Below are positions 1-64,000 of a DNA stretch of 64,000 nt, one piece after another. The notes below the pieces were generated by a model. That model was not told where the DNA came from. It worked only from the letters and a program-made list of their open reading frames with translations, and ran no database searches. Source of the DNA: Coprococcus phoceensis (GTDB lineage: Bacteria; Bacillota; Clostridia; Lachnospirales; Lachnospiraceae); NCBI RefSeq assembly GCF_900104635.1, contig NZ_FNWC01000007.1, positions 806,001 through 870,000 on the forward strand, read 5' to 3'. How positions within the stretch are numbered: the stretch's first letter is position 1; each line of letters opens with the position of its first letter. The translations under genes and the position numbers were made by a program.

Positions 1-620
1 AAGAGACAGGAGCGCACATTAAATTTATCAACCTGTCAGGCGGAATCGGAATTCCGTATCGACCGGATCAAGAGCCGAATGATATCAGAGCAATCGGAGA
101 AGGAGTCAGAAAGGTATACGAGGAAGTGCTTGTTCCGGCTGGCATGGGTGATGTGGCAATCTACACAGAGCTTGGGCGTTACATGATGGGACCTTACGGC
201 TGCCTTGTGACAAAAGCAGTTCATGAGAAGCACACGTATAAAGAATATATCGGCTGTGATGCATGTGCGGTAAACTTAATGCGTCCTGCGATGTACGGAG
301 CGTACCATCATATCACAGTTATGGGAAAAGAAGATGCACCTTGTGACCACAAATATGACATCACAGGTTCACTCTGTGAAAATAATGATAAATTTGCAGT
401 AGATCGTATGCTTCCAAAGATTGATATCGGAGATTTGCTAGTCATCCATGACACAGGAGCACATGGATTTGCGATGGGATATAATTATAATGGTAAATTG
501 AAATCGGCAGAGATTTTACTGCAGGAAGACGGTACGCCGAAGCTGATTCGAAGAGCCGAAACACCGGCAGATTACTTTGCAACATTTGATTGCTTTGAGA
601 TTGGTCAGAAATTGAAATAA
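1..620 (+). CDS. lysA: Diaminopimelate decarboxylase, C-terminal part (5' end outside window)
   Basis: The reading frame enters at base 3 with no start and runs to TAA at 618-620, giving about 205 residues. It is the C-terminal half of a PLP-dependent fold-III decarboxylase that converts meso-diaminopimelate to lysine in the cytoplasm. Visible family marks are LSGGIGIPY near the start, the GRYMMGPYG segment, the substrate-contacting SLCENNDKF motif with its Cys-Glu pair, and the late DTGAHGFAM motif. Most LysA proteins have Tyr in GAYG; here it is His, which I believe is seen in clostridial relatives. A hairpin follows the stop. The call rests on several motifs and is firm; only the N-terminal catalytic lysine is out of view. 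Confidence 0.9.
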   Translation, partial: ETGAHIKFINLSGGIGIPYRPDQEPNDIRAIGEGVRKVYEEVLVPAGMGDVAIYTELGRYMMGPYGCLVTKAVHEKHTYKEYIGCDACAVNLMRPAMYGAYHHITVMGKEDAPCDHKYDITGSLCENNDKFAVDRMLPKIDIGDLLVIHDTGAHGFAMGYNYNGKLKSAEILLQEDGTPKLIRRAETPADYFATFDCFEIGQKLK

Positions 621-631
621 GGGAAATGTCA

Positions 632-681
632 GCTGCTGTTCACTGCTGTGTGCAGAGATGCTTATTTGGGTGAACAGTAGC
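632..681 (+). other. Inverted repeat after lysA, possible terminator
   Basis: Arms 632-643 and 670-681 pair over 12 bp with one G-U pair, with a 26-base loop. An A-rich rather than T-rich stretch follows, so it is not a textbook terminator on the plus strand. It lies directly after lysA and may end that transcript or be a dispersed palindrome. Confidence 0.4.
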
Positions 682-718
682 AACTGTTAAAAAAATTGAA
701 AAAATTTCAAAAAAAAGC

Positions 719-747
719 TTGTATTTTATAGTAGCATATGGTAATAT
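719..747 (+). promoter_or_regulatory. Promoter of tRNA-Leu
   Basis: TTGTAT at 719-724 and TAATAT at 742-747 are separated by 17 bases, a good sigma-A type promoter. The predicted start near 754 leaves a leader of about 50 bases before the tRNA. Confidence 0.65.
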
Positions 748-802
748 ATATTTTGTTGAGACAACAACTTAATAAAAAGAAGTGAAAATGCTTCTTGGGT
801 AA

Positions 803-885
803 GCAGGTGTGGCGGAATGGCAGACGCACAAGACTCAAAATCTTGCGGGGGCAACCTCGTGTGGGTTCAAGTCCCACCACCTGCA
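803..885 (+). tRNA. tRNA-Leu, anticodon CAA
   Basis: A class II tRNA folds cleanly. The acceptor arm GCAGGTG (803-809) pairs with CACCTGC (878-884) and base A885 is the discriminator. The anticodon stem CAAGA/TCTTG encloses loop CTCAAAA with anticodon CAA, reading UUG. A long variable arm follows, and the T arm GTGGG-TTCAAGT-CCCAC is perfect. CCA is not encoded. It has its own promoter upstream and a strong terminator just downstream, so it is a single-gene unit. An accessory signalling module begins only about 70 bases after it. Confidence 0.96.
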
Positions 886-894
886 TTTGATGTA

Positions 895-924
895 AACTCT
901 TTAGAAAATTCTAAAGAGTTTTTT
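895..924 (+). terminator. Intrinsic terminator of tRNA-Leu
   Basis: A perfect 12-bp stem (895-906 with 909-920) is followed by a T run to 924. It lies ten bases after the tRNA and closes that transcript. Confidence 0.9.
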
Positions 925-957
925 GGCAAATTTGGGTGTATATACTTGAGGTGGGAA

Positions 958-1662
958 ATGTATCAGATTGGAATATGTGATGATGGAAAAAATACATGTG
1001 CTTTTATAGAAGATGTTGTTTTGAAGTATGGGAAAAAGAGAAATGTAAAGATGAATATCCAAGTCTGGAATTCCGGGGAAGAACTTTGTGCTTATTTAGA
1101 AACGGGAAAACAGTTGGATATTCTGTATTTGGATATCGAATTGTTTGAAGTGAGTGGAATCGATGCGGGGATATTTATCCGAAAGCAGATGGAAAACCAT
1201 ACGATGCAGATTATCTATATATCGGGGAAACAGTCGTATGCACAGCAGTTGTTTAAGGTGCAGCCGATGGATTTCCTTGTAAAGCCGATTGAGGAAGAAA
1301 AGATTGAAGAGACGCTTGCATTAGCACTAAAGATTGTCGGGCGAAACACAAAGCGCTTTGAATTCCAATTGGGTAAAGAGTATTATTATGTGTCTTATGG
1401 AGATATTCTTTGCTTTGTGAGTGATGGACGAAAAGTTAGATTGCTCACTACAAGCGGCGAAAAGGAATTTTACGGAAAGCTGAAAAATATTATCAAGGAA
1501 TTGCCGGAAGATTTTCTTGTAATTCATAAATCGTATGTGGTAAATAAGCAGCGTATCGCACGGTATACATATGAAACTGTGGAATTGGACAATGGGAGAG
1601 TACTGACGATCAGTCAGGCGCAGCGAAAACAGGTCAGAGAAAAATTGTTAAAGGAATTATAA
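958..1662 (+). CDS. AgrA-like response regulator, LytTR DNA-binding type
   Basis: A 234-residue two-domain regulator. Residues 1-125 are a receiver domain with the acidic pair D8-D9, phospho-acceptor D59 in LYLDIE, S89 and K109. Residues about 130-234 are a LytTR domain (HKSYVVNK segment), the DNA-binding fold of AgrA and ComE that binds paired direct repeats. ATG 958 has GAGGTGGG just upstream; the longer frame from 817 runs through the tRNA and is rejected. The partner kinase starts five bases after the stop. By analogy with agr it should receive phosphate from that kinase and activate the agrD-agrB operon at 3135. No clear promoter is visible between the tRNA terminator and this gene. Confidence 0.9.
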   Translation: MYQIGICDDGKNTCAFIEDVVLKYGKKRNVKMNIQVWNSGEELCAYLETGKQLDILYLDIELFEVSGIDAGIFIRKQMENHTMQIIYISGKQSYAQQLFKVQPMDFLVKPIEEEKIEETLALALKIVGRNTKRFEFQLGKEYYYVSYGDILCFVSDGRKVRLLTTSGEKEFYGKLKNIIKELPEDFLVIHKSYVVNKQRIARYTYETVELDNGRVLTISQAQRKQVREKLLKEL

Positions 1663-1666
1663 AAAT

Positions 1667-2914
1667 ATGATGGATATCATTGTGTGTGCGGGGTCGAATT
1701 TATTTCGAATGTATGTGACGTATCGATTTATCCGCATCTTTTTGGAAGAGACAAAGTTAAGCAGGGTGAAAGAAGTTGCATGCTATTTGCTCTTTTGGAT
1801 TGTGAATACGGCATTGTATTTATTGTTTCAACGTGTTTGGATAAATATTATGTGCAATCTAGTGGGCATTGCTTTGCTAGTAAGAATGTATACAAAAGTA
1901 TGGAAAGAGAATATTTTTGTGACAGTTTCAATTTATGTGGTTGGTATGATATGCGACGCTTTTGTTACATTTCTTTTCATACCATATAAAGACGGAAATA
2001 TGTATAATCAAGTGTATGGGGCAATCGGAATATTATTGATGTTTGTTTGTGAGTTGATTGCAGGAAGAATTGTATCCGGACAAAAAAACAGGACAAGAAC
2101 TTATCATTTATCTTTGATTTGTATACCATTATGCAGTATTTTATTGGTAACGATATTGATTTATACAAAAAGCAGCACTTATAGAGGGATTACTATTATA
2201 TGCTTGGGATTGTTCTTGATTAATTTTTTGATGTTTTATTTTTACAGCCTGTTTTTGAAATTGTCAGAAGAAAAGCATGAGGCAGAGCTATTGGAATATC
2301 AGATGATGGCATATCGGAATCAGATAAATGTAATGTTGGAGAGTGTAGAAAAAATGAAGATGTTTCGGCATGATATGAAACATCATTTGGCGGAACTGAG
2401 ATTTATGGCAGAGAGAAAGGATTTTTCGGAATTTCGGAGATATCTGAATGCTATGGAAGAATTTTTTGAGAAGCCGAGTGAGATTGTATCGTCCGGAAAT
2501 ATGGAAGTAGATAGTGTTCTGAACTATATGCTTCAGAAGGCAAAGAAAATGCAGTTGAATACAACTGTAAAAGTTGCAATACCGGAAGATATGAAACATT
2601 CCTTTGATTTGAATATCATCATTGGAAATTTGTTGCAAAATGCGATAGATGCAGCAGTGGAGACCGAAGAAAAATTCTTGGGTGTTGAGTTTTCTTTGAA
2701 AAATGGAATTCTTGTTTTGAAGATAGAAAATAGTTTTTTGTCAGAGAGAATAAGACAAGATAAATACGGCGATTTTCTTACAACAAAAAAAGATTCGGAG
2801 TCCCACGGTATCGGGTTAAAAAGTGTAAAACGAATGGTAGAAAAATATCATGGAGATATGAGTATAAAAGTACAGGATGCACATTTTTGTGTAAAATTGA
2901 TGTTGTACATATAA
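1667..2914 (+). CDS. AgrC-like sensor histidine kinase, GHKL family
   Basis: A 415-residue membrane kinase with about six hydrophobic segments in residues 1-198, a coiled-coil linker (about 199-230), the phospho-acceptor box FRHDMKHH with H235, an N box IIGNLLQNA near 317-325 and a G box SHGIGLKSV near 380. This is the arrangement of AgrC receptors, which sense a cyclic peptide through the membrane domain and phosphorylate a LytTR regulator. ATG at 1667 is followed by a second ATG at 1670; either may be used. It is co-transcribed with the response regulator before it, and a terminator follows the stop, separating receptor genes from peptide genes. The ligand is inferred to be the product of the AgrD-like gene at 3135. 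Confidence 0.9.
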   Translation: MMDIIVCAGSNLFRMYVTYRFIRIFLEETKLSRVKEVACYLLFWIVNTALYLLFQRVWINIMCNLVGIALLVRMYTKVWKENIFVTVSIYVVGMICDAFVTFLFIPYKDGNMYNQVYGAIGILLMFVCELIAGRIVSGQKNRTRTYHLSLICIPLCSILLVTILIYTKSSTYRGITIICLGLFLINFLMFYFYSLFLKLSEEKHEAELLEYQMMAYRNQINVMLESVEKMKMFRHDMKHHLAELRFMAERKDFSEFRRYLNAMEEFFEKPSEIVSSGNMEVDSVLNYMLQKAKKMQLNTTVKVAIPEDMKHSFDLNIIIGNLLQNAIDAAVETEEKFLGVEFSLKNGILVLKIENSFLSERIRQDKYGDFLTTKKDSESHGIGLKSVKRMVEKYHGDMSIKVQDAHFCVKLMLYI

Positions 2915-2925
2915 TAAGATGGATA

Positions 2926-2961
2926 AGACATGGACTTTTTGAGGTCTGTGTCTTTTGTTTT
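2926..2961 (+). terminator. Intrinsic terminator after sensor kinase
   Basis: Arms 2926-2935 and 2944-2953 form a 10-bp stem (two G-U pairs) with an eight-base loop, followed by TTTTGTTTT. It ends the regulator-kinase transcript before the peptide operon. Confidence 0.8.
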
Positions 2962-3030
2962 ACGGAAAACTATACTCATCCGAGCATCCCGTAACACATG
3001 CCTTCGGCGTGCGGACTTCATCCGACAAAG

Positions 3031-3066
3031 TATGAGTTATGACAAAAATCTATATGAATTATGACA
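3031..3066 (+). promoter_or_regulatory. Direct-repeat operator ahead of the agrD-agrB operon
   Basis: TATGAGTTATGACA at 3031-3044 recurs as TATGAATTATGACA at 3053-3066, 13 of 14 identical with a 22-base period, so both copies face the same side of the helix. LytTR regulators such as AgrA bind paired direct repeats of this spacing class just upstream of a weak promoter. That is the natural reading here, given the LytTR gene next door. Binding itself is inferred. Confidence 0.6.
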
Positions 3067-3071
3067 TGTTT

Positions 3072-3100
3072 CGGCACAGAGAGATTTTATGTGATATGAT
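3072..3100 (+). promoter_or_regulatory. Probable activator-dependent promoter of agrD operon
   Basis: TATGAT at 3095-3100 is a good -10 box. The -35 position around 3072-3077 does not match consensus, as expected of a promoter that needs an activator bound to the repeats ending at 3066. Confidence 0.45.
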
Positions 3101-3134
3101 GCACTTAGAAAAACAGAGAAGGGAGGAGATAGCA

Positions 3135-3287
3135 ATGCAGAAGAAAAAAAGAGCTTCGGAGAAAGTAAAAAAAGCAGTTGTCAAATTATCAAGAAAAGTT
3201 GCAGAAATGGAAGCAAATACAACATGTACGTTCACTTTTTATCAACCGAAAGAAGTTGAAAGTGTTAAGAAGTTGCGGAAGTTTTGA
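3135..3287 (+). CDS. agrD: AgrD-like cyclic autoinducer peptide precursor
   Basis: A 50-residue precursor. ATG 3135 has GGGAGGAG six bases upstream; a longer in-frame start at 3039 lies inside the operator region and is rejected. Residues 1-25 are Lys-rich and can form an amphipathic helix, followed by the core TTCTFTFYQPKE with single Cys31 and an acidic-to-basic tail. In AgrD family precursors AgrB cleaves after the core and the Cys side chain closes a thiolactone ring with the new C-terminus; the aromatic-QP(K/E) stretch resembles clostridial AgrD proteins. Its stop overlaps the AgrB start, so the two are translationally coupled. Exact ends of the mature peptide cannot be read from sequence. 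Confidence 0.8.
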   Translation: MQKKKRASEKVKKAVVKLSRKVAEMEANTTCTFTFYQPKEVESVKKLRKF

Positions 3288-3850
3288 GTTTGACAACATA
3301 TCTGACAGATTATTTAGCAGATGGTAAAAATATACCTGATAGTGAGCGTGAGGTTATAAGATATGGGGTAGAAGGTATTTTAAATAATCTGTTGGGGATT
3401 TTCATCACAGTAACTGTTGGTATCTTTTGTGATTGTGTATTTGAAAGTTGCGTGTTTTGGATTTCCTTTTGGACACTGCGAAAGCATGCAGGTGGATTTC
3501 ATGCGAAGACAAAATTTCGATGTCTGATGATGTCCGTAGTATTGTTGTTTGTTGCTTTCGAATTCCTATTGAAAGCAGGATGGATAATAGGTGTATATAC
3601 GTGGATTATGGTAATCGGAAGTGGGTGTATCTTTTGCCTTGCACCTGTAGGAACACATAATAAGCAGTTGGATGAAGAGGAGGTTCGTGTATATCGGAAA
3701 AGAACCAGAATGATTCTTAGTATACAATTGATATTGTATTTTCTGTCTTTGATTTTGGGTGGAGAGCAATTATGTAGGATATTGGCGGTAAATGTGTTGG
3801 TGGTTAGTTTTTCATTGATGTTAGGTGTGATTCTGAAAAGAAGAAATTAG
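3284..3850 (+). CDS. agrB: AgrB-like membrane cysteine protease
   Basis: A 188-residue membrane protein that processes the AgrD precursor. The catalytic pair appears in AGGFHAKTKFRC as H73 and C80, seven residues apart exactly as in Staphylococcus aureus AgrB (H77, C84). The conserved APVGTHNKQL segment follows near 122-131, and about five hydrophobic segments are visible. TTG at 3284 overlaps the agrD stop in the sequence TTGA; a second TTG lies at 3290. The neighbours (peptide before, LytTR/GHKL pair upstream) make the assignment secure. Confidence 0.92.
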   Translation: MSLTTYLTDYLADGKNIPDSEREVIRYGVEGILNNLLGIFITVTVGIFCDCVFESCVFWISFWTLRKHAGGFHAKTKFRCLMMSVVLLFVAFEFLLKAGWIIGVYTWIMVIGSGCIFCLAPVGTHNKQLDEEEVRVYRKRTRMILSIQLILYFLSLILGGEQLCRILAVNVLVVSFSLMLGVILKRRN

Positions 3851-3862
3851 GAGGAATATGTT

Positions 3863-4282
3863 ATGAAGAAAAAAGTATTGGCAGTATTGATGGTTATAGG
3901 TATTGGTTGTGCAGGTATCTCGGCTCAAGCGGCTGGGAACGTTTCGGATACAGCATTGCCGACAAAGAAAATAGAATTTGCTTATTCTAAAGCGGCACAG
4001 ACACCGTTACGGACAAAAGAAGATAAAACTTCTCATTATATTAAAAATAACTCGGGGTTCGATTTATGGGTGCGCTCTCTTAGTTCATCAAATGTGAATT
4101 GTACACTTAGAGATCATGCAATTGTAAAAGGTGGTGAATGGTTTATATACAATAAAGTTAAAGAAAATGGTTATTCCAGTTGTAAACTTGATATTACGAC
4201 CGCAAGAGCGGGTGTGTCAGGGACATTAAGAGGATTATGGAGTCCGGACAGTGTTGGAAACTATCCTGTGGCAAATCCATAG
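3863..4282 (+). CDS. Small secreted protein of unknown function, agr-linked
   Basis: A 139-residue protein with a clear Sec signal peptide (MKKK, hydrophobic core, cleavage near AQA-A at residues 23-24). The mature part of about 115 residues has two cysteines, C80 and C107, that could form a disulfide, and a C-terminal GVSGTLRGLWSPDSV stretch. The overall pattern (signal peptide, an SxY...W block, then a VSGxW-type ending) recalls the DUF2712 secreted proteins of Bacillus, but this is a loose resemblance. It sits 12 bases after agrB with an AGGAGG ribosome site and before a lipoprotein and ABC genes. Secretion under quorum control is inferred; a bacteriocin or matrix role is possible but unproven. 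Confidence 0.75.
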   Translation: MKKKVLAVLMVIGIGCAGISAQAAGNVSDTALPTKKIEFAYSKAAQTPLRTKEDKTSHYIKNNSGFDLWVRSLSSSNVNCTLRDHAIVKGGEWFIYNKVKENGYSSCKLDITTARAGVSGTLRGLWSPDSVGNYPVANP

Positions 4283-4298
4283 TATGAATGAAAAACAA

Positions 4299-4335
4299 TA
4301 AGAAGGGAAGGTCAGAAGAAACACTAACCTTCTTA
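4299..4335 (+). other. Hairpin between secreted-protein gene and lipoprotein gene
   Basis: TAAGAAGG (4299-4306) pairs with CCTTCTTA (4328-4335); no T tract follows. It lies where expression of the secreted protein could be uncoupled from the transport genes. A stronger hairpin is found at the same place in the second agr-type locus. Confidence 0.4.
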
Positions 4336-4369
4336 ATAATATAAGAGAGTTGGAGGTTGAGTATAAGGG

Positions 4370-5008
4370 ATGTTCCATAGAAATTATAGTTTTATTTTTT
4401 GTATTGCCTTAATTTTAATATCAATTACAGGATGTTCAAAAATATCAAAAGGGAAAGGTAAAACAATTGAACAAAAATATTATGTAAATCAAGAACGGGA
4501 ATTCCAACTGGGGGACATCGTGGAGAAGAAGGAGCCTCTTCAGGGAAATGAAGAGAATATTTCGATAAGATATACAGTAAATCAGGCGACTTTGTATAAT
4601 AATCCGACAGAAGCGAGTGTGCGGAAAGAAGAGATTATGCCAATTATTGAATATCCCAAAAGTGGAGTTTTGGTGTCGGTAGATGAGGCGATGAATAGTC
4701 CTATGTTGATTTTGGATGTGATGGTGACGAATGTAAATTCTGAAGATTGCAATATATCTATTTTTCAATTAGTTGAAAAAGGAAAAGACAATGAAGTTAT
4801 ATGGATTGGAAGTCCGTGTTATTATTCGGAAGGTAAAGATGTGGAAAGTCCTGAATATTATCATTTTCCGTTGCTTCCGGCACAGAGTGTAAACATGAAA
4901 ATTGGTTGGTATATTAATCCGGATGATTGTGATCTGGGGAAAATATATTTGACAGATAATTTAAATGGAGGAGAAGAATATACTTCTTATGTGAATTTGA
5001 AATTGTAA
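4370..5008 (+). CDS. Lipoprotein of the agr-linked ABC module
   Basis: A 212-residue protein with a lipoprotein signal: short N-terminus, hydrophobic core and lipobox ISITGC with C22. The mature part begins with a hydrophilic linker and a YYVNQEREFQLGD block resembling YFQVNETVEFGRD in the membrane-anchored protein at 7375-7992, so the two look like distant paralogues bracketing the ABC genes. No enzymatic motif is visible. Stops in frame immediately upstream make ATG 4370 the only start, with a GGAGG thirteen bases away. It should sit on the outer face of the membrane, perhaps as accessory or immunity factor for the transporter. Function unknown. Confidence 0.75.
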   Translation: MFHRNYSFIFCIALILISITGCSKISKGKGKTIEQKYYVNQEREFQLGDIVEKKEPLQGNEENISIRYTVNQATLYNNPTEASVRKEEIMPIIEYPKSGVLVSVDEAMNSPMLILDVMVTNVNSEDCNISIFQLVEKGKDNEVIWIGSPCYYSEGKDVESPEYYHFPLLPAQSVNMKIGWYINPDDCDLGKIYLTDNLNGGEEYTSYVNLKL

Positions 5009-5024
5009 AGTAGGGAGTGAGAAT

Positions 5025-5888
5025 ATGTGTTCAGTATTGAAATTAGAGCTTAAGAAAGCTTTCAAAAATAAATTTTTTTGGATATCTGTTGTTTTAGGGT
5101 GTCTTATTACCTTGTTGAGTTTTGAACATATGGTAAATATGTATTATGAGGGAATGTCTGCTATATCTGGTAATTCAACGGATATCATATACGATCCTCA
5201 TATAGGGATTAATACGGTGTTCAATTGCTGGATAGGAGGCGAACCATTTTCGCTAGGAAGTTCTATTTATTTCTTTGTATTTCCGTTGTTGATAGCATTG
5301 CCTTATGGCTGGTCATATAGTGAAGAAAGGAAATGCGGATATCGAAGAATGATGATCACAAAGACAGGAAAGAAAAAATATTATTGTGCAAAATATGTAG
5401 CAGTATTTTTATCGGGGGGAGTTGCAATGGTTCTTCCGCTGATTTTTAATTTTTGGATGACTTTACTGGTTGTTCCAGCTATTTTGCCTGATGTGACTAT
5501 GAATATGTTTTATGGTGTGTTTGGAGGCTCTTTTTTAGCTGAATTATATTATACAGTACCTTTTTTGTATGTGGCAATATATTTGTTTATAGACTTTGTA
5601 TACTGTGGTTTTTTGGTTTGTATTTGTATGGCAGTATCTGGAATTGTGCGACAAAAGTGGGGAGTCGTACTTATCCCGTTTTTGTTGTTGCTATTTGTAC
5701 ATGTGATTACAGATTATATTTATAGTGATCCATCTGTTGCATATAAGGAGCTTTCGCCATTATATTTTTTGCGAGGTGTAGAAGTTAGGTATTCTTTTTC
5801 AGGAAGTATTATTCTTTTGTTTGCGATTGGATTATTGGTGATTTCTCTAATTGGTATTATAAAGGAGTATCGGAATGAAATTTATTAA
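5025..5888 (+). CDS. ABC-2 type transporter permease
   Basis: A 287-residue membrane protein with about six hydrophobic segments, a first helix after a short basic N-terminus, and a large extracytoplasmic loop between the first two, as in ABC-2 type exporter permeases. AGGGAGTGAG precedes ATG 5025. It overlaps the next permease gene by 14 bases, so the two probably form a heterodimer with the ATPase at 6708. The substrate is not evident; the secreted protein or a toxic compound are candidates given the operon. Confidence 0.8.
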   Translation: MCSVLKLELKKAFKNKFFWISVVLGCLITLLSFEHMVNMYYEGMSAISGNSTDIIYDPHIGINTVFNCWIGGEPFSLGSSIYFFVFPLLIALPYGWSYSEERKCGYRRMMITKTGKKKYYCAKYVAVFLSGGVAMVLPLIFNFWMTLLVVPAILPDVTMNMFYGVFGGSFLAELYYTVPFLYVAIYLFIDFVYCGFLVCICMAVSGIVRQKWGVVLIPFLLLLFVHVITDYIYSDPSVAYKELSPLYFLRGVEVRYSFSGSIILLFAIGLLVISLIGIIKEYRNEIY

Positions 5889-6705
5889 AGTATTGTGGTT
5901 TGACTTGAAAAACGGATATTTTAAAGGAGTATCATGTTATATTTTTCCGTTATTTATTGCAATTATTGGTTTTTTTGAGTTGCATAGAAGAATTGCGATA
6001 TGGGGAACAGAAGTGGCATTAGGAGACTATTGGATGTATTTGTATGGCGGAATGAAAGAATATATACCGACTACAGGTAATCCGTTTCAATTTCCAACTA
6101 TGTGGATTGCTGTTTTTTTGTTTAGTTCGTTTGCTGTTCTAAATTATCCGATGAAAGATTTACAAAACATGGGAACACAGATTTTGGTACATGTTCAAGG
6201 ACGAACAAAATGGTGGATATCAAAATGTTTGTGGAATGTTTTATCTACCGTTTTGTATCATGGAATTATTTTATTGGTATTAGTGATTCTATGTATTTGT
6301 TTTCAAGAACCACTCTCGTTTGAAGCACATGCAGACAGTATTGCAACGATGTTTGGCTTGTGGGTATCAGAGTTTCGAGGGGGTGGAGTGATTCCAATCG
6401 CTGTGATTCTAACACCAGTGATATTGTCGATTGCAATTAATTTATTGCAGATGGTATTATTGCTTTTTACAAAACCTGTGTTCAGTTTTTTGGTAATATG
6501 TATTATGATGCTGTCTTCAGCTTATTTCTTATCCGATATAATGATAGGGAATTTCGCAATGCCAATTCGGTATGAATGGGCAATAGAAAATGGCGTTAGT
6601 TATCAAAAAGGATTACTGTTTTCGTTTGGAATTTTATTTATTGCATTCATATGTGGAATTATGAAATTTCGTAGATATGATATTTTGAATAAGGAGGAAG
6701 GCTAA
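5875..6705 (+). CDS. ABC-2 type transporter permease, second subunit
   Basis: A 276-residue membrane protein with about six hydrophobic segments and a hydrophilic first loop. AAAGGAG lies ahead of ATG 5875, inside the end of the preceding permease gene, and the ATPase begins three bases after the stop. It is clearly a second membrane subunit of the same transporter. Its sequence differs from the first permease, so the pair is likely an asymmetric dimer. Confidence 0.8.
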   Translation: MKFIKVLWFDLKNGYFKGVSCYIFPLFIAIIGFFELHRRIAIWGTEVALGDYWMYLYGGMKEYIPTTGNPFQFPTMWIAVFLFSSFAVLNYPMKDLQNMGTQILVHVQGRTKWWISKCLWNVLSTVLYHGIILLVLVILCICFQEPLSFEAHADSIATMFGLWVSEFRGGGVIPIAVILTPVILSIAINLLQMVLLLFTKPVFSFLVICIMMLSSAYFLSDIMIGNFAMPIRYEWAIENGVSYQKGLLFSFGILFIAFICGIMKFRRYDILNKEEG

Positions 6706-6707
6706 AA

Positions 6708-7355
6708 ATGAGAATGGAAGTGATAGAAGTATCAAAGGTAATTCGTAAACATACGGTGTTAGATCGAGTAAGCTGCTCTATGCACTCAGGGAAAATTTAT
6801 GGAATACAGGGCATTAACGGATCAGGGAAGACAATGTTGATGAGAGTGCTGATTGGATTAATTCATCCATCATCAGGAAAGGTATTGATAGATGGAAAAG
6901 AATTGGGAAAAGAGTTGGAATTTCCTAAAAGCATAGGGTTTTTGTTAGAAAATCCGACATTTTTAGATCGATATTCAGGATATCAAAATTTAAAGATGCT
7001 AGCATCTGTAAAGAAAATAATATCTGACGAAGAAATAAATAAAGTTCTGTGTTTGGTTGGTTTGGATGAAGAGGCGGCAAAAAAGAAATACCGAAAATAT
7101 TCATTAGGAATGAAACAACGTTTGGGAATTGCAGCAGCACTTATGGAAAAACCAGATATAGTGATATTGGATGAACCGACGAATGCCCTGGATACTTCTG
7201 GTGTGGAATTAGTAAAAGAAATTGTTCGAGGGGAGAAAAAAAGAGGTGCATTAGTTATCATTTCCTGCCATGATCTTGCGGTTTTGGAGGAATTGTCAGA
7301 TGAGATTATTAAATTGGAAAGCGGAAAAGTAATTGAACACATAGGTAGGGCTTAA
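6708..7355 (+). CDS. ABC transporter ATP-binding protein
   Basis: A 215-residue single-domain ATPase. Walker A is GINGSGKTM near residues 36-44, the signature loop reads YSLGMKQR near 126-133, Walker B with catalytic Glu is DIVILDEPTNALD, and the switch His is in SCHD. The size and signature match ATPases of ABC-2 exporters for peptides or antibiotics. It completes the transporter with the two permeases upstream. Confidence 0.9.
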   Translation: MRMEVIEVSKVIRKHTVLDRVSCSMHSGKIYGIQGINGSGKTMLMRVLIGLIHPSSGKVLIDGKELGKELEFPKSIGFLLENPTFLDRYSGYQNLKMLASVKKIISDEEINKVLCLVGLDEEAAKKKYRKYSLGMKQRLGIAAALMEKPDIVILDEPTNALDTSGVELVKEIVRGEKKRGALVIISCHDLAVLEELSDEIIKLESGKVIEHIGRA

Positions 7356-7374
7356 ATAAGGATGTGAATAATAG

Positions 7375-7992
7375 ATGATAAGTAAGAAAAAAATAGTGAT
7401 AGGTATAATGATATGTCTTTTGATAGGCTCGGGAATTCGGATTTATGCTTTGAATAAGAAGGCTGAGAGACAGAAAAAAGAATATTTTCAAGTAAATGAG
7501 ACAGTGGAGTTTGGTCGAGATTTTAACAATAGTTCGGATAGTATTATTGACGGCTATACTGTAAAAGTGTTAGGTGCTGAGCTTTTCTCAATGAAAGAAT
7601 TTTATAAGAACTATAATCTTGTTTCAGAAGATGAAGAATTGGCGGAAGACACAGCTGTAAAATATTATTATGTAGTGAAAGCGTTATTTTCAAACGAAGA
7701 TAATGAAGATGTGGAAAAAGTGGGAGTTAACTTGAGTGCCATGACATTGGTAGGGACTGATTATAGTGCTGTGGTTAATCAAATGTCGTATGAATTAATC
7801 AATCCGGATATGCCGAAAGGTTTGGGTTTTTCTCTTTTGCAAGGCACTTCTAGGGAAGTTCTTATACCTTATGCAATTATTCCTGATAATATAGCAGCAA
7901 ATGAAAAGAAGGCATATGAAACATTGAAGGAAAATCCACCAATGTTTCAAATAACTTCTTATCCGGTTAAAAAATTAATTGAGACAAAATGA
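7375..7992 (+). CDS. Membrane-anchored extracytoplasmic protein of the agr-linked ABC module
   Basis: A 205-residue protein with one N-terminal hydrophobic segment (about residues 6-26) and no lipobox, so probably a signal anchor. The outer domain begins YFQVNETVEFGRD, which matches in position and character the start of the lipoprotein at 4370, and later carries a YYVVKALFSNEDNED strand typical of immunoglobulin-like accessory domains. It is the last gene of the run. No family function is known to me. A role in sensing, immunity or transporter assembly is inferred from context only. Confidence 0.65.
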   Translation: MISKKKIVIGIMICLLIGSGIRIYALNKKAERQKKEYFQVNETVEFGRDFNNSSDSIIDGYTVKVLGAELFSMKEFYKNYNLVSEDEELAEDTAVKYYYVVKALFSNEDNEDVEKVGVNLSAMTLVGTDYSAVVNQMSYELINPDMPKGLGFSLLQGTSREVLIPYAIIPDNIAANEKKAYETLKENPPMFQITSYPVKKLIETK

Positions 7993-8044
7993 GGACAAAA
8001 GTGCCTTTTCTGATATAATTATAATGTTACTAGAAGCAATTGAG

Positions 8045-8093
8045 AACTCTCCCATTCATGTGCTATATGAATAGATATGAATGCGGGAGTTTT
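8045..8093 (+). terminator. Long hairpin with T tract ahead of the AAA-ATPase gene
   Basis: Arms 8045-8059 and 8077-8091 pair over 15 positions with two imperfect pairs, followed by TTTT. It can terminate the ABC operon. Its loop and inner stem resemble those of the hairpin at 9890-9938 on the other side of the next gene. Confidence 0.7.
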
Positions 8094-8179
8094 GTAAATA
8101 TAAAAATGTTTTATGGTATAGGCGCATCTGTTGAAATCTGTTATAATAAATCCAAAGTGACGACAAGGAGGTTCGTATT

Positions 8180-9871
8180 ATGTCAAGAAGGGTATCGATC
8201 GGATATCAGGAATTTGCAGACATTATATCAAACGACCTATTCTATGTAGATAAGACATTATTTATAAAGGAATGGTGGGAGAGAAGAGATTATGTCACAT
8301 TGATTACTCGGCCAAGGCGTTTTGGGAAGACGTTGACAATGAGTATGATAGAGAATTTTTTTTCTATAACACATAAGAAGAACGCGGGTTTATTTCACCA
8401 TTTGAATATATGGAAAGAGGAGTCCTATCAAAAACTGCAGGGGACATATCCGGTGATCAGCATTACTTTTGCAAATGTGAAAGAACGCACTTTTCAAATG
8501 GCAAAGCAAAGGATTAATCAGATTTTGACGGATTTATATAATAAACACATTTTTTTGCTGGGTGGAGATTTATTAACGGAAGAAGAAAAGATATTTTTCA
8601 AAAGTGTTACCATGAATATGGATGAAACAATTGCCACATTGGCTATTCATAAGATGTCGGATTTCCTTAGCAGATATTATGAAAAGAAAGTGATTATCTT
8701 GTTGGATGAATATGATACTCCTATGCAGGAAGCTTATGTAAATGGATATTGGGATGAGTTATCATCATTTTTGCGAAGTTTATTGAATGCAGCATTTAAA
8801 ACAAATCCATATTTGGAGCGTGCAATTATGACTGGGATAACACGTGTCAGTAAAGAACCTATTTTTTCAGACTTGAATAATTTAGAGGTTGTCACTACTA
8901 TCTCAGAAAAATATGCAGACGCGTTTGGGTTTACGGAAGAAGAGGTTTTTGCTGCATTGGAAGAGTACAATTTATCTGATAAGAGCAGTGAGGTAAAACG
9001 CTGGTATGATGGATTTACATTTGGACATAAGAAAGATATTTATAATCCGTGGTCTATTCTTCATTATCTTGACAAACAAAAAGTAGGGACATACTGGGCG
9101 AATACAAGCAGCAACAGTTTAATCGGAAAAATAATTCGTGAGGGTTCCTGCCAAGTGAAAGAGTCTTTTGAAGAATTACTTGCCGGGAGAAATATTATCA
9201 CGCAGATTGATGAACAAATTGTGTATAATCGACTGGATTTAGATGAAAATGCAATTTGGAGTCTTTTTTTGGCAAGTGGGTATCTTAAGATTGTAAACGA
9301 AGTGAAGTGCGATGCATCGAGCAATGAGTGGAAGGAATTGTATGAGTTATCAATAACAAACTTTGAGGTTATGGTTATGTTCCGAAATATCGTGCGTGAT
9401 TGGTTTGCTTTGACGGCATCTAACTATAATGCATTTATCAGAGCGTTTTTGCAGGATGACTTGAAAGCGATGAACGCATATATGAATAAAACAGCGCTGG
9501 CAACGTTTAGCTTTTTTGACAGTGGGAGCAGACCATCCGGGGAAGAACCGGAACGATTTTATCATGGGTTCGTCTTGGGACTGATGGTGGAACTTGAAAA
9601 TCGATATATGATCACTTCAAACCGAGAAAGCGGTTTTGGACGCTACGATGTAATGTTGGAGCCGAGAAATAAGATAGATGATGCGATGATATTGGAATTT
9701 AAAGTGCAGGACAGTGACGAAAAATCTTTAGAAGATACAGTCAAAGCAGCGTTGAAACAAATTGATGAGAAGCAATATGCGGTATCATTAATTGAAAAAG
9801 GAGTGCCGGAAAGCCATATTAGAAAGTATGGATTTGCTTTTTGCGGCAAACGGGTTCTGATAGGAAAATAG
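8180..9871 (+). CDS. AAA-ATPase with PD-(D/E)XK nuclease-like C-terminus (DUF1703 type)
   Basis: A 563-residue protein. Residues 5-210 form the AAA-ATPase-like domain with a degenerate Walker A, RPRRFGKTLT (K50, T51), and Walker B-like IILLDEYDTP; residues about 430-525 form a PDDEXK_9 domain with RYDVMLEP and LEFKVQ. Proteins of this design occur in many copies in Lachnospiraceae and Bacteroidetes genomes; their role is not established, with mobile or defence functions suggested. ATG 8180 follows AAGGAGG. The gene stands alone between two similar hairpins and is unlike its neighbours in function, suggesting an independently acquired unit. Confidence 0.85.
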   Translation: MSRRVSIGYQEFADIISNDLFYVDKTLFIKEWWERRDYVTLITRPRRFGKTLTMSMIENFFSITHKKNAGLFHHLNIWKEESYQKLQGTYPVISITFANVKERTFQMAKQRINQILTDLYNKHIFLLGGDLLTEEEKIFFKSVTMNMDETIATLAIHKMSDFLSRYYEKKVIILLDEYDTPMQEAYVNGYWDELSSFLRSLLNAAFKTNPYLERAIMTGITRVSKEPIFSDLNNLEVVTTISEKYADAFGFTEEEVFAALEEYNLSDKSSEVKRWYDGFTFGHKKDIYNPWSILHYLDKQKVGTYWANTSSNSLIGKIIREGSCQVKESFEELLAGRNIITQIDEQIVYNRLDLDENAIWSLFLASGYLKIVNEVKCDASSNEWKELYELSITNFEVMVMFRNIVRDWFALTASNYNAFIRAFLQDDLKAMNAYMNKTALATFSFFDSGSRPSGEEPERFYHGFVLGLMVELENRYMITSNRESGFGRYDVMLEPRNKIDDAMILEFKVQDSDEKSLEDTVKAALKQIDEKQYAVSLIEKGVPESHIRKYGFAFCGKRVLIGK

Positions 9872-9889
9872 AATTCTGTCACCGAAAAG

Positions 9890-9938
9890 CTCTTATGTTC
9901 ATATACTATATTGATAGATATGAGCATAAGAGTTTTTT
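9890..9938 (+). terminator. Intrinsic terminator after the AAA-ATPase gene
   Basis: Arms at 9890-9904 and 9918-9932 form a 15-bp stem with one mismatch, followed by six T. It resembles the hairpin at 8045-8093 in its loop region. Confidence 0.85.
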
Positions 9939-9966
9939 GTGTCGTAAAACAGCAGGAGGATATAGG

Positions 9967-11682
9967 ATGAGTGGGATTTCTGGGTGGTATGATTCATATG
10001 AAAAAAGATTTGTCGGAGAGCAGTCTGTGACAAGAACCTTTGGTGAAAAAAGATATACAGTTGTATACAGCGGAGAACTTTATAATTGTGGAGAACTAAG
10101 GCGAGAGTTGGAAAAGAGGGGGCAGCGTTTTGAGACGACAAGTGAGATGGAAGTTGTTCTGAATGGATTGTTTACATACGGAACGGATTTCGTAAAACAA
10201 ATGAATGGGGTATTTGCGTTTGCCTTTTATGATGAAAAACTGGGAGTGTTGCATCTGTTTCGGGATCGCATTGGAGTGAAACCTTTATTTTATACAAGGC
10301 AGGGAGATACGATTTTTTTTGCATCAGAGATAGAGACGCTATTAGCCAATTCGGGCGTGAAACCGGTACTGGATCGGAAGGGATTAAATGAAGTATTCAG
10401 TATCGGACCGGCAAAGACATATGGCTGCGGTGTATTTAAAGGGATTGATGAGGTACTTCCGGGACACCTGTTAAGCTATACGGGGGCAGAAATGAAAAAT
10501 TCCTGCTATTGGAGGTTGGAAAGCAAGGTACACGAGGACAACTATGAGCAGACTGTTGAGAAAACAGCGTTTCTGTTGGAGGATGCAGTGAAGAATCAGA
10601 TGATTTCAGGTGTGCCCGTTTGCACCTTTCTGTCGGGAGGGTTGGATAGCAGCCTTGTATCCGCAATCTGTGCGAGGGAGTTGAGAAAAGAGGGAAAGAG
10701 ACTGCACACGTTTTCGTTTGACTTTATGGGGAATGACAAGAATTTTCAAGCGAATATGTTTCAACCATCACAGGACAGACCATATGTGGAAAAAATGGTA
10801 ACTTTTCTGGATTCAGAACATCACTACTTAGAATGTGACTCTCGCACACAGGCGGACTATCTTTATGCATCAATTGATGCGAAAGGATTGCCGGCAATGG
10901 CAGATGTAGATTCTTCGCTTCTTTATTTTTGCTCGGAGGTGTCAAAGGAATATAAAGTGGCGCTGACCGGTGAATGCGCGGACGAGATTTTTGGCGGATA
11001 TCCGTGGTTTCATAAAAAAGAATGTCTGGAAGCGCATACGTTTCCGTGGACGATGGATTTAGCGCCGAGAAAAGCAATGCTTTCCGATGAATTTTTGGAA
11101 GCGCTAAAAATGGATGCGTATGTGCAGGAGACTTATGCAAAATCAGTGGCTGAAACACCAAGGCTTGCAGGAGAGTCAGCTTTGGAAACGCGAAGAAGAG
11201 AGATTTCCTATCTGAATCAGAAATGGTTTATGCAGACACTCTTAGACAGAATGGGCGGAACGAGTACGCGTTATGGTTTGTCAGCGAGAGTGCCGTTTGC
11301 GGATTATCGGATTGTGGAGTACTTGTGGAATGTACCATGGGAGATGAAGGCAAAGGGAGGCGTTGTAAAGGGATTGCTTCGGGAGGCAGGAAGAGGATTG
11401 CTTCCGGATGACATTTTATTCCGAAAGAAATCTCCTTATCCAAAGACGTACGATAAAGCATATGAAGCAATCCTGGTGCAGAAAATGCGTGCAATTATGG
11501 CAGAGACCGACTCGCCAATCCGTCAATTTTTGGATACAAAAAAGGTAGAAAGATTTCTTTCCAGTCCATCTGATTATGGAAAACCGTGGTATGGTCAGTT
11601 GATGGCGGCGCCACAGATGATTGCCTACCTCATTCAGGTAAATTACTGGCTTGAAAAATATCATATAAAAATAGAACTTTAA
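9967..11682 (+). CDS. asnB: Asparagine synthase (glutamine-hydrolyzing type) with Ser in place of Cys nucleophile
   Basis: A 571-residue protein. Residues 1-190 form an N-terminal nucleophile glutamine amidotransferase domain and about 210-571 the ATP-dependent synthetase domain, with the pyrophosphate-binding motif FLSGGLDSS and downstream GECADEIFGGYPW. It should convert aspartate to asparagine. The normal start MCGI is here MSGISG: codon 2 is AGT (Ser) where TGT (Cys) is expected, so glutamine hydrolysis is doubtful and free ammonia may be the nitrogen source. AGGAGG lies ahead of ATG 9967, and no upstream start restores a Cys. The rest of the glutaminase domain is intact and conserved-looking, so this is not a general wreck. 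Confidence 0.88.
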   Translation: MSGISGWYDSYEKRFVGEQSVTRTFGEKRYTVVYSGELYNCGELRRELEKRGQRFETTSEMEVVLNGLFTYGTDFVKQMNGVFAFAFYDEKLGVLHLFRDRIGVKPLFYTRQGDTIFFASEIETLLANSGVKPVLDRKGLNEVFSIGPAKTYGCGVFKGIDEVLPGHLLSYTGAEMKNSCYWRLESKVHEDNYEQTVEKTAFLLEDAVKNQMISGVPVCTFLSGGLDSSLVSAICARELRKEGKRLHTFSFDFMGNDKNFQANMFQPSQDRPYVEKMVTFLDSEHHYLECDSRTQADYLYASIDAKGLPAMADVDSSLLYFCSEVSKEYKVALTGECADEIFGGYPWFHKKECLEAHTFPWTMDLAPRKAMLSDEFLEALKMDAYVQETYAKSVAETPRLAGESALETRRREISYLNQKWFMQTLLDRMGGTSTRYGLSARVPFADYRIVEYLWNVPWEMKAKGGVVKGLLREAGRGLLPDDILFRKKSPYPKTYDKAYEAILVQKMRAIMAETDSPIRQFLDTKKVERFLSSPSDYGKPWYGQLMAAPQMIAYLIQVNYWLEKYHIKIEL

Positions 11683-11745
11683 CCTAAGCAGAAAATCGTT
11701 TATAATAAAAAAGATAAGAGAGTTTGGAAGAACGGAGGAGAAAGC

Positions 11746-12797
11746 ATGTATTATAAACAATATGGAAATACTGATATGAAAGTGTCCGCAATCGGACTTG
11801 GAACGATGCGCTATGATGAGGAAGATATTGCTGCGGGAAGACTGGAAAAATGTGCGGAGATTCCGTTGTATGCATTTGAGAAGGGCATTAACTACTGGGA
11901 TACCGCACCATTTTATTGTGATGATAAAAGTGAGATTGTGACGGGAATCGCACTCTCTCAGGTGAAAAGAAGTGATGTTTATGTGACATCTAAGACGAAT
12001 TTTAATACGATTGGTCAGAACCCTACGAGAGATGATTTCCGCAGAAGACTGGAGATGTCGTTGCAACGCCTTCAGACAGACTACATTGATTTTTATCATA
12101 TGTGGTGTATGTTGAATCTGGAATCCTGGGAGAGACATATGGAAGTGATCTACCGATTTTTTGAGGAGGCAAAGGCGGAAGGACTGATTCGAAATATTGT
12201 TTTTTCTTCTCATATGGAGGGAAATGATATTGAGAAAGTGGTAGAGACCGGAAAATTCAAAGGGATGCTGATAGGATATAGTGCATTGAATTATCGATTC
12301 CGCCTCCGCTTGGCGGTGGAATGATTCCACAGAATCCGGAAGCATTTTCGTATCTGGCAGAAGGAACTGATCTGACTGTACCGCAGGCAGCGCTTCGGTT
12401 TGTGGCATCCCATAAGGAAATTACGATTACACTTGCCGGATGTACGACAAAAGCACATGTGGATGATGCAGTAAAAGCGGTAGAAAACTTAGAGGAACGT
12501 CCGGCAAAAGAGATCGTAAAATTGTATGAGGACAAGGGAGTTGCACTGAACAATCTCTGCACAGGATGCGCTTACTGCAAAGGCTGTCCGAAGGAAATCG
12601 AGATTCCAAAATTCATGGACGCCTATAATCAGCAGATTTTGACGGGAAAGGAGACAGCGGCAAAAGAGCGTCTGAACAATCACTGGGGACTGGATGCAAA
12701 GAACGCAGCCGAATGTATCGCATGTGGGAAATGTGAGCGCGCATGCACACAGCATCTGCCAATCATTGAACGATTGAAAGAGATTGCATCAAAATAA
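11746..12797 (+). pseudogene. Aldo/keto reductase with ferredoxin-type domain, broken by internal deletion
   Basis: The N-terminal part (11746-12324) has the TIM-barrel start of aldo/keto reductases (IGLGTMRYDEED, WDTAPFY, TSKTNF) and breaks off after NYRFR in a shifted frame that stops at 12324. A second frame, readable from PLGGGMIPQN at about 12309 and open to 12797, carries the rest of the barrel and a C-terminal domain with two Cys clusters, CTGCAYCKGCP and CIACGKCERAC, for iron-sulfur binding. Intact relatives have about 20 residues (glycine-rich, ending VVTMN) between these parts. The missing stretch lies near 12300-12310, where short CCGC repeats suggest slippage. The gene is probably non-functional. 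Confidence 0.85.
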
Positions 12798-12814
12798 AGA
12801 CAAAAGGAAGAAGA

Positions 12815-13360
12815 ATGATGACAGAAGAGAGAACAAAAGCGAATGTCAGAGTGTTGAAACTGGCGTATGGCGGGCTGCTTGTGGCACTTGGAATTTTGCT
12901 GCCGCAGGCGTTCCATATTTTCGGACAGAATGCAGGAATGATTTTTTTACCGATACAGATTCCGGTACTGTTTGCAGGGATGTTGCTTGGACCGTATTAT
13001 GGAGGACTGATCGGAATTCTGGTACCTCTTTTCAGTTCTGTACTGACAGGGATGCCACCGGTGCCGAAGGTTTATTTTATGTTTGCGGAGTTGATGGCAT
13101 ACGGGATTGTGACCGGATGGATGATTAAGAAAACAAATGTATATGCAAGTCTCCTTACGGCAATGATTTTAGGGAGAGCGGCGTATGGTATTTCTTTAAT
13201 CGTGGGAGCGCAGTTTTTGCATATACAGGCGCCCTTCCTAAATCGGGCGGCATTTTTATCGGGGATTGTCTCCGGAGTACCGGGAATGCTGATTCAGATT
13301 GTGATTCTTCCGGTATTGTACCTGACGTTAAAGCGAGGAGGTCTGACATTTGAACGATAG
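12815..13360 (+). CDS. ECF transporter substrate-binding (S) component
   Basis: A 181-residue integral membrane protein with about six hydrophobic segments and a positively charged end. The GPYYGGLIGILVPL stretch and the QIPVLFAGMLLG segment are typical of S components of energy-coupling-factor vitamin transporters, which bind a vitamin and dock on a shared EcfAAT module elsewhere. Sequence style is closest to the group predicted to carry pantothenate-like substrates, but the substrate cannot be read safely. The following gene starts inside its end, so the two are coupled. Confidence 0.75.
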   Translation: MMTEERTKANVRVLKLAYGGLLVALGILLPQAFHIFGQNAGMIFLPIQIPVLFAGMLLGPYYGGLIGILVPLFSSVLTGMPPVPKVYFMFAELMAYGIVTGWMIKKTNVYASLLTAMILGRAAYGISLIVGAQFLHIQAPFLNRAAFLSGIVSGVPGMLIQIVILPVLYLTLKRGGLTFER

Positions 13361-13802
13361 ATTAGAACAGGCGGTAGCACTTTTAAAAGAAAAGCAAGTG
13401 AGCTGTGTCATATGGATAGATGGAAAGGAACCGATTCTTTCGGATGAAATCGGGATTAAACCGCTGATGAAAGAACTTCGAAAAGAAAGACATGCCTTTG
13501 AGCACGGCGTGATCGCGGATAAGGTTGTAGGAAAAGCGGCGGCGCTTATGGCTATTTTAGGTGGTGCAAAGGCAGTTTACGGGCAGGTTTTAAGTGAAAG
13601 TGCAGAAAAAATCCTACAGATATATGGGATTGAATACGCTTATGAAGAAAAGGTTCCCTACATTGAAAACCGCACAAAAACGGGACAATGTCCATTGGAA
13701 GAGTCGGTGATTTCTGTGGATGATCCAGAAAAAGCATTTGAAGTGTTGGAGGAAACGATTGCAGGACTGATGAGAAAGAACTTCCAAAGACCGGCGAAAT
13801 AG
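13350..13802 (+). CDS. DUF1893 family protein
   Basis: A 150-residue cytoplasmic protein. TTG 13350 has GAGGAGG eight bases upstream and overlaps the ECF gene by 11 bases. The domain covers about residues 1-105, with GVIADKVVGKAAAL and the ENRTKTGQCPLE motif containing one conserved Cys; an acidic C-terminal tail follows. The one structure I recall for this family (Thermotoga TM1506) has a cytidine deaminase-like fold without clear deaminase residues. Biological role unknown; the overlap with an ECF S component hints at vitamin or nucleotide metabolism, which is inference. Confidence 0.75.
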   Translation: MNDRLEQAVALLKEKQVSCVIWIDGKEPILSDEIGIKPLMKELRKERHAFEHGVIADKVVGKAAALMAILGGAKAVYGQVLSESAEKILQIYGIEYAYEEKVPYIENRTKTGQCPLEESVISVDDPEKAFEVLEETIAGLMRKNFQRPAK

Positions 13803-13843
13803 TGTATAGTATTGCTTAGTATGTAACAGACAGGAGAGACGAA

Positions 13844-16462
13844 ATGAGTGAAAAAATCGTTTTAATCGATGGACATAGTATTTTAAATCGGGCATTTTAC
13901 GGGGTTCCGGATCTGACGAATTCCGAGGGGCTTCACACGAATGCAGTGTATGGTTTTTTGAATATTATGTTCAAGGTTTTAGAGGAAGAAAAACCAGAGT
14001 ATCTGACAGTGGCGTTTGACGTGCATGCGCCGACATTCCGGCATGAGATGTTCGCGGAGTATAAAGGAACCAGAAAACCAATGGCGGATGAGCTGCGTCA
14101 GCAGGTTCCGGTTATCAAAGAAGTGCTGCAGGCAATGGGAGTCAAGACGATTGAAAAAGCGGGTTTGGAAGCCGATGATTTACTTGGAACGCTTGCAAAA
14201 AGATGTGAGGAGATGGGCATGGAAGTGTCTGTGATCTCAGGAGACCGCGACCTTTTGCAGCTTGCGACAGAGCATGTAAAGATTCGAATTCCAAAGACGA
14301 AGCAGGGGAAGACAGAGATTGAAGATTATTATGCGGCAGATGTCAAAGCACGTTACCAGGTCACTCCGGAAGAGTTTATTGATTTAAAGGCGCTGATGGG
14401 AGATACGTCGGATAATATTCCGGGTGTCCCAAGTATCGGAGAAAAAACTGCGACAAAGATTATTACAGAATATGGTTCAATTGAGAATGCATACGCACAT
14501 GTGACAGAGCTAAAACCACCTCGTGCAAGCAAAGCACTTTCCGAGCATTACGATCTTGCACAGATGAGTAAGGTGCTGGCAACGATTCATGTGAATGCAG
14601 ATTTCGAGTATGAGATTGCGGATGCAAAGCTTGGAGATCTTTACACGGAGGAAGCATATGTGTATTTTCAGCGTTTGCAGTTTAAAAACCTGTTGTCTCG
14701 TTTTGAGGTGACAGCGCCGGCAAATCGTATCGAAGATGCCTTTCGGGTTGTTACAGATCAAAATGAGGCGAAGAAGATATTTGAAACGGCAAAGAAACAA
14801 ACGTGTGTCGGTGTTTCTTTTTATAAGGATACGAAGAATGTGCTGCCGTTGTTTGTGAATGAGGCAGGGCTTACCGGAGTCGGGATTGCCTTTGGGAAAG
14901 AAGATATCTATGTGTTTACAACAGAACAGGGAATGGAGATTTCCGAGCTGCTAGAACAGGTGGAAACGCTTTCAAAAGAGGTAGATGTGCTTGCAATCGC
15001 CGATGTAAAGAATGCGATGCAGTATATTCCGAATGTGAATCAATCTGTTTGTTTTGATACGATTGTTGCGGCATATCTGTTGAATCCATTGAAGAACGAC
15101 TATGAGTCTGCAGACATTGCAAGAGAATATCTGGATATATTAATTGATGACAACCAGATTGATGAGGCGCAGAAAAGCTGTTATGAGGCGTATACGGCAT
15201 ATGAATCCAGCAAGATTTTACGTGATAGACTCAAAGAGACAGAAATGGAGCAGCTTTTTGATGAGATTGAGATGCCACTTGTATTTACACTCTATGACAT
15301 GGAACAAAATGGTGTAAAAGTGGCTGCAGAGGCACTTCATATCTACGGAGAGCAATTAGGCCAAAAGATTGTAGATTTGGAAAAAGACATTTACGAACTG
15401 ACCGGAGAGACATTTAATATCAATTCGCCAAAGCAGCTCGGCGTGATTCTGTTTGAAAAGCTTGGACTGCCACATGGTAAAAAGACAAAGACAGGATATT
15501 CGACTTCTGCGGATATTTTGGACAAACTGGCGCCGGAGTATCCGGTCGTATCCAAGATTTTGGAATATCGCCAGCTTACAAAGTTGAAATCCACCTATGC
15601 AGATGGACTTGCGGGATATATTAAAGATGACGGACGAATTCATGGAAAATTCAATCAGACGATCACGGCGACAGGACGAATCAGCAGTACAGAGCCGAAT
15701 TTACAGAATATACCGGTTCGCATGGAATTGGGACGTCTGATCCGAAAAGTATTTATTCCGGAAGACGGTTATGTGTTTGTGGATGCGGACTACTCGCAGA
15801 TTGAACTTCGCATATTGGCACATTGTTCCGGCGATGAGCAGCTGATCAACGCCTACAAAGAGGCGAGAGATATTCACAGAATTACCGCCTCTCAGGTGTT
15901 CCATACGCCGTTTGAGGAAGTAACTGATCTTCAGAGAAGAAATGCCAAGGCGGTCAATTTTGGAATTGTATATGGAATCAGTTCGTTTGGATTGAGTCAG
16001 GATTTGAGCATCACAAAAAAAGAGGCAGCTCAGTATATCGAAAGTTATTTTGAGACATATCCGAGCATCAAGGGATTTTTGGACGATGCGGTAGAACATG
16101 CAAAAGAAAACGGATATGTGACAACGGTGTTTGGCAGACGAAGACCGGTACCGGAGTTATCTTCCAGCAATTTTATGCAGCGCTCGTTCGGGGAACGTGT
16201 CGCTATGAATGCTCCGATTCAGGGGACAGCAGCGGATATTATGAAGATTGCCATGAATGGTGTAAACAGAAGACTGAAAGAAAACAATATGAGATCAAAA
16301 CTGGTATTGCAGGTGCATGATGAACTTCTGATCGAGGCATATGAGGAAGAGTTGGAAGATGTAAAGGAGATTCTTTCCCATGAGATGGTGAATGCGGCAA
16401 AACTTCATGTGCCATTGGAAGTGGATATGCATACCGGAAAGAACTGGTACGAGGCAAAATAA
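13844..16462 (+). CDS. polA: DNA polymerase I
   Basis: An 872-residue family A polymerase for repair and Okazaki fragment maturation. Residues 1-290 are the 5'-3' exonuclease (LIDGHSILNRAFYG start, GLEADDLLGTLA, SGDRDLLQL, GDTSDNIPGVP). Residues about 300-480 correspond to the 3'-5' exonuclease domain but lack the DxE metal ligands, as in most Firmicutes. The polymerase domain has motif A DYSQIELRI, motif B RRNAKAVNFGI and motif C VHDELLIE. ATG 13844 follows CAGGAGAG. Its stop shares a base with the coaE start, a conserved pairing. Confidence 0.97.
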   Translation: MSEKIVLIDGHSILNRAFYGVPDLTNSEGLHTNAVYGFLNIMFKVLEEEKPEYLTVAFDVHAPTFRHEMFAEYKGTRKPMADELRQQVPVIKEVLQAMGVKTIEKAGLEADDLLGTLAKRCEEMGMEVSVISGDRDLLQLATEHVKIRIPKTKQGKTEIEDYYAADVKARYQVTPEEFIDLKALMGDTSDNIPGVPSIGEKTATKIITEYGSIENAYAHVTELKPPRASKALSEHYDLAQMSKVLATIHVNADFEYEIADAKLGDLYTEEAYVYFQRLQFKNLLSRFEVTAPANRIEDAFRVVTDQNEAKKIFETAKKQTCVGVSFYKDTKNVLPLFVNEAGLTGVGIAFGKEDIYVFTTEQGMEISELLEQVETLSKEVDVLAIADVKNAMQYIPNVNQSVCFDTIVAAYLLNPLKNDYESADIAREYLDILIDDNQIDEAQKSCYEAYTAYESSKILRDRLKETEMEQLFDEIEMPLVFTLYDMEQNGVKVAAEALHIYGEQLGQKIVDLEKDIYELTGETFNINSPKQLGVILFEKLGLPHGKKTKTGYSTSADILDKLAPEYPVVSKILEYRQLTKLKSTYADGLAGYIKDDGRIHGKFNQTITATGRISSTEPNLQNIPVRMELGRLIRKVFIPEDGYVFVDADYSQIELRILAHCSGDEQLINAYKEARDIHRITASQVFHTPFEEVTDLQRRNAKAVNFGIVYGISSFGLSQDLSITKKEAAQYIESYFETYPSIKGFLDDAVEHAKENGYVTTVFGRRRPVPELSSSNFMQRSFGERVAMNAPIQGTAADIMKIAMNGVNRRLKENNMRSKLVLQVHDELLIEAYEEELEDVKEILSHEMVNAAKLHVPLEVDMHTGKNWYEAK

Positions 16463-17064
16463 TGAGAATTATTGGAATTACAGGAGGAGTGGGATCTGGA
16501 AAAAGTCAGGTCCTCTCCTTTATGAAAGAACGATATGGCGCTGTTATCTGTCAGGCAGATCAAGTGGCATGGAAATTGCAGGAGCCGGGAAGTGTGTGCT
16601 ATGAAAAAATCGTCGCACATTTTGGAACAGATATTTTGCGGACAGATAGGACGATTAACCGAGAAATTCTAGGCGGAATCGTCTTTGGAAATGCTGAAGA
16701 AATGGCAGTGCTAAATGGCATTGTGCATCCAGAAGTGAAAGCACATATCAAAGAAAAGATAGCGACAGAAAAAAACATGGGCACGTCATGTTTTGTGTTG
16801 GAAGCGGCGCTTTTATTGGAAGATCACTATGATGAAATCTGTCATGAACTCTGGTATATTTATACGGAAGAGTCCGTTCGGCGAATTCGCCTGAAAGAAT
16901 CCAGAGGATACAGTGACGAAAAAATATCAGCGATGATAGCCTCGCAGATGCCGGAAAATGTGTTCCGACAGAAGTGTCAGGTTGTGATCAACAACAGTAA
17001 CTCGTTTGAGATGACACAAAGAGAGATTGAAAAAGCAATGAACAGGCAGGAGAAGAGAAAATGA
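16462..17064 (+). CDS. coaE: Dephospho-CoA kinase
   Basis: A 200-residue P-loop kinase that performs the last step of coenzyme A synthesis. Walker A GGVGSGKS lies at residues 8-15, the DQVAWKLQEPG stretch matches the family's substrate lid start, and LEAALLLE follows near 112. ATG 16462 overlaps the polA stop by one base, and its own stop overlaps the next gene in ATGA, so polA-coaE-MBL are read as one operon. Confidence 0.95.
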   Translation: MRIIGITGGVGSGKSQVLSFMKERYGAVICQADQVAWKLQEPGSVCYEKIVAHFGTDILRTDRTINREILGGIVFGNAEEMAVLNGIVHPEVKAHIKEKIATEKNMGTSCFVLEAALLLEDHYDEICHELWYIYTEESVRRIRLKESRGYSDEKISAMIASQMPENVFRQKCQVVINNSNSFEMTQREIEKAMNRQEKRK

Positions 17065-17858
17065 GATTATGCAGCATAGCCAGCGGCAGCAGTGGAAACT
17101 GTATTTACGCAGGAAGTGATAAGACACATTTGCTGATCGATACAGGAATCAGCAAAAAGAGGATTGAGGAAGGGCTACATGAGATTGGAATCAAAGGGGA
17201 AGAACTTGGAGGTATTTTGATTACCCATGAACATTCAGACCATATTCAGGGGCTCGGAGTGTTCAGCCGGAAATACGAAATTCCGATTTATGCGACGAGA
17301 GGAACTATAGAGGGAATCAAGGCATATAAAGGAATCGGGAAAATGCCGGAAGGTCTCCTGAAAGAAGTCACAGTGGATCAGATGTTTTCCATTGGAAATC
17401 TTGATATCAGACCGTTTGCAATCTCGCATGATGCGAATGAACCATCCGGATTTCGAATTGAACATGACGGAAAATCATTGGCCGTTGCGACAGATCTTGG
17501 CATTTATGATGCGTATACAGTCGAGAATTTAAAAGGGCTGGATGCGATATTGCTTGAGGCAAACCATGATGTACATATGCTGGAAGTGGGAGCATACCCG
17601 TATTATTTAAAACAACGTGTGCTTGGAAATCGTGGACATTTATCGAATGAATTGTCAGGACGCCTGCTTTGTGATATACTACATGACAATATGAAATATA
17701 TCATGCTCGGGCACTTAAGTAAGGAAAATAATTATGAAGAGCTTGCCTATGAGACCGTGAAGCTGGAAGTGACAATGGGTGACAATCCATACAGAGGAGA
17801 AGATATTCCTCTTATGGTTGCAAATAGAGATACTATTTCAAATATATTACAGATTTAA
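17061..17858 (+). CDS. MBL-fold metallohydrolase, YycJ/WalJ type
   Basis: A 265-residue metallo-beta-lactamase-fold enzyme. The metal motif THEHSDH lies at residues 54-60, with ATDLG and EANHD downstream and GHLSKEN near the end supplying the other ligands. The SGSSGNCIY opening is typical of the YycJ/WalJ branch, thought to act as an exonuclease in DNA repair. Coupling to polA and coaE fits a DNA-related job. Molecular activity is inferred from family. Confidence 0.88.
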   Translation: MRLCSIASGSSGNCIYAGSDKTHLLIDTGISKKRIEEGLHEIGIKGEELGGILITHEHSDHIQGLGVFSRKYEIPIYATRGTIEGIKAYKGIGKMPEGLLKEVTVDQMFSIGNLDIRPFAISHDANEPSGFRIEHDGKSLAVATDLGIYDAYTVENLKGLDAILLEANHDVHMLEVGAYPYYLKQRVLGNRGHLSNELSGRLLCDILHDNMKYIMLGHLSKENNYEELAYETVKLEVTMGDNPYRGEDIPLMVANRDTISNILQI

Positions 17859-17874
17859 TCACAGGAGGTAGAAG

Positions 17875-18147
17875 ATGAAGAAGAGCATTATAACAGTTGT
17901 AGGAAAAGATACCGTAGGAATTACAGCAAAGGTGTGTACATACCTTGCAGAGAACAATATTAATATTTTAGATATTTCCCAGACAATCGTTCAGGGATAT
18001 TTCAATATGATGATGATCGTGGATATGAATGAGGCGAAAGAGGAATTCAGAGAAGTTTCTGAGGAACTGAATAAAATCGGTGAAGAAATCGGTGTTACTA
18101 TCCGTTGCCAGAGATCTGAGATTTTTGAAAAAATGCACAGACTGTAA
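17875..18147 (+). CDS. ACT domain protein (UPF0237)
   Basis: A 90-residue single ACT domain of GcvR-like sequence, starting [19 protein letters not shown] with the ligand-loop Gly and the DISQTI strand. ACT domains bind amino acids or similar small effectors. AGGAGG precedes ATG 17875. The gene is followed 68 bases on by the UPF0210 gene, an association seen across Firmicutes and archaea, suggesting that the ACT protein senses a ligand for that partner. Ligand unknown. Confidence 0.9.
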
Positions 18148-18215
18148 AACAGCCAATTCGAGCTTTCATGGCTGAACTGTTACTAATTTTTAGAAGAGAA
18201 AGGCGAAAGAAGACG

Positions 18216-19580
18216 ATGATTAATATTTATGAAGTAACCGAGACGAATCAGATGATTGCAGAGGAAAATTTAGATGTGCGTACGATTACGCTTGGTATCA
18301 GCCTGATGGACCGTATCGATTCTGATCTGCAAAAACTGAATGAAAATATTTATAACAAGATTACGACAATGGCAAAAAATCTCGTATCGACAGGGGACGA
18401 GATTGAGCATGAATTTGGTATCCCGATTGTAAACAAACGTATTTCTATCACACCGATCTCCCTGATCGGTGCAGCTGCCTGCAAGTCACCGGAAGATTTT
18501 GTTACAATTGCAAAAACGCTTGACAGGGCTGCAAAAGAAGTGGGTGTGAATTTTATCGGCGGTTATTCTGCTTTGGTGTCAAAAGGAATGACAAAGAGTG
18601 AGGAAAATCTGATCCGTTCCATTCCGGAGGCACTTTCTGTGACAGAGCGTATCTGCAGCTCTGTGAATGTAGGTTCTACGAAGACAGGAATCAATATGGA
18701 CGCAGTCAGACTCTGTGGAGAGATTGTAAAAGAGACAGCAGAAGCGACAAAAGAGAATGACTCGCTGGGATGTGCAAAGCTCGTGATTTTCTGTAATGCG
18801 CCGGATGATAATCCGTTCATGGCAGGTGCATTTTTGGGAGTGACAGAGGCAGATGCAGTGATCAATGTAGGAGTCAGTGGACCGGGTGTTGTGAAACATG
18901 CAATCGAACAAGTGCGTGGAGAAGGATTTGAAGTGCTCTGCGAGACGATTAAAAAGACAGCGTTTAAGGTGACTCGTGTCGGACAGCTTGTCGCAGGGGC
19001 AGCATCCAAACGTCTTGGAATTCCATTTGGTATTATTGATTTGTCACTTGCTCCGACTCCTGCAGTGGGAGACAGCGTAGCTGAGATTTTAGAAGAGATT
19101 GGTTTAGAGAGAGTTGGAGCTCCGGGTACGACAGCGGCACTTGCCATGTTGAATGATCAGGTGAAAAAAGGCGGTGTCATGGCATCTTCTTATGTGGGAG
19201 GACTAAGTGGTGCATTTATTCCGGTCAGCGAGGATCAGAGAATGATTGATGCTGTGAATGCCGGTTCGCTGACACTTGAAAAATTAGAAGCGATGACTTG
19301 CGTATGTTCGGTAGGACTTGATATGATTGCGATTCCAGGAAAGACAAAGGCGACAACAATCTCAGGAATCATAGCAGATGAGATGGCAATCGGTATGGTG
19401 AATCAAAAGACAACAGCAGTGAGAGTGATTCCGGTCATTGGAAAAGATGTTGGAGAAGTAGCTGAATTTGGTGGTCTGCTCGGCTATGCACCGATTATGC
19501 CGGTGAATGAATTTGACTGCAGTGATTTTGTGAATCGTAACGGTAGAATTCCAGCTCCGATTCACAGCTTTAAGAATTAG
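18216..19580 (+). CDS. PFL family protein (UPF0210/DUF711)
   Basis: A 454-residue protein; the frame opens earlier at 18168 but family members begin [11 protein letters not shown], which is ATG 18216. Glycine-rich segments ([39 protein letters not shown]) run through the whole length as in UPF0210 proteins, which have a pyruvate-formate-lyase-like fold but no established reaction. It is of full family length. Pairing with the ACT protein upstream is the strongest functional clue. Confidence 0.9.
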
Positions 19581-19599
19581 AAAGAGAGTAAAAAGCAAT

Positions 19600-20457
19600 A
19601 TGGGAAAGATAGCGGTAGTAACAGACAGCAATAGTGGAATTACACAGGAAAAAGGAAAAGAACTGGGTGTTCATGTTATTCCGATGCCGTTTTATATTGA
19701 TGGCGAATTGTTTTTGGAGGATATCACGCTGACACAGGAAGCGTTTTATGAAAAGCTTGCCAGTGACTGTGAGATCAGCACTTCTCAGCCAGCTCCGGGA
19801 GAAGTGATGGAATTTTGGGACAAACTGTTGAAAGAATATGATGAGATTGTGCATATTCCGATGTCAAGTGGGCTAAGCAGCACCTGCGAGACGGCGATTA
19901 TGCTGTCAAAGGACTATGACGGCAAAGTAGAAGTGGTAAATAACCAGAGAATTTCCGTGACGCAAAAGACTTCTGTGCTAGATGCTGTGAGACTGGCAAA
20001 AGCAGGGAAAAGTGCACTGGAGATTAAAGAGAGTCTGGAAGCTGAGAAGCTGGAAGCCAGTATCTATATTACTGTTGACACTTTAAAATATCTGAAAAAG
20101 GGCGGGCGAATCACACCGGCTGCGGCTGCGATCGGAACAGTGCTCAATCTAAAGCCGGTGCTTCAGATCCAGGGGGAAAAGCTGGATGCATTTGCCAAAG
20201 TAAGAGGTTGGAAGCAGGCGAAAAAGACGATGCTGGATGCGATGGAAAAAGATCTGCTGCATCGTTTTGGCGGTAAAAAGATGTCCTTGCTTGCCGCTTA
20301 CACATGCAGCGCCGAGGAAGCGAAAAGCTGGAAAGAAGAATTGGAGGATCGTTTCCCGAATTATACAATTGATATGGATCCGTTATCACTGAGCGTGGCG
20401 TGCCACATCGGACCGGGAGCACTGGCGGTAGCGTGTGCAAAAGAAGTAGACTTATAG
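19600..20457 (+). CDS. DegV family fatty-acid-binding protein
   Basis: A 285-residue DegV protein, starting IAVVTDSNSGI, with the ligand-contacting ISTSQPAPGE near residue 62 and PMSSGLSSTCETA near 90, and the KYLKKGGRI segment in the C-terminal domain. Family members bind long-chain fatty acids; some (FakB) present them to the kinase FakA for phosphorylation. No FakA is seen nearby. It converges on tmcAL and shares a terminator hairpin with it. Confidence 0.9.
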   Translation: MGKIAVVTDSNSGITQEKGKELGVHVIPMPFYIDGELFLEDITLTQEAFYEKLASDCEISTSQPAPGEVMEFWDKLLKEYDEIVHIPMSSGLSSTCETAIMLSKDYDGKVEVVNNQRISVTQKTSVLDAVRLAKAGKSALEIKESLEAEKLEASIYITVDTLKYLKKGGRITPAAAAIGTVLNLKPVLQIQGEKLDAFAKVRGWKQAKKTMLDAMEKDLLHRFGGKKMSLLAAYTCSAEEAKSWKEELEDRFPNYTIDMDPLSLSVACHIGPGALAVACAKEVDL

Positions 20458-20466
20458 AAACATAGA

Positions 20467-20510
20467 TATGAGCAGCAGATGTACTAGATACGTACAATCT
20501 GCTGCTCATA
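20467..20510. terminator. Bidirectional terminator hairpin between degV and tmcAL
   Basis: Perfect 14-bp arms at 20467-20480 and 20497-20510 enclose a 16-base loop, with T-rich sequence on one side. The stop codon of the convergent tmcAL gene lies in the loop, so the second arm encodes its last residues. Confidence 0.75.
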
Positions 20511-21710
20511 TTCGTTTTGAAATGGTGTATCGAATTTTTCTGTAATGACAGATTCGTATAGATCTGCTGCAAATAAGTCAGCATTAAGCATCTTCTGTCC
20601 AGGTAAAGAGAGGGTATCTTTCGCGGTGAGTTTAGTCAGGAGTGGAACGTCTGCACATTTTTTGATCTCTGACAAAACAGCAGCACTCTCTTTTCGGAAT
20701 CCTAATATACGAAAGTAAAAAGGAGCTTTGGCGGTACACAAAGAAAAATCATCCTTTTGAATCTGCAGCAGAATGTGCATGAGTGCTCTGCTGACCCTTG
20801 CGTAAGTCGATTCTTTTGTATTCAGAAGATGACAGAATTGCTCAAAACTGCGAAATTGACTGCGACATCGGATAATCCGATTGGCAAGCTCGACAGAGAC
20901 ATCGAGATATTGCGTGAGTGTGTCAGCAGTCTCACTTAACAGACGGTATTTCAGCAATAGAGAAAAATCATTTAAAAATACAGGAAAACGAACCTGATAA
21001 TTTTCTTTTAAAAGAGTAAGGGCGGAATCAGGAACATGTCCGGAAAGAGATTCCAGTTCTTTTGTTGTTGACACTGTCTTTCGGATGGCTGAGGCAGAGC
21101 TGTATATTTTGTGAAGATCTGTCTCATGGTAACCGGAACCGATTCGTGAGATTGCAAATGGCTGAATTGAGCTGTTTAATCTAGAGAGCGCCTTTAAGTA
21201 CTCAATCCCTAAAATATTGTTTGGCTGTTCTAAAATAGAAGCAATCCCTTCTTCTTTCGTGAAATCCTGAAAGGCTTTTTGACGTGCAAGCGGGAAACGA
21301 TAGCCATCCCTAAGGTAGGACTGAAGGCTATGCTTGTATGCGTCTGGTTCCTCCGCCATAATATCTGCCGCTTTTTGCAAAAGTGTAAGGTCTCCACATT
21401 CACTTCCAAAACAGATGCTGTCCACGCAGCGGAGGGCATGAAGGAGTGAGACAGCACCGTATGCAAAATATTCCGCACTGGCACAGGCATAAAAAACCGG
21501 CAACTCAATGACCAAATCTGCGCCTGATTTTAAAGCCATCTTTGCGCGAAGGTGCTTTGGCAGTAGTGCAGGAGCACCACGCTGTACGAAGTTTCCACTC
21601 ATAACGACAACCACTTTGTCTGCTTTTGTCAATTTTTTTGCTTTTTCAATATGGTACTGATGTCCATTGTGAAATGGATTATATTCTGTAATTAACCCTG
21701 TGATTTTCAT
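20484..21710 (-). CDS. tmcAL: tRNA(Met) cytidine acetate ligase
   Basis: A 408-residue nucleotidyltransferase-fold protein, formerly YlbM. The N-terminus has TEYNPFHNGHQYH with the HxGH nucleotide-binding motif, then SGNFVQRGAPA and FGSECGDL, all family marks. TmcAL activates acetate with ATP to make N4-acetylcytidine at the wobble base of elongator tRNA-Met. It is transcribed alone on the minus strand from ATG at 21710, divergent from mgtE, with a good promoter between. Confidence 0.93.
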   Translation of the reverse strand: MKITGLITEYNPFHNGHQYHIEKAKKLTKADKVVVVMSGNFVQRGAPALLPKHLRAKMALKSGADLVIELPVFYACASAEYFAYGAVSLLHALRCVDSICFGSECGDLTLLQKAADIMAEEPDAYKHSLQSYLRDGYRFPLARQKAFQDFTKEEGIASILEQPNNILGIEYLKALSRLNSSIQPFAISRIGSGYHETDLHKIYSSASAIRKTVSTTKELESLSGHVPDSALTLLKENYQVRFPVFLNDFSLLLKYRLLSETADTLTQYLDVSVELANRIIRCRSQFRSFEQFCHLLNTKESTYARVSRALMHILLQIQKDDFSLCTAKAPFYFRILGFRKESAAVLSEIKKCADVPLLTKLTAKDTLSLPGQKMLNADLFAADLYESVITEKFDTPFQNEYEQQIVRI

Positions 21711-21743
21711 AAAAAATTCCTCACAATCAGATTTTGTAGGTGT

Positions 21744-21772
21744 ATTATACTATACAATCAAAAAAATCGCAA
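21744..21772 (-). promoter_or_regulatory. Promoter of tmcAL
   Basis: Read on the minus strand, TTGCGA (21772-21767) and TATAAT (21749-21744) are 17 bases apart. Confidence 0.6.
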
Positions 21773-21790
21773 AATATTCTGTTATTTTAT

Positions 21791-21820
21791 TTGACAAAAA
21801 GAATGAAAAAAGGTTAAACT
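21791..21820 (+). promoter_or_regulatory. Promoter of mgtE
   Basis: TTGACA at 21791-21796 and a weaker TAAACT at 21815-21820, spacer 18. The leader to the start is only about 28 bases, too short for an M-box riboswitch. Confidence 0.5.
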
Positions 21821-21854
21821 AAAAATAGCGTTTGGAGACGGGAGGTAATTATTG

Positions 21855-23186
21855 ATGAATGAAGAGCAGATTTTAGAGATGCTTGAAAACAGAGAATATA
21901 AGGAATTAAAAATAGAATTAGAGAAAATGTATCCCGTCGACTTGGCTGAGTTGCTGGAAGAATTTGACGAGAAACAGCGAATCATCGTATTTCGTCTTTT
22001 GTCAAAAGAATCTGCGGCAGATACCTTTACGTATCTTAACAGTGACATGCGAGAAGTGCTTATCAACGCTTTGACAGATTCGGAGATCAAAGAAGTGATG
22101 GACGAGATGTATCTGGATGATACGGTCGATGTGCTGGAAGAGATGCCCGCGAATGTGGTCGACAGACTTTTGATGGTGACAGATGAGGAGACACGTAAAC
22201 AGATTAATGAGCTTTTGCAGTATCCGGAGGATAGTGCGGGAAGTATCATGAATGTGGAGTATATTGCTCTCCGAAAAGAGATGACAGTCGCAGATGCGAT
22301 ATTAAAGATTCGTCAGGTTGGAATCAACCGTGAGACAATCTACACATGCTATGTGACGGAAAAGCGAAAACTGATTGGTGTTGTCGATGTGAAAGATCTG
22401 CTGACAACCGGTGAGAATCGTCTGATTGAAGAGATTATGGAGACGAACATGCTCTATGTCAATACACATGATGATCAGGAAGAGGTGGCAAGTCTGATCA
22501 ATAAATACGGTCTGATCGCAATTCCGGTTGTGGATTATGAGATGTGTATGGTCGGTATTGTAACGGTAGACGATGCCATGGCAGTCTTGCAGGAAGAGGC
22601 GACTGAAGATATGAGCATGATGGCCGGTATTGCGCCAAGTGAGGACTCTTACTTTGGGACATCCGTTTGGAAGCATGTCAGGAACCGTTTCCCGTGGCTT
22701 TTATTTCTGATGTTGTCAGCAACAATGACAGGTCTTTTACTGGGACATTATGAAGGAGCGCTGGCAGTGATGCCGATTTTAAATACATTTGTTCCAATGC
22801 TTACCGGAACCGGCGGAAACTGTGGTTCGCAGAGTTCGACGTTGATCATCCGTGGTCTTGCTGTCGACGAGATTGAGTTTGGCGATATTTTTAAAGTGTT
22901 GTTTAAAGAAATTCGGATTGCTTTATTAGCTGGATTTTTACTTGCGATTGTGAATGGAATTCGTATTGTTTTAATGTACAAAGATACAATGCTTGCATTT
23001 GCAGTAGGACTCACTTTGATGTGCACCGTAATCTTATCAAAAACAATCGGATGTTCGCTTCCGCTAATTGCGAAAAAATGCGGTCTTGACCCGGCGATTA
23101 TGGCAGCCCCTCTGATCACAACACTTGTGGATACGGGAACAATTTTTGTATACTTTACGATTGTGACGAGAATTTTTCATATATAA
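21855..23186 (+). CDS. mgtE: Magnesium transporter MgtE
   Basis: A 443-residue channel-like Mg2+ transporter. Residues 1-125 are the acidic MgtE N domain, about 130-250 a CBS pair (GIVTVDDAMAVL), and 275-443 five transmembrane helices with the pore-lining segment TGTGGNCGSQSS. GGAGGT sits eight bases ahead of ATG 21855, which is preferred over a TTG three bases earlier. Members open when cytosolic Mg2+ is low. A terminator follows. Confidence 0.95.
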   Translation: MNEEQILEMLENREYKELKIELEKMYPVDLAELLEEFDEKQRIIVFRLLSKESAADTFTYLNSDMREVLINALTDSEIKEVMDEMYLDDTVDVLEEMPANVVDRLLMVTDEETRKQINELLQYPEDSAGSIMNVEYIALRKEMTVADAILKIRQVGINRETIYTCYVTEKRKLIGVVDVKDLLTTGENRLIEEIMETNMLYVNTHDDQEEVASLINKYGLIAIPVVDYEMCMVGIVTVDDAMAVLQEEATEDMSMMAGIAPSEDSYFGTSVWKHVRNRFPWLLFLMLSATMTGLLLGHYEGALAVMPILNTFVPMLTGTGGNCGSQSSTLIIRGLAVDEIEFGDIFKVLFKEIRIALLAGFLLAIVNGIRIVLMYKDTMLAFAVGLTLMCTVILSKTIGCSLPLIAKKCGLDPAIMAAPLITTLVDTGTIFVYFTIVTRIFHI

Positions 23187-23187
23187 T

Positions 23188-23230
23188 GACAGCAGGCAGT
23201 TATCCAGTGTGATAACTGCCTGTCTTTGTA
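23188..23230 (+). terminator. Intrinsic terminator after mgtE
   Basis: AGGCAGTTATC (23194-23204) pairs perfectly with GATAACTGCCT (23211-23221), extended by GACA/TGTC outer pairs and a T-rich tail. Confidence 0.75.
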
Positions 23231-23259
23231 TTGTACTTAAAAAGAGACATGAAACCCTC

Positions 23260-23288
23260 TTGTATACAAAATACGTTTGCGTTATAAT
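23260..23288 (+). promoter_or_regulatory. Promoter of pta-ackA
   Basis: TTGTAT at 23260-23265, a 17-base spacer and perfect TATAAT at 23283-23288. The leader to pta is about 40 bases. Confidence 0.75.
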
Positions 23289-23334
23289 ACAAATATGTGA
23301 GAAAAATGGAAAGATGGAAAGGAGTCTTTAAATC

Positions 23335-24330
23335 ATGGGATTTATTGATGTAATTAAAGAAAAAGCGAAAGCAGACAAAAAAACAATTGTACTTCCGGAG
23401 ACAGAAGACAAGAGAACTTACGAAGCAGCAGAGGCAGTGCTCAAAGAAGGTACAGCTAATCTTGTTCTCGTGGGAAGCAAAGAAGAGATTGAGAAAAACG
23501 GAGCGGGATTTGATATCAGCGGAGCAACGATTGTTGATCCGGCAACATATGAAAAAACAGAAGCATATATTGCAAAATTGGTAGAATTGAGACAGAAAAA
23601 AGGAATGACAGAAGAGCAGGCAAGAGAATTGCTGCTTACAAACTATCTGTACTATGGGGTTATGATGGTGAAAATGGGAGATGCTGACGGTATGGTATCC
23701 GGAGCGTGTCATTCAACAGCAGATACATTGAGACCATGCTTACAGATCTTAAAAACAAAGCCTGGAACAAAATTAGTATCCGCATTTTTCGTAATGGTAG
23801 TACCGGATTGTGATATGGGAGCAAACGGAACATTTATCTTTGGTGATTCAGGGTTAGAGCAGAATCCGGATCCGGAAAAATTAGCTGCAATTGCGCTTTC
23901 TTCAGCGGAATCATTCAAATTGTTGGTTGGGGAAGAGCCAAAAGTTGCTATGCTTTCTCATTCTACAAAGGGAAGTGCAAAACATGCAGACGTTGACAAA
24001 GTGGTAGAGGCTACACGTCTTGCAAAAGAGATGGCACCGGAACTTCAGTTGGACGGAGAACTTCAGCTAGATGCTGCAATCGTTCCGGAAATCGGAGAAT
24101 CAAAAGCTCCTGGAAGCAAGGTTGCAGGACATGCTAACGTACTGATCTTCCCTGACTTGGATGCAGGAAATATCGGATACAAATTAGTACAGAGACTTGG
24201 AAAGACGGAAGCGTACGGACCTTTGACACAGGGAATTGCAAAACCGGTTAACGATTTGTCACGTGGATGCAGTGCTGCTGATATCGAAGGTGTAGTAGCA
24301 ATCACAGCTGTTCAGGCGCAGGCTCAATAA
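23335..24330 (+). CDS. pta: Phosphate acetyltransferase
   Basis: A 331-residue enzyme that converts acetyl-CoA and phosphate to acetyl phosphate. The short form without extra N-terminal domains is present, with LPETEDKRTYEAA near residue 20, ADGMVSGACHSTADT at about 117 and FPDLDAGNIGYKL near 276. GAAAGGAG precedes ATG 23335. It is followed 22 bases later by ackA, forming the usual acetate/ATP-yielding pair of anaerobes. Confidence 0.96.
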   Translation: MGFIDVIKEKAKADKKTIVLPETEDKRTYEAAEAVLKEGTANLVLVGSKEEIEKNGAGFDISGATIVDPATYEKTEAYIAKLVELRQKKGMTEEQARELLLTNYLYYGVMMVKMGDADGMVSGACHSTADTLRPCLQILKTKPGTKLVSAFFVMVVPDCDMGANGTFIFGDSGLEQNPDPEKLAAIALSSAESFKLLVGEEPKVAMLSHSTKGSAKHADVDKVVEATRLAKEMAPELQLDGELQLDAAIVPEIGESKAPGSKVAGHANVLIFPDLDAGNIGYKLVQRLGKTEAYGPLTQGIAKPVNDLSRGCSAADIEGVVAITAVQAQAQ

Positions 24331-24352
24331 TAAAAGTACGGAGGAAAGAAAC

Positions 24353-25543
24353 ATGAATGTTTTAGTAATCAATTGTGGAAGTTCATCTTTGAAATTCCAA
24401 TTAATTAATTCAGATACAGAAGCAGTTTTGGCAAAAGGACTTTGCGAGAGAATCGGAATTGACGGAAGTCTTACTTATCAACCGGCAGGCGGAGAAAAGA
24501 AAACAGAAGATAAGGCAATGCCTACACACACAGAGGCAATTCAGTTCGTGATCGATGCATTGACAGATGCGGACAGAGGTGTTGTGAGAAGCCTCGATGA
24601 GATCGGTGCTGTTGGACATCGTGTTGTACATGGTGGAGAGAAATTTGCAAGTTCAGCAGTGATCACAGATGAGATGATCAAAGCAGTAGAAGAGTGCAAT
24701 GACCTTGCACCACTTCACAATCCTGCAAACTTGATCGGTATTCGTGCATGTCAGGAATTGATGCCTGGAACACCTATGGTTGCAGTTTTCGATACTGCAT
24801 TCCACCAGACAATGCCTGAAAAAGCATATATGTATGGACTTCCATACGAATACTATGAAAAATACAAAGTAAGACGCTACGGTTTCCATGGGACAAGCCA
24901 CAGCTTTGTTTCAAAAAGAACAGCAGAATTGTTAGACAGACCTTACGAAGAAACAAAGACAATTGTCTGCCACTTAGGAAACGGCGCAAGTATCTGCGCA
25001 GTAGAAAATGGAAAATCTGTAGATACTTCTATGGGACTTACTCCATTGGAAGGACTTGTAATGGGAACACGTTCGGGAGATATCGATCCGGCAATTTTAG
25101 AGTTCATTGCGAAGAAAGAAGATCTTGATATTGACGGACTGATGACAATGTTAAATAAAAAATCAGGTGTATATGGTCTTTCCAACAACTTGTCAAGCGA
25201 CTTCAGAGATTTGACAGCCGGAGCAGCACAAGGAAATAAACCGGCTCAGATCGCCTTAGATGTATTCTGCTATCGTGTGGCAAAATATGTAGGAAGCTAT
25301 GTCGCAGCAATGAATGGTGTAGATGCAATTGCATTTACGGCAGGTATCGGTGAGAATGTATGCATCGTAAGAGAAAAAGTATGTGCTTACTTAGGATACT
25401 TAGGAGTAGAACTTAATAAAGAAGCAAATGCAAAGCAAGGAGAAGAAGTTACAATCTCTACACCAGATTCAAAAGTAAAAGTCATGGTTGTTCCTACAAA
25501 TGAAGAACTTGCCATTGCACGTGAGACAGTTGCTTTAGTGTAA
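24353..25543 (+). CDS. ackA: Acetate kinase
   Basis: A 396-residue ASKHA-fold kinase that makes ATP and acetate from acetyl phosphate. It begins NVLVINCGSSSLKFQL, with RVVHGGEKF near residue 90, VFDTAFHQTMP near 146 and the nucleotide motifs CHLGNGASI and FTAGIGEN. Full family length. Second gene of the pta operon, AGGAGG ribosome site. Confidence 0.97.
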   Translation: MNVLVINCGSSSLKFQLINSDTEAVLAKGLCERIGIDGSLTYQPAGGEKKTEDKAMPTHTEAIQFVIDALTDADRGVVRSLDEIGAVGHRVVHGGEKFASSAVITDEMIKAVEECNDLAPLHNPANLIGIRACQELMPGTPMVAVFDTAFHQTMPEKAYMYGLPYEYYEKYKVRRYGFHGTSHSFVSKRTAELLDRPYEETKTIVCHLGNGASICAVENGKSVDTSMGLTPLEGLVMGTRSGDIDPAILEFIAKKEDLDIDGLMTMLNKKSGVYGLSNNLSSDFRDLTAGAAQGNKPAQIALDVFCYRVAKYVGSYVAAMNGVDAIAFTAGIGENVCIVREKVCAYLGYLGVELNKEANAKQGEEVTISTPDSKVKVMVVPTNEELAIARETVALV

Positions 25544-25565
25544 ATAGAATTTTCTGATAAAAGTG

Positions 25566-25593
25566 TTGACAAATATCATTTACATGCTATAAT
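25566..25593 (+). promoter_or_regulatory. Strong promoter of yceD-rpmF
   Basis: Consensus TTGACA (25566-25571) and TATAAT (25588-25593) with a 16-base spacer. Confidence 0.8.
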
Positions 25594-25620
25594 AGTTTAG
25601 GTATGAATAGGAGTAACAAT

Positions 25621-26148
25621 ATGTTAATAAACCTATCAGACGTATTGTCTGAACATCACAAGACAATTGATAAGACTACTTCGGTAGAGATGACAGAATT
25701 TCATTCAGAATTAGGACGTTTTCCGGTTCTTGAGAAAGAGGATGTTCACATTGTTGTAAAACACGTGAAGAATCGCGAACTTATGATTACCGGAGAGGGA
25801 AGACTGGTGCTGGAGATTCCGTGTGACCGTTGCTTAGAAGCGGTTCCAACAGAATTTATTTTGGAATTTACGAAGAATGTAGACTTAGATGAGTCGAGTG
25901 AAGAACAGGCAATGGAATTAGATGAAAAAAATTATATTGACGGATATAATCTTGACGTAGACAAATTACTCTATAATGAGATTTTGATAGGATGGCCGAT
26001 GAAAATTCTGTGTCGCGAAGACTGTAAAGGAATTTGCAACATGTGTGGTCAAAACCTAAATAAGGGAACTTGTGACTGTGAAGATACAAGCCTTGACCCT
26101 AGAATGTCAGTTATCCGCGATGTTTTTAAGAATTTTAAGGAGGTGTAA
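25621..26148 (+). CDS. yceD: DUF177 family protein YceD
   Basis: A 175-residue protein. ATG 25621 has AGGAG seven bases upstream and is preferred over ATG 25603. The C-terminal part holds CREDCKGICNMCG and GTCDC, the Cys-rich ending usual in Firmicutes DUF177 proteins. It is always found next to rpmF, as here with a three-base gap. DUF177 proteins are linked to 23S rRNA accumulation in bacteria and plastids, and a role in large-subunit assembly is likely. Confidence 0.88.
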   Translation: MLINLSDVLSEHHKTIDKTTSVEMTEFHSELGRFPVLEKEDVHIVVKHVKNRELMITGEGRLVLEIPCDRCLEAVPTEFILEFTKNVDLDESSEEQAMELDEKNYIDGYNLDVDKLLYNEILIGWPMKILCREDCKGICNMCGQNLNKGTCDCEDTSLDPRMSVIRDVFKNFKEV

Positions 26149-26151
26149 TCT

Positions 26152-26331
26152 ATGTCAATCTGTCCAAAGAATAAATCTTCTAAAGCTAGAAGAGATAAAA
26201 GAAGAGCAAACTGGAAAATGAGCGCTCCAAATTTAGTGAAATGCAGCAAATGTGGAGAATTAATGATGCCACACAGAGTATGCAAAGCTTGCGGATCTTA
26301 CAACAAAAAAGAGATTGTTAGCGTTGACTAA
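26152..26331 (+). CDS. rpmF: Ribosomal protein L32
   Basis: A 59-residue protein of the 50S subunit. It starts MSICPKNKSSKARR and has a basic N-terminal extension followed by a zinc ribbon with CSKCG and CKACG. AAGGAGGTG precedes ATG 26152. A terminator lies directly after the stop, so yceD-rpmF is one transcript. Confidence 0.97.
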   Translation: MSICPKNKSSKARRDKRRANWKMSAPNLVKCSKCGELMMPHRVCKACGSYNKKEIVSVD

Positions 26332-26341
26332 TGAAAAGCGA

Positions 26342-26377
26342 AGAAAGAGAGTCGTCTGTTGACGGCTTTCTTTTTTT
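26342..26377 (+). terminator. Intrinsic terminator after rpmF
   Basis: Stem AGTCGTC (26350-26356) with GACGGCT (26361-26367), loop TGTT, extended by A/T pairs, then seven T. Confidence 0.8.
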
Positions 26378-26391
26378 GAAAAAAGTTTATA

Positions 26392-26420
26392 TTGATTTTT
26401 AGAGTGATGTCTAGTAAAAT
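26392..26420 (+). promoter_or_regulatory. Promoter of plsX-acpP
   Basis: TTGATT (26392-26397), 17-base spacer, TAAAAT (26415-26420). No clear FapR palindrome was seen. Confidence 0.6.
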
Positions 26421-26448
26421 TACTGTTAGCAGTGCAGGAGGTAATAGC

Positions 26449-27474
26449 ATGTCAGAAATTACAAAAGTAGCATTAGATGCCATGGGTGGAGATAACGCAC
26501 CCGTAGAGATTGTAAAAGGTGCAATGGATGCCATCAGCAAGAGAAAAGATATTAAGATCTTTCTTGTAGGGCAAGAGAATGTTGTACAAAAAGAATTAGA
26601 AAAATATACTTACGATAAAGAACAGATTGAAGTTGTAGATGCGCCAGAAGTGATCGAGACAGCAGAGCCGCCGGTCATGGCAATTCGTAAGAAAAAACAA
26701 TCATCAATCGTAGTCGCAATGAATATGGTAAAAAAAGGAGAGGCGGATGCATTTGTCTCTGCCGGAAGTTCAGGGGCAATTCTTGTCGGAGGACAGCTTT
26801 TAGTCGGTCGTATCAAAGGCGTGGAGAGACCACCGCTTGCACCATTATTGCCGACAGAAAAAGGCGTTTCATTGTTGATTGATTGTGGCGCTAATGTAGA
26901 TGCAAGACCTTCTCACTTGGTACAATTTGCAAAGATGGGTTCTATCTATATGGAGCACGTTATGGGCGTGAAGAATCCGAAGGTTGCGATTGTGAATATT
27001 GGTGCAGAAGAGGAAAAAGGGAACGCACTTGTAAAAGAGACATTCCCGCTGCTGAAAGAATGTGAGGATATCAACTTTATAGGAAGTATTGAAGCCCGTG
27101 AGATTCCACATGGAATGGCAGATGTAATAGTATGTGAGGCATTTGTCGGAAACGTTATCTTAAAACTCTATGAAGGAGTCGGCGCAGTACTGATCAGCAA
27201 AGTGAAAAAAGGAATGATGACTTCGCTGCGGAGTAAGATTGGTGCTTTGCTAGTGAAACCAGCACTGAAGGAGACATTAAAAAGCTTTGATGCAAGTGAA
27301 CATGGAGGTGCGCCGCTGCTTGGACTGAACGGACTTGTAGTAAAGACGCATGGAAGTTCCAAGGCAAAAGAGGTATCCAACTCAATTATTCAATGTGTAA
27401 CGTTCAAAGAGCAGGGAATTAATGAAAAAATAAAAGAACGTATACAAAAACAAGAAAATGAGAATCAGGAATAA
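26449..27474 (+). CDS. plsX: Phosphate acyltransferase PlsX
   Basis: A 341-residue enzyme that turns acyl-ACP into acyl phosphate, the donor for PlsY in phospholipid synthesis. The N-terminus VALDAMGGDNAP is diagnostic; FVSAGSSGAIL and LLIDCGANVD follow. AGGAGG precedes ATG 26449; the frame is open from 26392 but that stretch contains the promoter. acpP follows after 29 bases, matching its substrate. Confidence 0.96.
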   Translation: MSEITKVALDAMGGDNAPVEIVKGAMDAISKRKDIKIFLVGQENVVQKELEKYTYDKEQIEVVDAPEVIETAEPPVMAIRKKKQSSIVVAMNMVKKGEADAFVSAGSSGAILVGGQLLVGRIKGVERPPLAPLLPTEKGVSLLIDCGANVDARPSHLVQFAKMGSIYMEHVMGVKNPKVAIVNIGAEEEKGNALVKETFPLLKECEDINFIGSIEAREIPHGMADVIVCEAFVGNVILKLYEGVGAVLISKVKKGMMTSLRSKIGALLVKPALKETLKSFDASEHGGAPLLGLNGLVVKTHGSSKAKEVSNSIIQCVTFKEQGINEKIKERIQKQENENQE

Positions 27475-27503
27475 AAGATTCTGAGACAAAGGGAGAGAAA
27501 GAA

Positions 27504-27734
27504 ATGGAATTTGAAAAATTACAAGAAATTATTGTGGATGTATTAAATGTAGGAGCAGAAGATATCACAATGGATACAACATTTGTGGATGATCTGGGCG
27601 CAGATTCGTTAGATATTTTCCAGATTATCATGGGAATTGAAGAAGCATTTGACATTGAGATCGACAATGAAGAAGCTGAAAAAATCGTTACAGTTGGTGA
27701 CGCAGTAGAACAGATTAAGAATGCAATTAATTAA
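27504..27734 (+). CDS. acpP: Acyl carrier protein
   Basis: A 76-residue acidic four-helix protein. The phosphopantetheine attachment Ser is S36 in DDLGADSLD. It carries growing acyl chains for fatty-acid synthesis. It ends the plsX transcript before a strong hairpin. Confidence 0.96.
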   Translation: MEFEKLQEIIVDVLNVGAEDITMDTTFVDDLGADSLDIFQIIMGIEEAFDIEIDNEEAEKIVTVGDAVEQIKNAIN

Positions 27735-27744
27735 TCGAATTATG

Positions 27745-27768
27745 AAAAAGCCCTGCGTAGGGCTTTTT
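27745..27768 (+). terminator. Intrinsic terminator after acpP
   Basis: AAAAAGCCCT (27745-27754) and AGGGCTTTTT (27759-27768) with loop GCGT: short, GC-rich at the loop and U-rich at the end. Confidence 0.9.
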
Positions 27769-27790
27769 CGCGTTTAGAAAGGGAGAGTTT

Positions 27791-28486
27791 ATGGAACAGA
27801 CAATGAGAGAGTTACAGGAAAGAATCGGATATACTTTCCGCAGACAGGAGTTGTTAAAATCAGCATTGATGCACAGTTCTTATACGAACGAGACACATTT
27901 GCCGAAATATAAGTGCAATGAACGTCTGGAATTTTTGGGAGATGCGGTATTGGAACTTGTTTCCAGCGAGTTTTTGTTTTTTGCAGATCGAAAGATGCCG
28001 GAGGGAGAATTGACAAAGACGAGAGCAAGTATGGTCTGTGAGCCTTCACTTGCGTTCTGTGCAAGAGAGATTGAGCTTGGCAAATATTTGTTTATGGGAC
28101 GAGGAGAAGAGAATACAGGTGGAAGAGAGCGGGATTCCATCACATCCGATGCGCTGGAGGCACTCATCGGTGCGATTTATTTAGATGGTGGTTTTGCTAA
28201 TGCAAAAGAGTTTATCTTAAAATTTGTCCTGAATGATCTGGAGCATAAAAAACTCTTTTATGATAGCAAGACTATCCTGCAGGAGATTGTGCAGGCACAT
28301 TTTCCGTATGGAGTGGTGTATCATCTTATAAAAGAGGAGGGACCGGATCATAATAAATCGTTTACGGTTGCTGTTCATATTGGCGAGGAGTGTTATGGAG
28401 AGGGAACCGGAAGAACGAAGAAAGCGGCAGAGCAGGAAGCGGCATACCATGCGATTTTAAAGTTGCATGAGAAGAACATAAAGTAG
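27791..28486 (+). CDS. rnc: Ribonuclease III
   Basis: A 231-residue endonuclease for double-stranded RNA in rRNA and mRNA processing. The catalytic signature ERLEFLGDAVLE lies at residues 38-49, with DALEALIGAIYLD near 118, and residues about 155-228 form the dsRNA-binding domain (GEGTGRTKKAAEQEAA). It starts after GGGAGAG and is followed eight bases later by smc, a widely kept order. Confidence 0.96.
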   Translation: MEQTMRELQERIGYTFRRQELLKSALMHSSYTNETHLPKYKCNERLEFLGDAVLELVSSEFLFFADRKMPEGELTKTRASMVCEPSLAFCAREIELGKYLFMGRGEENTGGRERDSITSDALEALIGAIYLDGGFANAKEFILKFVLNDLEHKKLFYDSKTILQEIVQAHFPYGVVYHLIKEEGPDHNKSFTVAVHIGEECYGEGTGRTKKAAEQEAAYHAILKLHEKNIK

Positions 28487-28493
28487 GTGTAGG

Positions 28494-31400
28494 ATGTATT
28501 TAAAAAGTATTGAAGTACAGGGCTTTAAGTCCTTTGCGAATAAAATTCTATTTGAGTTCCACAATGGAATCACCGGAATTGTAGGGCCGAATGGAAGTGG
28601 AAAGAGTAATGTCGCAGATGCCGTGCGCTGGGTGCTTGGTGAACAGCGCGCAAAGCAGCTTCGAGGTGGGAACATGCAGGATGTTATTTTCTCAGGCACT
28701 GAGAATCGAAAACCATTAAGCTATGCATCTGTTGCAATCACTCTGGACAATTCAGATCATCAGCTTGCGATTGATTTTGAGGAAGTGACAGTTGCTCGTA
28801 AGATTTACCGCTCCGGTGAGAGTGAATATCTGATCAACGGAAGTCCGTGCCGGTTGAAGGATGTCAATGAATTGTTCTACGATACCGGAATTGGAAAAGA
28901 AGGATACTCAATTATCGGACAGGGGCAGATTGATAAGATTTTAAGTGGAAAGCCGGAAGAACGAAGAGAGCTGTTTGACGAAGCAGCAGGAATTGTAAAA
29001 TTCAAAAAGCGGAAAAATATGTCCGTGAAAAAGTTGGAGGAAGAAAGGCAGAATCTCGTTCGTGTAAATGATATTCTTGCGGAACTGGAAAAACAGATCG
29101 GACCTTTGGAAAAACAATCCGAAGTGGCAAGAGAATATCTGAAAAAGAAAGAATCTTTGAAGACATATGATATCAATTTGTTTTTGCTGGAGACAGAGCG
29201 GCTCAAAAAGGAAATTGCTGCGGTTGATCATAATTTAGAAAATACGACCAGAGAGCTTGCGGATGCAACGACACGATATGAAAATACGAAGACAGAATAT
29301 GAGGCGATTGAACTAAAGACTGATGAGATTGACGCTGCGATGGAGAAGGCTAAGAGTCAGTTGAATGAGACCACATTATTAAAGCAGCAGCTGGAAGGTC
29401 AGATTGAGGTCCTGAAAGAGCAGATTAACACGGCACGAATGAATGATGAGCACATTGAACAGCGCTCTAAGACGATTTATAACGAAATGTCTGAGAGGGA
29501 AAAGAATCTTTCGGCGATGGGAAAAGATAAGTTTCAGATTCAGGAAAAGTTGTCAGAGCAGGAGGAGCAGGAGAAGGCAGCACAGCAACAGCTTTTGAAA
29601 ATCCAAACAAAAAGTGCGGAACTTACAGAGGCGATTGATGAAAATCAGAATCAGATCATGGAGATTTTGAATAATCGCACAGCTACGAAGGTAAAGAAGC
29701 AGCGTTATGATTCGATGCTGGAACAGATTCAGGTGCGCCGTTCGGAAATGCACCAGAAATTAATCGCGGTGGAAAGCGAGGCGTCCGAACAGGATGAGCT
29801 CATCGCAAAGTTTGAGGCAGAGCTTCAGGAAATTGCACAGACGATTTCCGGATATGTCACAGAGAATAGGACATATGAAGAAAAGATAGCCGCCCTACAG
29901 CAGACGATTGCCAAAAAGAACGAACAGCTGCGTATTGGACAGACGGCATTTCACCGGGAACAATCTAGATTAGAGTCGTTAAAGAATATTACAGAACGCT
30001 ATGACGGATATGGGAACAGCATCCGAAAAGTCATGGAAAAGAAAGAACAGGAAAAAGGACTCTTAGGTGTTGTTGCGGATCTGATCAAAGTGGACAAAGC
30101 GTATGAGATTGCGGTGGAGACTGCCCTTGGAGGAAGTATCCAGAACATCGTAACAGATAATGAAGAGACGGCAAAACGGATGATTACGTTTTTGAAGCAG
30201 AATAAATTCGGTCGGGCGACATTTCTTCCGCTGACGAGTATCAATGGAACTGCCGGTATTCGGCAAAACGAGGCTCTTCAAGAGGAGGGGGTGATCGGGC
30301 TTGCGAATACACTTGTTAAGGTGGAAGAAATATACAGGGGGCTTGCCAATCATCTGTTGGGAAGAACAGTTGTTGTAAAGCATATTGACCACGGGGTGGC
30401 GCTGGCAAAAAAATATAAGCAGACACTTCGCATTGTCACTTTAGAAGGGGAGTTGATTAATCCAGGCGGAGCAATGACCGGTGGAGCCTTCCGCAATTCC
30501 AGCAATCTTTTGAGCAGACGTCGTGAGATTGAAGAATTTGAAAAGACTGTCGAGAAGCTGAAAAGCGAAATGGATCAGATGGAGCAGGAAGTGGAACACG
30601 AAAAAGAGGCAAGAGCGGACTACTACAGTAAGATAGAGACTATCAAGCAGCAGCTTCAGAAGGCTTATGTCATTCAGAATACGGCAAAGATGAATGCAGA
30701 GCAGGTTAAGGCAAAGAAAGCAGATGCGAAGGCGGTTTCAAGCAAGATTCATGAAGAAGGAGCTGAGCTGGAACAACAGATAAGGGAAATTCGGGAAAAT
30801 CATGAATCGATTCAGGTAGAATTGGAAACTTCTGAAAAATTAGAACAAGAATTGACGGAACAGATTGCAAGCTATCAAAAAGAGTTAGATCAGGAACGTG
30901 AACGAGAAAGTAAACAGCTTTTAGAATCTGAGAAAGTGCATCTCGCTTATGCTGCAATGGAACAGAAATATCAGTTTCTGTTGGAAAATGAGCAGCGTAT
31001 TCAGGAAGAGATCACAAAATTCAACGTGGAATTGTCTGCACTTCGTGCCAATAAAGGGGATACATCCGAAGAGATTCAGAAAAAAGAGACCCAGATTGAA
31101 GATATTCGGCTGACGATTGCAAATTCGAAAGAACTGTTTGAGGAGATTCAAAAAGAGATTGCATCTTATAGCAGTCAGAAAGAAGAACTCACAAAGAAAC
31201 ATAAAGCATTTCTTGCAGAGCGAGAAGCACTTTCCAAACACATGTCGGATCTGGACAAAGAATCCTTTCGTTTGAACAGCCAGAAAGAGGCGTTTGAGCA
31301 GGCTTCTGAAAAGCAGATCAACTATATGTGGGAAGAATATGAGCTGACTTACAATATGGCGCTGAAGATCAAAGATGAGAACCTGACGGATCTTACGTTT

Positions 31401-32054
31401 ATCAAAAAACAGATACAAGCTTTGAAAAATGAGATTCGTTTACTTGGAAATGTCAATGTTAATGCGATTGAGGATTTTAAAGAAGTATCAGAGCGATATG
31501 CATTTTTAAAGAATCAGCATGACGACTTGATTGAGGCGGAAGCAACATTAAAACAGATTATCGAGGAGCTGGATGCAGCCATGCGAAAGCAGTTCAGAGA
31601 ACGTTTTGCGGAAATCTGTGTGGAATTCGATAAAGTGTTCAAACAGCTATTCGGAGGCGGAAAAGGGACATTGGAACTTCAGGAGGAAGAAGATATCCTG
31701 GAGGCGGGAATCCGCATCATTGCACAGCCTCCCGGAAAGAAACTGCAGAATATGATGCAGCTTTCGGGTGGTGAAAAAGCATTGACAGCCATTTCGCTGT
31801 TGTTTGCAATTCAGAATTTAAAACCATCTCCGTTTTGCCTGCTTGATGAGATCGAGGCGGCATTGGATGACTCGAATGTCGACCGTTATGCGAGATATTT
31901 GCATAAGCTGACAAAAAACACGCAGTTTATCGTGATTACGCATCGTAGAGGAACGATGACTGCGGCAGACAGACTATATGGAATTACGATGCAGGAAAAA
32001 GGGGTATCGACACTCGTGTCGGTAGATTTATTAGATAAAGATTTGACGAATTAG
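28494..32054 (+). CDS. smc: Chromosome segregation ATPase SMC
   Basis: An 1186-residue SMC protein. Walker A GPNGSGKSN is at residues 31-39; two long coiled coils (about 170-490 and 680-1010) flank a hinge domain near 510-670 with GGSIQNIV and GGAMTGGAF. The C-terminal head has signature LSGGEKA and Walker B PFCLLDEIEAALDD. It condenses and segregates the chromosome with ScpA and ScpB. Length is normal, with no frame breaks. It is followed by ftsY. Confidence 0.97.
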   Translation: MYLKSIEVQGFKSFANKILFEFHNGITGIVGPNGSGKSNVADAVRWVLGEQRAKQLRGGNMQDVIFSGTENRKPLSYASVAITLDNSDHQLAIDFEEVTVARKIYRSGESEYLINGSPCRLKDVNELFYDTGIGKEGYSIIGQGQIDKILSGKPEERRELFDEAAGIVKFKKRKNMSVKKLEEERQNLVRVNDILAELEKQIGPLEKQSEVAREYLKKKESLKTYDINLFLLETERLKKEIAAVDHNLENTTRELADATTRYENTKTEYEAIELKTDEIDAAMEKAKSQLNETTLLKQQLEGQIEVLKEQINTARMNDEHIEQRSKTIYNEMSEREKNLSAMGKDKFQIQEKLSEQEEQEKAAQQQLLKIQTKSAELTEAIDENQNQIMEILNNRTATKVKKQRYDSMLEQIQVRRSEMHQKLIAVESEASEQDELIAKFEAELQEIAQTISGYVTENRTYEEKIAALQQTIAKKNEQLRIGQTAFHREQSRLESLKNITERYDGYGNSIRKVMEKKEQEKGLLGVVADLIKVDKAYEIAVETALGGSIQNIVTDNEETAKRMITFLKQNKFGRATFLPLTSINGTAGIRQNEALQEEGVIGLANTLVKVEEIYRGLANHLLGRTVVVKHIDHGVALAKKYKQTLRIVTLEGELINPGGAMTGGAFRNSSNLLSRRREIEEFEKTVEKLKSEMDQMEQEVEHEKEARADYYSKIETIKQQLQKAYVIQNTAKMNAEQVKAKKADAKAVSSKIHEEGAELEQQIREIRENHESIQVELETSEKLEQELTEQIASYQKELDQERERESKQLLESEKVHLAYAAMEQKYQFLLENEQRIQEEITKFNVELSALRANKGDTSEEIQKKETQIEDIRLTIANSKELFEEIQKEIASYSSQKEELTKKHKAFLAEREALSKHMSDLDKESFRLNSQKEAFEQASEKQINYMWEEYELTYNMALKIKDENLTDLTFIKKQIQALKNEIRLLGNVNVNAIEDFKEVSERYAFLKNQHDDLIEAEATLKQIIEELDAAMRKQFRERFAEICVEFDKVFKQLFGGGKGTLELQEEEDILEAGIRIIAQPPGKKLQNMMQLSGGEKALTAISLLFAIQNLKPSPFCLLDEIEAALDDSNVDRYARYLHKLTKNTQFIVITHRRGTMTAADRLYGITMQEKGVSTLVSVDLLDKDLTN

Positions 32055-32065
32055 AGGAGGAACTT

Positions 32066-32995
32066 ATGGGAGAAAAAAAGGGATTTTTTAAACGACTGGT
32101 GGAAGGACTCACCAAGACAAGAGACAATATTGTCTCCGGAATTGACAGTATTTTTAATGGATTTTCAAACATCGACGATGACTTTTATGAAGAACTCGAA
32201 GAGATTCTTATTATGGGAGATTTGGGCGTCCATGCGACAATGGAAGTTATTGAGGATCTGAAGAAAAAAGTCAAAGAAAACCATATTAAGGAGCCAGCAG
32301 ACTGTAAGCAGTTTTTAATTGACAGCATCAAAGAACAGATGGATGTTGGGGAAGCCGCATATGAGTTCGAGGATCGTACATCGGTTGTATTGATCATTGG
32401 AGTAAATGGTGTCGGAAAGACGACGACCATCGGAAAACTTGCCGGGAAACTACGGGCGCAGAATAAGAAAGTTGTACTTGCAGCAGCAGATACATTCCGT
32501 GCGGCAGCAGGAGAGCAACTTAAAGAATGGGCAAACCGTGCGGAGGCAGAATTGATTGGCGGTCAGGAAGGATCTGACCCGGCTTCGGTTGTATATGATG
32601 CGGTTGCAGCGGCTAAGGCACGAAAAGCAGATGTTCTTTTGGTGGACACGGCAGGACGTCTTCATAATAAAAAGAACCTGATGGAAGAACTTCGAAAAAT
32701 TAACCGTGTCCTGGAGAGAGAATATCCGGATGCGTATCGTGAGACATTGGTTGTGTTGGATGGAACAACTGGTCAAAATGCGTTAGCACAGGCAAAAGAA
32801 TTTAAAGATGTTGCAGATATCACAGGTATCGTGCTGACAAAGATGGACGGAACAGCCAAAGGCGGAATTGCAGTAGCCATTCAATCAGAACTTGGTATCC
32901 CTGTAAAATACATCGGTGTCGGGGAAAGTATTGATGATCTGCAGAAATTTAACTCCGATGATTTTGTAGATGCACTGTTTCTCACCAAAGAGTAA
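32066..32995 (+). CDS. ftsY: Signal recognition particle receptor FtsY
   Basis: A 309-residue SRP GTPase without the long acidic A domain of enterobacteria. The N domain covers about residues 1-95, and the NG domain has G1 GVNGVGKTTT, DTFRAAAGEQL, DTAGRLHNK and TKMDGTAKGG. It docks ribosome-SRP complexes at the membrane. AGGAGG lies ahead of ATG 32066, 11 bases after smc. Confidence 0.97.
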   Translation: MGEKKGFFKRLVEGLTKTRDNIVSGIDSIFNGFSNIDDDFYEELEEILIMGDLGVHATMEVIEDLKKKVKENHIKEPADCKQFLIDSIKEQMDVGEAAYEFEDRTSVVLIIGVNGVGKTTTIGKLAGKLRAQNKKVVLAAADTFRAAAGEQLKEWANRAEAELIGGQEGSDPASVVYDAVAAAKARKADVLLVDTAGRLHNKKNLMEELRKINRVLEREYPDAYRETLVVLDGTTGQNALAQAKEFKDVADITGIVLTKMDGTAKGGIAVAIQSELGIPVKYIGVGESIDDLQKFNSDDFVDALFLTKE

Positions 32996-33021
32996 TAAAA
33001 ATAAAGAAAGAAGGAATCCAT

Positions 33022-34236
33022 ATGTTGACATTAGAAAAATTTGAGCAGGCAAGTGAAATTGTAAAACGAGTAACGAATCCAACAAAGCTGGTATACAGTG
33101 ACTACTTAAGTCAGCAGACAGGCGGAAAAGTGTATTTAAAACCTGAGAATATGCAATATACCGGAGCATATAAGCTGCGCGGTGCATATTATAAAATCAG
33201 CACCTTGTCTGAAGAAGAAAGAGCAAAAGGTCTGATTACAGCTTCTGCCGGGAACCATGCACAGGGCGTCGCGTATGCGGCAAAAGCATTTGGCTGCAAA
33301 GCTACAATTGTTATGCCGACTGTGACACCACTTATCAAAGTCAATCGTACAAAGAGTTACGGGGCAGAAGTGATTTTGCATGGGGATGTATATGATGACG
33401 CCTGTGCAAAAGCATATGAACTGGCAGAAGAACACGGATATACATTTGTACATCCGTTTGATGATTTGGACGTTGCAACCGGACAGGGAACGATCACAAT
33501 GGAAATTATTCAGGAACTTCCGACTGTTGACTATATTTTGGCACCAATCGGTGGTGGCGGTCTGATCACAGGCGTGTCAACACTTGCAAAAATGCTGAAT
33601 CCCAAAATTAAAGTCATCGGTGTAGAACCTGCGGAGGCAGCAAGCATGAAAGCGGCACTCAAAGCCGGACATGTTGTGACTCTGCCAAGCGCGAATACAA
33701 TTGCAGATGGTACTGCTGTAAAAACAGTCGGTGAAAATACATTAGAATATGTGAAAGAAAATGTAGATCAGATTCTGACTGTGGAGGATGATGAATTAAT
33801 CGGAGCATTCCTTGATATGGTTGAAAACCATAAGATGATTGTAGAGAATTCGGGATTGTTGTCTGTTGCCGCTTTAAAACAGCTTGATTTGAAAGGAAAG
33901 AAAGTCGTATCGATCCTAAGCGGCGGAAATATGGACGTCATTACCATGTCCTCAATCGTGCAGCACGGTCTGATCCAAAGAGACAGAATTTTCTCTGTAT
34001 CTGTACTGCTTCCGGATAAGCCGGGTGAATTGGTACGTGTTGCAGACACAATCGCAAAGGCACAGGGAAATGTCATCAAATTGGAGCACAATCAGTTTGT
34101 CAGCACAAACCGTAATGCAGCAGTGGAGCTTCGTATTACGATGGAATCATTCGGTACAGAGCATAAGAAAGAAATCTTAAAAGCATTGGAAGATAATGGA
34201 TACAAACCAAAGAGCATCAGTGCAAAATTATATTAG
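33022..34236 (+). CDS. ilvA: Threonine ammonia-lyase
   Basis: A 404-residue PLP enzyme that deaminates threonine to 2-oxobutanoate, the first committed step to isoleucine. The PLP Lys lies in TGAYKLRGA near residue 54, SAGNHAQGVA near 75, and the phosphate-binding GGGGL loop near 181. An ACT domain occupies about residues 328-404, as in the shorter biosynthetic or catabolic form (also named tdcB), so the symbol is a choice. It starts after AAGAAGGAA and is followed by the DUF1653 gene. Confidence 0.9.
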   Translation: MLTLEKFEQASEIVKRVTNPTKLVYSDYLSQQTGGKVYLKPENMQYTGAYKLRGAYYKISTLSEEERAKGLITASAGNHAQGVAYAAKAFGCKATIVMPTVTPLIKVNRTKSYGAEVILHGDVYDDACAKAYELAEEHGYTFVHPFDDLDVATGQGTITMEIIQELPTVDYILAPIGGGGLITGVSTLAKMLNPKIKVIGVEPAEAASMKAALKAGHVVTLPSANTIADGTAVKTVGENTLEYVKENVDQILTVEDDELIGAFLDMVENHKMIVENSGLLSVAALKQLDLKGKKVVSILSGGNMDVITMSSIVQHGLIQRDRIFSVSVLLPDKPGELVRVADTIAKAQGNVIKLEHNQFVSTNRNAAVELRITMESFGTEHKKEILKALEDNGYKPKSISAKLY

Positions 34237-34260
34237 AAATCATCCGGAAAGGAAAGATAT

Positions 34261-34737
34261 ATGGAGTATAATAGAAGACCAAAAGAAGGGGAATGCTACC
34301 GACACTTTAAAGGAAGACGGTATCAGGTCATTGGAATCGCAAAGCATTCGGAGACGATGGAGGAATTAGTCGTATACAGACAACTGTATGGGGAACAGGA
34401 GCTGTATGTGAGACCATTGGAGATGTTTATAAACAAAGTGGATAAAGAAAAATATCCAGAGGTAGAACAAGAATACCGATTTGAATTAGAGGGAGAGGAG
34501 GACGGTCAAAGAGAAGATGACCGTTCTCTTATCTGGGAGTTTTTAGACTTGTCTTCGTCAAAAGAAAAAATGGACTTCCTGCAGAAAAAGAAATCTGAGA
34601 TTACGGAAGAGTTTATCGGAATCGCAGCACAGAGCCTTGATTTTGTGGAGAATGACGGAACGGTTGAGGAGCGGTATGAAGCAGTGATGCAGTATTTGCG
34701 GACTGTGATGCGGTATGAGAGCGGAAGATTACGGTAA
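34261..34737 (+). CDS. DUF1653 domain protein
   Basis: A 158-residue cytoplasmic protein. Residues 5-70 match DUF1653: YRHFKGRRYQVIGIAKHSET and VYRQLYG then LYVRPLEMF. The acidic C-terminal part (about 75-158) has no clear family. DUF1653 is a small SH3-like domain with no assigned activity. The gene lies 24 bases after ilvA and just before the decayed agr-type module. Confidence 0.8.
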   Translation: MEYNRRPKEGECYRHFKGRRYQVIGIAKHSETMEELVVYRQLYGEQELYVRPLEMFINKVDKEKYPEVEQEYRFELEGEEDGQREDDRSLIWEFLDLSSSKEKMDFLQKKKSEITEEFIGIAAQSLDFVENDGTVEERYEAVMQYLRTVMRYESGRLR

Positions 34738-34763
34738 TAGACTGGAGAAAATGGGAATAAAAA

Positions 34764-35477
34764 ATGAGAGATAAAGTATGGAAGATTGCAGTCTGTGATG
34801 ATGAGACTGTATTTTTAGAAAAGATACAACAGTTGGCAGCACAATATTATTCTGAAAGAAATATACAGGCATAAATCCATTGTTACGACAATACAGATGC
34901 TTTTTTGCAGAGCAATCTTGTGGAGTATGATTTGATTTTGCTGGATATGAATATGCAGGAGAAAAACGGGATTGAAGTGGCGAAAGAGTTGCGCAGCCAA
35001 AAGATAGAGACACCGATTATTTACATTTCCGCATATATAGAAATGGCGCCGTATGGATATGTAGTCAATGCATTCCGATATTTGCTAAAAAACGATTTGG
35101 AAGAGACATTTTGTTTTGCGATGGATGATGTGATGAAAGAATTAAAACATCATTTAGAAACAATAGAAGTACGGACAGAAAATGTGCAGATAGAGCTTCG
35201 GCTTTCTGATATTGTATTTGTGGAAAGCTATAAACGGTATGTGCTGATACATACGAAGAAGGACGAATATAAGCAATATGGCAAGATATCCGATATGGAA
35301 AAAATGCTTTGTCAAAAAGAATTTTTGCGGGTACACAAAAGTTATCTCGTCAATTTAGACCATGTGGTAAAAATCAAAAACCGGATACTCTTTTTGGACA
35401 ATGGAGAGGAAGTACCATGCAGCAAAGAGCGGTATTCAGAAATTGTACATCGGTATGTGATTTGGAGGGGATGTTAG
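34764..35477 (+). pseudogene. LytTR response regulator of the second agr-type module, nonsense mutation
   Basis: Across 238 codons the sequence reads as an AgrA-like regulator: KIAVCDDE at the start, phospho-acceptor D61 in LILLDMN, and a LytTR domain (HKSYLVNLDHVV) from about 130. Codon 37 is TAA (34872-34874) in the same frame, between NIQA and IHCYDNTD; a GAA-to-TAA change would explain it. Restart at TTG 34905 would make a protein lacking the acidic pocket (C-D-D-E), unable to be phosphorylated normally, though the DNA-binding half would survive. The sensor kinase follows at once. Confidence 0.88.
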
Positions 35478-35479
35478 TA

Positions 35480-36778
35480 TTGGACATATTTTTTGATTGT
35501 ATACTTCTTACAATAGAAATTATTGGACTTTTTATTATTGCGGATGTATTTTTTGAGAGAAAATTCAAAAGGATAAAGTCAATGCTATTTGTGATAGCAG
35601 GTTATGTCTTTTGTTTTCAGTTGCTCGGTCAATTTTTAAATTTGATTGGAACAACAACGATAAAATCTATAATAGTTGTGATTACTTTCTATTTTTTGAT
35701 TATTTTATTATATCAAGGGAGAAAGATAAGACAACTGTTTTTTGTCGCGATGTTTTATATTTTGTTATATACAATCGATTATCTTGTGATTGCGGGCAGT
35801 TTATTGTTTTTACAGATAGATATAAGTGTATTATATAACAGCCAATATGCATATGTTGTGGCGGCACTTTTGGCAAAAAGTATATTGCTTTATAGTTGTA
35901 TCATGTTTTCAAAAAAGATAGAAGCCAGTAGAAGACATGAAAAATTTTCTATTTTAGAATGGGGACAACTTTTAATTGTTCCGATTTGTATGATTTTGAA
36001 TTTGACGATTGTTGTGTATGATCTGATTCAAAATAATAATCTCACGTTTGTCCTATTTTTGGATATTGGATTATTGCTCTTAGGAACATTTATTTATGCA
36101 TATTTAGAGACAGAACTGGAAAAAAAGAAACAAGTGGAAATCCAAAATCTGATTCTCACCAAACAAATACAGGCAGAGGAAAAACAAGCTGAATTAGTGC
36201 GAAACCACTTACAAGAACAAAGGAAGTTGACCCACGATTTCCAAAACCATTTATATACCTTGCGAGGATTATTGCAAAACAAAAATCATACGGAAGAAGC
36301 TTTGGAATATATTCAGAAATTAACAGGGAAAAATGAATCAGGAATACAAATTGTCCATACAAAGAACGCAGTCATTGACGCATTATTGAACCAAAAGTAT
36401 GATGTCTGCAAAAGAGAACGGATTCCTATCTTCTTTGAAGTAAGCGATTTGCAGAAGCTTCATCTCAGTCAGGAAAAAATTGTCGTGATTTTATCGAATA
36501 TTTTAGATAACGCAATTGAGTCCTGCAGAAAGCAGAATACGGGGCGGTATATCAAAGTAAAGTTTTTGATGGATGATCTCGGAACGATTTTGTCAGTTCA
36601 AAATACAGCGAGTTTAAAGAAGTCCAGTAACTTAGAAACATTTACATCCACAAAGGAGAATCAGATACTTCATGGGTATGGTTTGAAAAATGCATTGCAT
36701 ACAGTGGAAGATAGTGGTGGAATGGGAGAGGTATCGTGTGAGAATGGTGTGTTTCAATTTACTGCTATTTGGAATTGA
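35480..36778 (+). CDS. AgrC-like sensor histidine kinase of the second module
   Basis: A 432-residue GHKL kinase with about six to seven hydrophobic segments (residues 1-210), a coiled coil, phospho-acceptor box LTHDFQNH with H252, N box LSNILDNAIES and G box LHGYGLKNA. TTG 35480 lies nine bases from GGAGGGG; ATG 35471 is nearer but leaves no spacing, so either is possible. Open from end to end, unlike its neighbours. With its regulator interrupted and no AgrD gene here, it is an orphan that might respond to another peptide or signal to another LytTR regulator. Confidence 0.85.
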   Translation: MDIFFDCILLTIEIIGLFIIADVFFERKFKRIKSMLFVIAGYVFCFQLLGQFLNLIGTTTIKSIIVVITFYFLIILLYQGRKIRQLFFVAMFYILLYTIDYLVIAGSLLFLQIDISVLYNSQYAYVVAALLAKSILLYSCIMFSKKIEASRRHEKFSILEWGQLLIVPICMILNLTIVVYDLIQNNNLTFVLFLDIGLLLLGTFIYAYLETELEKKKQVEIQNLILTKQIQAEEKQAELVRNHLQEQRKLTHDFQNHLYTLRGLLQNKNHTEEALEYIQKLTGKNESGIQIVHTKNAVIDALLNQKYDVCKRERIPIFFEVSDLQKLHLSQEKIVVILSNILDNAIESCRKQNTGRYIKVKFLMDDLGTILSVQNTASLKKSSNLETFTSTKENQILHGYGLKNALHTVEDSGGMGEVSCENGVFQFTAIWN

Positions 36779-36779
36779 G

Positions 36780-36816
36780 GTCGTTTGGGAACAAAAACTG
36801 TCGTTTGGGAACAAAA
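36780..36816 (+). promoter_or_regulatory. Direct-repeat element ahead of the second agrB
   Basis: GTCGTTTGGGAACAAAA occurs at 36780-36796 and again, identical, at 36800-36816 (20-base period). The CGTT-x-GG part partly fits the LytTR direct-repeat consensus. It sits between the kinase stop and the agrB remnant, the same place as the repeat in the first module, followed by TTGATA at 36820-36825 as a possible -35 box. Confidence 0.55.
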
Positions 36817-36870
36817 CACTTGATAAAAGTCAAAAAAATGTTATTCCAGTGTTACGAAGGAGAAGAACAT

Positions 36871-37155
36871 ATGCTTCTAAGAGTAACAGAAAGAATAGCA
36901 TTTTTTTTATATGATAAGAAAATAATACAGAAAGAGGATATAAGATGGTGTGTCTATTTATTTCAAAAGTGGATATTAAATACTGTAAGCTATACCATAT
37001 TATATTTTATCGGATGTTATATCGCTACGCCAGTACAAGTGATTTTGTATTTATTGAATTTTGAGGTTTTGCGGAGAAAAAGTGACGGTTATCATGCAAA
37101 AACACCTTTTAGATGTATCTTGTTATCAACCAGTATAGAAATTGTTGACGACTAA
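36871..37155 (+). pseudogene. AgrB remnant, C-terminal half missing
   Basis: ATG 36871 follows AAGGAGAAG. The 94 residues match the first half of AgrB: two early hydrophobic segments and the catalytic SDGYHAKTPFRC with H75 and C82. After LLSTS the sequence ends in IEIVDD and a stop, where normal AgrB continues for about 100 residues with three or four more membrane segments. No AgrD-like reading frame lies before it or in the 52 bases after it, so the deletion that cut agrB probably removed agrD as well. Not expected to process peptide. Confidence 0.82.
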
Positions 37156-37207
37156 AAATGAATATAAAATCAACAAGAGAAAGTCAAAATGTCAGGAGGG
37201 ACTGAAT

Positions 37208-37561
37208 ATGTTAAGAAACAAAAGAAAAAGAGTAGCAGCTTTGCTAGCTGGATGTATGGTAATTGGAAGTAGTATGAGTGTGTATGCAGGAACGGCAAGT
37301 GGATATGTTGGTAAGCAAAGAACACATTTGAATGTAACAGTCAGGCATGCTTATGCTTCCACCGGCGGTAACAATGCAAAGACTTCCATTGCAGCAAAAA
37401 GATATGTGACGGGTGGAAGTATGAATCAAATGGTTGCGATGCCGACCCAAACCGGAGCAAATGAACTGACTGTATATGCTCCAAATGGATGGGATATAGG
37501 TACTGCAACAAGTTTTCATACATATGAAGGCGCAACAAGTAATCTGACAGCTCATTCATAA
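37208..37561 (+). CDS. Small secreted protein of unknown function, second agr-type module
   Basis: A 117-residue protein with a basic N-terminus, hydrophobic core and likely cleavage after VYA at residue 27. The mature part of about 90 residues is rich in Thr, Ala, Gly and Asn, has no Cys, and contains TVYAPNGWDIG. AGGAGGG precedes ATG 37208. It holds the same place in its module as the secreted protein at 3863, but the sequences share little beyond size and signal peptide. No family recognised. The gene is still intact even though its exporter genes are broken. Confidence 0.75.
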   Translation: MLRNKRKRVAALLAGCMVIGSSMSVYAGTASGYVGKQRTHLNVTVRHAYASTGGNNAKTSIAAKRYVTGGSMNQMVAMPTQTGANELTVYAPNGWDIGTATSFHTYEGATSNLTAHS

Positions 37562-37580
37562 AAACTGTTTAATGACATGC

Positions 37581-37611
37581 GAGAAATAGAGTATTTTATA
37601 CTCTATTTCTC
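37581..37611 (+). other. Strong hairpin between secreted-protein gene and lipoprotein gene
   Basis: A perfect 13-bp stem, 37581-37593 with 37599-37611, loop TTTTA. There is no T tract after it, so it is better read as an mRNA-stability or processing hairpin than as a terminator. Confidence 0.65.
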
Positions 37612-37661
37612 GTGCAAGTGAAACAGATAAACTATTAATTTATGAGATTGGAGGAATGTTT

Positions 37662-38903
37662 ATGCGGAAACACAGATGGAAAATGTTATTGCTCTTACTA
37701 TTTTCAGTAACACTTATCGGCTGCAGCGAAAAAAAAGATGGTGAAAGTTCCAAATCAGAAAAATTCCAGTCTGATTACATTGACATTTCCGGGAGGGATA
37801 TAAAAGTGAACGGTGGATTTTTCAGTGCCATTCATGGAATGTCATATTTTACGGATTTTAAGACGAATACAGCCGTTCCAATCTGTAATAAACCGGATTG
37901 CCGCCATCTTTCCAATTATGAGGATGCAGAGACTGCCTGCAATGCCGCAAAAGGTTCCAACAATATATTTCCATATAAAGGGAAGCTATATGGAATGATG
38001 AGTGATGAAGATGGAACGAGGCTTGTTGTGTCAGAATTTGACGGAAGCAACCGGAAGGAAAAAGATTATTTTATCGATGCAGGCTGTGTCTTTCATGCGG
38101 GGGTTGTTGTCGGAGATGAATTATACTATTTTTATTCTGATATTTTGGATGCGGCAGAAGAAGAGAATATTCAGGATACAAAATACCAACGTCATTTTAA
38201 TGTGCTGAATTTGGATTCCATGAAACAGGAGGAGATTTTCACAGAAGAAGCCGATTTTGTGAACGTTCTTGGGGTAACAAAGGACTATTTGATTTATTCT
38301 CTGATAAATGGAGACACTCCATTGTTTTATAAATTTGAGTATCAAACAAAAAAATCAGAAGAGATTGTGCTGCATAATAGTGGGTATGAGCTGATATACT
38401 TTAGTCCTGACAAAAGCAGTTTTTACTATGCCGGAACGGAGAAAAACGAATTGGATACCATTTATCAATATCATCTTGATACGAACGAAAATGAAATATA
38501 TCTGAACCGGTCTGAACTGAAAGAGTTTGTTGGCGAAGAAACAGGCTATCTGTCACTGGATGGTATTTTAGAGGAAGGGGTTGTTTTCCGTTTGTCTGAT
38601 TATCCAAAGCAATGGATGTTCTTTAAAGAGAAAGAAAGCGGGGCAATCCGGGAGTTGTCTCTGCCGCAGAACCTTCCGGCGGAGGGGGCTGTACTGAGTA
38701 ACTTTATCTGCCAGACAGAAGAAGGAGTATATCTGAATTATTACACTATCGGCGAGACGGAAGGCGACTTGATTGAATGGTATGGATATATTCGCTGGGA
38801 GGATTTGTTGAGTGGAAAGAACGATGTGGAAGTTGTTTTGAAGCCAAGTGTCTCTTCAACGGGAAATTTAGTGGATAAGGATGGGAAGCTGATTGGGGAT
38901 TAG
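37662..38903 (+). CDS. Large lipoprotein of the second module, beta-propeller-like
   Basis: A 413-residue lipoprotein; lipobox TLIGC with C21. GGAGG lies seven bases ahead of ATG 37662, better than ATG 37656. The mature part has a CNKPDCRH motif followed by repeated short strands of the type GKLYGMM, DELYYFY and SSFYYAG, each about 40-50 residues apart, which suggests a beta-propeller of the DUF5050 sort common in Lachnospiraceae. Role unknown. It is open along its length and precedes a broken permease. Confidence 0.72.
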   Translation: MRKHRWKMLLLLLFSVTLIGCSEKKDGESSKSEKFQSDYIDISGRDIKVNGGFFSAIHGMSYFTDFKTNTAVPICNKPDCRHLSNYEDAETACNAAKGSNNIFPYKGKLYGMMSDEDGTRLVVSEFDGSNRKEKDYFIDAGCVFHAGVVVGDELYYFYSDILDAAEEENIQDTKYQRHFNVLNLDSMKQEEIFTEEADFVNVLGVTKDYLIYSLINGDTPLFYKFEYQTKKSEEIVLHNSGYELIYFSPDKSSFYYAGTEKNELDTIYQYHLDTNENEIYLNRSELKEFVGEETGYLSLDGILEEGVVFRLSDYPKQWMFFKEKESGAIRELSLPQNLPAEGAVLSNFICQTEEGVYLNYYTIGETEGDLIEWYGYIRWEDLLSGKNDVEVVLKPSVSSTGNLVDKDGKLIGD

Positions 38904-38918
38904 AAAGATGGAGGCAGT

Positions 38919-41146
38919 ATGGAATGTGTAAGGTATGAGTGGAAGAAGTTCATTGCATTTCGTTTCTTTTGGCTGCTGTGCGTGGTGGCGTTCCTGTTTA
39001 ATCTGTGGAATCTTTCTGAGCAGGCAAAGATGAGCTGGCCTCCGGCGGAGGCAGTAAAAGAGCTGTACGCGGATTTGAAACGACAGCCGGAGGAAGAGCG
39101 GGAACGTTGGCTTAAGGAGCTGAAGGAGAATAAAATATCATCATACACCGGCAACCCTTATGCGGAGGAGGAACTGTATAAAAAAGTTCTGCACGAGTAT
39201 GTGCAGGCTGGACAGTATGAATCTTATTTGGATGAGATTGAGCAAAAAAGCACAAATATGTCGAGTGCGATTTTCTCAGAAGAAAGTTCTTTTGCATATC
39301 GGAATGCACAGAAAACACCGGAAGCATTTGAAAAGCTGCATGGTTTAGAGTTGGCGGTGGATATTTCGGATGGTGTGATTTTTGCAGCACAGACAGAATT
39401 TACGGACGTCTGCATGGTTCTTTTGCTGACTGCAATGACATATTTTTTGGTGATTTATGAGAAAAAGAATCAGTTATACCGGCTTTTAAAATCTACATAT
39501 AAAGGACGGAAGTATGTAATTCGGGCAAAATTGCTGATTGCAGCCGGAATTACATGCTTTCTTGTCTTGTTTTTATATGGCGGAAATTACTTGTTTTCCA
39601 TGCATCAATATGGATTTGGGGATTTGGAAAGACCGGTTCAATCCGTGACTGCAATGTATGAAAGTCCATACATGCTTTCGGTTGGCGAATATTTGATGCT
39701 TTATCTGCTTTTAAAAATGTTTGTCTGTTATGTGATTGCACTGGCTATGATGTGGCTGGCGCAAAAGGCGGGCAGTTCTTCGGGTGCAGTTTTAGGAATT
39801 GGATTTATTGGGATTGGGGAGTATCTGCTCTGTCTGCTGCTGCCGTCTGTCTCTTATATGGACGTGCTGAAATATGTAAATCTTGCGCAGTATATCAAGG
39901 TATATCCACTGTTATCCCAATATCATAATTTGGACGTCTTCGGATATCCGGTCAACGCAATGCACATATTTTTGGCGCTTCTGCCAGTATGCCTGTTGCT
40001 GCTTTTGGCTGTCAACATCCGAAAATTTTCCCACTGCGACAAAGTAAAGGCGCGATGGAGAAGGAAGAAGCCGAAGAGCGTACCTGCATTTGTGACGGAT
40101 AAATTGTGTCTGCATGAGCTGTTTAAAAACCTGTTCACGAACAAAACAATATGGCTCTGTGCCGCTGTTCTATATGGCGCTGTTTTAGTTGGAAATGGCA
40201 TGAAGTTTTACAAAGATGTGGAGGAAGAGTACTACCAAATGTATGTGGCGAAACAGCAGGGGCACATTACGGAGGACAAGCTGAAATACTTTTCGGAAGA
40301 AAAGAAAAAATACGAGGAAATCATGGCGTTGACCCCGGAAAAATCGGGACTTTCGGAACAGGAGATTGCACAAAAACAGAATAATATCCGCTATCCATAT
40401 GCAGGTTTCAGGAGGGCTTATGCCCAGCTTCAATATGTGGTGGGCAACAATTCCATGCGCGGCGTCAATGAGCAGGAACTCGTATATGACACCGGGTATG
40501 AAAAGATGTTCGGCAGCAGCCTCGCAAGAAGCCGCCTGATTCTACTCAGCCTGTGTGTGTTTGTCGCCGTCTACAGCGCATCCTCGGCGCTTGGCATGGA
40601 ATATGACTTGAAAGTGATGAATTTGCTTCGGAGTACAAAGCGGGGACGGCTGCCGATTTTGACTACGAAGATAGGCACGGTATTCAAAATTACATTTTTG
40701 ATGGCAGTTTTGATTCACCTCCCTTTCATTTTGAAAATAGTGAAGTCGTATCCGATGGATAACTGGGGGGGGCGAAAGTGCGCTCCATGCCGTTCGCAGG
40801 AGAGTCAGTCTTAAACTGCACGATTGGGGAATATGTTTTTTTGCTGGCACTCTCCCAGTTTCTTTCGCTGTTTGTTATTGCACTGGCGGCTGTGGCGCTG
40901 TCTGCACTGTTAAAAGATACGATTTTGACAAATATTTCAGGGATTGTAATCTTTATAGGACCGCTTGTCATGGAATGGGGCGGGCTTTATAAAATACATT
41001 TTTGGAGCATGAACGCGCTGCTGGATGCGCATCAACTGTTACAGGGGCGGTGGGATATGATTGTGTTGCAGGTGCTGGTTTTTTGGATTTATCTCCCTGC
41101 TGCGAGTTGTTATATTCTCTATGAAATCTATGATAAAAGGAAGTGA
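38919..41146 (+). pseudogene. Large ABC transporter permease, frameshifted at a G8 tract
   Basis: The first frame (38919-40814) encodes an N-terminal membrane segment, a hydrophilic outer region (about residues 30-165), a block of about six hydrophobic segments, a second outer region and more membrane segments. At 40765-40772 a run of eight G shifts the frame and translation ends 14 codons on. The rest of the gene (GESVLNCTIGEYVF to DKRK) continues in another frame to 41146. One extra G, or two fewer, restores a single protein of about 740 residues. This may be true decay, reversible slippage or a base-calling error. The ATPase gene overlaps the end. Confidence 0.85.
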
Positions 41147-41151
41147 GACGG

Positions 41152-42029
41152 ATGAAATTAGTGATAAGAGGACTCAACAAAAACTATGGGGCAAAAGTTG
41201 CGTTGCAGGATTTCCATGCAGTATTTGAAAATGGAATTTATGGGATATTAGGTCCAAATGGAGCCGGGAAAAGTACATTGATGAATATATTGACGGATAA
41301 CCTGCTGCGTGATTCGGGGAGAATCCTGTGCAATGAAACAGAGATTACGAAGATGAAAGCACAGTATCGGAAAATCATGGGGTATAGCCGCAGCAGCAAC
41401 AATTATATGATTCTTTCACCGTAAATCATTTTATCAGCTACATGGGAACACTGCGCGGTATGGATAAAAAAGAAATCAGGAGGCGCATGGAGGAACTTCT
41501 TCCACTTTTGAATTTAAGCGAGGTGAGAAGAAAGAAGATAAAAGAACTGTCCGGCGGGATGAAACAGAGGGTTCTCCTTGTGCAGGCTCTTTTGGATGAT
41601 CCACAGATTCTGATTTTAGATGAGCCGACTGCCGGTTTGGATCCAAAGGAGCGTATCCGTATCCGAAACCTGATCTCGGATTTGAGCGGCGACAAAATTG
41701 TCCTGATTGCTACTCATGTGGTGTCTGACATTGAGTTTATCTCAAAAGAAATTCTTTTGATGAAAAACGGAAAGGTTGTGGACAAAGACTGCCCGGAGGC
41801 ATTGCAGAAAAAAATTGCTGGGAAAGTATTTGAAATCAGGATTTCACAGGATGAATTGAATCAGGTAAAACAAGAATTTGAAATCAGTAACTTATTTCGG
41901 ACGGACGGGGAGATTGTCGTGCGTGTTATCTCAGAGCAGCACCCGGAAAAATACCGGTGGACAGAAGTCAGCCCGACACTTGAAGACGTCTATCTGTATG
42001 AATTTGAGTGCCTGTGCAGGGATGCTTAA
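41152..42029 (+). pseudogene. ABC transporter ATPase, one-base deletion
   Basis: The N-terminal part has Walker A GPNGAGKST; the frame then breaks after IMGY at about 41386 and stops at 41424. In the next frame the sequence continues PQQQQLYDSFTVNH and on to LSGGMKQR, LILDEPTAGLD and ATHVVSD, ending at 42029. Relatives read GYMPQQ here, so the loss of one T in an ATG codon explains the break. A restart at ATG 41442 would make a protein without Walker A. About 292 residues if repaired. It is the partner of the permease upstream. Confidence 0.88.
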
Positions 42030-42051
42030 AATAAGCTGAAAAAGAAGCATA

Positions 42052-42126
42052 ATGAAAGTATCGATTGTTATGGTTTTGATTGGAAATTCAAAGCTCATTA
42101 TTTTAGATGAACCAAAATATATGTAG
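42052..42126 (+). pseudogene. Fragment of another ABC transporter ATPase
   Basis: Twenty-four codons read VSIVMVLIGNSKLIILDEP, the stretch after the signature loop plus Walker B of an ABC ATPase, followed by a stop at 42124. Nothing else of that gene remains. It shows that at least one more ABC gene once lay here. Confidence 0.6.
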
Positions 42127-42377
42127 ATTATAACTTTGGGAGTAAGGAAATTTTGAAAATATATCCAATTTATTTATATAATATGATACAATGGGGCTGA
42201 AAGCGGAAAGTGAAGACATAAAAAGTTTGTATAATTGATATTGGTAACCGTGGGGATAGTTATAAGAGATATTAGAAATAGAAATTAAAAAAAGGGCGCA
42301 AGCTCTTTTTTTTGATGCAAATAAGATGCATCTCTCCGGTATAGTCATATTAGAAAACAATACAAGGAGGGATAGCA
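42127..42377 (+). other. AT-rich intergenic stretch with a terminator, no gene
   Basis: No reading frame on either strand looks coding. Apart from the ATPase fragment before it, the stretch contains scattered TATAAT-like boxes (for example near 42226) and the terminator at 42287-42313. It separates the two groups of decayed genes. Confidence 0.6.
42287..42313 (+). terminator. Intrinsic terminator
   Basis: AAAAAAAGGGC (42287-42297), loop GCAA, GCTCTTTTTTT (42302-42312) with continuing T. Confidence 0.8.
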
Positions 42378-43641
42378 ATGAGAAAAGAAATCGGAATCTT
42401 ACTGGCATGGGTGGTGTTTTTATCCGGTTGTGTGGGAAAGCCGATGGAGAAACAAAATGAACAAACAAAGAAAGAAGATGCAGTGCTACGTTTGTATACC
42501 CTAAAAGAAAATGAGAATTTGTGGCAAAGCGCAAAGTTATTTATGGAGAAATATCCTAAGTATCCGGTTGTGATAGAGGTGGGGATATCAGAGGAAGACG
42601 GAAAGACGGTATCCGATGCAATCCGAAGTCTGAACACCGAGATTATGGCGGGAAATGGACCGGATATCATTTTGATGGATGGACTTCCAATTGAGGACTA
42701 TATCGAAAAAGGGGGATTGGAAGACTTAAGTGACATGGTGGAGAGTGTGAAAGAAAATGGGGAAGAATTTTTTGAAAACGTACTTTCCTCATATGAAAAA
42801 GGGGAGAAAGTGTATGCAATCCCATCCCGTTTTTCCGTTCCGATTATTATTGGAAAAGAAGGTGCGGTGACACCAGAGGAAGTAAAAACTCTATCAGGCA
42901 CATTGAAAACACGGACGGAAGAGCAGATAAAAGGGATCGCACGGAATGCAACGAAGAGTATTCCGTTACTTCTATTGACTTTTTGGAACGATATTATTTC
43001 AGAAGAGAGTGTGGTAGATCAAGAGGCACTGTCCACATTTTTAGAAGAGGCAAGGATGCTTTTTGATGCATCTGAGATTGATTTGGAATTGCCGTACTAT
43101 TCCGGAGACGCCGGGGTAACAATGGCATTTCAAAAGGATATTTTGTCGGTTGATGAAATGGATATGGGGCAGACGCTGGCGCAATTGGAAAGTGTGAGTG
43201 CGAATAGTCCCGTGTTCTATGATTATTTAAACAGCGAAAGTGGGAAAAAGTTTATCCCGAAATGGATATTTGGCATAACTGCGTCCAGTGAGAAGAAAGA
43301 AGCTGCGAAAGCGTTCCTATCGTACTTTTTATCTTCCGAGAATATGGATCAGTATGACTGGACATTGAGTGTGAATAAGACAAGCTTTCGAAAGACGCTT
43401 CCGATATCAGAGACAAAGGAACAGATGACAGTCATGTATCCGGAACAGGATAGTGCAGAAGGGATTCGCATTCAGAAATTAAATGCAGAGGAAGCGGAGG
43501 AATTTGTAAATTTCTTAAGTGGAGCAGGCACTGTTTGAGGAGATTCTGACACAGGCGGAGCATTATGTGTATGGAGAAGAATCGTTGGAATCTGCTGTGA
43601 ATGCAATTGTAGAAAAAGTAGAGATTTATCAGGCGGAATAA
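42378..43641 (+). pseudogene. Sugar ABC transporter solute-binding lipoprotein, frameshifted near its end
   Basis: A lipoprotein signal with lipobox FLSGC (C18) leads a periplasmic-binding-protein type 1 fold with NGPDIILMDGLPIEDYIEKGG and an AIPSRFSVPI segment. At about 43530 the frame breaks and stops at 43538, while the next frame continues LFEEILTQAEHYVYG to IYQAE and TAA at 43641. The shift removes about the last 36 residues, part of a C-terminal helix bundle, so the shortened protein might still be exported. AGGAGGG precedes ATG 42378. A permease remnant follows at once. Confidence 0.8.
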
Positions 43642-43644
43642 GTG

Positions 43645-44592
43645 ATGAGAAAGAGAAAAATGTGGGTGGGATATCTGTTTATCCTGCCAAGCTTTGTCGG
43701 TGTATTGCTCTTTGTGTTGATTCCGTACATTGATGTCGTAAGGAGAGCATTTATGCAGACTGCTTCCGGTCAGTTTGTAGGTCTTTTGAATTTTAAATCT
43801 ATCTTACACAATAAAGCGTTTTTGTTGGCATTCACAAATACGGGACGTTTTGTGGGAGTCTGTATTCCTGTTTTGTTTGTCTTATCATTAGGAATTGCGG
43901 TGTCCCTCGCAAAACAGACTGCGTATGCGGAAATTTTAAAAACTGGATTTGTGGAAAAGCAGCTTTCAGCGTTAAAAGAGCTCCAGAGTGCAGAAGGGAA
44001 GGTAGTGTCTCCTATGGATGGAGTTGTATCAGCTGTGAATATACAGGTAGGTGGTATGACTTCTGGAACGGCAGATATTTTAATTGCTGATATATCTGCT
44101 GAAATGATGCTGAAAGTACAGTTTTCGGAAGAGAATAAAGAACATGTGATAGTCGGTGCAAATGTAAAGCTGATTTCTGATGTGCTTATGGAAACAGAGA
44201 AAAATGCAGTTGGGAAATTAAAAATTACAGCGATACAGCAAAATACAGAAACGGGGGCAGGGGTAGAGGCAAGTATACGGATTCCACCAAATACGCTTCC
44301 GATTGGCACCTCAGTAGGTGTGCAAATAGAGACAAGCAAAAAAATGTATTCAGGGTGTATACCTTTAGAAGCGCTGCATCAAGAAGAGGGAAATCAATAT
44401 TATGTGTATACCACCGATGAGAAGAAAACAATCCTTGGAACAGAAGTCATTGCAAGACGTGTGGATGTGACTGTCGAATACAAAGGAGATCGATATGCAG
44501 CAGTGAAAGGTCTGAGTGTCAATCAGAACATTATCCTATCCTCGTCAAAACAGATTTCTGATGGCGGCCGCATCAAGCCGCAGAAGCAGTGA
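43645..44592 (+). CDS. Chimera: sugar ABC permease N-terminus fused to HlyD-type adaptor C-terminus
   Basis: A 315-residue open frame made of two unrelated parts. Residues 1-90 are the start of a MalF/UgpA-type sugar permease (GYLFILPSFVGVLLF, FKSILHNKAFLLAF). From about residue 92 the sequence is a membrane-fusion-protein fragment: helical ILKTGFVEKQLSALKEL, then the lipoyl-like GKVVSPMDGVVSAV and beta-barrel segments to the end. The junction lies near 43915-43930. No natural family has this architecture, so a deletion probably fused two genes in frame and took the rest of the permease, any second permease and the adaptor N-terminus. Neither activity should survive. The next gene overlaps its stop. 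Confidence 0.75.
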   Translation: MRKRKMWVGYLFILPSFVGVLLFVLIPYIDVVRRAFMQTASGQFVGLLNFKSILHNKAFLLAFTNTGRFVGVCIPVLFVLSLGIAVSLAKQTAYAEILKTGFVEKQLSALKELQSAEGKVVSPMDGVVSAVNIQVGGMTSGTADILIADISAEMMLKVQFSEENKEHVIVGANVKLISDVLMETEKNAVGKLKITAIQQNTETGAGVEASIRIPPNTLPIGTSVGVQIETSKKMYSGCIPLEALHQEEGNQYYVYTTDEKKTILGTEVIARRVDVTVEYKGDRYAAVKGLSVNQNIILSSSKQISDGGRIKPQKQ

Positions 44593-45197
44593 AAGCGCAT
44601 AGAAAGCAGGTGGTTGGTGTTCTGGCAATTGCACTGATAGCCTGTTTCTATATATTGGCGGTACATGCTATGCAGAGGTTGGAAGAGGAGATGCAATTTG
44701 TATCGTTTGTTCAGACAACAGAAGGTGGGATCCCGGTACAGGAATATCAAGAGGAAAAGCAATATGAGATTGCGGGAGTGATCGAACATAAGGAAAATTT
44801 GTTTGTATACGAGCCAAAAGAGGGAGAAACGGCTACGTTTCAGCGGGTAGTTACCAAAGTGAAAGAAGATGAATATGAATCCATGCGTGTACTGGAAGAG
44901 ACACTTCAGATGAAATTTGGGCCAGGGAAAGTATTGGATTACACATGGCTGAAAATGATTTTAGATTTGTACTTGTTAATGATTCCGGAGCGCTGGTCTG
45001 ATTTTGAGTTTTGGACAGATTATGTGAGTTATCAGCGCGAAAATCTGGAAAGACTGATTCAGATGAGAAAAACGTTACTCGATATGCGATTGGTGAGGGC
45101 GATGAGACAGATTGTGTTCTGTAATACGGCAGCAATACTTTTGTTTTGCGGAAACTCATGTTATACTAAAAGACAAAGAAAGCAAGAAAGGATATGA
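44589..45197 (+). CDS. Membrane protein of unknown function, downstream of HlyD-type fragment
   Basis: A 202-residue protein starting at GTG 44589, which overlaps the preceding stop, so it was coupled to the adaptor gene. It has one hydrophobic segment near the N-terminus (about residues 9-27), a long hydrophilic middle with charged helices, and a second hydrophobic stretch near 178-192. Its last codons carry the ribosome site of the next gene, so the natural C-terminus may be lost. No family recognised. It may have been an accessory subunit of the adaptor's export complex. Confidence 0.55.
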   Translation: MKAHRKQVVGVLAIALIACFYILAVHAMQRLEEEMQFVSFVQTTEGGIPVQEYQEEKQYEIAGVIEHKENLFVYEPKEGETATFQRVVTKVKEDEYESMRVLEETLQMKFGPGKVLDYTWLKMILDLYLLMIPERWSDFEFWTDYVSYQRENLERLIQMRKTLLDMRLVRAMRQIVFCNTAAILLFCGNSCYTKRQRKQERI

Positions 45198-45201
45198 TAC
45201 G

Positions 45202-45747
45202 ATGCCATTATTAAAAACAAAACTATATACAATCGATGATATTTATGCCCTTCCGGATGGTAAGCGAGCGGAATTGCTTGACGGGAGAATTTATGACATG
45301 GCGCCCCCTTCTCCTTTGCATCAGGAACTTGTTGCAGTACTGACAACTTCGCTGCAAAACTACATTGCAAAAAAACATGGGAACTGCAAAGTTTATCCAG
45401 CGCCATTTGCAGTGTTTATCAAAGAGGATGATTCTAATTATGTGGAACCGGATATTAGTTTGGTATGTGACCATAATAAAATTTCAAACCGTGGCTGTGA
45501 AGGAGCGCCTGACTTTATTATTGAAATTGTTTCTCCAAGCAGTCGGAAAATGGATTATTCTACAAAAAATGCGCTTTATGCAGATGCAGGAGTTCGAGAA
45601 TACTGGATTGTCGATCCGGCTAGAGAACGCACTACCATATATCGTTACGAAGAAGATGTCGCGCCTGTTATCATTCCTTTTGGCGATACAATTAAATTAA
45701 AAGTATATGAGGATTTTCAAATCTGCATTTCTGATTTGTTAAAATAG
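45202..45747 (+). CDS. Uma2 family endonuclease-fold protein
   Basis: A 181-residue protein of the Uma2 (DUF820) family, which has a PD-(D/E)XK nuclease-like fold. Visible marks are YTIDDIYALPDGKRAELLDG at the start, EPDISLV near residue 92 and DFIIEIVSPSS near 109, then YWIVDP. Start at ATG 45202 with GAAAGGA upstream; the frame is open from 45112, inside the preceding gene. These genes are multicopy in many genomes and their function is unsettled. It appears to be a single unit. Confidence 0.85.
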   Translation: MPLLKTKLYTIDDIYALPDGKRAELLDGRIYDMAPPSPLHQELVAVLTTSLQNYIAKKHGNCKVYPAPFAVFIKEDDSNYVEPDISLVCDHNKISNRGCEGAPDFIIEIVSPSSRKMDYSTKNALYADAGVREYWIVDPARERTTIYRYEEDVAPVIIPFGDTIKLKVYEDFQICISDLLK

Positions 45748-45799
45748 GTATTGAAAGGAAAGGTTTATTACAGAATATGGATGATGCATACAAGAAAAA

Positions 45800-46087
45800 A
45801 TGGAAATAAGTTATAGGAGTATTTCTCTGAAATATGAAAGTGAAGAAGGGGAACAGATATTTTGCAAAGGATCAGGAGAGGATTATCTGTACACGATCAG
45901 TTATAAGGCAGTTGGAGATCAGATAGAAAAAGTATCACTTTGGTTTTCGGAAAAACAACTGCTTTCTGATGGAGAAAAAGAGAGAAATTTTCAATATAAT
46001 GAATCTTTGTTTGCACTAGACTCTTTTGAGACAGAGAGTGTCAAATACTGTTTAGATAAAATGCGCAAAAAGGACAATTTTATATAA
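45800..46087 (+). CDS. Small protein of unknown function
   Basis: A 95-residue acidic protein with alternating strand-like segments (ISYRSISLKYES, YLYTISYKA, KVSLWF) and a C-terminal helix. A stop lies in frame 18 bases before ATG 45800, and no good ribosome site is seen. A short frame MDDAYKKKWK ends just inside the start, so the gene could be missing its 5' part. A terminator follows. No family recognised. Confidence 0.45.
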   Translation: MEISYRSISLKYESEEGEQIFCKGSGEDYLYTISYKAVGDQIEKVSLWFSEKQLLSDGEKERNFQYNESLFALDSFETESVKYCLDKMRKKDNFI

Positions 46088-46105
46088 ATGTGGCGAAATA
46101 AGAGT

Positions 46106-46142
46106 AGCAGAGTGGGAAAAAATATTCTCACTCTGTTATTTT
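46106..46142 (+). terminator. Intrinsic terminator
   Basis: AGCAGAGTGGGA (46106-46117) pairs with TCTCACTCTGTT (46126-46137) with imperfect G-U positions, then a T-rich tail. Confidence 0.7.
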
Positions 46143-46156
46143 ATTTCGGTAAAGTA

Positions 46157-46191
46157 TTGACACGAAATGTATAATTGTATACAATTATACA
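46157..46191 (+). promoter_or_regulatory. Promoter with perfect 24-bp palindromic operator
   Basis: TTGACA at 46157-46162 and TACAAT at 46180-46185 are 17 bases apart. Bases 46168-46191 form a perfect palindrome of twelve plus twelve (half site TGTATAATTGTA) that covers the spacer and -10 box. A repressor bound here would block RNA polymerase. The GntR/FCD-type gene in the operon is the obvious candidate, and its family favours short AT-rich palindromes. Confidence 0.75.
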
Positions 46192-46219
46192 AAACTGGAA
46201 TAAAGAAAAGAGGATGACC

Positions 46220-47608
46220 ATGGAGAATAGAAAAGTATTTATGAATCAACATAATAATCTGTTAGAACTTGAGGAACATATGTATCCTCTGGTGGATGTG
46301 GAGACACCGAACATTTTCCGCAATCTATTTCCGTATGATGAGATTCCAAAGATTGCCTTCAATGACCGAATCGTGCCTCATCACATGCCGGATGAAATCT
46401 GGATTACCGATACGACATTCCGTGATGGACAGCAGTCGAGAGCGCCTTATTCTACAGAACAGATTGTCACATTGTATGATTATTTTCACAGACTTGGTGG
46501 TCCGAAAGGAAAGATCCGCCAGTGCGAATTTTTCCTATATAGTAAAAAAGACCGGGACGCAGTTTACAAATGTATGGAGAGAGGATACGAATTTCCGGAG
46601 GTGACAAGCTGGATTCGTGCAAGCAAGAAAGATTTTCAACTTGTAAAAGATATCGGAATGAAAGAGACTGGGATTTTGGTCAGCTGTTCTGATTACCATA
46701 TTTTTTACAAACTGAATATGACAAGAAGACAGGCGATGGAGCATTACCTTTCGATTGTAAGAGAATGTTTGGAAATTGGTGTCAGTCCGAGATGTCATCT
46801 GGAGGATATTACACGTTCGGATATTTATGGATTTGTCATTCCGTTTTGTCTGGAATTGATGAAATTGCGTGAGGAATATCAAATTCCCGTAAAGGTGCGT
46901 GTTTGTGATACAATGGGATACGGTGTCAATTATCCGGGGGCTGTGATTCCGCGATCAATTCCGGGAATCATATACGGTCTGATGGTTCACGCAGGTGTGC
47001 CAAGTGAGTTGATTGAATTTCACGGACATAATGACTTTTATAAGGCGGTCAGCAACTCCACGACAGCTTGGCTGTATGGTGCAAGCGGCGTAAACTGTTC
47101 TTTGTTTGGAATCGGTGAGCGTACAGGAAATACACCGCTTGAAGCAATGGTGTTTGAATATGCGCAACTTCGTGGAACTTTAGACGGAATGGATACGACA
47201 GTCATCACAGAGATGGTGGAGTATTACGAGAAAGAGATTGGATATCGTGTGCCGTCAAGAACTCCGTTTGTCGGAAAGAACTTTAATGTGACAAGAGCCG
47301 GTATTCACGCCGATGGACTTCTGAAAAATGAGGAGATTTACAATATTTTTGATACGGATAAATTCCTGAACCGTCCGGTTCTTGTTGCGGTATCCAACAC
47401 ATCGGGGCTTGCGGGAATTGCACATTGGATCAATGCATATTACAAGTTGAAAGGTGACCGTGCTATTGACAAAAATTCACCATTGGTAGCGAAGGTAAAA
47501 GAATGGGTAGATGCAGAGTATGAATCCGGACGTGTGACTGTTTTGACAGATGACGAATTGGTACGTGTGATCACAGATGCCTGTCATGAGTTGCAGATAA
47601 TTTTATAG
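46220..47608 (+). CDS. HMGL-family acyl-CoA condensing enzyme, probable Re-citrate synthase
   Basis: A 462-residue TIM-barrel enzyme related to isopropylmalate and homocitrate synthases. DTTFRDGQQSRAP lies at residues 64-76, HLEDITRSD near 193, and the metal-binding FHGHNDFY near 270. Members of this branch in clostridia (Clostridium kluyveri type) are Re-face citrate synthases that make citrate from oxaloacetate and acetyl-CoA. The isocitrate dehydrogenase gene downstream supports that reading over leucine synthesis. AGAGG lies six bases ahead of ATG 46220. No aconitase is in view. The exact substrate is inference; another 2-oxoacid is possible. Confidence 0.72.
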   Translation: MENRKVFMNQHNNLLELEEHMYPLVDVETPNIFRNLFPYDEIPKIAFNDRIVPHHMPDEIWITDTTFRDGQQSRAPYSTEQIVTLYDYFHRLGGPKGKIRQCEFFLYSKKDRDAVYKCMERGYEFPEVTSWIRASKKDFQLVKDIGMKETGILVSCSDYHIFYKLNMTRRQAMEHYLSIVRECLEIGVSPRCHLEDITRSDIYGFVIPFCLELMKLREEYQIPVKVRVCDTMGYGVNYPGAVIPRSIPGIIYGLMVHAGVPSELIEFHGHNDFYKAVSNSTTAWLYGASGVNCSLFGIGERTGNTPLEAMVFEYAQLRGTLDGMDTTVITEMVEYYEKEIGYRVPSRTPFVGKNFNVTRAGIHADGLLKNEEIYNIFDTDKFLNRPVLVAVSNTSGLAGIAHWINAYYKLKGDRAIDKNSPLVAKVKEWVDAEYESGRVTVLTDDELVRVITDACHELQIIL

Positions 47609-47620
47609 TGGAGGCAGAAG

Positions 47621-48274
47621 ATGGAAGAATATCAGGAGTATTCGCTCCGTGGAAGAGTCTTTCAAAAAATCAGAGATGGTATTTTGAAGGGCGAATACAA
47701 AGAAAATGAAGAATTGCGGGAAAGCACAATCGGGAAAAAGCTTGGGGTGAGCAGAACTCCGGTGAGAGAGGCGTTAAGACAGCTTGAACTGGAGGGACTT
47801 GTAAAAATCGTACCAAACAAAGGCGCATATGTGACCGGAATTACAGGGAAAGATGTGAAGGATATCTATTTGGTACGCTCCCTCCTGGAAGGACTTTGCG
47901 CCAGATGGGCGACCGAGCATATTACAGAAGAACAGATAGAAAAACTAGAAGAGATTGTTTTACTCTCAGAATTTCATGCAAACAAAAATCAAAAAGAAAA
48001 ATCGGGTCAGGTTGTAGAACTTGATGGAAAATTCCATGAAGTATTGTACGAAGCATCAAATAGTCGTATACTAGAACATGTATTATCCGATTTTCATAAA
48101 TATGTCCAGATGGCAAGGCAGGCATCTGTTACAAGAGAACATCGGGCAGAAAAATCAATCAAAGAACATAAAGAGATTTTGGAAGCAATCAAACAGAAAG
48201 ATGCAGATAAAGCAGAACAACTTGCCAATGAACACATTTTGAAAGTAATGCAAAATTTAAATATCGAAGCGTAG
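47621..48274 (+). CDS. GntR family transcriptional regulator, FCD domain
   Basis: A 217-residue regulator. Residues 8-75 form the winged helix (STIGKKLGVSRTPVREALRQLE) and about 85-210 the all-helical FCD ligand domain with YLVRSLLEG, LDGKFHEVLYE and the metal or acid-binding His residues. It lies between the citrate-synthase-like gene and icd, so it is likely co-transcribed and self-regulating through the palindrome at 46168-46191. The effector may be citrate or another organic acid; that is inference. Confidence 0.9.
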   Translation: MEEYQEYSLRGRVFQKIRDGILKGEYKENEELRESTIGKKLGVSRTPVREALRQLELEGLVKIVPNKGAYVTGITGKDVKDIYLVRSLLEGLCARWATEHITEEQIEKLEEIVLLSEFHANKNQKEKSGQVVELDGKFHEVLYEASNSRILEHVLSDFHKYVQMARQASVTREHRAEKSIKEHKEILEAIKQKDADKAEQLANEHILKVMQNLNIEA

Positions 48275-48292
48275 AGCAGGAGGAAATGGAAG

Positions 48293-49489
48293 ATGGATAA
48301 AATTAAGATGACAACACCACTTGTAGAGATGGACGGAGATGAGATGACAAGAATCCTTTGGAAGATGATCAAAGAGAATCTGTTATTACCATTTATTGAT
48401 TTGAAAACAGAATATTATGATTTGGGATTGGAGTACCGCAACGAAACAAATGACCAGGTTACCATTGATTCTGCAAATGCAACGAAGAAATATGGAGTCG
48501 CTGTAAAATGTGCGACCATCACTCCGAATGCTGCACGAATGACAGAATATGACTTAAAAGAGATGTGGAAAAGCCCAAATGGAACAATCCGTGCGATGTT
48601 AGACGGAACAGTTTTCCGTACACCGATTATTGTAAAGGGAATTGAGCCATGTGTGAAAAACTGGAAAAAGCCAATTACAATTGCAAGACATGCATATGGA
48701 GATGTCTATAAAAATACAGAGATGATCATTCCGGGACCGGGAAAAGTGGAGCTGGTATATACGGCAGAAGACGGAACAGAGACAAGAGAGTTGGTACATA
48801 ATTACACAGGAGCCGGAATCGCACAGGGGATGCACAACTTGGATGCTTCTATTGAAAGTTTTGCGAGAAGTTGTTTTAACTATGCGCTTGATATCAAACA
48901 GGATTTGTGGTTTGCAACAAAAGATACAATCTCTAAAAAATACGATCATACATTTAAAGATATTTTCCAAGAGATTTATGATAAAGAATATGATGAGAAA
49001 TTCAAAGCTGCCGGAATTGAGTATTTCTATACACTGATTGACGACGCAGTAGCGCGTGTCATGAAAGCGGAAGGTGGATTTATCTGGGCTTGTAAGAACT
49101 ATGATGGGGATGTAATGAGTGATATGGTCTCTTCCGCATTCGGTTCTCTTGCGATGATGACTTCCGTGTTGGTATCTCCACAGGGATATTATGAGTACGA
49201 AGCTGCTCACGGAACAGTGCAGCGTCATTATTACAAACACTTAAAGGGTGAAGAAACTTCTACGAACTCTGTTGCAACCATTTTTGCATGGACCGGTGCA
49301 CTCCGTAAACGCGGTGAATTAGATGGCAATCAAGAATTGATGGATTTTGCAGACAGACTGGAAAAAGCAACTATCGATACGATCGAGAGCGGTAAGATGA
49401 CAAAAGACCTTGCTTTGATTACAAGTATTGAAAATCCAACGGTATTGAACAGCGAACAATTTATCAAAGCAATTGCGGAATTATTGTAA
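48293..49489 (+). CDS. icd: NADP-dependent isocitrate dehydrogenase
   Basis: A 398-residue enzyme of the type shared with eukaryotic cytosolic [15 protein letters not shown] lies near residue 70, KSPNGTIR near 91 (substrate Ser and Asn), [20 protein letters not shown] near 272 and [11 protein letters not shown] near 303. It oxidises isocitrate to 2-oxoglutarate. Third gene of the operon with the citrate-synthase-like enzyme, giving an oxidative route to glutamate. AGGAGG ribosome site; terminator follows. Confidence 0.95.
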
Positions 49490-49496
49490 TGAATGT

Positions 49497-49547
49497 AAAA
49501 TGTCCGAATGACCTGAGACACAGGAAATTCGGGCATTTTCTTTTTTA
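49497..49547 (+). terminator. Intrinsic terminator after icd
   Basis: AAAATGTCCGAAT (49497-49509) pairs with ATTCGGGCATTTT (49527-49539) with one G-U pair, followed by CTTTTTT. The A/T ends also let it serve the convergent gene. Confidence 0.85.
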
Positions 49548-49556
49548 GCATACTTT

Positions 49557-51479
49557 TTATTCCGCGAGTTCTTCCCAACGCATGTAAAGTGTTTCCAATT
49601 CCTCAGCGATTTTTGCTTTTTCCTCAGATAATTCACGGCATCTCACAGAGTTGGTGAAGACTTCTTCCTGAGTCATTAACTCATCAATTTCAGAATCCCT
49701 TTCTTCCAGTTTCGCAATTGCATCTTCAGTCTTTTTTAAATCGTTTTGACGTTTCCGTTCTTTTGCCTGTGCTTCTTTTTGGGCTTTCCAGTCCAGCTTT
49801 GTGTCGGATTCCACAGACGTGGAAGAGACGGAAGGAGTGGAAATTTCAGAAATGCCGGCATACGCTGCTGTCAATTCTTCTTTCTTTTCCAAGTAGTAAT
49901 CATAGTTTCCGATATAATTAACAAATGTGCCATTGACAAGATCTAAAATACGTGTCGCCGTCTGATTAATAAAGTAACGGTCGTGGGACACATAAAGTAC
50001 AGTCCCGATGTAATCATTCAGCGCTTTTTCCAAAATCTCTTTGGAAGCAATATCCAAATGGTTCGTTGGCTCATCGAGGATGAGGAAGTTTGCCTCAGAC
50101 AGCATAAGTTTTGCAAGAGAAACACGACCACGCTCGCCACCGCTTAAATCACTGATCAGTTTGTAGACATCATCGCCCGTAAATAAAAATGCGGCGAGTG
50201 TATTTCGAATCTGTGTGTTGTTAAGACTTGGATAATCATCTGAGATTTCATCAAAAATATTTTTTTCCATATGTAACACGTGGTGTTCCTGATCATAATA
50301 GCCAATCTGTACTTTGGAGCCGAGCTTGAAAGAACCGCTATCAGCGGCGACTACCTGATTCAGTATTTTTAAAAGTGTTGTCTTTCCGGTTCCGTTGTCT
50401 CCGATGATGGCAACGTGTTCCCCACGCTTGATCTCAAAGCTGATATCCTGAAATAGTTTGTGGTTTCCGAATGCCTTGCTTAAATGTTCAACTTCTAACA
50501 CATCGTTTCCGCTGATGCAAGATGGCTCTAATGAAAAGTGGAGTTCTTGTGGATCCCCCATCGGCTTTTCAATGACGTCCATTTTTTCAAGCATCTTTTC
50601 ACGACTTTCTGCACGACGAATTGATTTTTCTCGATTGAAAGAGCGAAGTTTTTCGATTACTGCTTCCTGATGCTTGATTTCCTGCTGTTGATTTAAGTAT
50701 TCTTTTAATTTTGCTTCACGAATCATCTTTTTCTTTTGTGCATAGTCTGAATAGTTCCCCATGTAAGTCATAATGCTGCCGTATTCAATCTCTACCACTT
50801 TTGTGACAACACGGTTCAGAAAATAACGGTCATGGGATACGATTAAGACAGCACCGTCATAGTTGAGCAAATAGGTCTCGAGCCATGAGATGGAGTTCAT
50901 ATCCAAATGGTTTGTCGGTTCATCGAGCAATAAAATATCTGGTTTGGTAAGAAGAAGCTTTCCGAGGGACACACGGGTCTTTTGCCCTCCTGAGAGCGTG
51001 TCCACCTCTTTTAAAAATTCATCTTCACGAAAGCCAAGTCCTTTTAAGACACCGACCAATTCACTCTGATAGGCGTATCCGTTGGCGTGTTCAAAACGCT
51101 CTGTCAGTCGGTGGTATGTCTGAAGCCGGTTTTCTAAATCTTCGCCGTGAAGATGTTTCAATTCCATCTCAATCGTGCGAATCTGTTTTTCCATCTCAAT
51201 GATATCTGCTTTGGCAGTCTTTAACTCTTCCAGAATTGTGTTTCCGCTTGAAAGCTCCTGATGCTGTGACAGATAACCGATTGTCTTTCCTTTTGTCAGG
51301 ATAATATCGCCACTGTCTGTATCGAGTTCTTTCATGATCATTTTTAAAATAGTAGACTTTCCGGCACCATTTGGTCCGATCAGTGCCGTTTTTTCGCGAT
51401 CTTCTATATGAAAAGAACCAGATTTGACAATCACTTGTTCTCCAAATGCTTTTGAAATATTATGACATGCGAGAATCAT
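49557..51479 (-). CDS. ABC-F family ATPase
   Basis: A 640-residue protein with two ABC domains and no membrane segments. The first domain (about residues 1-255) has GPNGAGKST, LSGGQKTR and LLLDEPTNHLD; the second (about 325-530) has GDNGTGKTT, LSGGERGR and LILDEPTNHLD. A charged interdomain linker (about 245-320) and C-terminal coiled coil (about 565-640) complete an ABC-F translation factor of the YdiF/Uup kind. Such proteins act on stalled ribosomes; some protect from antibiotics. Which subtype applies cannot be told by eye. Confidence 0.92.
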   Translation of the reverse strand: MILACHNISKAFGEQVIVKSGSFHIEDREKTALIGPNGAGKSTILKMIMKELDTDSGDIILTKGKTIGYLSQHQELSSGNTILEELKTAKADIIEMEKQIRTIEMELKHLHGEDLENRLQTYHRLTERFEHANGYAYQSELVGVLKGLGFREDEFLKEVDTLSGGQKTRVSLGKLLLTKPDILLLDEPTNHLDMNSISWLETYLLNYDGAVLIVSHDRYFLNRVVTKVVEIEYGSIMTYMGNYSDYAQKKKMIREAKLKEYLNQQQEIKHQEAVIEKLRSFNREKSIRRAESREKMLEKMDVIEKPMGDPQELHFSLEPSCISGNDVLEVEHLSKAFGNHKLFQDISFEIKRGEHVAIIGDNGTGKTTLLKILNQVVAADSGSFKLGSKVQIGYYDQEHHVLHMEKNIFDEISDDYPSLNNTQIRNTLAAFLFTGDDVYKLISDLSGGERGRVSLAKLMLSEANFLILDEPTNHLDIASKEILEKALNDYIGTVLYVSHDRYFINQTATRILDLVNGTFVNYIGNYDYYLEKKEELTAAYAGISEISTPSVSSTSVESDTKLDWKAQKEAQAKERKRQNDLKKTEDAIAKLEERDSEIDELMTQEEVFTNSVRCRELSEEKAKIAEELETLYMRWEELAE

Positions 51480-51514
51480 ATATATAACCCCTCCCTTTTT
51501 GGTACAATAATTTT

Positions 51515-51542
51515 ATTATAACTAAAATGTAAGAAAATACAA
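51515..51542 (-). promoter_or_regulatory. Promoter of the ABC-F gene
   Basis: On the minus strand TTGTAT (51542-51537) and TATAAT (51520-51515) are 16 bases apart. Confidence 0.65.
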
Positions 51543-51550
51543 CTAAAAGT

Positions 51551-51579
51551 TTGACTTTGATGCGGTGATTCTATATAAT
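51551..51579 (+). promoter_or_regulatory. Promoter of rex
   Basis: TTGACT (51551-51556), 17-base spacer, TATAAT (51574-51579). The -10 box covers the first ATG of the open frame at 51578, which rules that start out. Confidence 0.7.
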
Positions 51580-51622
51580 GATTCTTAGAATGGACAGGAA
51601 AACAGAGGAAGGTGAAGAAAAA

Positions 51623-52273
51623 ATGGAAGAAAGACAAATCTCCCAGGCAGTTATCAGAAGATTACCCCGCTATTATCGTTACTTAGGTGAGTTATTGGAA
51701 AATAGTGTGGAGCGTATTTCTTCTAATGAATTAAGTAAAAGGATGAATGTAACAGCTTCCCAGATCAGACAGGATTTGAATAATTTTGGTGGCTTTGGAC
51801 AACAAGGTTATGGATATAATGTAAAGTATTTATATACAGAGATTGGAAAGATTTTAGGTCTGGATGTCAATCATAATATGATTATACTCGGAGCAGGTAA
51901 TTTAGGACAGGCACTTGCCAATTATGCTGCTTTTGAGCGAAGCGGATTTGTCTTAAAAGGAATTTTTGATGTGAACCCAAGACTTGAGGGCGTTACAATT
52001 CGAGGTATTGAGATCCGGATGATGGATGAGTTAAGCGACTTTATCAAAGAGAATAATATCGAGATTGCAGTGCTCACTATTCCAAAGACAAAAGCAATTG
52101 AAGTTGCAGACATGCTTGTGGAAAGCGGTATCAAAGCTATTTGGAACTTTGCGCATACAGATTTAGAACTTCCGGAGGATGTGATTGTTGAGAATGTACA
52201 TCTTTCAGAAAGTTTGATGAGACTTTCTTATAATGTCAATCGTTATCATGTGGAGCATACGACGGAAGAATAA
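51623..52273 (+). CDS. rex: Redox-sensing transcriptional repressor Rex
   Basis: A 216-residue repressor. Residues 1-78 are a winged helix (SQAVIRRLPRYYRYL, VTASQIRQDL, FGGFGQQGYGYNV) and 80-210 a Rossmann domain with GAGNLGQALANY. It binds NADH or NAD+ and switches fermentation and respiration genes by redox state. AAGGTG lies nine bases ahead of ATG 51623; ATG 51590 is a possible alternative. A terminator follows, so it is probably monocistronic. Confidence 0.95.
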   Translation: MEERQISQAVIRRLPRYYRYLGELLENSVERISSNELSKRMNVTASQIRQDLNNFGGFGQQGYGYNVKYLYTEIGKILGLDVNHNMIILGAGNLGQALANYAAFERSGFVLKGIFDVNPRLEGVTIRGIEIRMMDELSDFIKENNIEIAVLTIPKTKAIEVADMLVESGIKAIWNFAHTDLELPEDVIVENVHLSESLMRLSYNVNRYHVEHTTEE

Positions 52274-52306
52274 TTTCCTGCTTTTGCGGGAAATAAGATA
52301 AAAGAG

Positions 52307-52355
52307 ACGTGTAGTGGAGGCATGCAGCAGGCAGGTTTCCTTTACACGTTTTTTT
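52307..52355 (+). terminator. Terminator between rex and nnr
   Basis: ACGTGTA (52307-52313) pairs with TACACGT (52343-52349) with some inner pairing, followed by seven T. A smaller hairpin, TTTCCTGC with GCGGGAAA, lies at 52274-52293. Confidence 0.65.
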
Positions 52356-52377
52356 CAAGAATAGAAGGTGAACAAAA

Positions 52378-53862
52378 ATGATATATTTGCCAACCGGCGA
52401 ACAGATGCGAAGAGCGGATCTGTATACGATTGAAGAAATCGGAGTTCCGTCTATGGTTTTGATGGAACGTGCGGCACTGGAAGTGGTAAGATGCATGGAA
52501 GAAGAACAACTGGATTTTCGCAAGGTGCTTGTAATCTGTGGGAGCGGCAACAATGGTGGAGATGGATATGCAATTGCCCGCCTGTTACACTTAAAGGGGC
52601 ATGATGTGACTATTTTTTTTGCCGGGAATTCTCAAAAACGAAGCGAGGAAAATGCACAGCAGGCAAAAATTGCAGCACATTATGAAATTCCGGTGATAAC
52701 CAATCTGGGTACAGAGGAATATAGTGTAATTATAGATGCACTCTTTGGAACCGGATTGAAACGTGAAGTTACAGGCCATTACAGGGAGGTTCTTTGTTCT
52801 GTCAATCAGATGGCCGGCAAGAAGGTGGCGGTTGATCTGCCATCGGGAATTCATGATACGACCGGAGCCCGGATGGGGATTGCTTTTTGTGCAGATCTGA
52901 CAGTTGCAATTGCCTTTCCAAAGAGAGGTCTGTTTTTACAGGAGGGAAATGTGTGTGCAGGAAAGATTCTCACAGGTGACATCGGCATTTCCTCGGAAAC
53001 ATTCTCAGAAGGAACAGTTACATTTGGCTATGAAAAACAAGACCTATTTCTGGGATTTCCAAAAAGGAAGAAAAATTCACATAAGGGAAGCTATGGAAAA
53101 GTGTTGATGATTGCAGGCAGCAAAGGGATGTCAGGAGCTGCTTATTTAAGTGCAAAAGCCGCTTATGCAGTGGGGGCAGGACTTGTGCAGATTTATACAC
53201 ACGAAGAAAACCGTGTGATATTACAACAGCTTTTACCGGAAGCGATTATTACAACATATGACACGTTTGATTCTGAGCAATTAGAAAAATTGATTCAATG
53301 GGCAGATTTGATTGGAATTGGATGCGGACTTGGGAAAAGTGACACAGCAGAACGAGTGATGCAATATACGTTGAAACGTGCGCTGGTTCCTTGTGTGGTG
53401 GATGCAGATGGTATCAATATCCTGTCAAAACATATGGAATGGATTGAAGAAACGAATGCTCTGATTGTTTTGACACCACATATGAAAGAGATGTCCAGAA
53501 TGCTGCAGTGCAGTGTAAAAGAACTGATAGAACAGCGAATGGAAAAGCTGCATGCGTTTGTGGAACGATATAAGGTTGTCTGCGTGCTAAAAGATGCGAG
53601 AACGCTTGTTGCGAAAGAGCATCAAAATACATATTTGAATTTGTCCGGGAATGCGGCGATGGCAAAGGCAGGCTCCGGAGATGTGCTTGCGGGAGTTATT
53701 GTGGGGATTTTGGCACAACAGTGTGAACCGTATACATCTGCATGTCTTGGGGTGTTCCTCCATGGTCTTGCAGGTGATATGGCCCGGGACAAAAAGGGAG
53801 CATACAGTGTACTGGCAAGTGATTTGGTTGCGGAAATCAGCAGTGTATTAAAGAATATATAA
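52378..53862 (+). CDS. nnr: Bifunctional NAD(P)H-hydrate epimerase and dehydratase
   Basis: A 494-residue repair enzyme for hydrated NADH and NADPH. The N-terminal YjeF domain (about residues 1-215) has CGSGNNGGDGYAIAR and DALFGTGL; the C-terminal ribokinase-like domain (about 225-494) has GSYGKVLMIAGSKGMSGAA and AGSGDVLAGV, the ADP/ATP-dependent dehydratase motif. AAGGTG precedes ATG 52378. It is followed by alr after 17 bases. Confidence 0.95.
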   Translation: MIYLPTGEQMRRADLYTIEEIGVPSMVLMERAALEVVRCMEEEQLDFRKVLVICGSGNNGGDGYAIARLLHLKGHDVTIFFAGNSQKRSEENAQQAKIAAHYEIPVITNLGTEEYSVIIDALFGTGLKREVTGHYREVLCSVNQMAGKKVAVDLPSGIHDTTGARMGIAFCADLTVAIAFPKRGLFLQEGNVCAGKILTGDIGISSETFSEGTVTFGYEKQDLFLGFPKRKKNSHKGSYGKVLMIAGSKGMSGAAYLSAKAAYAVGAGLVQIYTHEENRVILQQLLPEAIITTYDTFDSEQLEKLIQWADLIGIGCGLGKSDTAERVMQYTLKRALVPCVVDADGINILSKHMEWIEETNALIVLTPHMKEMSRMLQCSVKELIEQRMEKLHAFVERYKVVCVLKDARTLVAKEHQNTYLNLSGNAAMAKAGSGDVLAGVIVGILAQQCEPYTSACLGVFLHGLAGDMARDKKGAYSVLASDLVAEISSVLKNI

Positions 53863-53879
53863 GAGAGGCGACAGAACAG

Positions 53880-55046
53880 ATGAAGACTTATAGCAGAGTA
53901 TATGCAAAGATTGATTTGGATGCAATTGCATATAATATGGAACAGATGAAACAAAACATCAGACCTGAGACGAAAGTAATGGCGGTCATAAAAGCGGATG
54001 GATATGGGCATGGAGCCGTTCAGATTGCGGAGATGATGGAGCGTTGGAACTACATATGGGGCTTTGCGGTAGCGACTTTAGACGAGGCAGTTGTGCTTCG
54101 CACAGAAGGGATTCAAAAACCGATTCTGGTGCTTGGATGTGTGTTCCCAGATCAGTACATGGAGATGTTAAAGCATGAGATTCGAATGAATATTTACACA
54201 GAAGAGATGGCAGAGTCAATCTCTCGAATGGCGGCAAGAGAGGGGAAAACAGCTTATATGCACATCAAACTGGATACCGGAATGTCGCGGCTGGGATTTG
54301 GAATCAATGAACAATCAGCAGAGACAATCAAGCGAATCAGCAAGATGCCAAATGTCAATATGGAAGGGATTTTTACACATTTTACCAAAGCAGATGAGAA
54401 AGATAAAAGCTTTACAAAAAAACAGATACAGGAATTTGTATGGATGACGGAACGCCTGAAAGAAAAAAATGTCCGGTTTACATATGAGCACTGCTCCAAC
54501 AGTGCAGGCATCATTGATGTCCCGGAGGCGAATTTCGATATTGTAAGAGCAGGAATTTCTACATATGGACTCTATCCATCGGAAGAGGTAGACAAGACAA
54601 ACGTAAAATTAAAACCGGCATTGGCATTAAAGAGTCATGTGGCATTTGTAAAGGAGATAGAGAGAGGGACTCCTGTGAGCTACGGAGGCACGTTCGTGGC
54701 CAAAGAGAAAATGAAGATTGCAACAATTCCGGTCGGATATGCAGATGGATATCCAAGAAGCTTATCAAATAAAGGATACGTGTTGATCCGTGGAAAGAAA
54801 GCACCTATTCTCGGGCGGGTCTGCATGGATCAGTTTATGGTGGATGTGACACAGATTGAAGGCGTAAGCTTTGGCGATAAAGTCACAATGATTGGAAAAG
54901 ACGGAAATGAGATTTTGCCGGTGGAAGTGCTGAGCGAACTTTCCGGGCGATTTAATTATGAATTTGTGTGCGACCTTGGAAAACGTATTCCGCGTGTATA
55001 TGTGCGGGATGGGAAAATAGCAGAGCAGGTGGACTATTTTGCATAA
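53880..55046 (+). CDS. alr: Alanine racemase
   Basis: A 388-residue PLP enzyme that makes D-alanine for peptidoglycan. The PLP Lys is K38 in [11 protein letters not shown], the second-face Tyr lies in [10 protein letters not shown] near residue 283, and [10 protein letters not shown] follows. Full family length. Part of the nnr-alr-mazF run. Confidence 0.96.
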
Positions 55047-55129
55047 ACGAGAATTCAGGTTCTAACTGGAATACATCCGAAAAAGATGGAAATACTAATT
55101 TTATCTTAAAAAATCGGAGTGTGAATAGA

Positions 55130-55477
55130 GTGCAGATTAGACGTGGTGATATATTTTATGCGGACTTAAGTCCGGTAGTCGGTTCAGAACAAGGTGGAAT
55201 ACGACCTGTTTTGATCATACAAAATGACATTGGGAACAGACACAGCCCGACTGTGATCTGTGCTGCGATTACATCAAGAATGAACAAGGCAAAGTTGCCG
55301 ACACATGTTGAAATTGATGCAGGAAAATATCAGATTGTAAAAAATTCAGTGGTGCTGTTGGAACAGATTCGCACGATTGACAAGCAGAGGCTAAAAGACA
55401 TGGTTTGTCACGTGGACAAAAAACTGATGACAAAAGTTGATGAAGCGTTGAGAATCAGCTTGGAGCTTCATACATAA
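55130..55477 (+). CDS. MazF/NdoA type endoribonuclease
   Basis: A 115-residue toxin-fold protein starting [22 protein letters not shown], with RPVLIIQND and AAITSRMNK strands typical of MazF, an mRNA interferase. GTG 55130 lies ten bases after CGGAG; GTG 55121 is an alternative. In Bacillus the gene follows alr with the antitoxin ndoAI between; here the 83-base gap holds no antitoxin frame. The toxin activity and partner are therefore uncertain. Confidence 0.9.
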
Positions 55478-55495
55478 TAAAAGGAGAAAAAAGAA

Positions 55496-56344
55496 ATGGA
55501 AGATGAGGGTAATCTATTATCGCGAATGAGAAAAATATTTTCAGGAGAGATGGAAGAGGGAGAAGATGCGGCGGAGGCTGTGATGGATATGGTCGATGAG
55601 GGGTATCGGCAGGGTGTGTTCCTGAGCAGTGAAGCTCAGATGATACGAAATATTTTCGCATATGGGGAAAAGGATGCGAAAAGTATTATGACGCACCGGA
55701 AACATATGGTTGCGTTGGATGGCGAAGAGACGCTTGAAAATGCGTTGACGTTTATATTAGAGCAGAATAAATCCAGATTTCCGGTCTATGAAGAAGATAT
55801 TGATTCTATCATCGGAACGATTCATCTGCGGGATGCAATGAAATGCTACTTTAACGAACAGCTTCGTCATATTCCGATTAAACAGCTGGAGGAATACATA
55901 AGACCAGTAAGCTTTATACCGGAGACGAGAAGTATTGATAAACTGCTGAAAAAGATGCAGGAAGGGAAATATCATATGGCGATTGTCATTGATGAGTATG
56001 GTCAGACTGCAGGACTTGTGACAATGGAAGATATCATAGAAGAAATTGTCGGAAACATTCAGGATGAATACGACGAGGAAGAAGAACTGATCAGGCAGGA
56101 GGCAGATGGAAGCTATCTTGCAGATGGAATGACAGAAGTTGAAGATTTGGAAGAACTGCTTGGAATTCAATTTGAGGAAGAGGACTATGAGACACTTAAT
56201 GGATTCCTTATCTTTCATTTAGAAAGAATTCCGACAGAGGAGGAAAATTGTGTTGTATCCTATGGAGGTTATGATTTTCAAGTGCTGTCCATGGAAAATA
56301 ATATTATAAAAACTGTACAAATAAAAAAAAGAGTGCTAGAATAG
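55496..56344 (+). CDS. CBS-domain protein of the CorC/HlyC type
   Basis: A 282-residue cytoplasmic protein without the DUF21 membrane domain. A CBS pair spans about residues 65-190 (DAKSIMTHRKHM, SRFPVYEEDIDSIIGTI, MAIVIDEYGQTAGLVTMEDIIEEIVG) and the CorC/HlyC transporter-associated domain about 205-282. Full-length relatives are linked to Mg2+/Co2+ efflux or metal homeostasis. AAGGAG precedes ATG 55496. Confidence 0.85.
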   Translation: MEDEGNLLSRMRKIFSGEMEEGEDAAEAVMDMVDEGYRQGVFLSSEAQMIRNIFAYGEKDAKSIMTHRKHMVALDGEETLENALTFILEQNKSRFPVYEEDIDSIIGTIHLRDAMKCYFNEQLRHIPIKQLEEYIRPVSFIPETRSIDKLLKKMQEGKYHMAIVIDEYGQTAGLVTMEDIIEEIVGNIQDEYDEEEELIRQEADGSYLADGMTEVEDLEELLGIQFEEEDYETLNGFLIFHLERIPTEEENCVVSYGGYDFQVLSMENNIIKTVQIKKRVLE

Positions 56345-56383
56345 ACAAGTGATTTTTAAAAGAAAACAAGGAGAGGAATAAAA

Positions 56384-57115
56384 ATGTCAGGACATTCAAA
56401 ATTTGCGAATATTAAACATAAAAAGGAAAAAAATGATGCGGTCAGAGGAAAGATTTTCACGAAGATCGGTAGAGAACTTGCCGTTGCAGTAAAAGAGGGA
56501 GGCGGTCCGGATCCGGCCAACAACAGCAGACTGCGTGATGTAATTGCAAAAGCAAAGGCAAACAATATGCCGAATGACAACATCGAGAGAAGTATTAAAA
56601 AAGCAGCCGGAGATGCGGATGCTTCCAACTATGAACATGTTACATATGAGGGATATGGACCAAACGGTACTGCAATTATTGTAGATGCACTGACGGACAA
56701 TAAGAACCGTACTGCTTCCAATGTGAGAAATGCATTTACAAAAGGAAGTGGTAATGTCGGAACACCTGGATGTGTGTCATTCATGTTTGACAAAAAAGGA
56801 CAGATTATCGTTGCAAAAGAAGAGTGCGAGATGGATGCAGATGATTTGATGATGACAGCACTAGATGCGGGGGCAGAAGATTTTGTAGAGGAAGAGGACA
56901 GCTTTGAGATTCTGACAGATCCAGATTCTTTCAGTGAGGTGCGTCTGACTTTGGAGGAAGCAGGCATTCCTATGGCGAGCGCAGAAGTAACTATGATTCC
57001 ACAGACATGGGTACAGCTAACAGACGAGACAGATCTGAAAAATATTCAAAAAACACTTGATCTGTTAGAAGAAGATGACGATGTACAAGAGGTTTACCAT
57101 AACTGGGAAGAATAG
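56384..57115 (+). CDS. yebC: YebC/PmpR family protein
   Basis: A 243-residue protein, starting [14 protein letters not shown], with [13 protein letters not shown] near residue 40, [10 protein letters not shown] near 66, and [10 protein letters not shown]. Members were named regulators; YebC from several bacteria has since been shown to help ribosomes through proline-rich stretches. Full length. AGGAG ribosome site. Confidence 0.93.
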
Positions 57116-57143
57116 ACAGTAAGTGATATGAGGAGGAGTGTTT

Positions 57144-58427
57144 ATGAGCAGTAACTACAAAATTGAAACAAAATGTATCCAGTCAGGATGGCAGCCGAAA
57201 AAAGGAGAACCAAGAGTGCTTCCGATTTATCAGAGCACGACATTCAAATATGAGACAAGTGAGCAGATGGGAAGACTGTTTGATCTTGAAGATAATGGAT
57301 ATTTTTATACAAGACTCCAAAATCCGACAAACGACACAGTCGCTTCGAAGATTTGTGATCTGGAGGGCGGTGTGGCAGCTATGCTGACATCTTCCGGTCA
57401 GGCAGCAAATTTCTATGCTATTATGAATATTGCAGAAGCAGGAGACCATATTGTGTGCGCTGCAGCAATTTACGGCGGTACATATAACTTATATGCTCAC
57501 ACATTGAGAAAGATGGGAATCGAAGCTACGTTTGTGGATGCAGATGCAAGTGAAGAAGAGTTGCATGCTGCGTTTCAGGAGAATACAAAAGCAGTATTCG
57601 GAGAGACGATCGCCAATCCGGCATTGGTGATTCTGGATATTGAGAAATTTGCAAAAGTTGCTCATGAACATGGAGTGCCTCTAATCGTAGACAATACATT
57701 TGCGACACCAATCAACTGTCGTCCGTTTGAGTGGGGAGCTGATATTGTGACACATTCTACGACGAAATACATGGACGGACATGCGGCATGTGTCGGCGGC
57801 TGTATTGTGGATAGTGGAAATTTTGACTGGGAAGCATATGGTGATAAATTCAAAGGTTTGACGACTCCGGATGAGACTTATCACGGTATCGTATATACTG
57901 AAAAATTTGGTAAAGGTGCTTACATCACAAAAGCGACAGTGCAGCTGATGAGAGATTTGGGTTCTGTTCAGTCTCCGCAGAATGCGTTCTTATTGAACCT
58001 TGGTCTAGAGACACTGCATTTGCGTGTGCAGAGACATTGTGAAAATGCACAAAAGGTTGCGGAATATCTTGTGAATCACGAAAAAGTTGCGTGGGTGAAT
58101 TACGCAGGGCTTCCGGATAACAAATATCATGCGCTGGCTCAAAAATATATGCCAAACGGCACTTGTGGTGTTATCTCCTTTGGCTTGAAAGGTGGACGGG
58201 ATGCGTCTGTAAAAATGATGGATCAATTGAAACTTGCCGCAATCGTAACACACGTTGCAGATGCGCGCACTTCTGTGCTGCACCCGGCAAGTCACACACA
58301 CCGCCAGATGAATGAGCAGGAATTATTAGAGGCCGGAGTACAGCCGGATTTGATTCGTTTCAGTGTCGGAATCGAGAACGCAGATGATATCATTGCAGAT
58401 TTAGAACAGGCGTTTGCCACAATTTAG
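57144..58427 (+). CDS. metY: O-acetylhomoserine sulfhydrylase, PLP-dependent
   Basis: A 427-residue Cys/Met metabolism enzyme. AGGAGG sits seven bases ahead of ATG 57144, better than GTG 57138. PLP-binding features are SSGQAANFYA near 85, DNTFATP near 185 and the Lys in THSTTKYMDGH near 208. Length and the insert after the Lys (KFKGLTTPDETYHG) fit sulfhydrylases rather than gamma-synthases. It makes homocysteine from O-acetylhomoserine and sulfide. Confidence 0.9.
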   Translation: MSSNYKIETKCIQSGWQPKKGEPRVLPIYQSTTFKYETSEQMGRLFDLEDNGYFYTRLQNPTNDTVASKICDLEGGVAAMLTSSGQAANFYAIMNIAEAGDHIVCAAAIYGGTYNLYAHTLRKMGIEATFVDADASEEELHAAFQENTKAVFGETIANPALVILDIEKFAKVAHEHGVPLIVDNTFATPINCRPFEWGADIVTHSTTKYMDGHAACVGGCIVDSGNFDWEAYGDKFKGLTTPDETYHGIVYTEKFGKGAYITKATVQLMRDLGSVQSPQNAFLLNLGLETLHLRVQRHCENAQKVAEYLVNHEKVAWVNYAGLPDNKYHALAQKYMPNGTCGVISFGLKGGRDASVKMMDQLKLAAIVTHVADARTSVLHPASHTHRQMNEQELLEAGVQPDLIRFSVGIENADDIIADLEQAFATI

Positions 58428-58436
58428 ATGAAAAGA

Positions 58437-58475
58437 TATAAGGCGGGAAGCAGGAAATGCTCTCGCCTTATTTTG
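58437..58475 (+). terminator. Intrinsic terminator after metY
   Basis: ATAAGGCG with CGCCTTAT forms the base of an extended stem (about 58437-58471), followed by TTTTGT. Confidence 0.75.
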
Positions 58476-58545
58476 TGAAGAGATTTTTGTATATTTCTTT
58501 CAAACTGCTGCATACTAAAAGAAAACAATGAAAAGGAGCAGGCGT

Positions 58546-59220
58546 ATGGAGGAAGAAAAAAGAGAAGAGATTAACGAAACCGGAAGTATTGAACTGACAC
58601 ACAATAACAGAAAGCACAATATTCAGTTACTGACAATTATCGGAGAGATTGAGGGGCATGAGGCGGTGTCCGGCAACACAAAAGCGACGAAATACGAACA
58701 TCTGCTGCCAAAACTTGCTGAAGTGGAGGATAATGAAGAAATCGAAGGACTTCTCATTTTATTAAATACACTTGGAGGTGATGTGGAGGCGGGACTTGCG
58801 ATTGCAGAGATGATTGCATCACTCAGCAAGCCGACTGTGTCTTTGGTTCTTGGCGGAAGTCATTCCATCGGAGGGCCGCTTGCTGTTTCAGCCGATTATT
58901 CTTTTATTGTTCCCAGTGGGACGATGATCATTCATCCGGTCCGTTCAAATGGGATGTTTATCGGAGTGATTCAAAGCTATCGGAATATGGAACGAACTCA
59001 GGATCGTATTATACGCTTTCTGGCAGGACACTCTCATATGACCCAGGAACGTATTGAAGAGCTGATGCTTGATTCTACACAACTTGTCAAAGATGTCGGC
59101 ACGCTTTTAGAAGGAGAAGAGGCCGTAAAAGAGGGACTGATTGATGCCGTTGGCGGGATGAGCGATGCTTTGACGAAATTACATGAGATGATAGAAAAAA
59201 AGATCAATAAAAATAGATGA
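58546..59220 (+). CDS. tepA: ClpP-like serine protease, TepA type
   Basis: A 224-residue Clp protease-fold protein. AAAGGAG lies seven bases ahead of ATG 58546. The catalytic Ser is S107 in GGSHSIGG and the His H130 in MIIHPVR; NTLGGDVEAG precedes them. The family (YmfB/TepA) differs from housekeeping ClpP and is often next to the spoIIIE/ftsK gene, as here. Its substrates are poorly known; a role in export or sporulation has been proposed. Confidence 0.88.
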   Translation: MEEEKREEINETGSIELTHNNRKHNIQLLTIIGEIEGHEAVSGNTKATKYEHLLPKLAEVEDNEEIEGLLILLNTLGGDVEAGLAIAEMIASLSKPTVSLVLGGSHSIGGPLAVSADYSFIVPSGTMIIHPVRSNGMFIGVIQSYRNMERTQDRIIRFLAGHSHMTQERIEELMLDSTQLVKDVGTLLEGEEAVKEGLIDAVGGMSDALTKLHEMIEKKINKNR

Positions 59221-59284
59221 TGACATGAGATTTTATTGATGATATACTATATTATAGTATGTTTAAGATACAAGGGGGAGTTTC

Positions 59285-61759
59285 ATGGCAGCAAGGAAGA
59301 ATACTAGCAGAAAAAGAAACAAAAAACAAACGAAAAAGAAGCAGGACAGCCAAAGTTTTTTGAAAGATGAGATTATCATTTTATCAGCTTTGGCTGCCGG
59401 TATTTTACTATTGATAAGCAATTTTGGAATTGGGGGCTTTGTAGGCGATGCCGTTTCTTCCGTATTATTTGGACTTTTTGGGACAATCGCATATATCATA
59501 CCGATTCTGTTGTTTATAGGAATTGCTTTTGTAATTTCAAATAAAGGGAATTCTATCGCGTACATAAAGACTGCAGCAGGAACGGGATTCACACTGATGG
59601 TCTGCACATTGTTTCAGTTGATCATGAATGAATATACAGCAGGCACAAGATTGTTCTCTTATTATAAAATTTCCAGTATGCATAAAGACGGCGGTGGTCT
59701 TTTGGGAGGAATTGTTGTTTCTGCGCTCTGTCCTGCAATCGGTGTCATCGGTACATATGTGATTGTAATCATTCTCTGCATCATTTGTCTTGTCATCATT
59801 ACAGAGAAGTCATTTATACGCGGGGTGAAAAAAGGCAGTGAAAAAGCCTATTCTTCCGCAAAGCAGGATGCAAAGAAACGAAAAGAGCAGGCAGAATTGA
59901 GACGCGAAAAAAGAGCACAGGAGAGGGAACAAAAAGCAGCTGAGAAAGAACGCAGGCGAAAAGATAATACGGTCTCAGGGGTATCGTTTGACACAACACT
60001 GGTGAAAAAGTCACCGGAGATGAGAGAGATTACACCTCCGGAAGATGTACCGGATTTATTTGCGGAAGAAATATCGTCATATGATGGAAGAGAAGCTGAA
60101 GTTTCAAAAAATACTGTCCCGGACGATATTACGATCAATCGGGCACAGCCCATTATGGAAGAAGAGGCTCCGATTCCGGAACCTGTTCCTGAGAAACGAA
60201 AGACAAAAGAAAGTAAAAAGCAAGTTGAGACGGCGACAGCAAACGTGGAACAAGAGATTAAAAAGAGCGAGGAAAAACGGGCAAAAGAATATGTATTTCC
60301 GCCACTGTCTTTGCTGAAACATGGAAAGAAAAGCGGAGGAGATTCCGATGCTCATTTACGTCAGACTGCAATGAAACTTCAGCAGACGCTTCAAAATTTT
60401 AATGTCAATGTAACTGTGACTAATGTAAGCTGTGGTCCATCGGTGACCCGCTATGAACTTCAGCCGGAGCAGGGGGTAAAAGTCAGCAAGATTGTCGGTC
60501 TTGCAGATGATATCAAATTGAACCTTGCAGCTGCGGATATTCGTATCGAGGCACCAATCCCAGGAAAGGCGGCTGTTGGAATCGAAGTCCCGAACAAAGA
60601 GAATACGGCTGTTATGCTCCGAGATCTTTTAGAGACGGACGAATTTCAAAACCATGAATCGAAGATTGCGTTTGCTGCGGGACGTGATATTGCAGGAAAA
60701 GTTGTCGTGGCAGATATTATGAAGATGCCGCATGTATTGATTGCGGGGGCGACAGGTTCTGGTAAATCTGTCTGTATCAATACGCTGATAATGAGTATTT
60801 TATATAAAGCCGATCCAAAAGATGTGAAGTTAATTATGATTGACCCTAAGGTCGTTGAGTTAAGTGTCTATAATGGAATTCCGCATCTGATGATTCCGGT
60901 TGTGACAGATCCCAAAAAAGCGGCAGGTGCCCTGAACTGGGCGGTCGCTGAGATGATGAAACGGTATGATCTGTTTGCACAGTACAATGTGCGTGATTTG
61001 AAAGGATACAATGCAAAAGTTGAGACAGTCGAAGCGATTGAGGAAGAAGGAAAACCAGAAAAATTACCTCAGATCGTTATTATCGTGGACGAGCTTGCGG
61101 ATCTTATGATGGTCGCACCGGGAGAAGTAGAAGAATCTATCTGTCGCCTTGCACAGCTTGCAAGAGCCGCCGGAATTCATCTTGTTCTTGCCACACAGAG
61201 ACCATCCGTCAATGTCATCACCGGTCTGATCAAGGCAAATATGCCGTCGAGAATCGCATTTTCTGTTTCGTCAGGTGTAGATTCCAGAACGATCATTGAC
61301 ATGAACGGTGCGGAAAAGCTGCTTGGAAAGGGTGATATGCTTTTCTATCCGGCAGGATATCAAAAACCGGCGCGTGTACAGGGAGCATTTGTGTCAGATA
61401 AAGAGGTGCAGGCTGTTGTAGACTTTTTGGTAAAGAACAGTGAAAGTGTTCAGTATAATGAGGAGATTACAAACCATGTAAATAGTGCCAGTGTCGCTGC
61501 GGGAGGCACGGTTTCCGGAAACAGCGGTGCGGATGACCGGGATGCCTATTTTGTAGATGCAGGGAAATTTATTATTGAAAAAGATAAGGCATCCATTGGA
61601 ATGCTGCAGCGCGTATTTAAAATTGGCTTTAACCGTGCAGCAAGAATTATGGATCAGTTGGCAGAGGCAGGTGTTGTAGGAGAAGAAGAAGGCACGAAGC
61701 CAAGAAAAGTATTGATGTCAATGGAACAATTTGAGCAATATATTGAAGAACATGTATAA
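59285..61759 (+). CDS. ftsK: DNA translocase FtsK/SpoIIIE
   Basis: An 824-residue DNA pump. Residues 25-190 contain four membrane segments, about 195-350 a charged linker, about 360-740 the motor with GATGSGKSV (Walker A), [16 protein letters not shown] and [10 protein letters not shown] (Walker B), and about 755-824 the gamma winged helix ([19 protein letters not shown]). It moves chromosomal DNA through the closing septum. Whether it serves division, sporulation or both cannot be told from sequence. Confidence 0.95.
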
Positions 61760-61777
61760 TTCAAAGGAGGAAGAAAG

Positions 61778-63448
61778 ATGAAAACAGACATTCAGATTGC
61801 ACAGGAGGCAGTGATGAAACCAATCAAAGAGGTGGCTGCAAGTATTGGGATTCAGGAGGATGATTTGGAATTGTATGGAAAATACAAAGCCAAGCTTTCT
61901 GATGAATTGTGGGAGGCAGTAAAAGACCGACCGGATGGGAAACTTGTACTTGTAACTGCAATCAACCCAACTCCTGCAGGGGAGGGGAAGACTACAACCT
62001 CTGTGGGACTTGGACAAGCTATGGCAAAGTTGAATAAAAAAGCATTGATTGCGTTGCGTGAGCCTTCGCTGGGACCTTGTTTCGGCATCAAAGGTGGTGC
62101 TGCAGGCGGCGGATACGCACAGGTTGTACCGATGGAAGATTTGAATCTTCATTTCACAGGAGATTTTCATGCAATCACTTCGGCAAACAATCTTTTAGCG
62201 GCTCTTTTGGACAACCATATCCAACAAGGAAATGTGCTTCAGATTGATCCGAGACAGGTTGTATGGAAACGCTGTCTTGATATGAATGATCGTGTGCTTC
62301 GCAATATTGTAGTTGGCCTTGGGAATAAGATGGACGGTATGGTTCGTGAGGATCATTTTGTCATCACGGTTGCATCTGAGATTATGGCAATTCTCTGCCT
62401 GGCTGATGACATCAAAGATTTGAAACGTCGCCTTGGAAAGATTGTTGTTGCATATAACTTTGCGGGAGAGCCGGTGACTGCCGATGACTTACAGGCGACA
62501 GGTGCGATGACAGCTCTGCTAAAGGACGCCATCAAGCCAAATCTGATTCAGACATTAGAGCATACACCGGCATTAGTACACGGCGGTCCATTTGCAAATA
62601 TCGCACACGGATGTAACAGTATCCGCGCAACAAAAATGGCATTAAAATTAAGCGATATTGCAATTACAGAAGCAGGGTTTGGCGCTGACCTTGGTGCAGA
62701 AAAATTCATGGATATTAAGTGCAGAATGGGGAACCTGAAACCGGATGCGGTAGTGATTGTCGCAACTGTGCGGGCCTTGAAATACAACGGTGGAGTTGCT
62801 AAGAAAGACCTGAATGAAGAGAATCTGGAAGCATTGAAAAAAGGTATTGTGAACCTGGAAAAACATATTGAAAATGTTCAAAAATTTGGTGTTCCGGTTG
62901 TTGTGACACTAAATTCATTTGTGACAGATACCGATGCAGAAAATGAGTTTATCAGACAATTTTGCGAAGAAAGAAACTGCGAATTTGCACTTTCAGAAGT
63001 ATGGGAAAAAGGTGGCGAAGGCGGTATCGCATTAGCAGAAAAAGTTTTGAATACATTGGAGACAAAAGAGAGCCATTTCCATACATTGTACGAAAACAGT
63101 CTTTCTCTGAAAGAGAAGATCGAGACGATTTCAAAAGAAATCTATGGCGCAGACGGTGTGGAATATACTCCGGCAGCGGAAAAACAACTTGCTAAGATTA
63201 CGGAGCTTGGATATGGAGAGCTTCCAATCTGTATGGCAAAAAATCAGTATTCCCTCTCTGACGATGCGACACTTCTGGGAAGACCGGAACACTTTAAGAT
63301 CCATATCCGTGAAGTGTATGTCAATGCGGGAGCAGGCTTTGTAGTCGCACTTACAGGTGCAGTGATGACGATGCCTGGGCTTCCGAAGGTGCCGGCGGCA
63401 AATGGCATTGATGTGAATGAGGAAGGAACTATTACAGGATTATTTTAG
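61778..63448 (+). CDS. fhs: Formate-tetrahydrofolate ligase
   Basis: A 556-residue enzyme that joins formate to tetrahydrofolate with ATP. The P-loop [10 protein letters not shown] lies near residue 67, [22 protein letters not shown] near 95 and [11 protein letters not shown] near 122. Full length. It starts the one-carbon pair with folD (gap of 11 bases) and is central to purine synthesis or, in acetogens, to CO2 fixation. Confidence 0.97.
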
Positions 63449-63459
63449 GGAGAGATTGA

Positions 63460-64000
63460 ATGGCAAAATTAATTGACGGAAAACTGATATCAACACAAAT
63501 TAAAGAAGAATTAAAAGAAGAAGTGGCAAAATTAAAACAAGAAGGAATTGTTCCATGTCTTGCAGTTGTGCAAGTTGGAAAAGATCCGGCATCATCTGTC
63601 TATGTAAATAATAAAAAAAAGGCATGTGCGTTTATCGGAATAGAGTCTTTATCATATGAGCTGGATGAGACTGTGACAGAAGAAGAACTGCTTTCACTTG
63701 TTCAGAAATTGAATGAAGATGAAAAAGTAAACGGAATTTTAGTTCAGCTTCCACTGCCTGCTCATATTCGTGAGGATGCTGTGATTCAGGCGATCGCTCC
63801 GGAAAAAGATGTGGATGGGTTCCACCCGGAAAGTGTGGGAAATATGTGCATTGGAAGAAATGGTTTTCTTCCTTGCACTCCGGCAGGAATTATCGAACTT
63901 TTAAAACGTTCCGAAATTGAAATTGAAGGAAAAGAATGTGTGGTTGTCGGAAGAAGTAATATTGTAGGAAAACCGATGGCATTGCTGTTACTCCGTGAAA
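63460..64000 (+). CDS. folD: Bifunctional methylenetetrahydrofolate dehydrogenase/cyclohydrolase, N-terminal part
   Basis: The frame runs from ATG 63460 beyond the window end; 180 codons are visible. SSVYVNNKKKACA (catalytic Tyr and Lys), QLPLPAHI, KDVDGFHP, PCTPAGI and VVGRSNIVGKP are all FolD marks. It interconverts methylene- and formyl-tetrahydrofolate, taking the product of fhs just upstream. GGGAGAG precedes the start. Confidence 0.96.
   Translation, partial: MAKLIDGKLISTQIKEELKEEVAKLKQEGIVPCLAVVQVGKDPASSVYVNNKKKACAFIGIESLSYELDETVTEEELLSLVQKLNEDEKVNGILVQLPLPAHIREDAVIQAIAPEKDVDGFHPESVGNMCIGRNGFLPCTPAGIIELLKRSEIEIEGKECVVVGRSNIVGKPMALLLLRE

Follow-up and report, generated by a model that had tools for sequence, protein, structure and literature searches.

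Genes of an agr-type quorum-sensing circuit stand directly ahead of genes for a secreted protein (SEC) and an ABC transporter in the window, i.e. the whole stretch of 64,000 nucleotides of Coprococcus phoceensis DNA analysed here. This raises the question of whether circuit and effector genes form one conserved system, and what such a system might do.

Gene content and transcription units

All ten open reading frames of the row given in a preliminary description (958-7992) were found intact on the plus strand (Table 1). The circuit is likewise complete: an AgrBD-AgrCA-type gene set lies directly 5' of the SEC and ABC genes, and each of its genes was identified by a profile. In Pfam, the regulator matches LytTR (E 3.1e-15) and Response_reg (7.2e-11) and the kinase HATPase_c_5 (E 2.5e-22); against the NCBIfam model quorum_RR_AgrA the regulator scores 56.5 bits, far below the equivalog cut-off of 400. 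The agrD gene adjoins agrB with a 4-bp overlap, and both H73 and C80 of AgrB are read directly from the TTG-started sequence. By its genes, namely AgrB with His/Cys, adjacent AgrD, GHKL kinase and LytTR regulator, the locus belongs to the agr type.

Table 1. Positions of features in the window, with the basis of each assignment
Feature	Position	Strand	Basis
tRNA-Leu (CAA), directly 5' of the locus	803..885	+	ARAGORN and Rfam
LytTR response regulator (AgrA-like)	958..1662	+	Pfam Response_reg and LytTR
GHKL sensor kinase (AgrC-like)	1667..2914	+	Pfam HATPase_c_5; N-terminal half hydrophobic by eye
Terminator-like hairpin and T tract, 3' of kinase gene	2925..2954	+	Consensus scan and folding
Direct repeat TATGAGTTATGACA / TATGAATTATGACA, 22 bp start to start, putative LytTR operator	3031..3066	+	Repeat scan and shuffles
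Promoter-like element TCGGCA-18-TATGAT, TG ahead of -10	3071..3100	+	Consensus match alone
agrD, cyclic peptide precursor	3135..3287	+	TIGR04223, 47.3 bits (cut-off 19)
agrB peptidase, TTG start, overlaps agrD stop, H73/C80	3284..3850	+	PF04647, 126.7 bits (cut-off 23), and sequence
SEC, secreted protein: signal peptide (by eye) and DUF2712 domain, C-terminal WSPDSVGNYPVANP	3863..4282	+	Pfam, homologue alignment, AlphaFold2
Hairpin between SEC and genes 3' of SEC	4299..4335	+	Folding, z -4.5
Lipoprotein, DUF5027	4370..5008	+	Pfam; lipobox by eye
ABC-2 permease A	5025..5888	+	Pfam ABC2_membrane_2 below cut-off; kept in relatives
ABC-2-like permease B	5875..6705	+	Kept in relatives; hhalign to permease A
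ABC ATPase	6708..7355	+	ABC_tran; top NCBIfam match is lantibiotic-protection ATPase TIGR03740
Membrane-anchored DUF5028 protein	7375..7992	+	Pfam; hhalign to DUF5027 lipoprotein
Terminator-like hairpin 3' of last gene	8043..8093	+	Folding; absent from consensus-scan list
Decayed second module	34764..42029	+	ORF and profile reading

Judged by hairpins and spacing, the ten genes look like two transcription units, regulator-kinase and agrD onwards. Behind the kinase gene, 2915-2970 folds at -17.1 kcal/mol (z -4.1), and this hairpin with its T tract speaks against a single ten-gene operon; the consensus scan found 5 terminator-like sites in the region, compared with 2.8 +/- 1.9 in shuffles. From agrD to the DUF5028 gene the intergenic spacing is -14 to 19 bp, except for 87 bp behind SEC, and the closing hairpin (8036-8100) folds at -23.4 kcal/mol (z -5.3). 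Of the wiring proposed earlier, agrD-agrB-SEC-ABC is thus retained as a probable operon, whereas regulator and kinase are set apart as a separate unit. Since a candidate output gene appears to share the operon with agr, a control target of agr in gut Clostridia becomes directly testable.

Ahead of agrD, the 3031-3066 repeat (13/14 identity, 22 bp spacing) was equalled in 0 of 500 shuffles and is a single site in its own genome with up to 3 mismatches allowed (reversed controls, 0). It has the geometry of a putative LytTR operator: such sites are described as 9-bp repeats, usually separated by 12 bp and occasionally by 11 or 13, about 10 bp upstream of the -35 element (PMC6193735). Promoter-consensus matches, including the promoter-like element downstream of the repeat, occur in the region at chance frequency (33 found, 32.2 expected). 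At SEC loci elsewhere, LytTR-type repeats are mostly at chance level and no comparable repeat was found ahead of most other agr-linked copies; repeats equalled in at most 10 of 100 shuffles were seen only in L033, where the repeat precedes the LanM gene, L023, L028, L032, L078 and L081. This test covered the relatives' copies other than L087-L090, the window and its second module being handled in a separate shuffle run.

The second copy of the layout, which had been described as lying 30 kb away, proved to be decayed rather than intact. Its regulator has an in-frame stop at 34872-34874, its agrB is truncated by a stop at 37155, and its permease and ATPase are each split between frames; kinase and lipoprotein genes are also there, and no agrD was noticed. 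No Pfam family matches the secreted protein of this module (37208-37561), whose 8 database relatives do not overlap with the 24 found for SEC. Its lipoprotein has no DUF5027 match.

A conserved secreted-protein-and-pump cassette

SEC has 139 aa with a Sec-type signal peptide, recognised by eye, and belongs to DUF2712 (PF10916) by profile comparison. Its own match, 21.0 bits across almost the full profile, falls 1 bit short of the cut-off of 22; in its homologue alignment (A1), 17 of 19 sequences match at E <= 1, and 22 of 24 database homologues carry PF10916. One further motif search used a single pattern, so that members lacking it could not appear. The predicted fold is a small beta-sandwich (AlphaFold2, mean pLDDT 87). 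A Foldseek search with the model gave no match at E <= 0.001, and the Z list of a fold comparison was middling, with matches of the kind that any common beta-sandwich gives; SEC is therefore given no function on the basis of its fold. For DUF2712, DUF5027 and DUF5028 no naming was found in the literature searched.

The proteins encoded 3' of SEC could largely be assigned. The lipoprotein matches DUF5027 (88.3 bits), and its model resembles the YjhA lipoprotein. Permease A reaches 22.9 bits with ABC2_membrane_2, below the cut-off of 27.2; permease B has no Pfam match, its profile is also found in relatives' cassettes, and it is distant kin of permease A (hhalign probability 94.3). The ATPase (ABC_tran, 106.5 bits) shows no peptidase domain in Pfam. 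Its best NCBIfam match is the lantibiotic protection model TIGR03740 at 175.8 bits, which does not reach the cut-off of 309.75; the same model ranked first, always below cut-off, for each ATPase tested, i.e. those from the window, a Lactococcus plasmid and a Priestia plasmid. The last protein matches DUF5028 (34.7 bits, cut-off 29.9) and is a distant relative of the DUF5027 lipoprotein (hhalign probability 96.4). A role in anti-phage defence was discarded, as a PADLOC scan of ten proteins (the products of the ten genes except AgrD, and that of the next gene) matched the ABC ATPase alone, over the ATPase domain.

In relatives, these genes recur together. Among 31 loci with at least 4.5 kb downstream of SEC, permease A is present in 30, permease B in 29, the ATPase in 30, DUF5028 in 28 and DUF5027 in 19. 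In L032 the ATPase counted is a different one, upstream of SEC, and this locus has SEC and AgrB without a recognised permease or DUF5028. In L034 and L090, two SEC and two lipoprotein genes take turns ahead of one transporter. Lipoprotein and transporter genes with no recognised SEC were seen in L105, L107 and L108, the last visible only to shortly past DUF5028; these loci may have a SEC of another family. L106, with no more than ATPase and DUF5028 where the stretch ends, was kept out of this SEC-less group. The DUF5028 search gave 12 matches: 7 SEC loci already in the sample, 4 further ones that were examined, and G018:C79, which was left out, as was G014:C62 from the locus sample. It is important to note that the 38 loci are not 38 genomes (e.g. 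L024/L031, L038/L090 and L023/L089 each share one). Duplicate contigs (L019, L023, L029, L030) were counted once, and the SEC of L035 was added by hand from a PF10916 match. Cassette count, hairpin test and tree exclude L025, with SEC as two fragments only, and SEC ORFs under 85-90 aa.

Linkage to agr is a different matter. AgrB lies within 6 kb of SEC in 9 of the 38 loci; by chance it would be expected near about 1.7% of places, as calculated from 5 AgrB in 3.6 Mb and valid if other genomes are alike. On the SEC tree, separating the 10 agr rows from 9 two-component rows without AgrB (three from one locus; 23 further unlabelled rows not counted) needs 7 changes, and 402 of 500 label shuffles are as low. 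At least 4 of these changes are forced by well-supported branches; several branches are long, which makes placements uncertain. Both results speak against agr as a fixed part of the cassette, and the earlier proposal of agr plus cassette as one conserved neighbourhood is not supported. From the sequence comparison, the conserved unit is the secreted-protein-and-pump cassette, with variable signal inputs: AgrB near some SEC genes, two-component genes without AgrB near others, and LanM genes adjoining SEC in three (L020, L029, L033). All three LanM proteins are of full length, at 960-1049 aa, and contain the motifs WCHG and CHG, which have a zinc role.

A hairpin behind SEC is a further recurrent feature. 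In the window it reaches -11.7 kcal/mol (z -4.5 on 50 nt); in the cassette-wide test, based on a simple stem score with shuffles by composition, the same hairpin has z 2.1 and is not above all 40 shuffles. Across the family, the stretch after SEC beats all 40 shuffles in 25 of 42 genes, compared with 0/30 after the lipoprotein, 3/34 after permease A, 5/35 after permease B and 3/42 after the ATPase. Because the genes following SEC abut, the control stretches are largely coding whereas those behind SEC are mostly intergenic, so that part of the contrast reflects sequence type.

The cassette also travels on small plasmids. A SEC homologue is encoded on three mobilizable Lactococcus plasmids of 8.5-9 kb, and the cassette is the main cargo of the two that were scanned. 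Against Pfam and NCBIfam the Lactococcus SEC gives nothing at E <= 0.01; its link to the family comes from tblastn (28% identity, E 9e-5) and from the SEC profile (6e-18). For strain IBB417, which has a plasmid with the cassette, BAGEL4 gave no bacteriocin genes in the part of the report available (PMC9174673). UC063 and UC109, names of strains whose plasmids carry the cassette, are not among the six inhibitory strains in the available account of a screen against one lactococcal indicator (PMC6458302); UC109 is listed there as subsp. cremoris and in the plasmid record as subsp. lactis.

Possible function of the cassette

We judge it evenly balanced whether SEC is a quorum-controlled bacteriocin-like protein with ABC immunity, a reading that includes the whole two-unit scheme. 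In this scheme, the AgrA/AgrC-like pair would sense a cyclic peptide made from AgrD by AgrB. The activated LytTR regulator would bind the 3031-3066 repeat and switch on the agrD-agrB-SEC-lipoprotein-ABC-DUF5028 operon, with positive feedback and density-dependent production of SEC as the result. SEC would leave through the Sec pathway, be cut by signal peptidase, fold as a small beta-sandwich and most likely act as a bacteriocin-like antagonist on related bacteria, at their envelope. Protection of the producer would fall to the DUF5027 lipoprotein, the DUF5028 protein and the two-permease ABC transporter, in a manner comparable to NisI and LanFEG with nisin-like peptides, and the hairpin behind SEC may keep its messenger above that of the immunity genes. 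The preliminary description had named both bacteriocin and surface-factor systems as parallels; its bacteriocin-like reading remains circumstantial, with support from the small plasmids, the SEC hairpin, the similarity of the ATPase and the cassettes without a recognised SEC. Weighing against it are the BAGEL4 result for IBB417, the indicator screen, the profile-negative Lactococcus SEC, the commonplace fold matches, the scarcity of comparable repeats at other agr-linked copies, the largely coding hairpin controls and the gene content of L032.

Three other explanations were weighed. SEC could be a non-lethal surface or matrix factor, a beta-sandwich binding glycan, wall or host, with the ABC transporter and the two extracytoplasmic proteins maintaining the envelope or aiding SEC folding or release at high density; we regard this as unlikely, though worth keeping in mind. 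The cassettes without a recognised SEC and the varied regulators (AgrB at a minority of loci, two-component genes or LanM at others) would also suit a module for envelope stress or for resistance to an antimicrobial from outside, in which SEC is a decoy or sensor that happens to be under agr here. The constancy of SEC counts neither way, because most loci were found through it, but the hairpin behind SEC suggests a high-yield product, and we consider such a module decidedly improbable. That the transporter exports or processes SEC, or a peptide cut from it, instead of conferring immunity was implied by the earlier wording 'its own ABC transporter', and some NCBIfam relatives of the ATPase are indeed named exporters (PmtC, L_ocin_972). 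However, SEC bears a signal peptide and so would not need the transporter for export; by eye, most aligned homologues have a similar N-terminus (basic start, hydrophobic core, cleavage-like site), so that Sec suffices. Together with the ATPase lacking a peptidase domain and the ABC loci without recognised SEC, this makes an exporter very improbable.

Extending the bacteriocin-like reading to the family, we tentatively propose, as quite possible, that the DUF2712 proteins form a hitherto undescribed class of antibacterials, exported by Sec and folded as beta-sandwiches, which comes with immunity genes of its own (two-permease ABC, DUF5028 anchor, often DUF5027). The set would be spread over Lachnospiraceae and Oscillospiraceae of the gut, Bacillaceae, plasmids of lactococci and Collinsella, with interchangeable inputs: agr peptides, two-component genes alone and LanM-containing loci. 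If SEC is antibacterial, BAGEL4 overlooked a bacteriocin class in the one published case of a strain with a relative, and the small Lactococcus plasmids would be ready test material. Quorum control would then be a module placed before, and lost from, a constant weapon-and-immunity set.

Comparison with known systems

With staphylococcal agr the locus shares AgrB, AgrD, GHKL kinase and LytTR regulator, and in both cases direct repeats precede the target promoter (for the AgrA sites, PMC4227749). It differs in that regulator and kinase come first, apparently transcribed on their own, and the effector operon begins with agrDB. Moreover, a gathering-level Rfam scan found the tRNA alone, so that there is no RNAIII here, unlike in staphylococcal agr. 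None of the ten window genes encodes a LanM. At L020, L029 and L033 a LanM-family gene is found, as at the agr locus of Clostridium acetobutylicum with its LanM-like effector CA_C0082, whose relatives are described as having 670-728 aa and no zinc site (PMC10301443), in contrast to the longer proteins of our loci. In Bacillus subtilis yydFGHIJ, a secreted antimicrobial is likewise accompanied by a co-encoded ABC transporter postulated to provide self-protection, but YydF is a modified peptide and the main resistance determinant is LiaIH, not YydIJ (PMC7026026).

Lcn972 is Sec-secreted, and the Lactococcin_972 profile is in the profile libraries. Membership of that family was rejected for SEC, which has no Lactococcin_972 match at E <= 0.1; a Pfam scan of all 19 A1 sequences at E <= 1 gave none either. 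No lactococcin 972 structure is among the best 50 fold matches listed, from which no exclusion follows. As a plasmid, the 11-kb pBL1, which encodes lactococcin 972 and ABC-type immunity genes (PMC4055356), compares with the small cassette-bearing Lactococcus plasmids. Relative to the lactococcin 972 cluster, the cassette has DUF5028 and a second permease in addition, and often DUF5027.

Among producers of nisin-like peptides, protection is conferred by NisI and LanFEG. No lanthipeptide gene is present among the ten and the ATPase stays below the TIGR03740 cut-off; yet the cassette shares with LanFEG/LanI the set of one ATPase, with TIGR03740 as its best NCBIfam match, two ABC-2 permeases and a lipoprotein.

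The ten-gene locus and its putative operator

The locus is real and well delimited. The ten plus-strand genes of the preliminary description are all present and intact, as judged from the ORF list and the sequence, and both AgrB residues it had named, H73 and C80, are found. Pfam and NCBIfam name the regulator, the kinase, AgrD, AgrB, the DUF5027 lipoprotein, the ABC ATPase and the DUF5028 protein; in Pfam, permease A matches ABC2_membrane_2 below the cut-off and permease B has no match. A tRNA-Leu lies immediately 5' of the locus, and the start codon of agrB, a TTG, falls within the stop of agrD. The sole match of a PADLOC scan was the ABC ATPase, over its ATPase domain. DUF5027 and DUF5028 share a distant kinship (hhalign probability 96.4), and the DUF5027 model is like the lipoprotein YjhA (Foldseek E 7e-4).

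The small secreted protein of 139 aa (SEC) falls one bit under the DUF2712 cut-off. We treat SEC as a diverged member of this family because DUF2712 is present in 22 of 24 database relatives and is matched at E ≤ 1 by 17 of 19 sequences in an alignment of SEC homologues (A1). The motif G-x-W-S-P-D-S near its C-terminus is invariant in A1. The predicted structure is confident and beta-rich over residues 31–139 (block means 92–98), and structure searches with this model gave no diagnostic match. A searched library, mostly without subscription papers, held no paper on DUF2712, DUF5027, DUF5028, PF10916, PF16430 or PF16431.

A hairpin with a T tract (z -4.1) follows the kinase gene; the region contains 5 terminator-like sites versus 2.8 ± 1.9 in shuffles. 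The interval from this hairpin to agrD contains a 14-nt direct repeat (13/14 identical, 22 bp start to start), which none of 500 shuffles equalled; a search of the 3.6-Mb genome that tolerated up to three mismatches gave one site for the pair and none for the reversed control. In the excerpted account of LytTR operators (PMC6193735), 9-bp repeats are separated mostly by 12 bp, sometimes by 11 or 13 bp, and sit ~10 bp upstream of the -35 element; a 9-bp core of our repeat leaves 13 bp between. The S. aureus AgrA sites are likewise described, in part of another source, as direct repeats 5' of P2 and P3 (PMC4227749). A promoter-like element lies 3' of the repeat, but the region has about as many such matches (33) as chance would give (32.2). 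From agrD onward the genes overlap or are spaced by 2–19 bp, the exception being 87 bp behind SEC. From the sequence we infer two transcription units with one putative LytTR operator; the regulator would bind the repeat, and the genes would be co-transcribed.

Coordinates of the locus and of features in the window and in related loci
Feature	Sequence	Coordinates	Remark
Ten-gene locus	window	958-7992	plus strand
SEC gene	window	3863-4282	plus strand
Hairpin and T tract	window	2925-2954	3' of kinase gene
Promoter-like element	window	3071-3100	3' of repeat
Hairpin	window	8043-8093	3' of last gene
AAA-ATPase_like/PDDEXK_9 gene	window	8180-9871	directly 3' of operon
Relative of that gene	L030 (relative's locus)	13283-15016	E 1e-84; flanks cassette, opposite strand
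Decayed module	window	34764-42029
Perfect 15-bp stem	window	37580-37612	decayed module, same place as SEC hairpin
Solute-binding lipoprotein gene, then ORF starting like ABC sugar permease (by eye)	window	42378-45197	ORF goes on to a weak HlyD-like match that misses the cut-off; resembles a transport locus, truncated or fused
AgrB locus	L044 (own genome)	G000:C7:986100-1006000
AgrB-kinase-regulator	L105 (relative's locus)	9250-10134	adjoins DUF5027-ABC-DUF5028 cassette; AgrD-like ORF present, its ring residue, by eye, would be Ser (KSVVVGVYEPPVPE), not Cys
LanM gene	L020 (relative's locus)	5657-8806	between kinase and DUF2712 genes
LanM gene	L029 (relative's locus)	5734-8754	between kinase and DUF2712 genes
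LanM gene	L033 (relative's locus)	10186-13068	between kinase and DUF2712 genes
Rearranged cassette	L025 (relative's locus)	6701-9126	two fragmentary DUF2712 matches ~2 kb apart, enclosing the lipoprotein, ATPase and DUF5028 genes; possibly assembly error or rearrangement

Conservation of the cassette and of the agr genes

A profile search with A1 over 397 genomes of the family and a named genome collection found SEC in 27 of the former, own genome included, and at 14 loci of the latter, including Amphibacillus, Natronobacillus, Ruminococcus bromii and an uncultured Dorea. Neighbourhoods were scanned with profiles built from the window proteins. Among the 31 loci whose downstream flank was 4.5 kb or longer, permease A was present in 30, permease B in 29, the ATPase in 30 (counting L032, where another ATPase lies upstream), DUF5028 in 28 and a recognised DUF5027 in 19. 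AgrB lay within 6 kb at 9 of 38 loci (8 of the 30 whose upstream flank reached 5 kb), and four of them (L031, L032, L035, L086) have it immediately 5' in the same orientation; chance proximity would be ~1.7%, if five AgrB per 3.6 Mb is typical. A kinase was near 12/30 loci and a regulator near 13/30. On the SEC tree, with 23 unlabelled rows left out of the count, the placement of the 10 agr rows relative to the 9 two-component rows without AgrB takes 7 changes, and 402 of 500 label shuffles were as low; well-supported branches force at least 4 of the 7. Because of these counts and the tree, the cassette, from SEC to DUF5028, looks like the constant and the agr part like a switch repeatedly gained and lost. 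The neighbourhood conservation that had been anticipated thus holds for the cassette genes and fails for agr as a fixed partner. For the own genome, anatomy supports the quorum link well; as a trait of the cassette, the link is not conserved.

The second copy of the layout, described as lying 30 kb away, proved to be decayed: the LytTR regulator has an in-frame stop, agrB, accompanied by a kinase gene, is truncated, and permease and ATPase are split between frames. It encodes another lipoprotein and a secreted protein different from SEC with 8 database relatives, one in Faecalimonas mobilis; its ORF lists yielded no agrD. The agrB remnant is preceded by a perfect 17-nt direct repeat with 20 bp spacing (0/500 shuffles). 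The module suggests that a different secreted protein serves the same plan of agr, secreted protein, lipoprotein and ABC transporter, and that modules of this kind decay.

The own genome has five AgrB matches in all. At the three further loci, L044, L045 and L046, AgrD-like ORFs were seen by eye in the first two, a LanM-like match (E 3e-54) lies ~6.6 kb from AgrB in L044, and the AgrB match of L046 has one internal stop. The tabulated LanM proteins of relatives are full-length class II lanthipeptide synthetases (DUF4135 and LANC_like, WCHG and CHG motifs), and the adjoining DUF2712 proteins are Sec-secreted by appearance.

SEC as likely product of the cassette

The stem behind the SEC stop beat all 40 shuffles in 25 of 42 genes, compared with 0/30 behind the lipoprotein, 3/34 behind permease A, 5/35 behind permease B and 3/42 behind the ATPase. 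This contrast is not clean, since the controls are for the most part coding sequence, whereas what follows SEC is mainly intergenic. In the window itself the hairpin behind SEC is of modest strength (z -4.5 over 50 nt; z 2.1 in the 42-gene test, with some shuffles as good). A hairpin also follows SEC on the Lactococcus plasmid L109. In bacteriocin operons a hairpin of this kind can serve to maintain an excess of the product's mRNA, and the hairpin likely marks SEC as the product of the cassette.

An antibacterial function of SEC is our leading reading, with chances about evenly balanced. Because the signal peptide lets Sec export SEC, the two-permease transporter would need a different job; a lantibiotic-protection model is the best NCBIfam match, always below the cut-off, of all three ATPases tested (window, Lactococcus plasmid, Priestia plasmid). 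A SEC homologue occurs on three mobilizable Lactococcus plasmids of 8.5–9 kb; gene-by-gene scans of two of them (L109, L113) show it, then permeases, ATPase and a weak DUF5028 match, as the main cargo. This homologue is distant (28% identity, E 9e-5; SEC profile E 6e-18), and neither Pfam nor NCBIfam matches it at E ≤ 0.01. Collinsella and Vescimonas plasmids carry SEC, two permeases, ATPase and DUF5028, with no recognised DUF5027. L034 and L090 each have two SEC and two lipoprotein genes in alternation 5' of a single transporter. Three DUF5028 loci (L105, L107 and L108, the last seen in part) have lipoprotein and transporter genes and no recognised SEC, and the family-wide SEC search likewise gave none there; L105 retains AgrB, regulator and kinase beside this cassette.

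Against an antibacterial function stands the missing of LytTR-type repeats, which were not found 5' of most other agr-linked copies. In the excerpts of the respective papers, BAGEL4 reported none of the genes for bacteriocins in the Lactococcus strain that carries pIBB417_PrSa_3 (PMC9174673), and a pan-plasmidome screen with one indicator named six inhibitory strains, UC063 and UC109 not among them (PMC6458302); the identity of UC109 is unsure, because that excerpt says subsp. cremoris and the plasmid record subsp. lactis. B. subtilis YydIJ, a postulated immunity transporter placed similarly to the ABC transporter of the cassette, was not the main resistance determinant according to part of a further report (PMC7026026). 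In favour of an antibacterial SEC, the Lactococcus plasmid cassettes parallel in organisation pBL1, which, in the part of the source consulted, carries lactococcin 972 and genes of a putative ABC transporter in immunity (PMC4055356).
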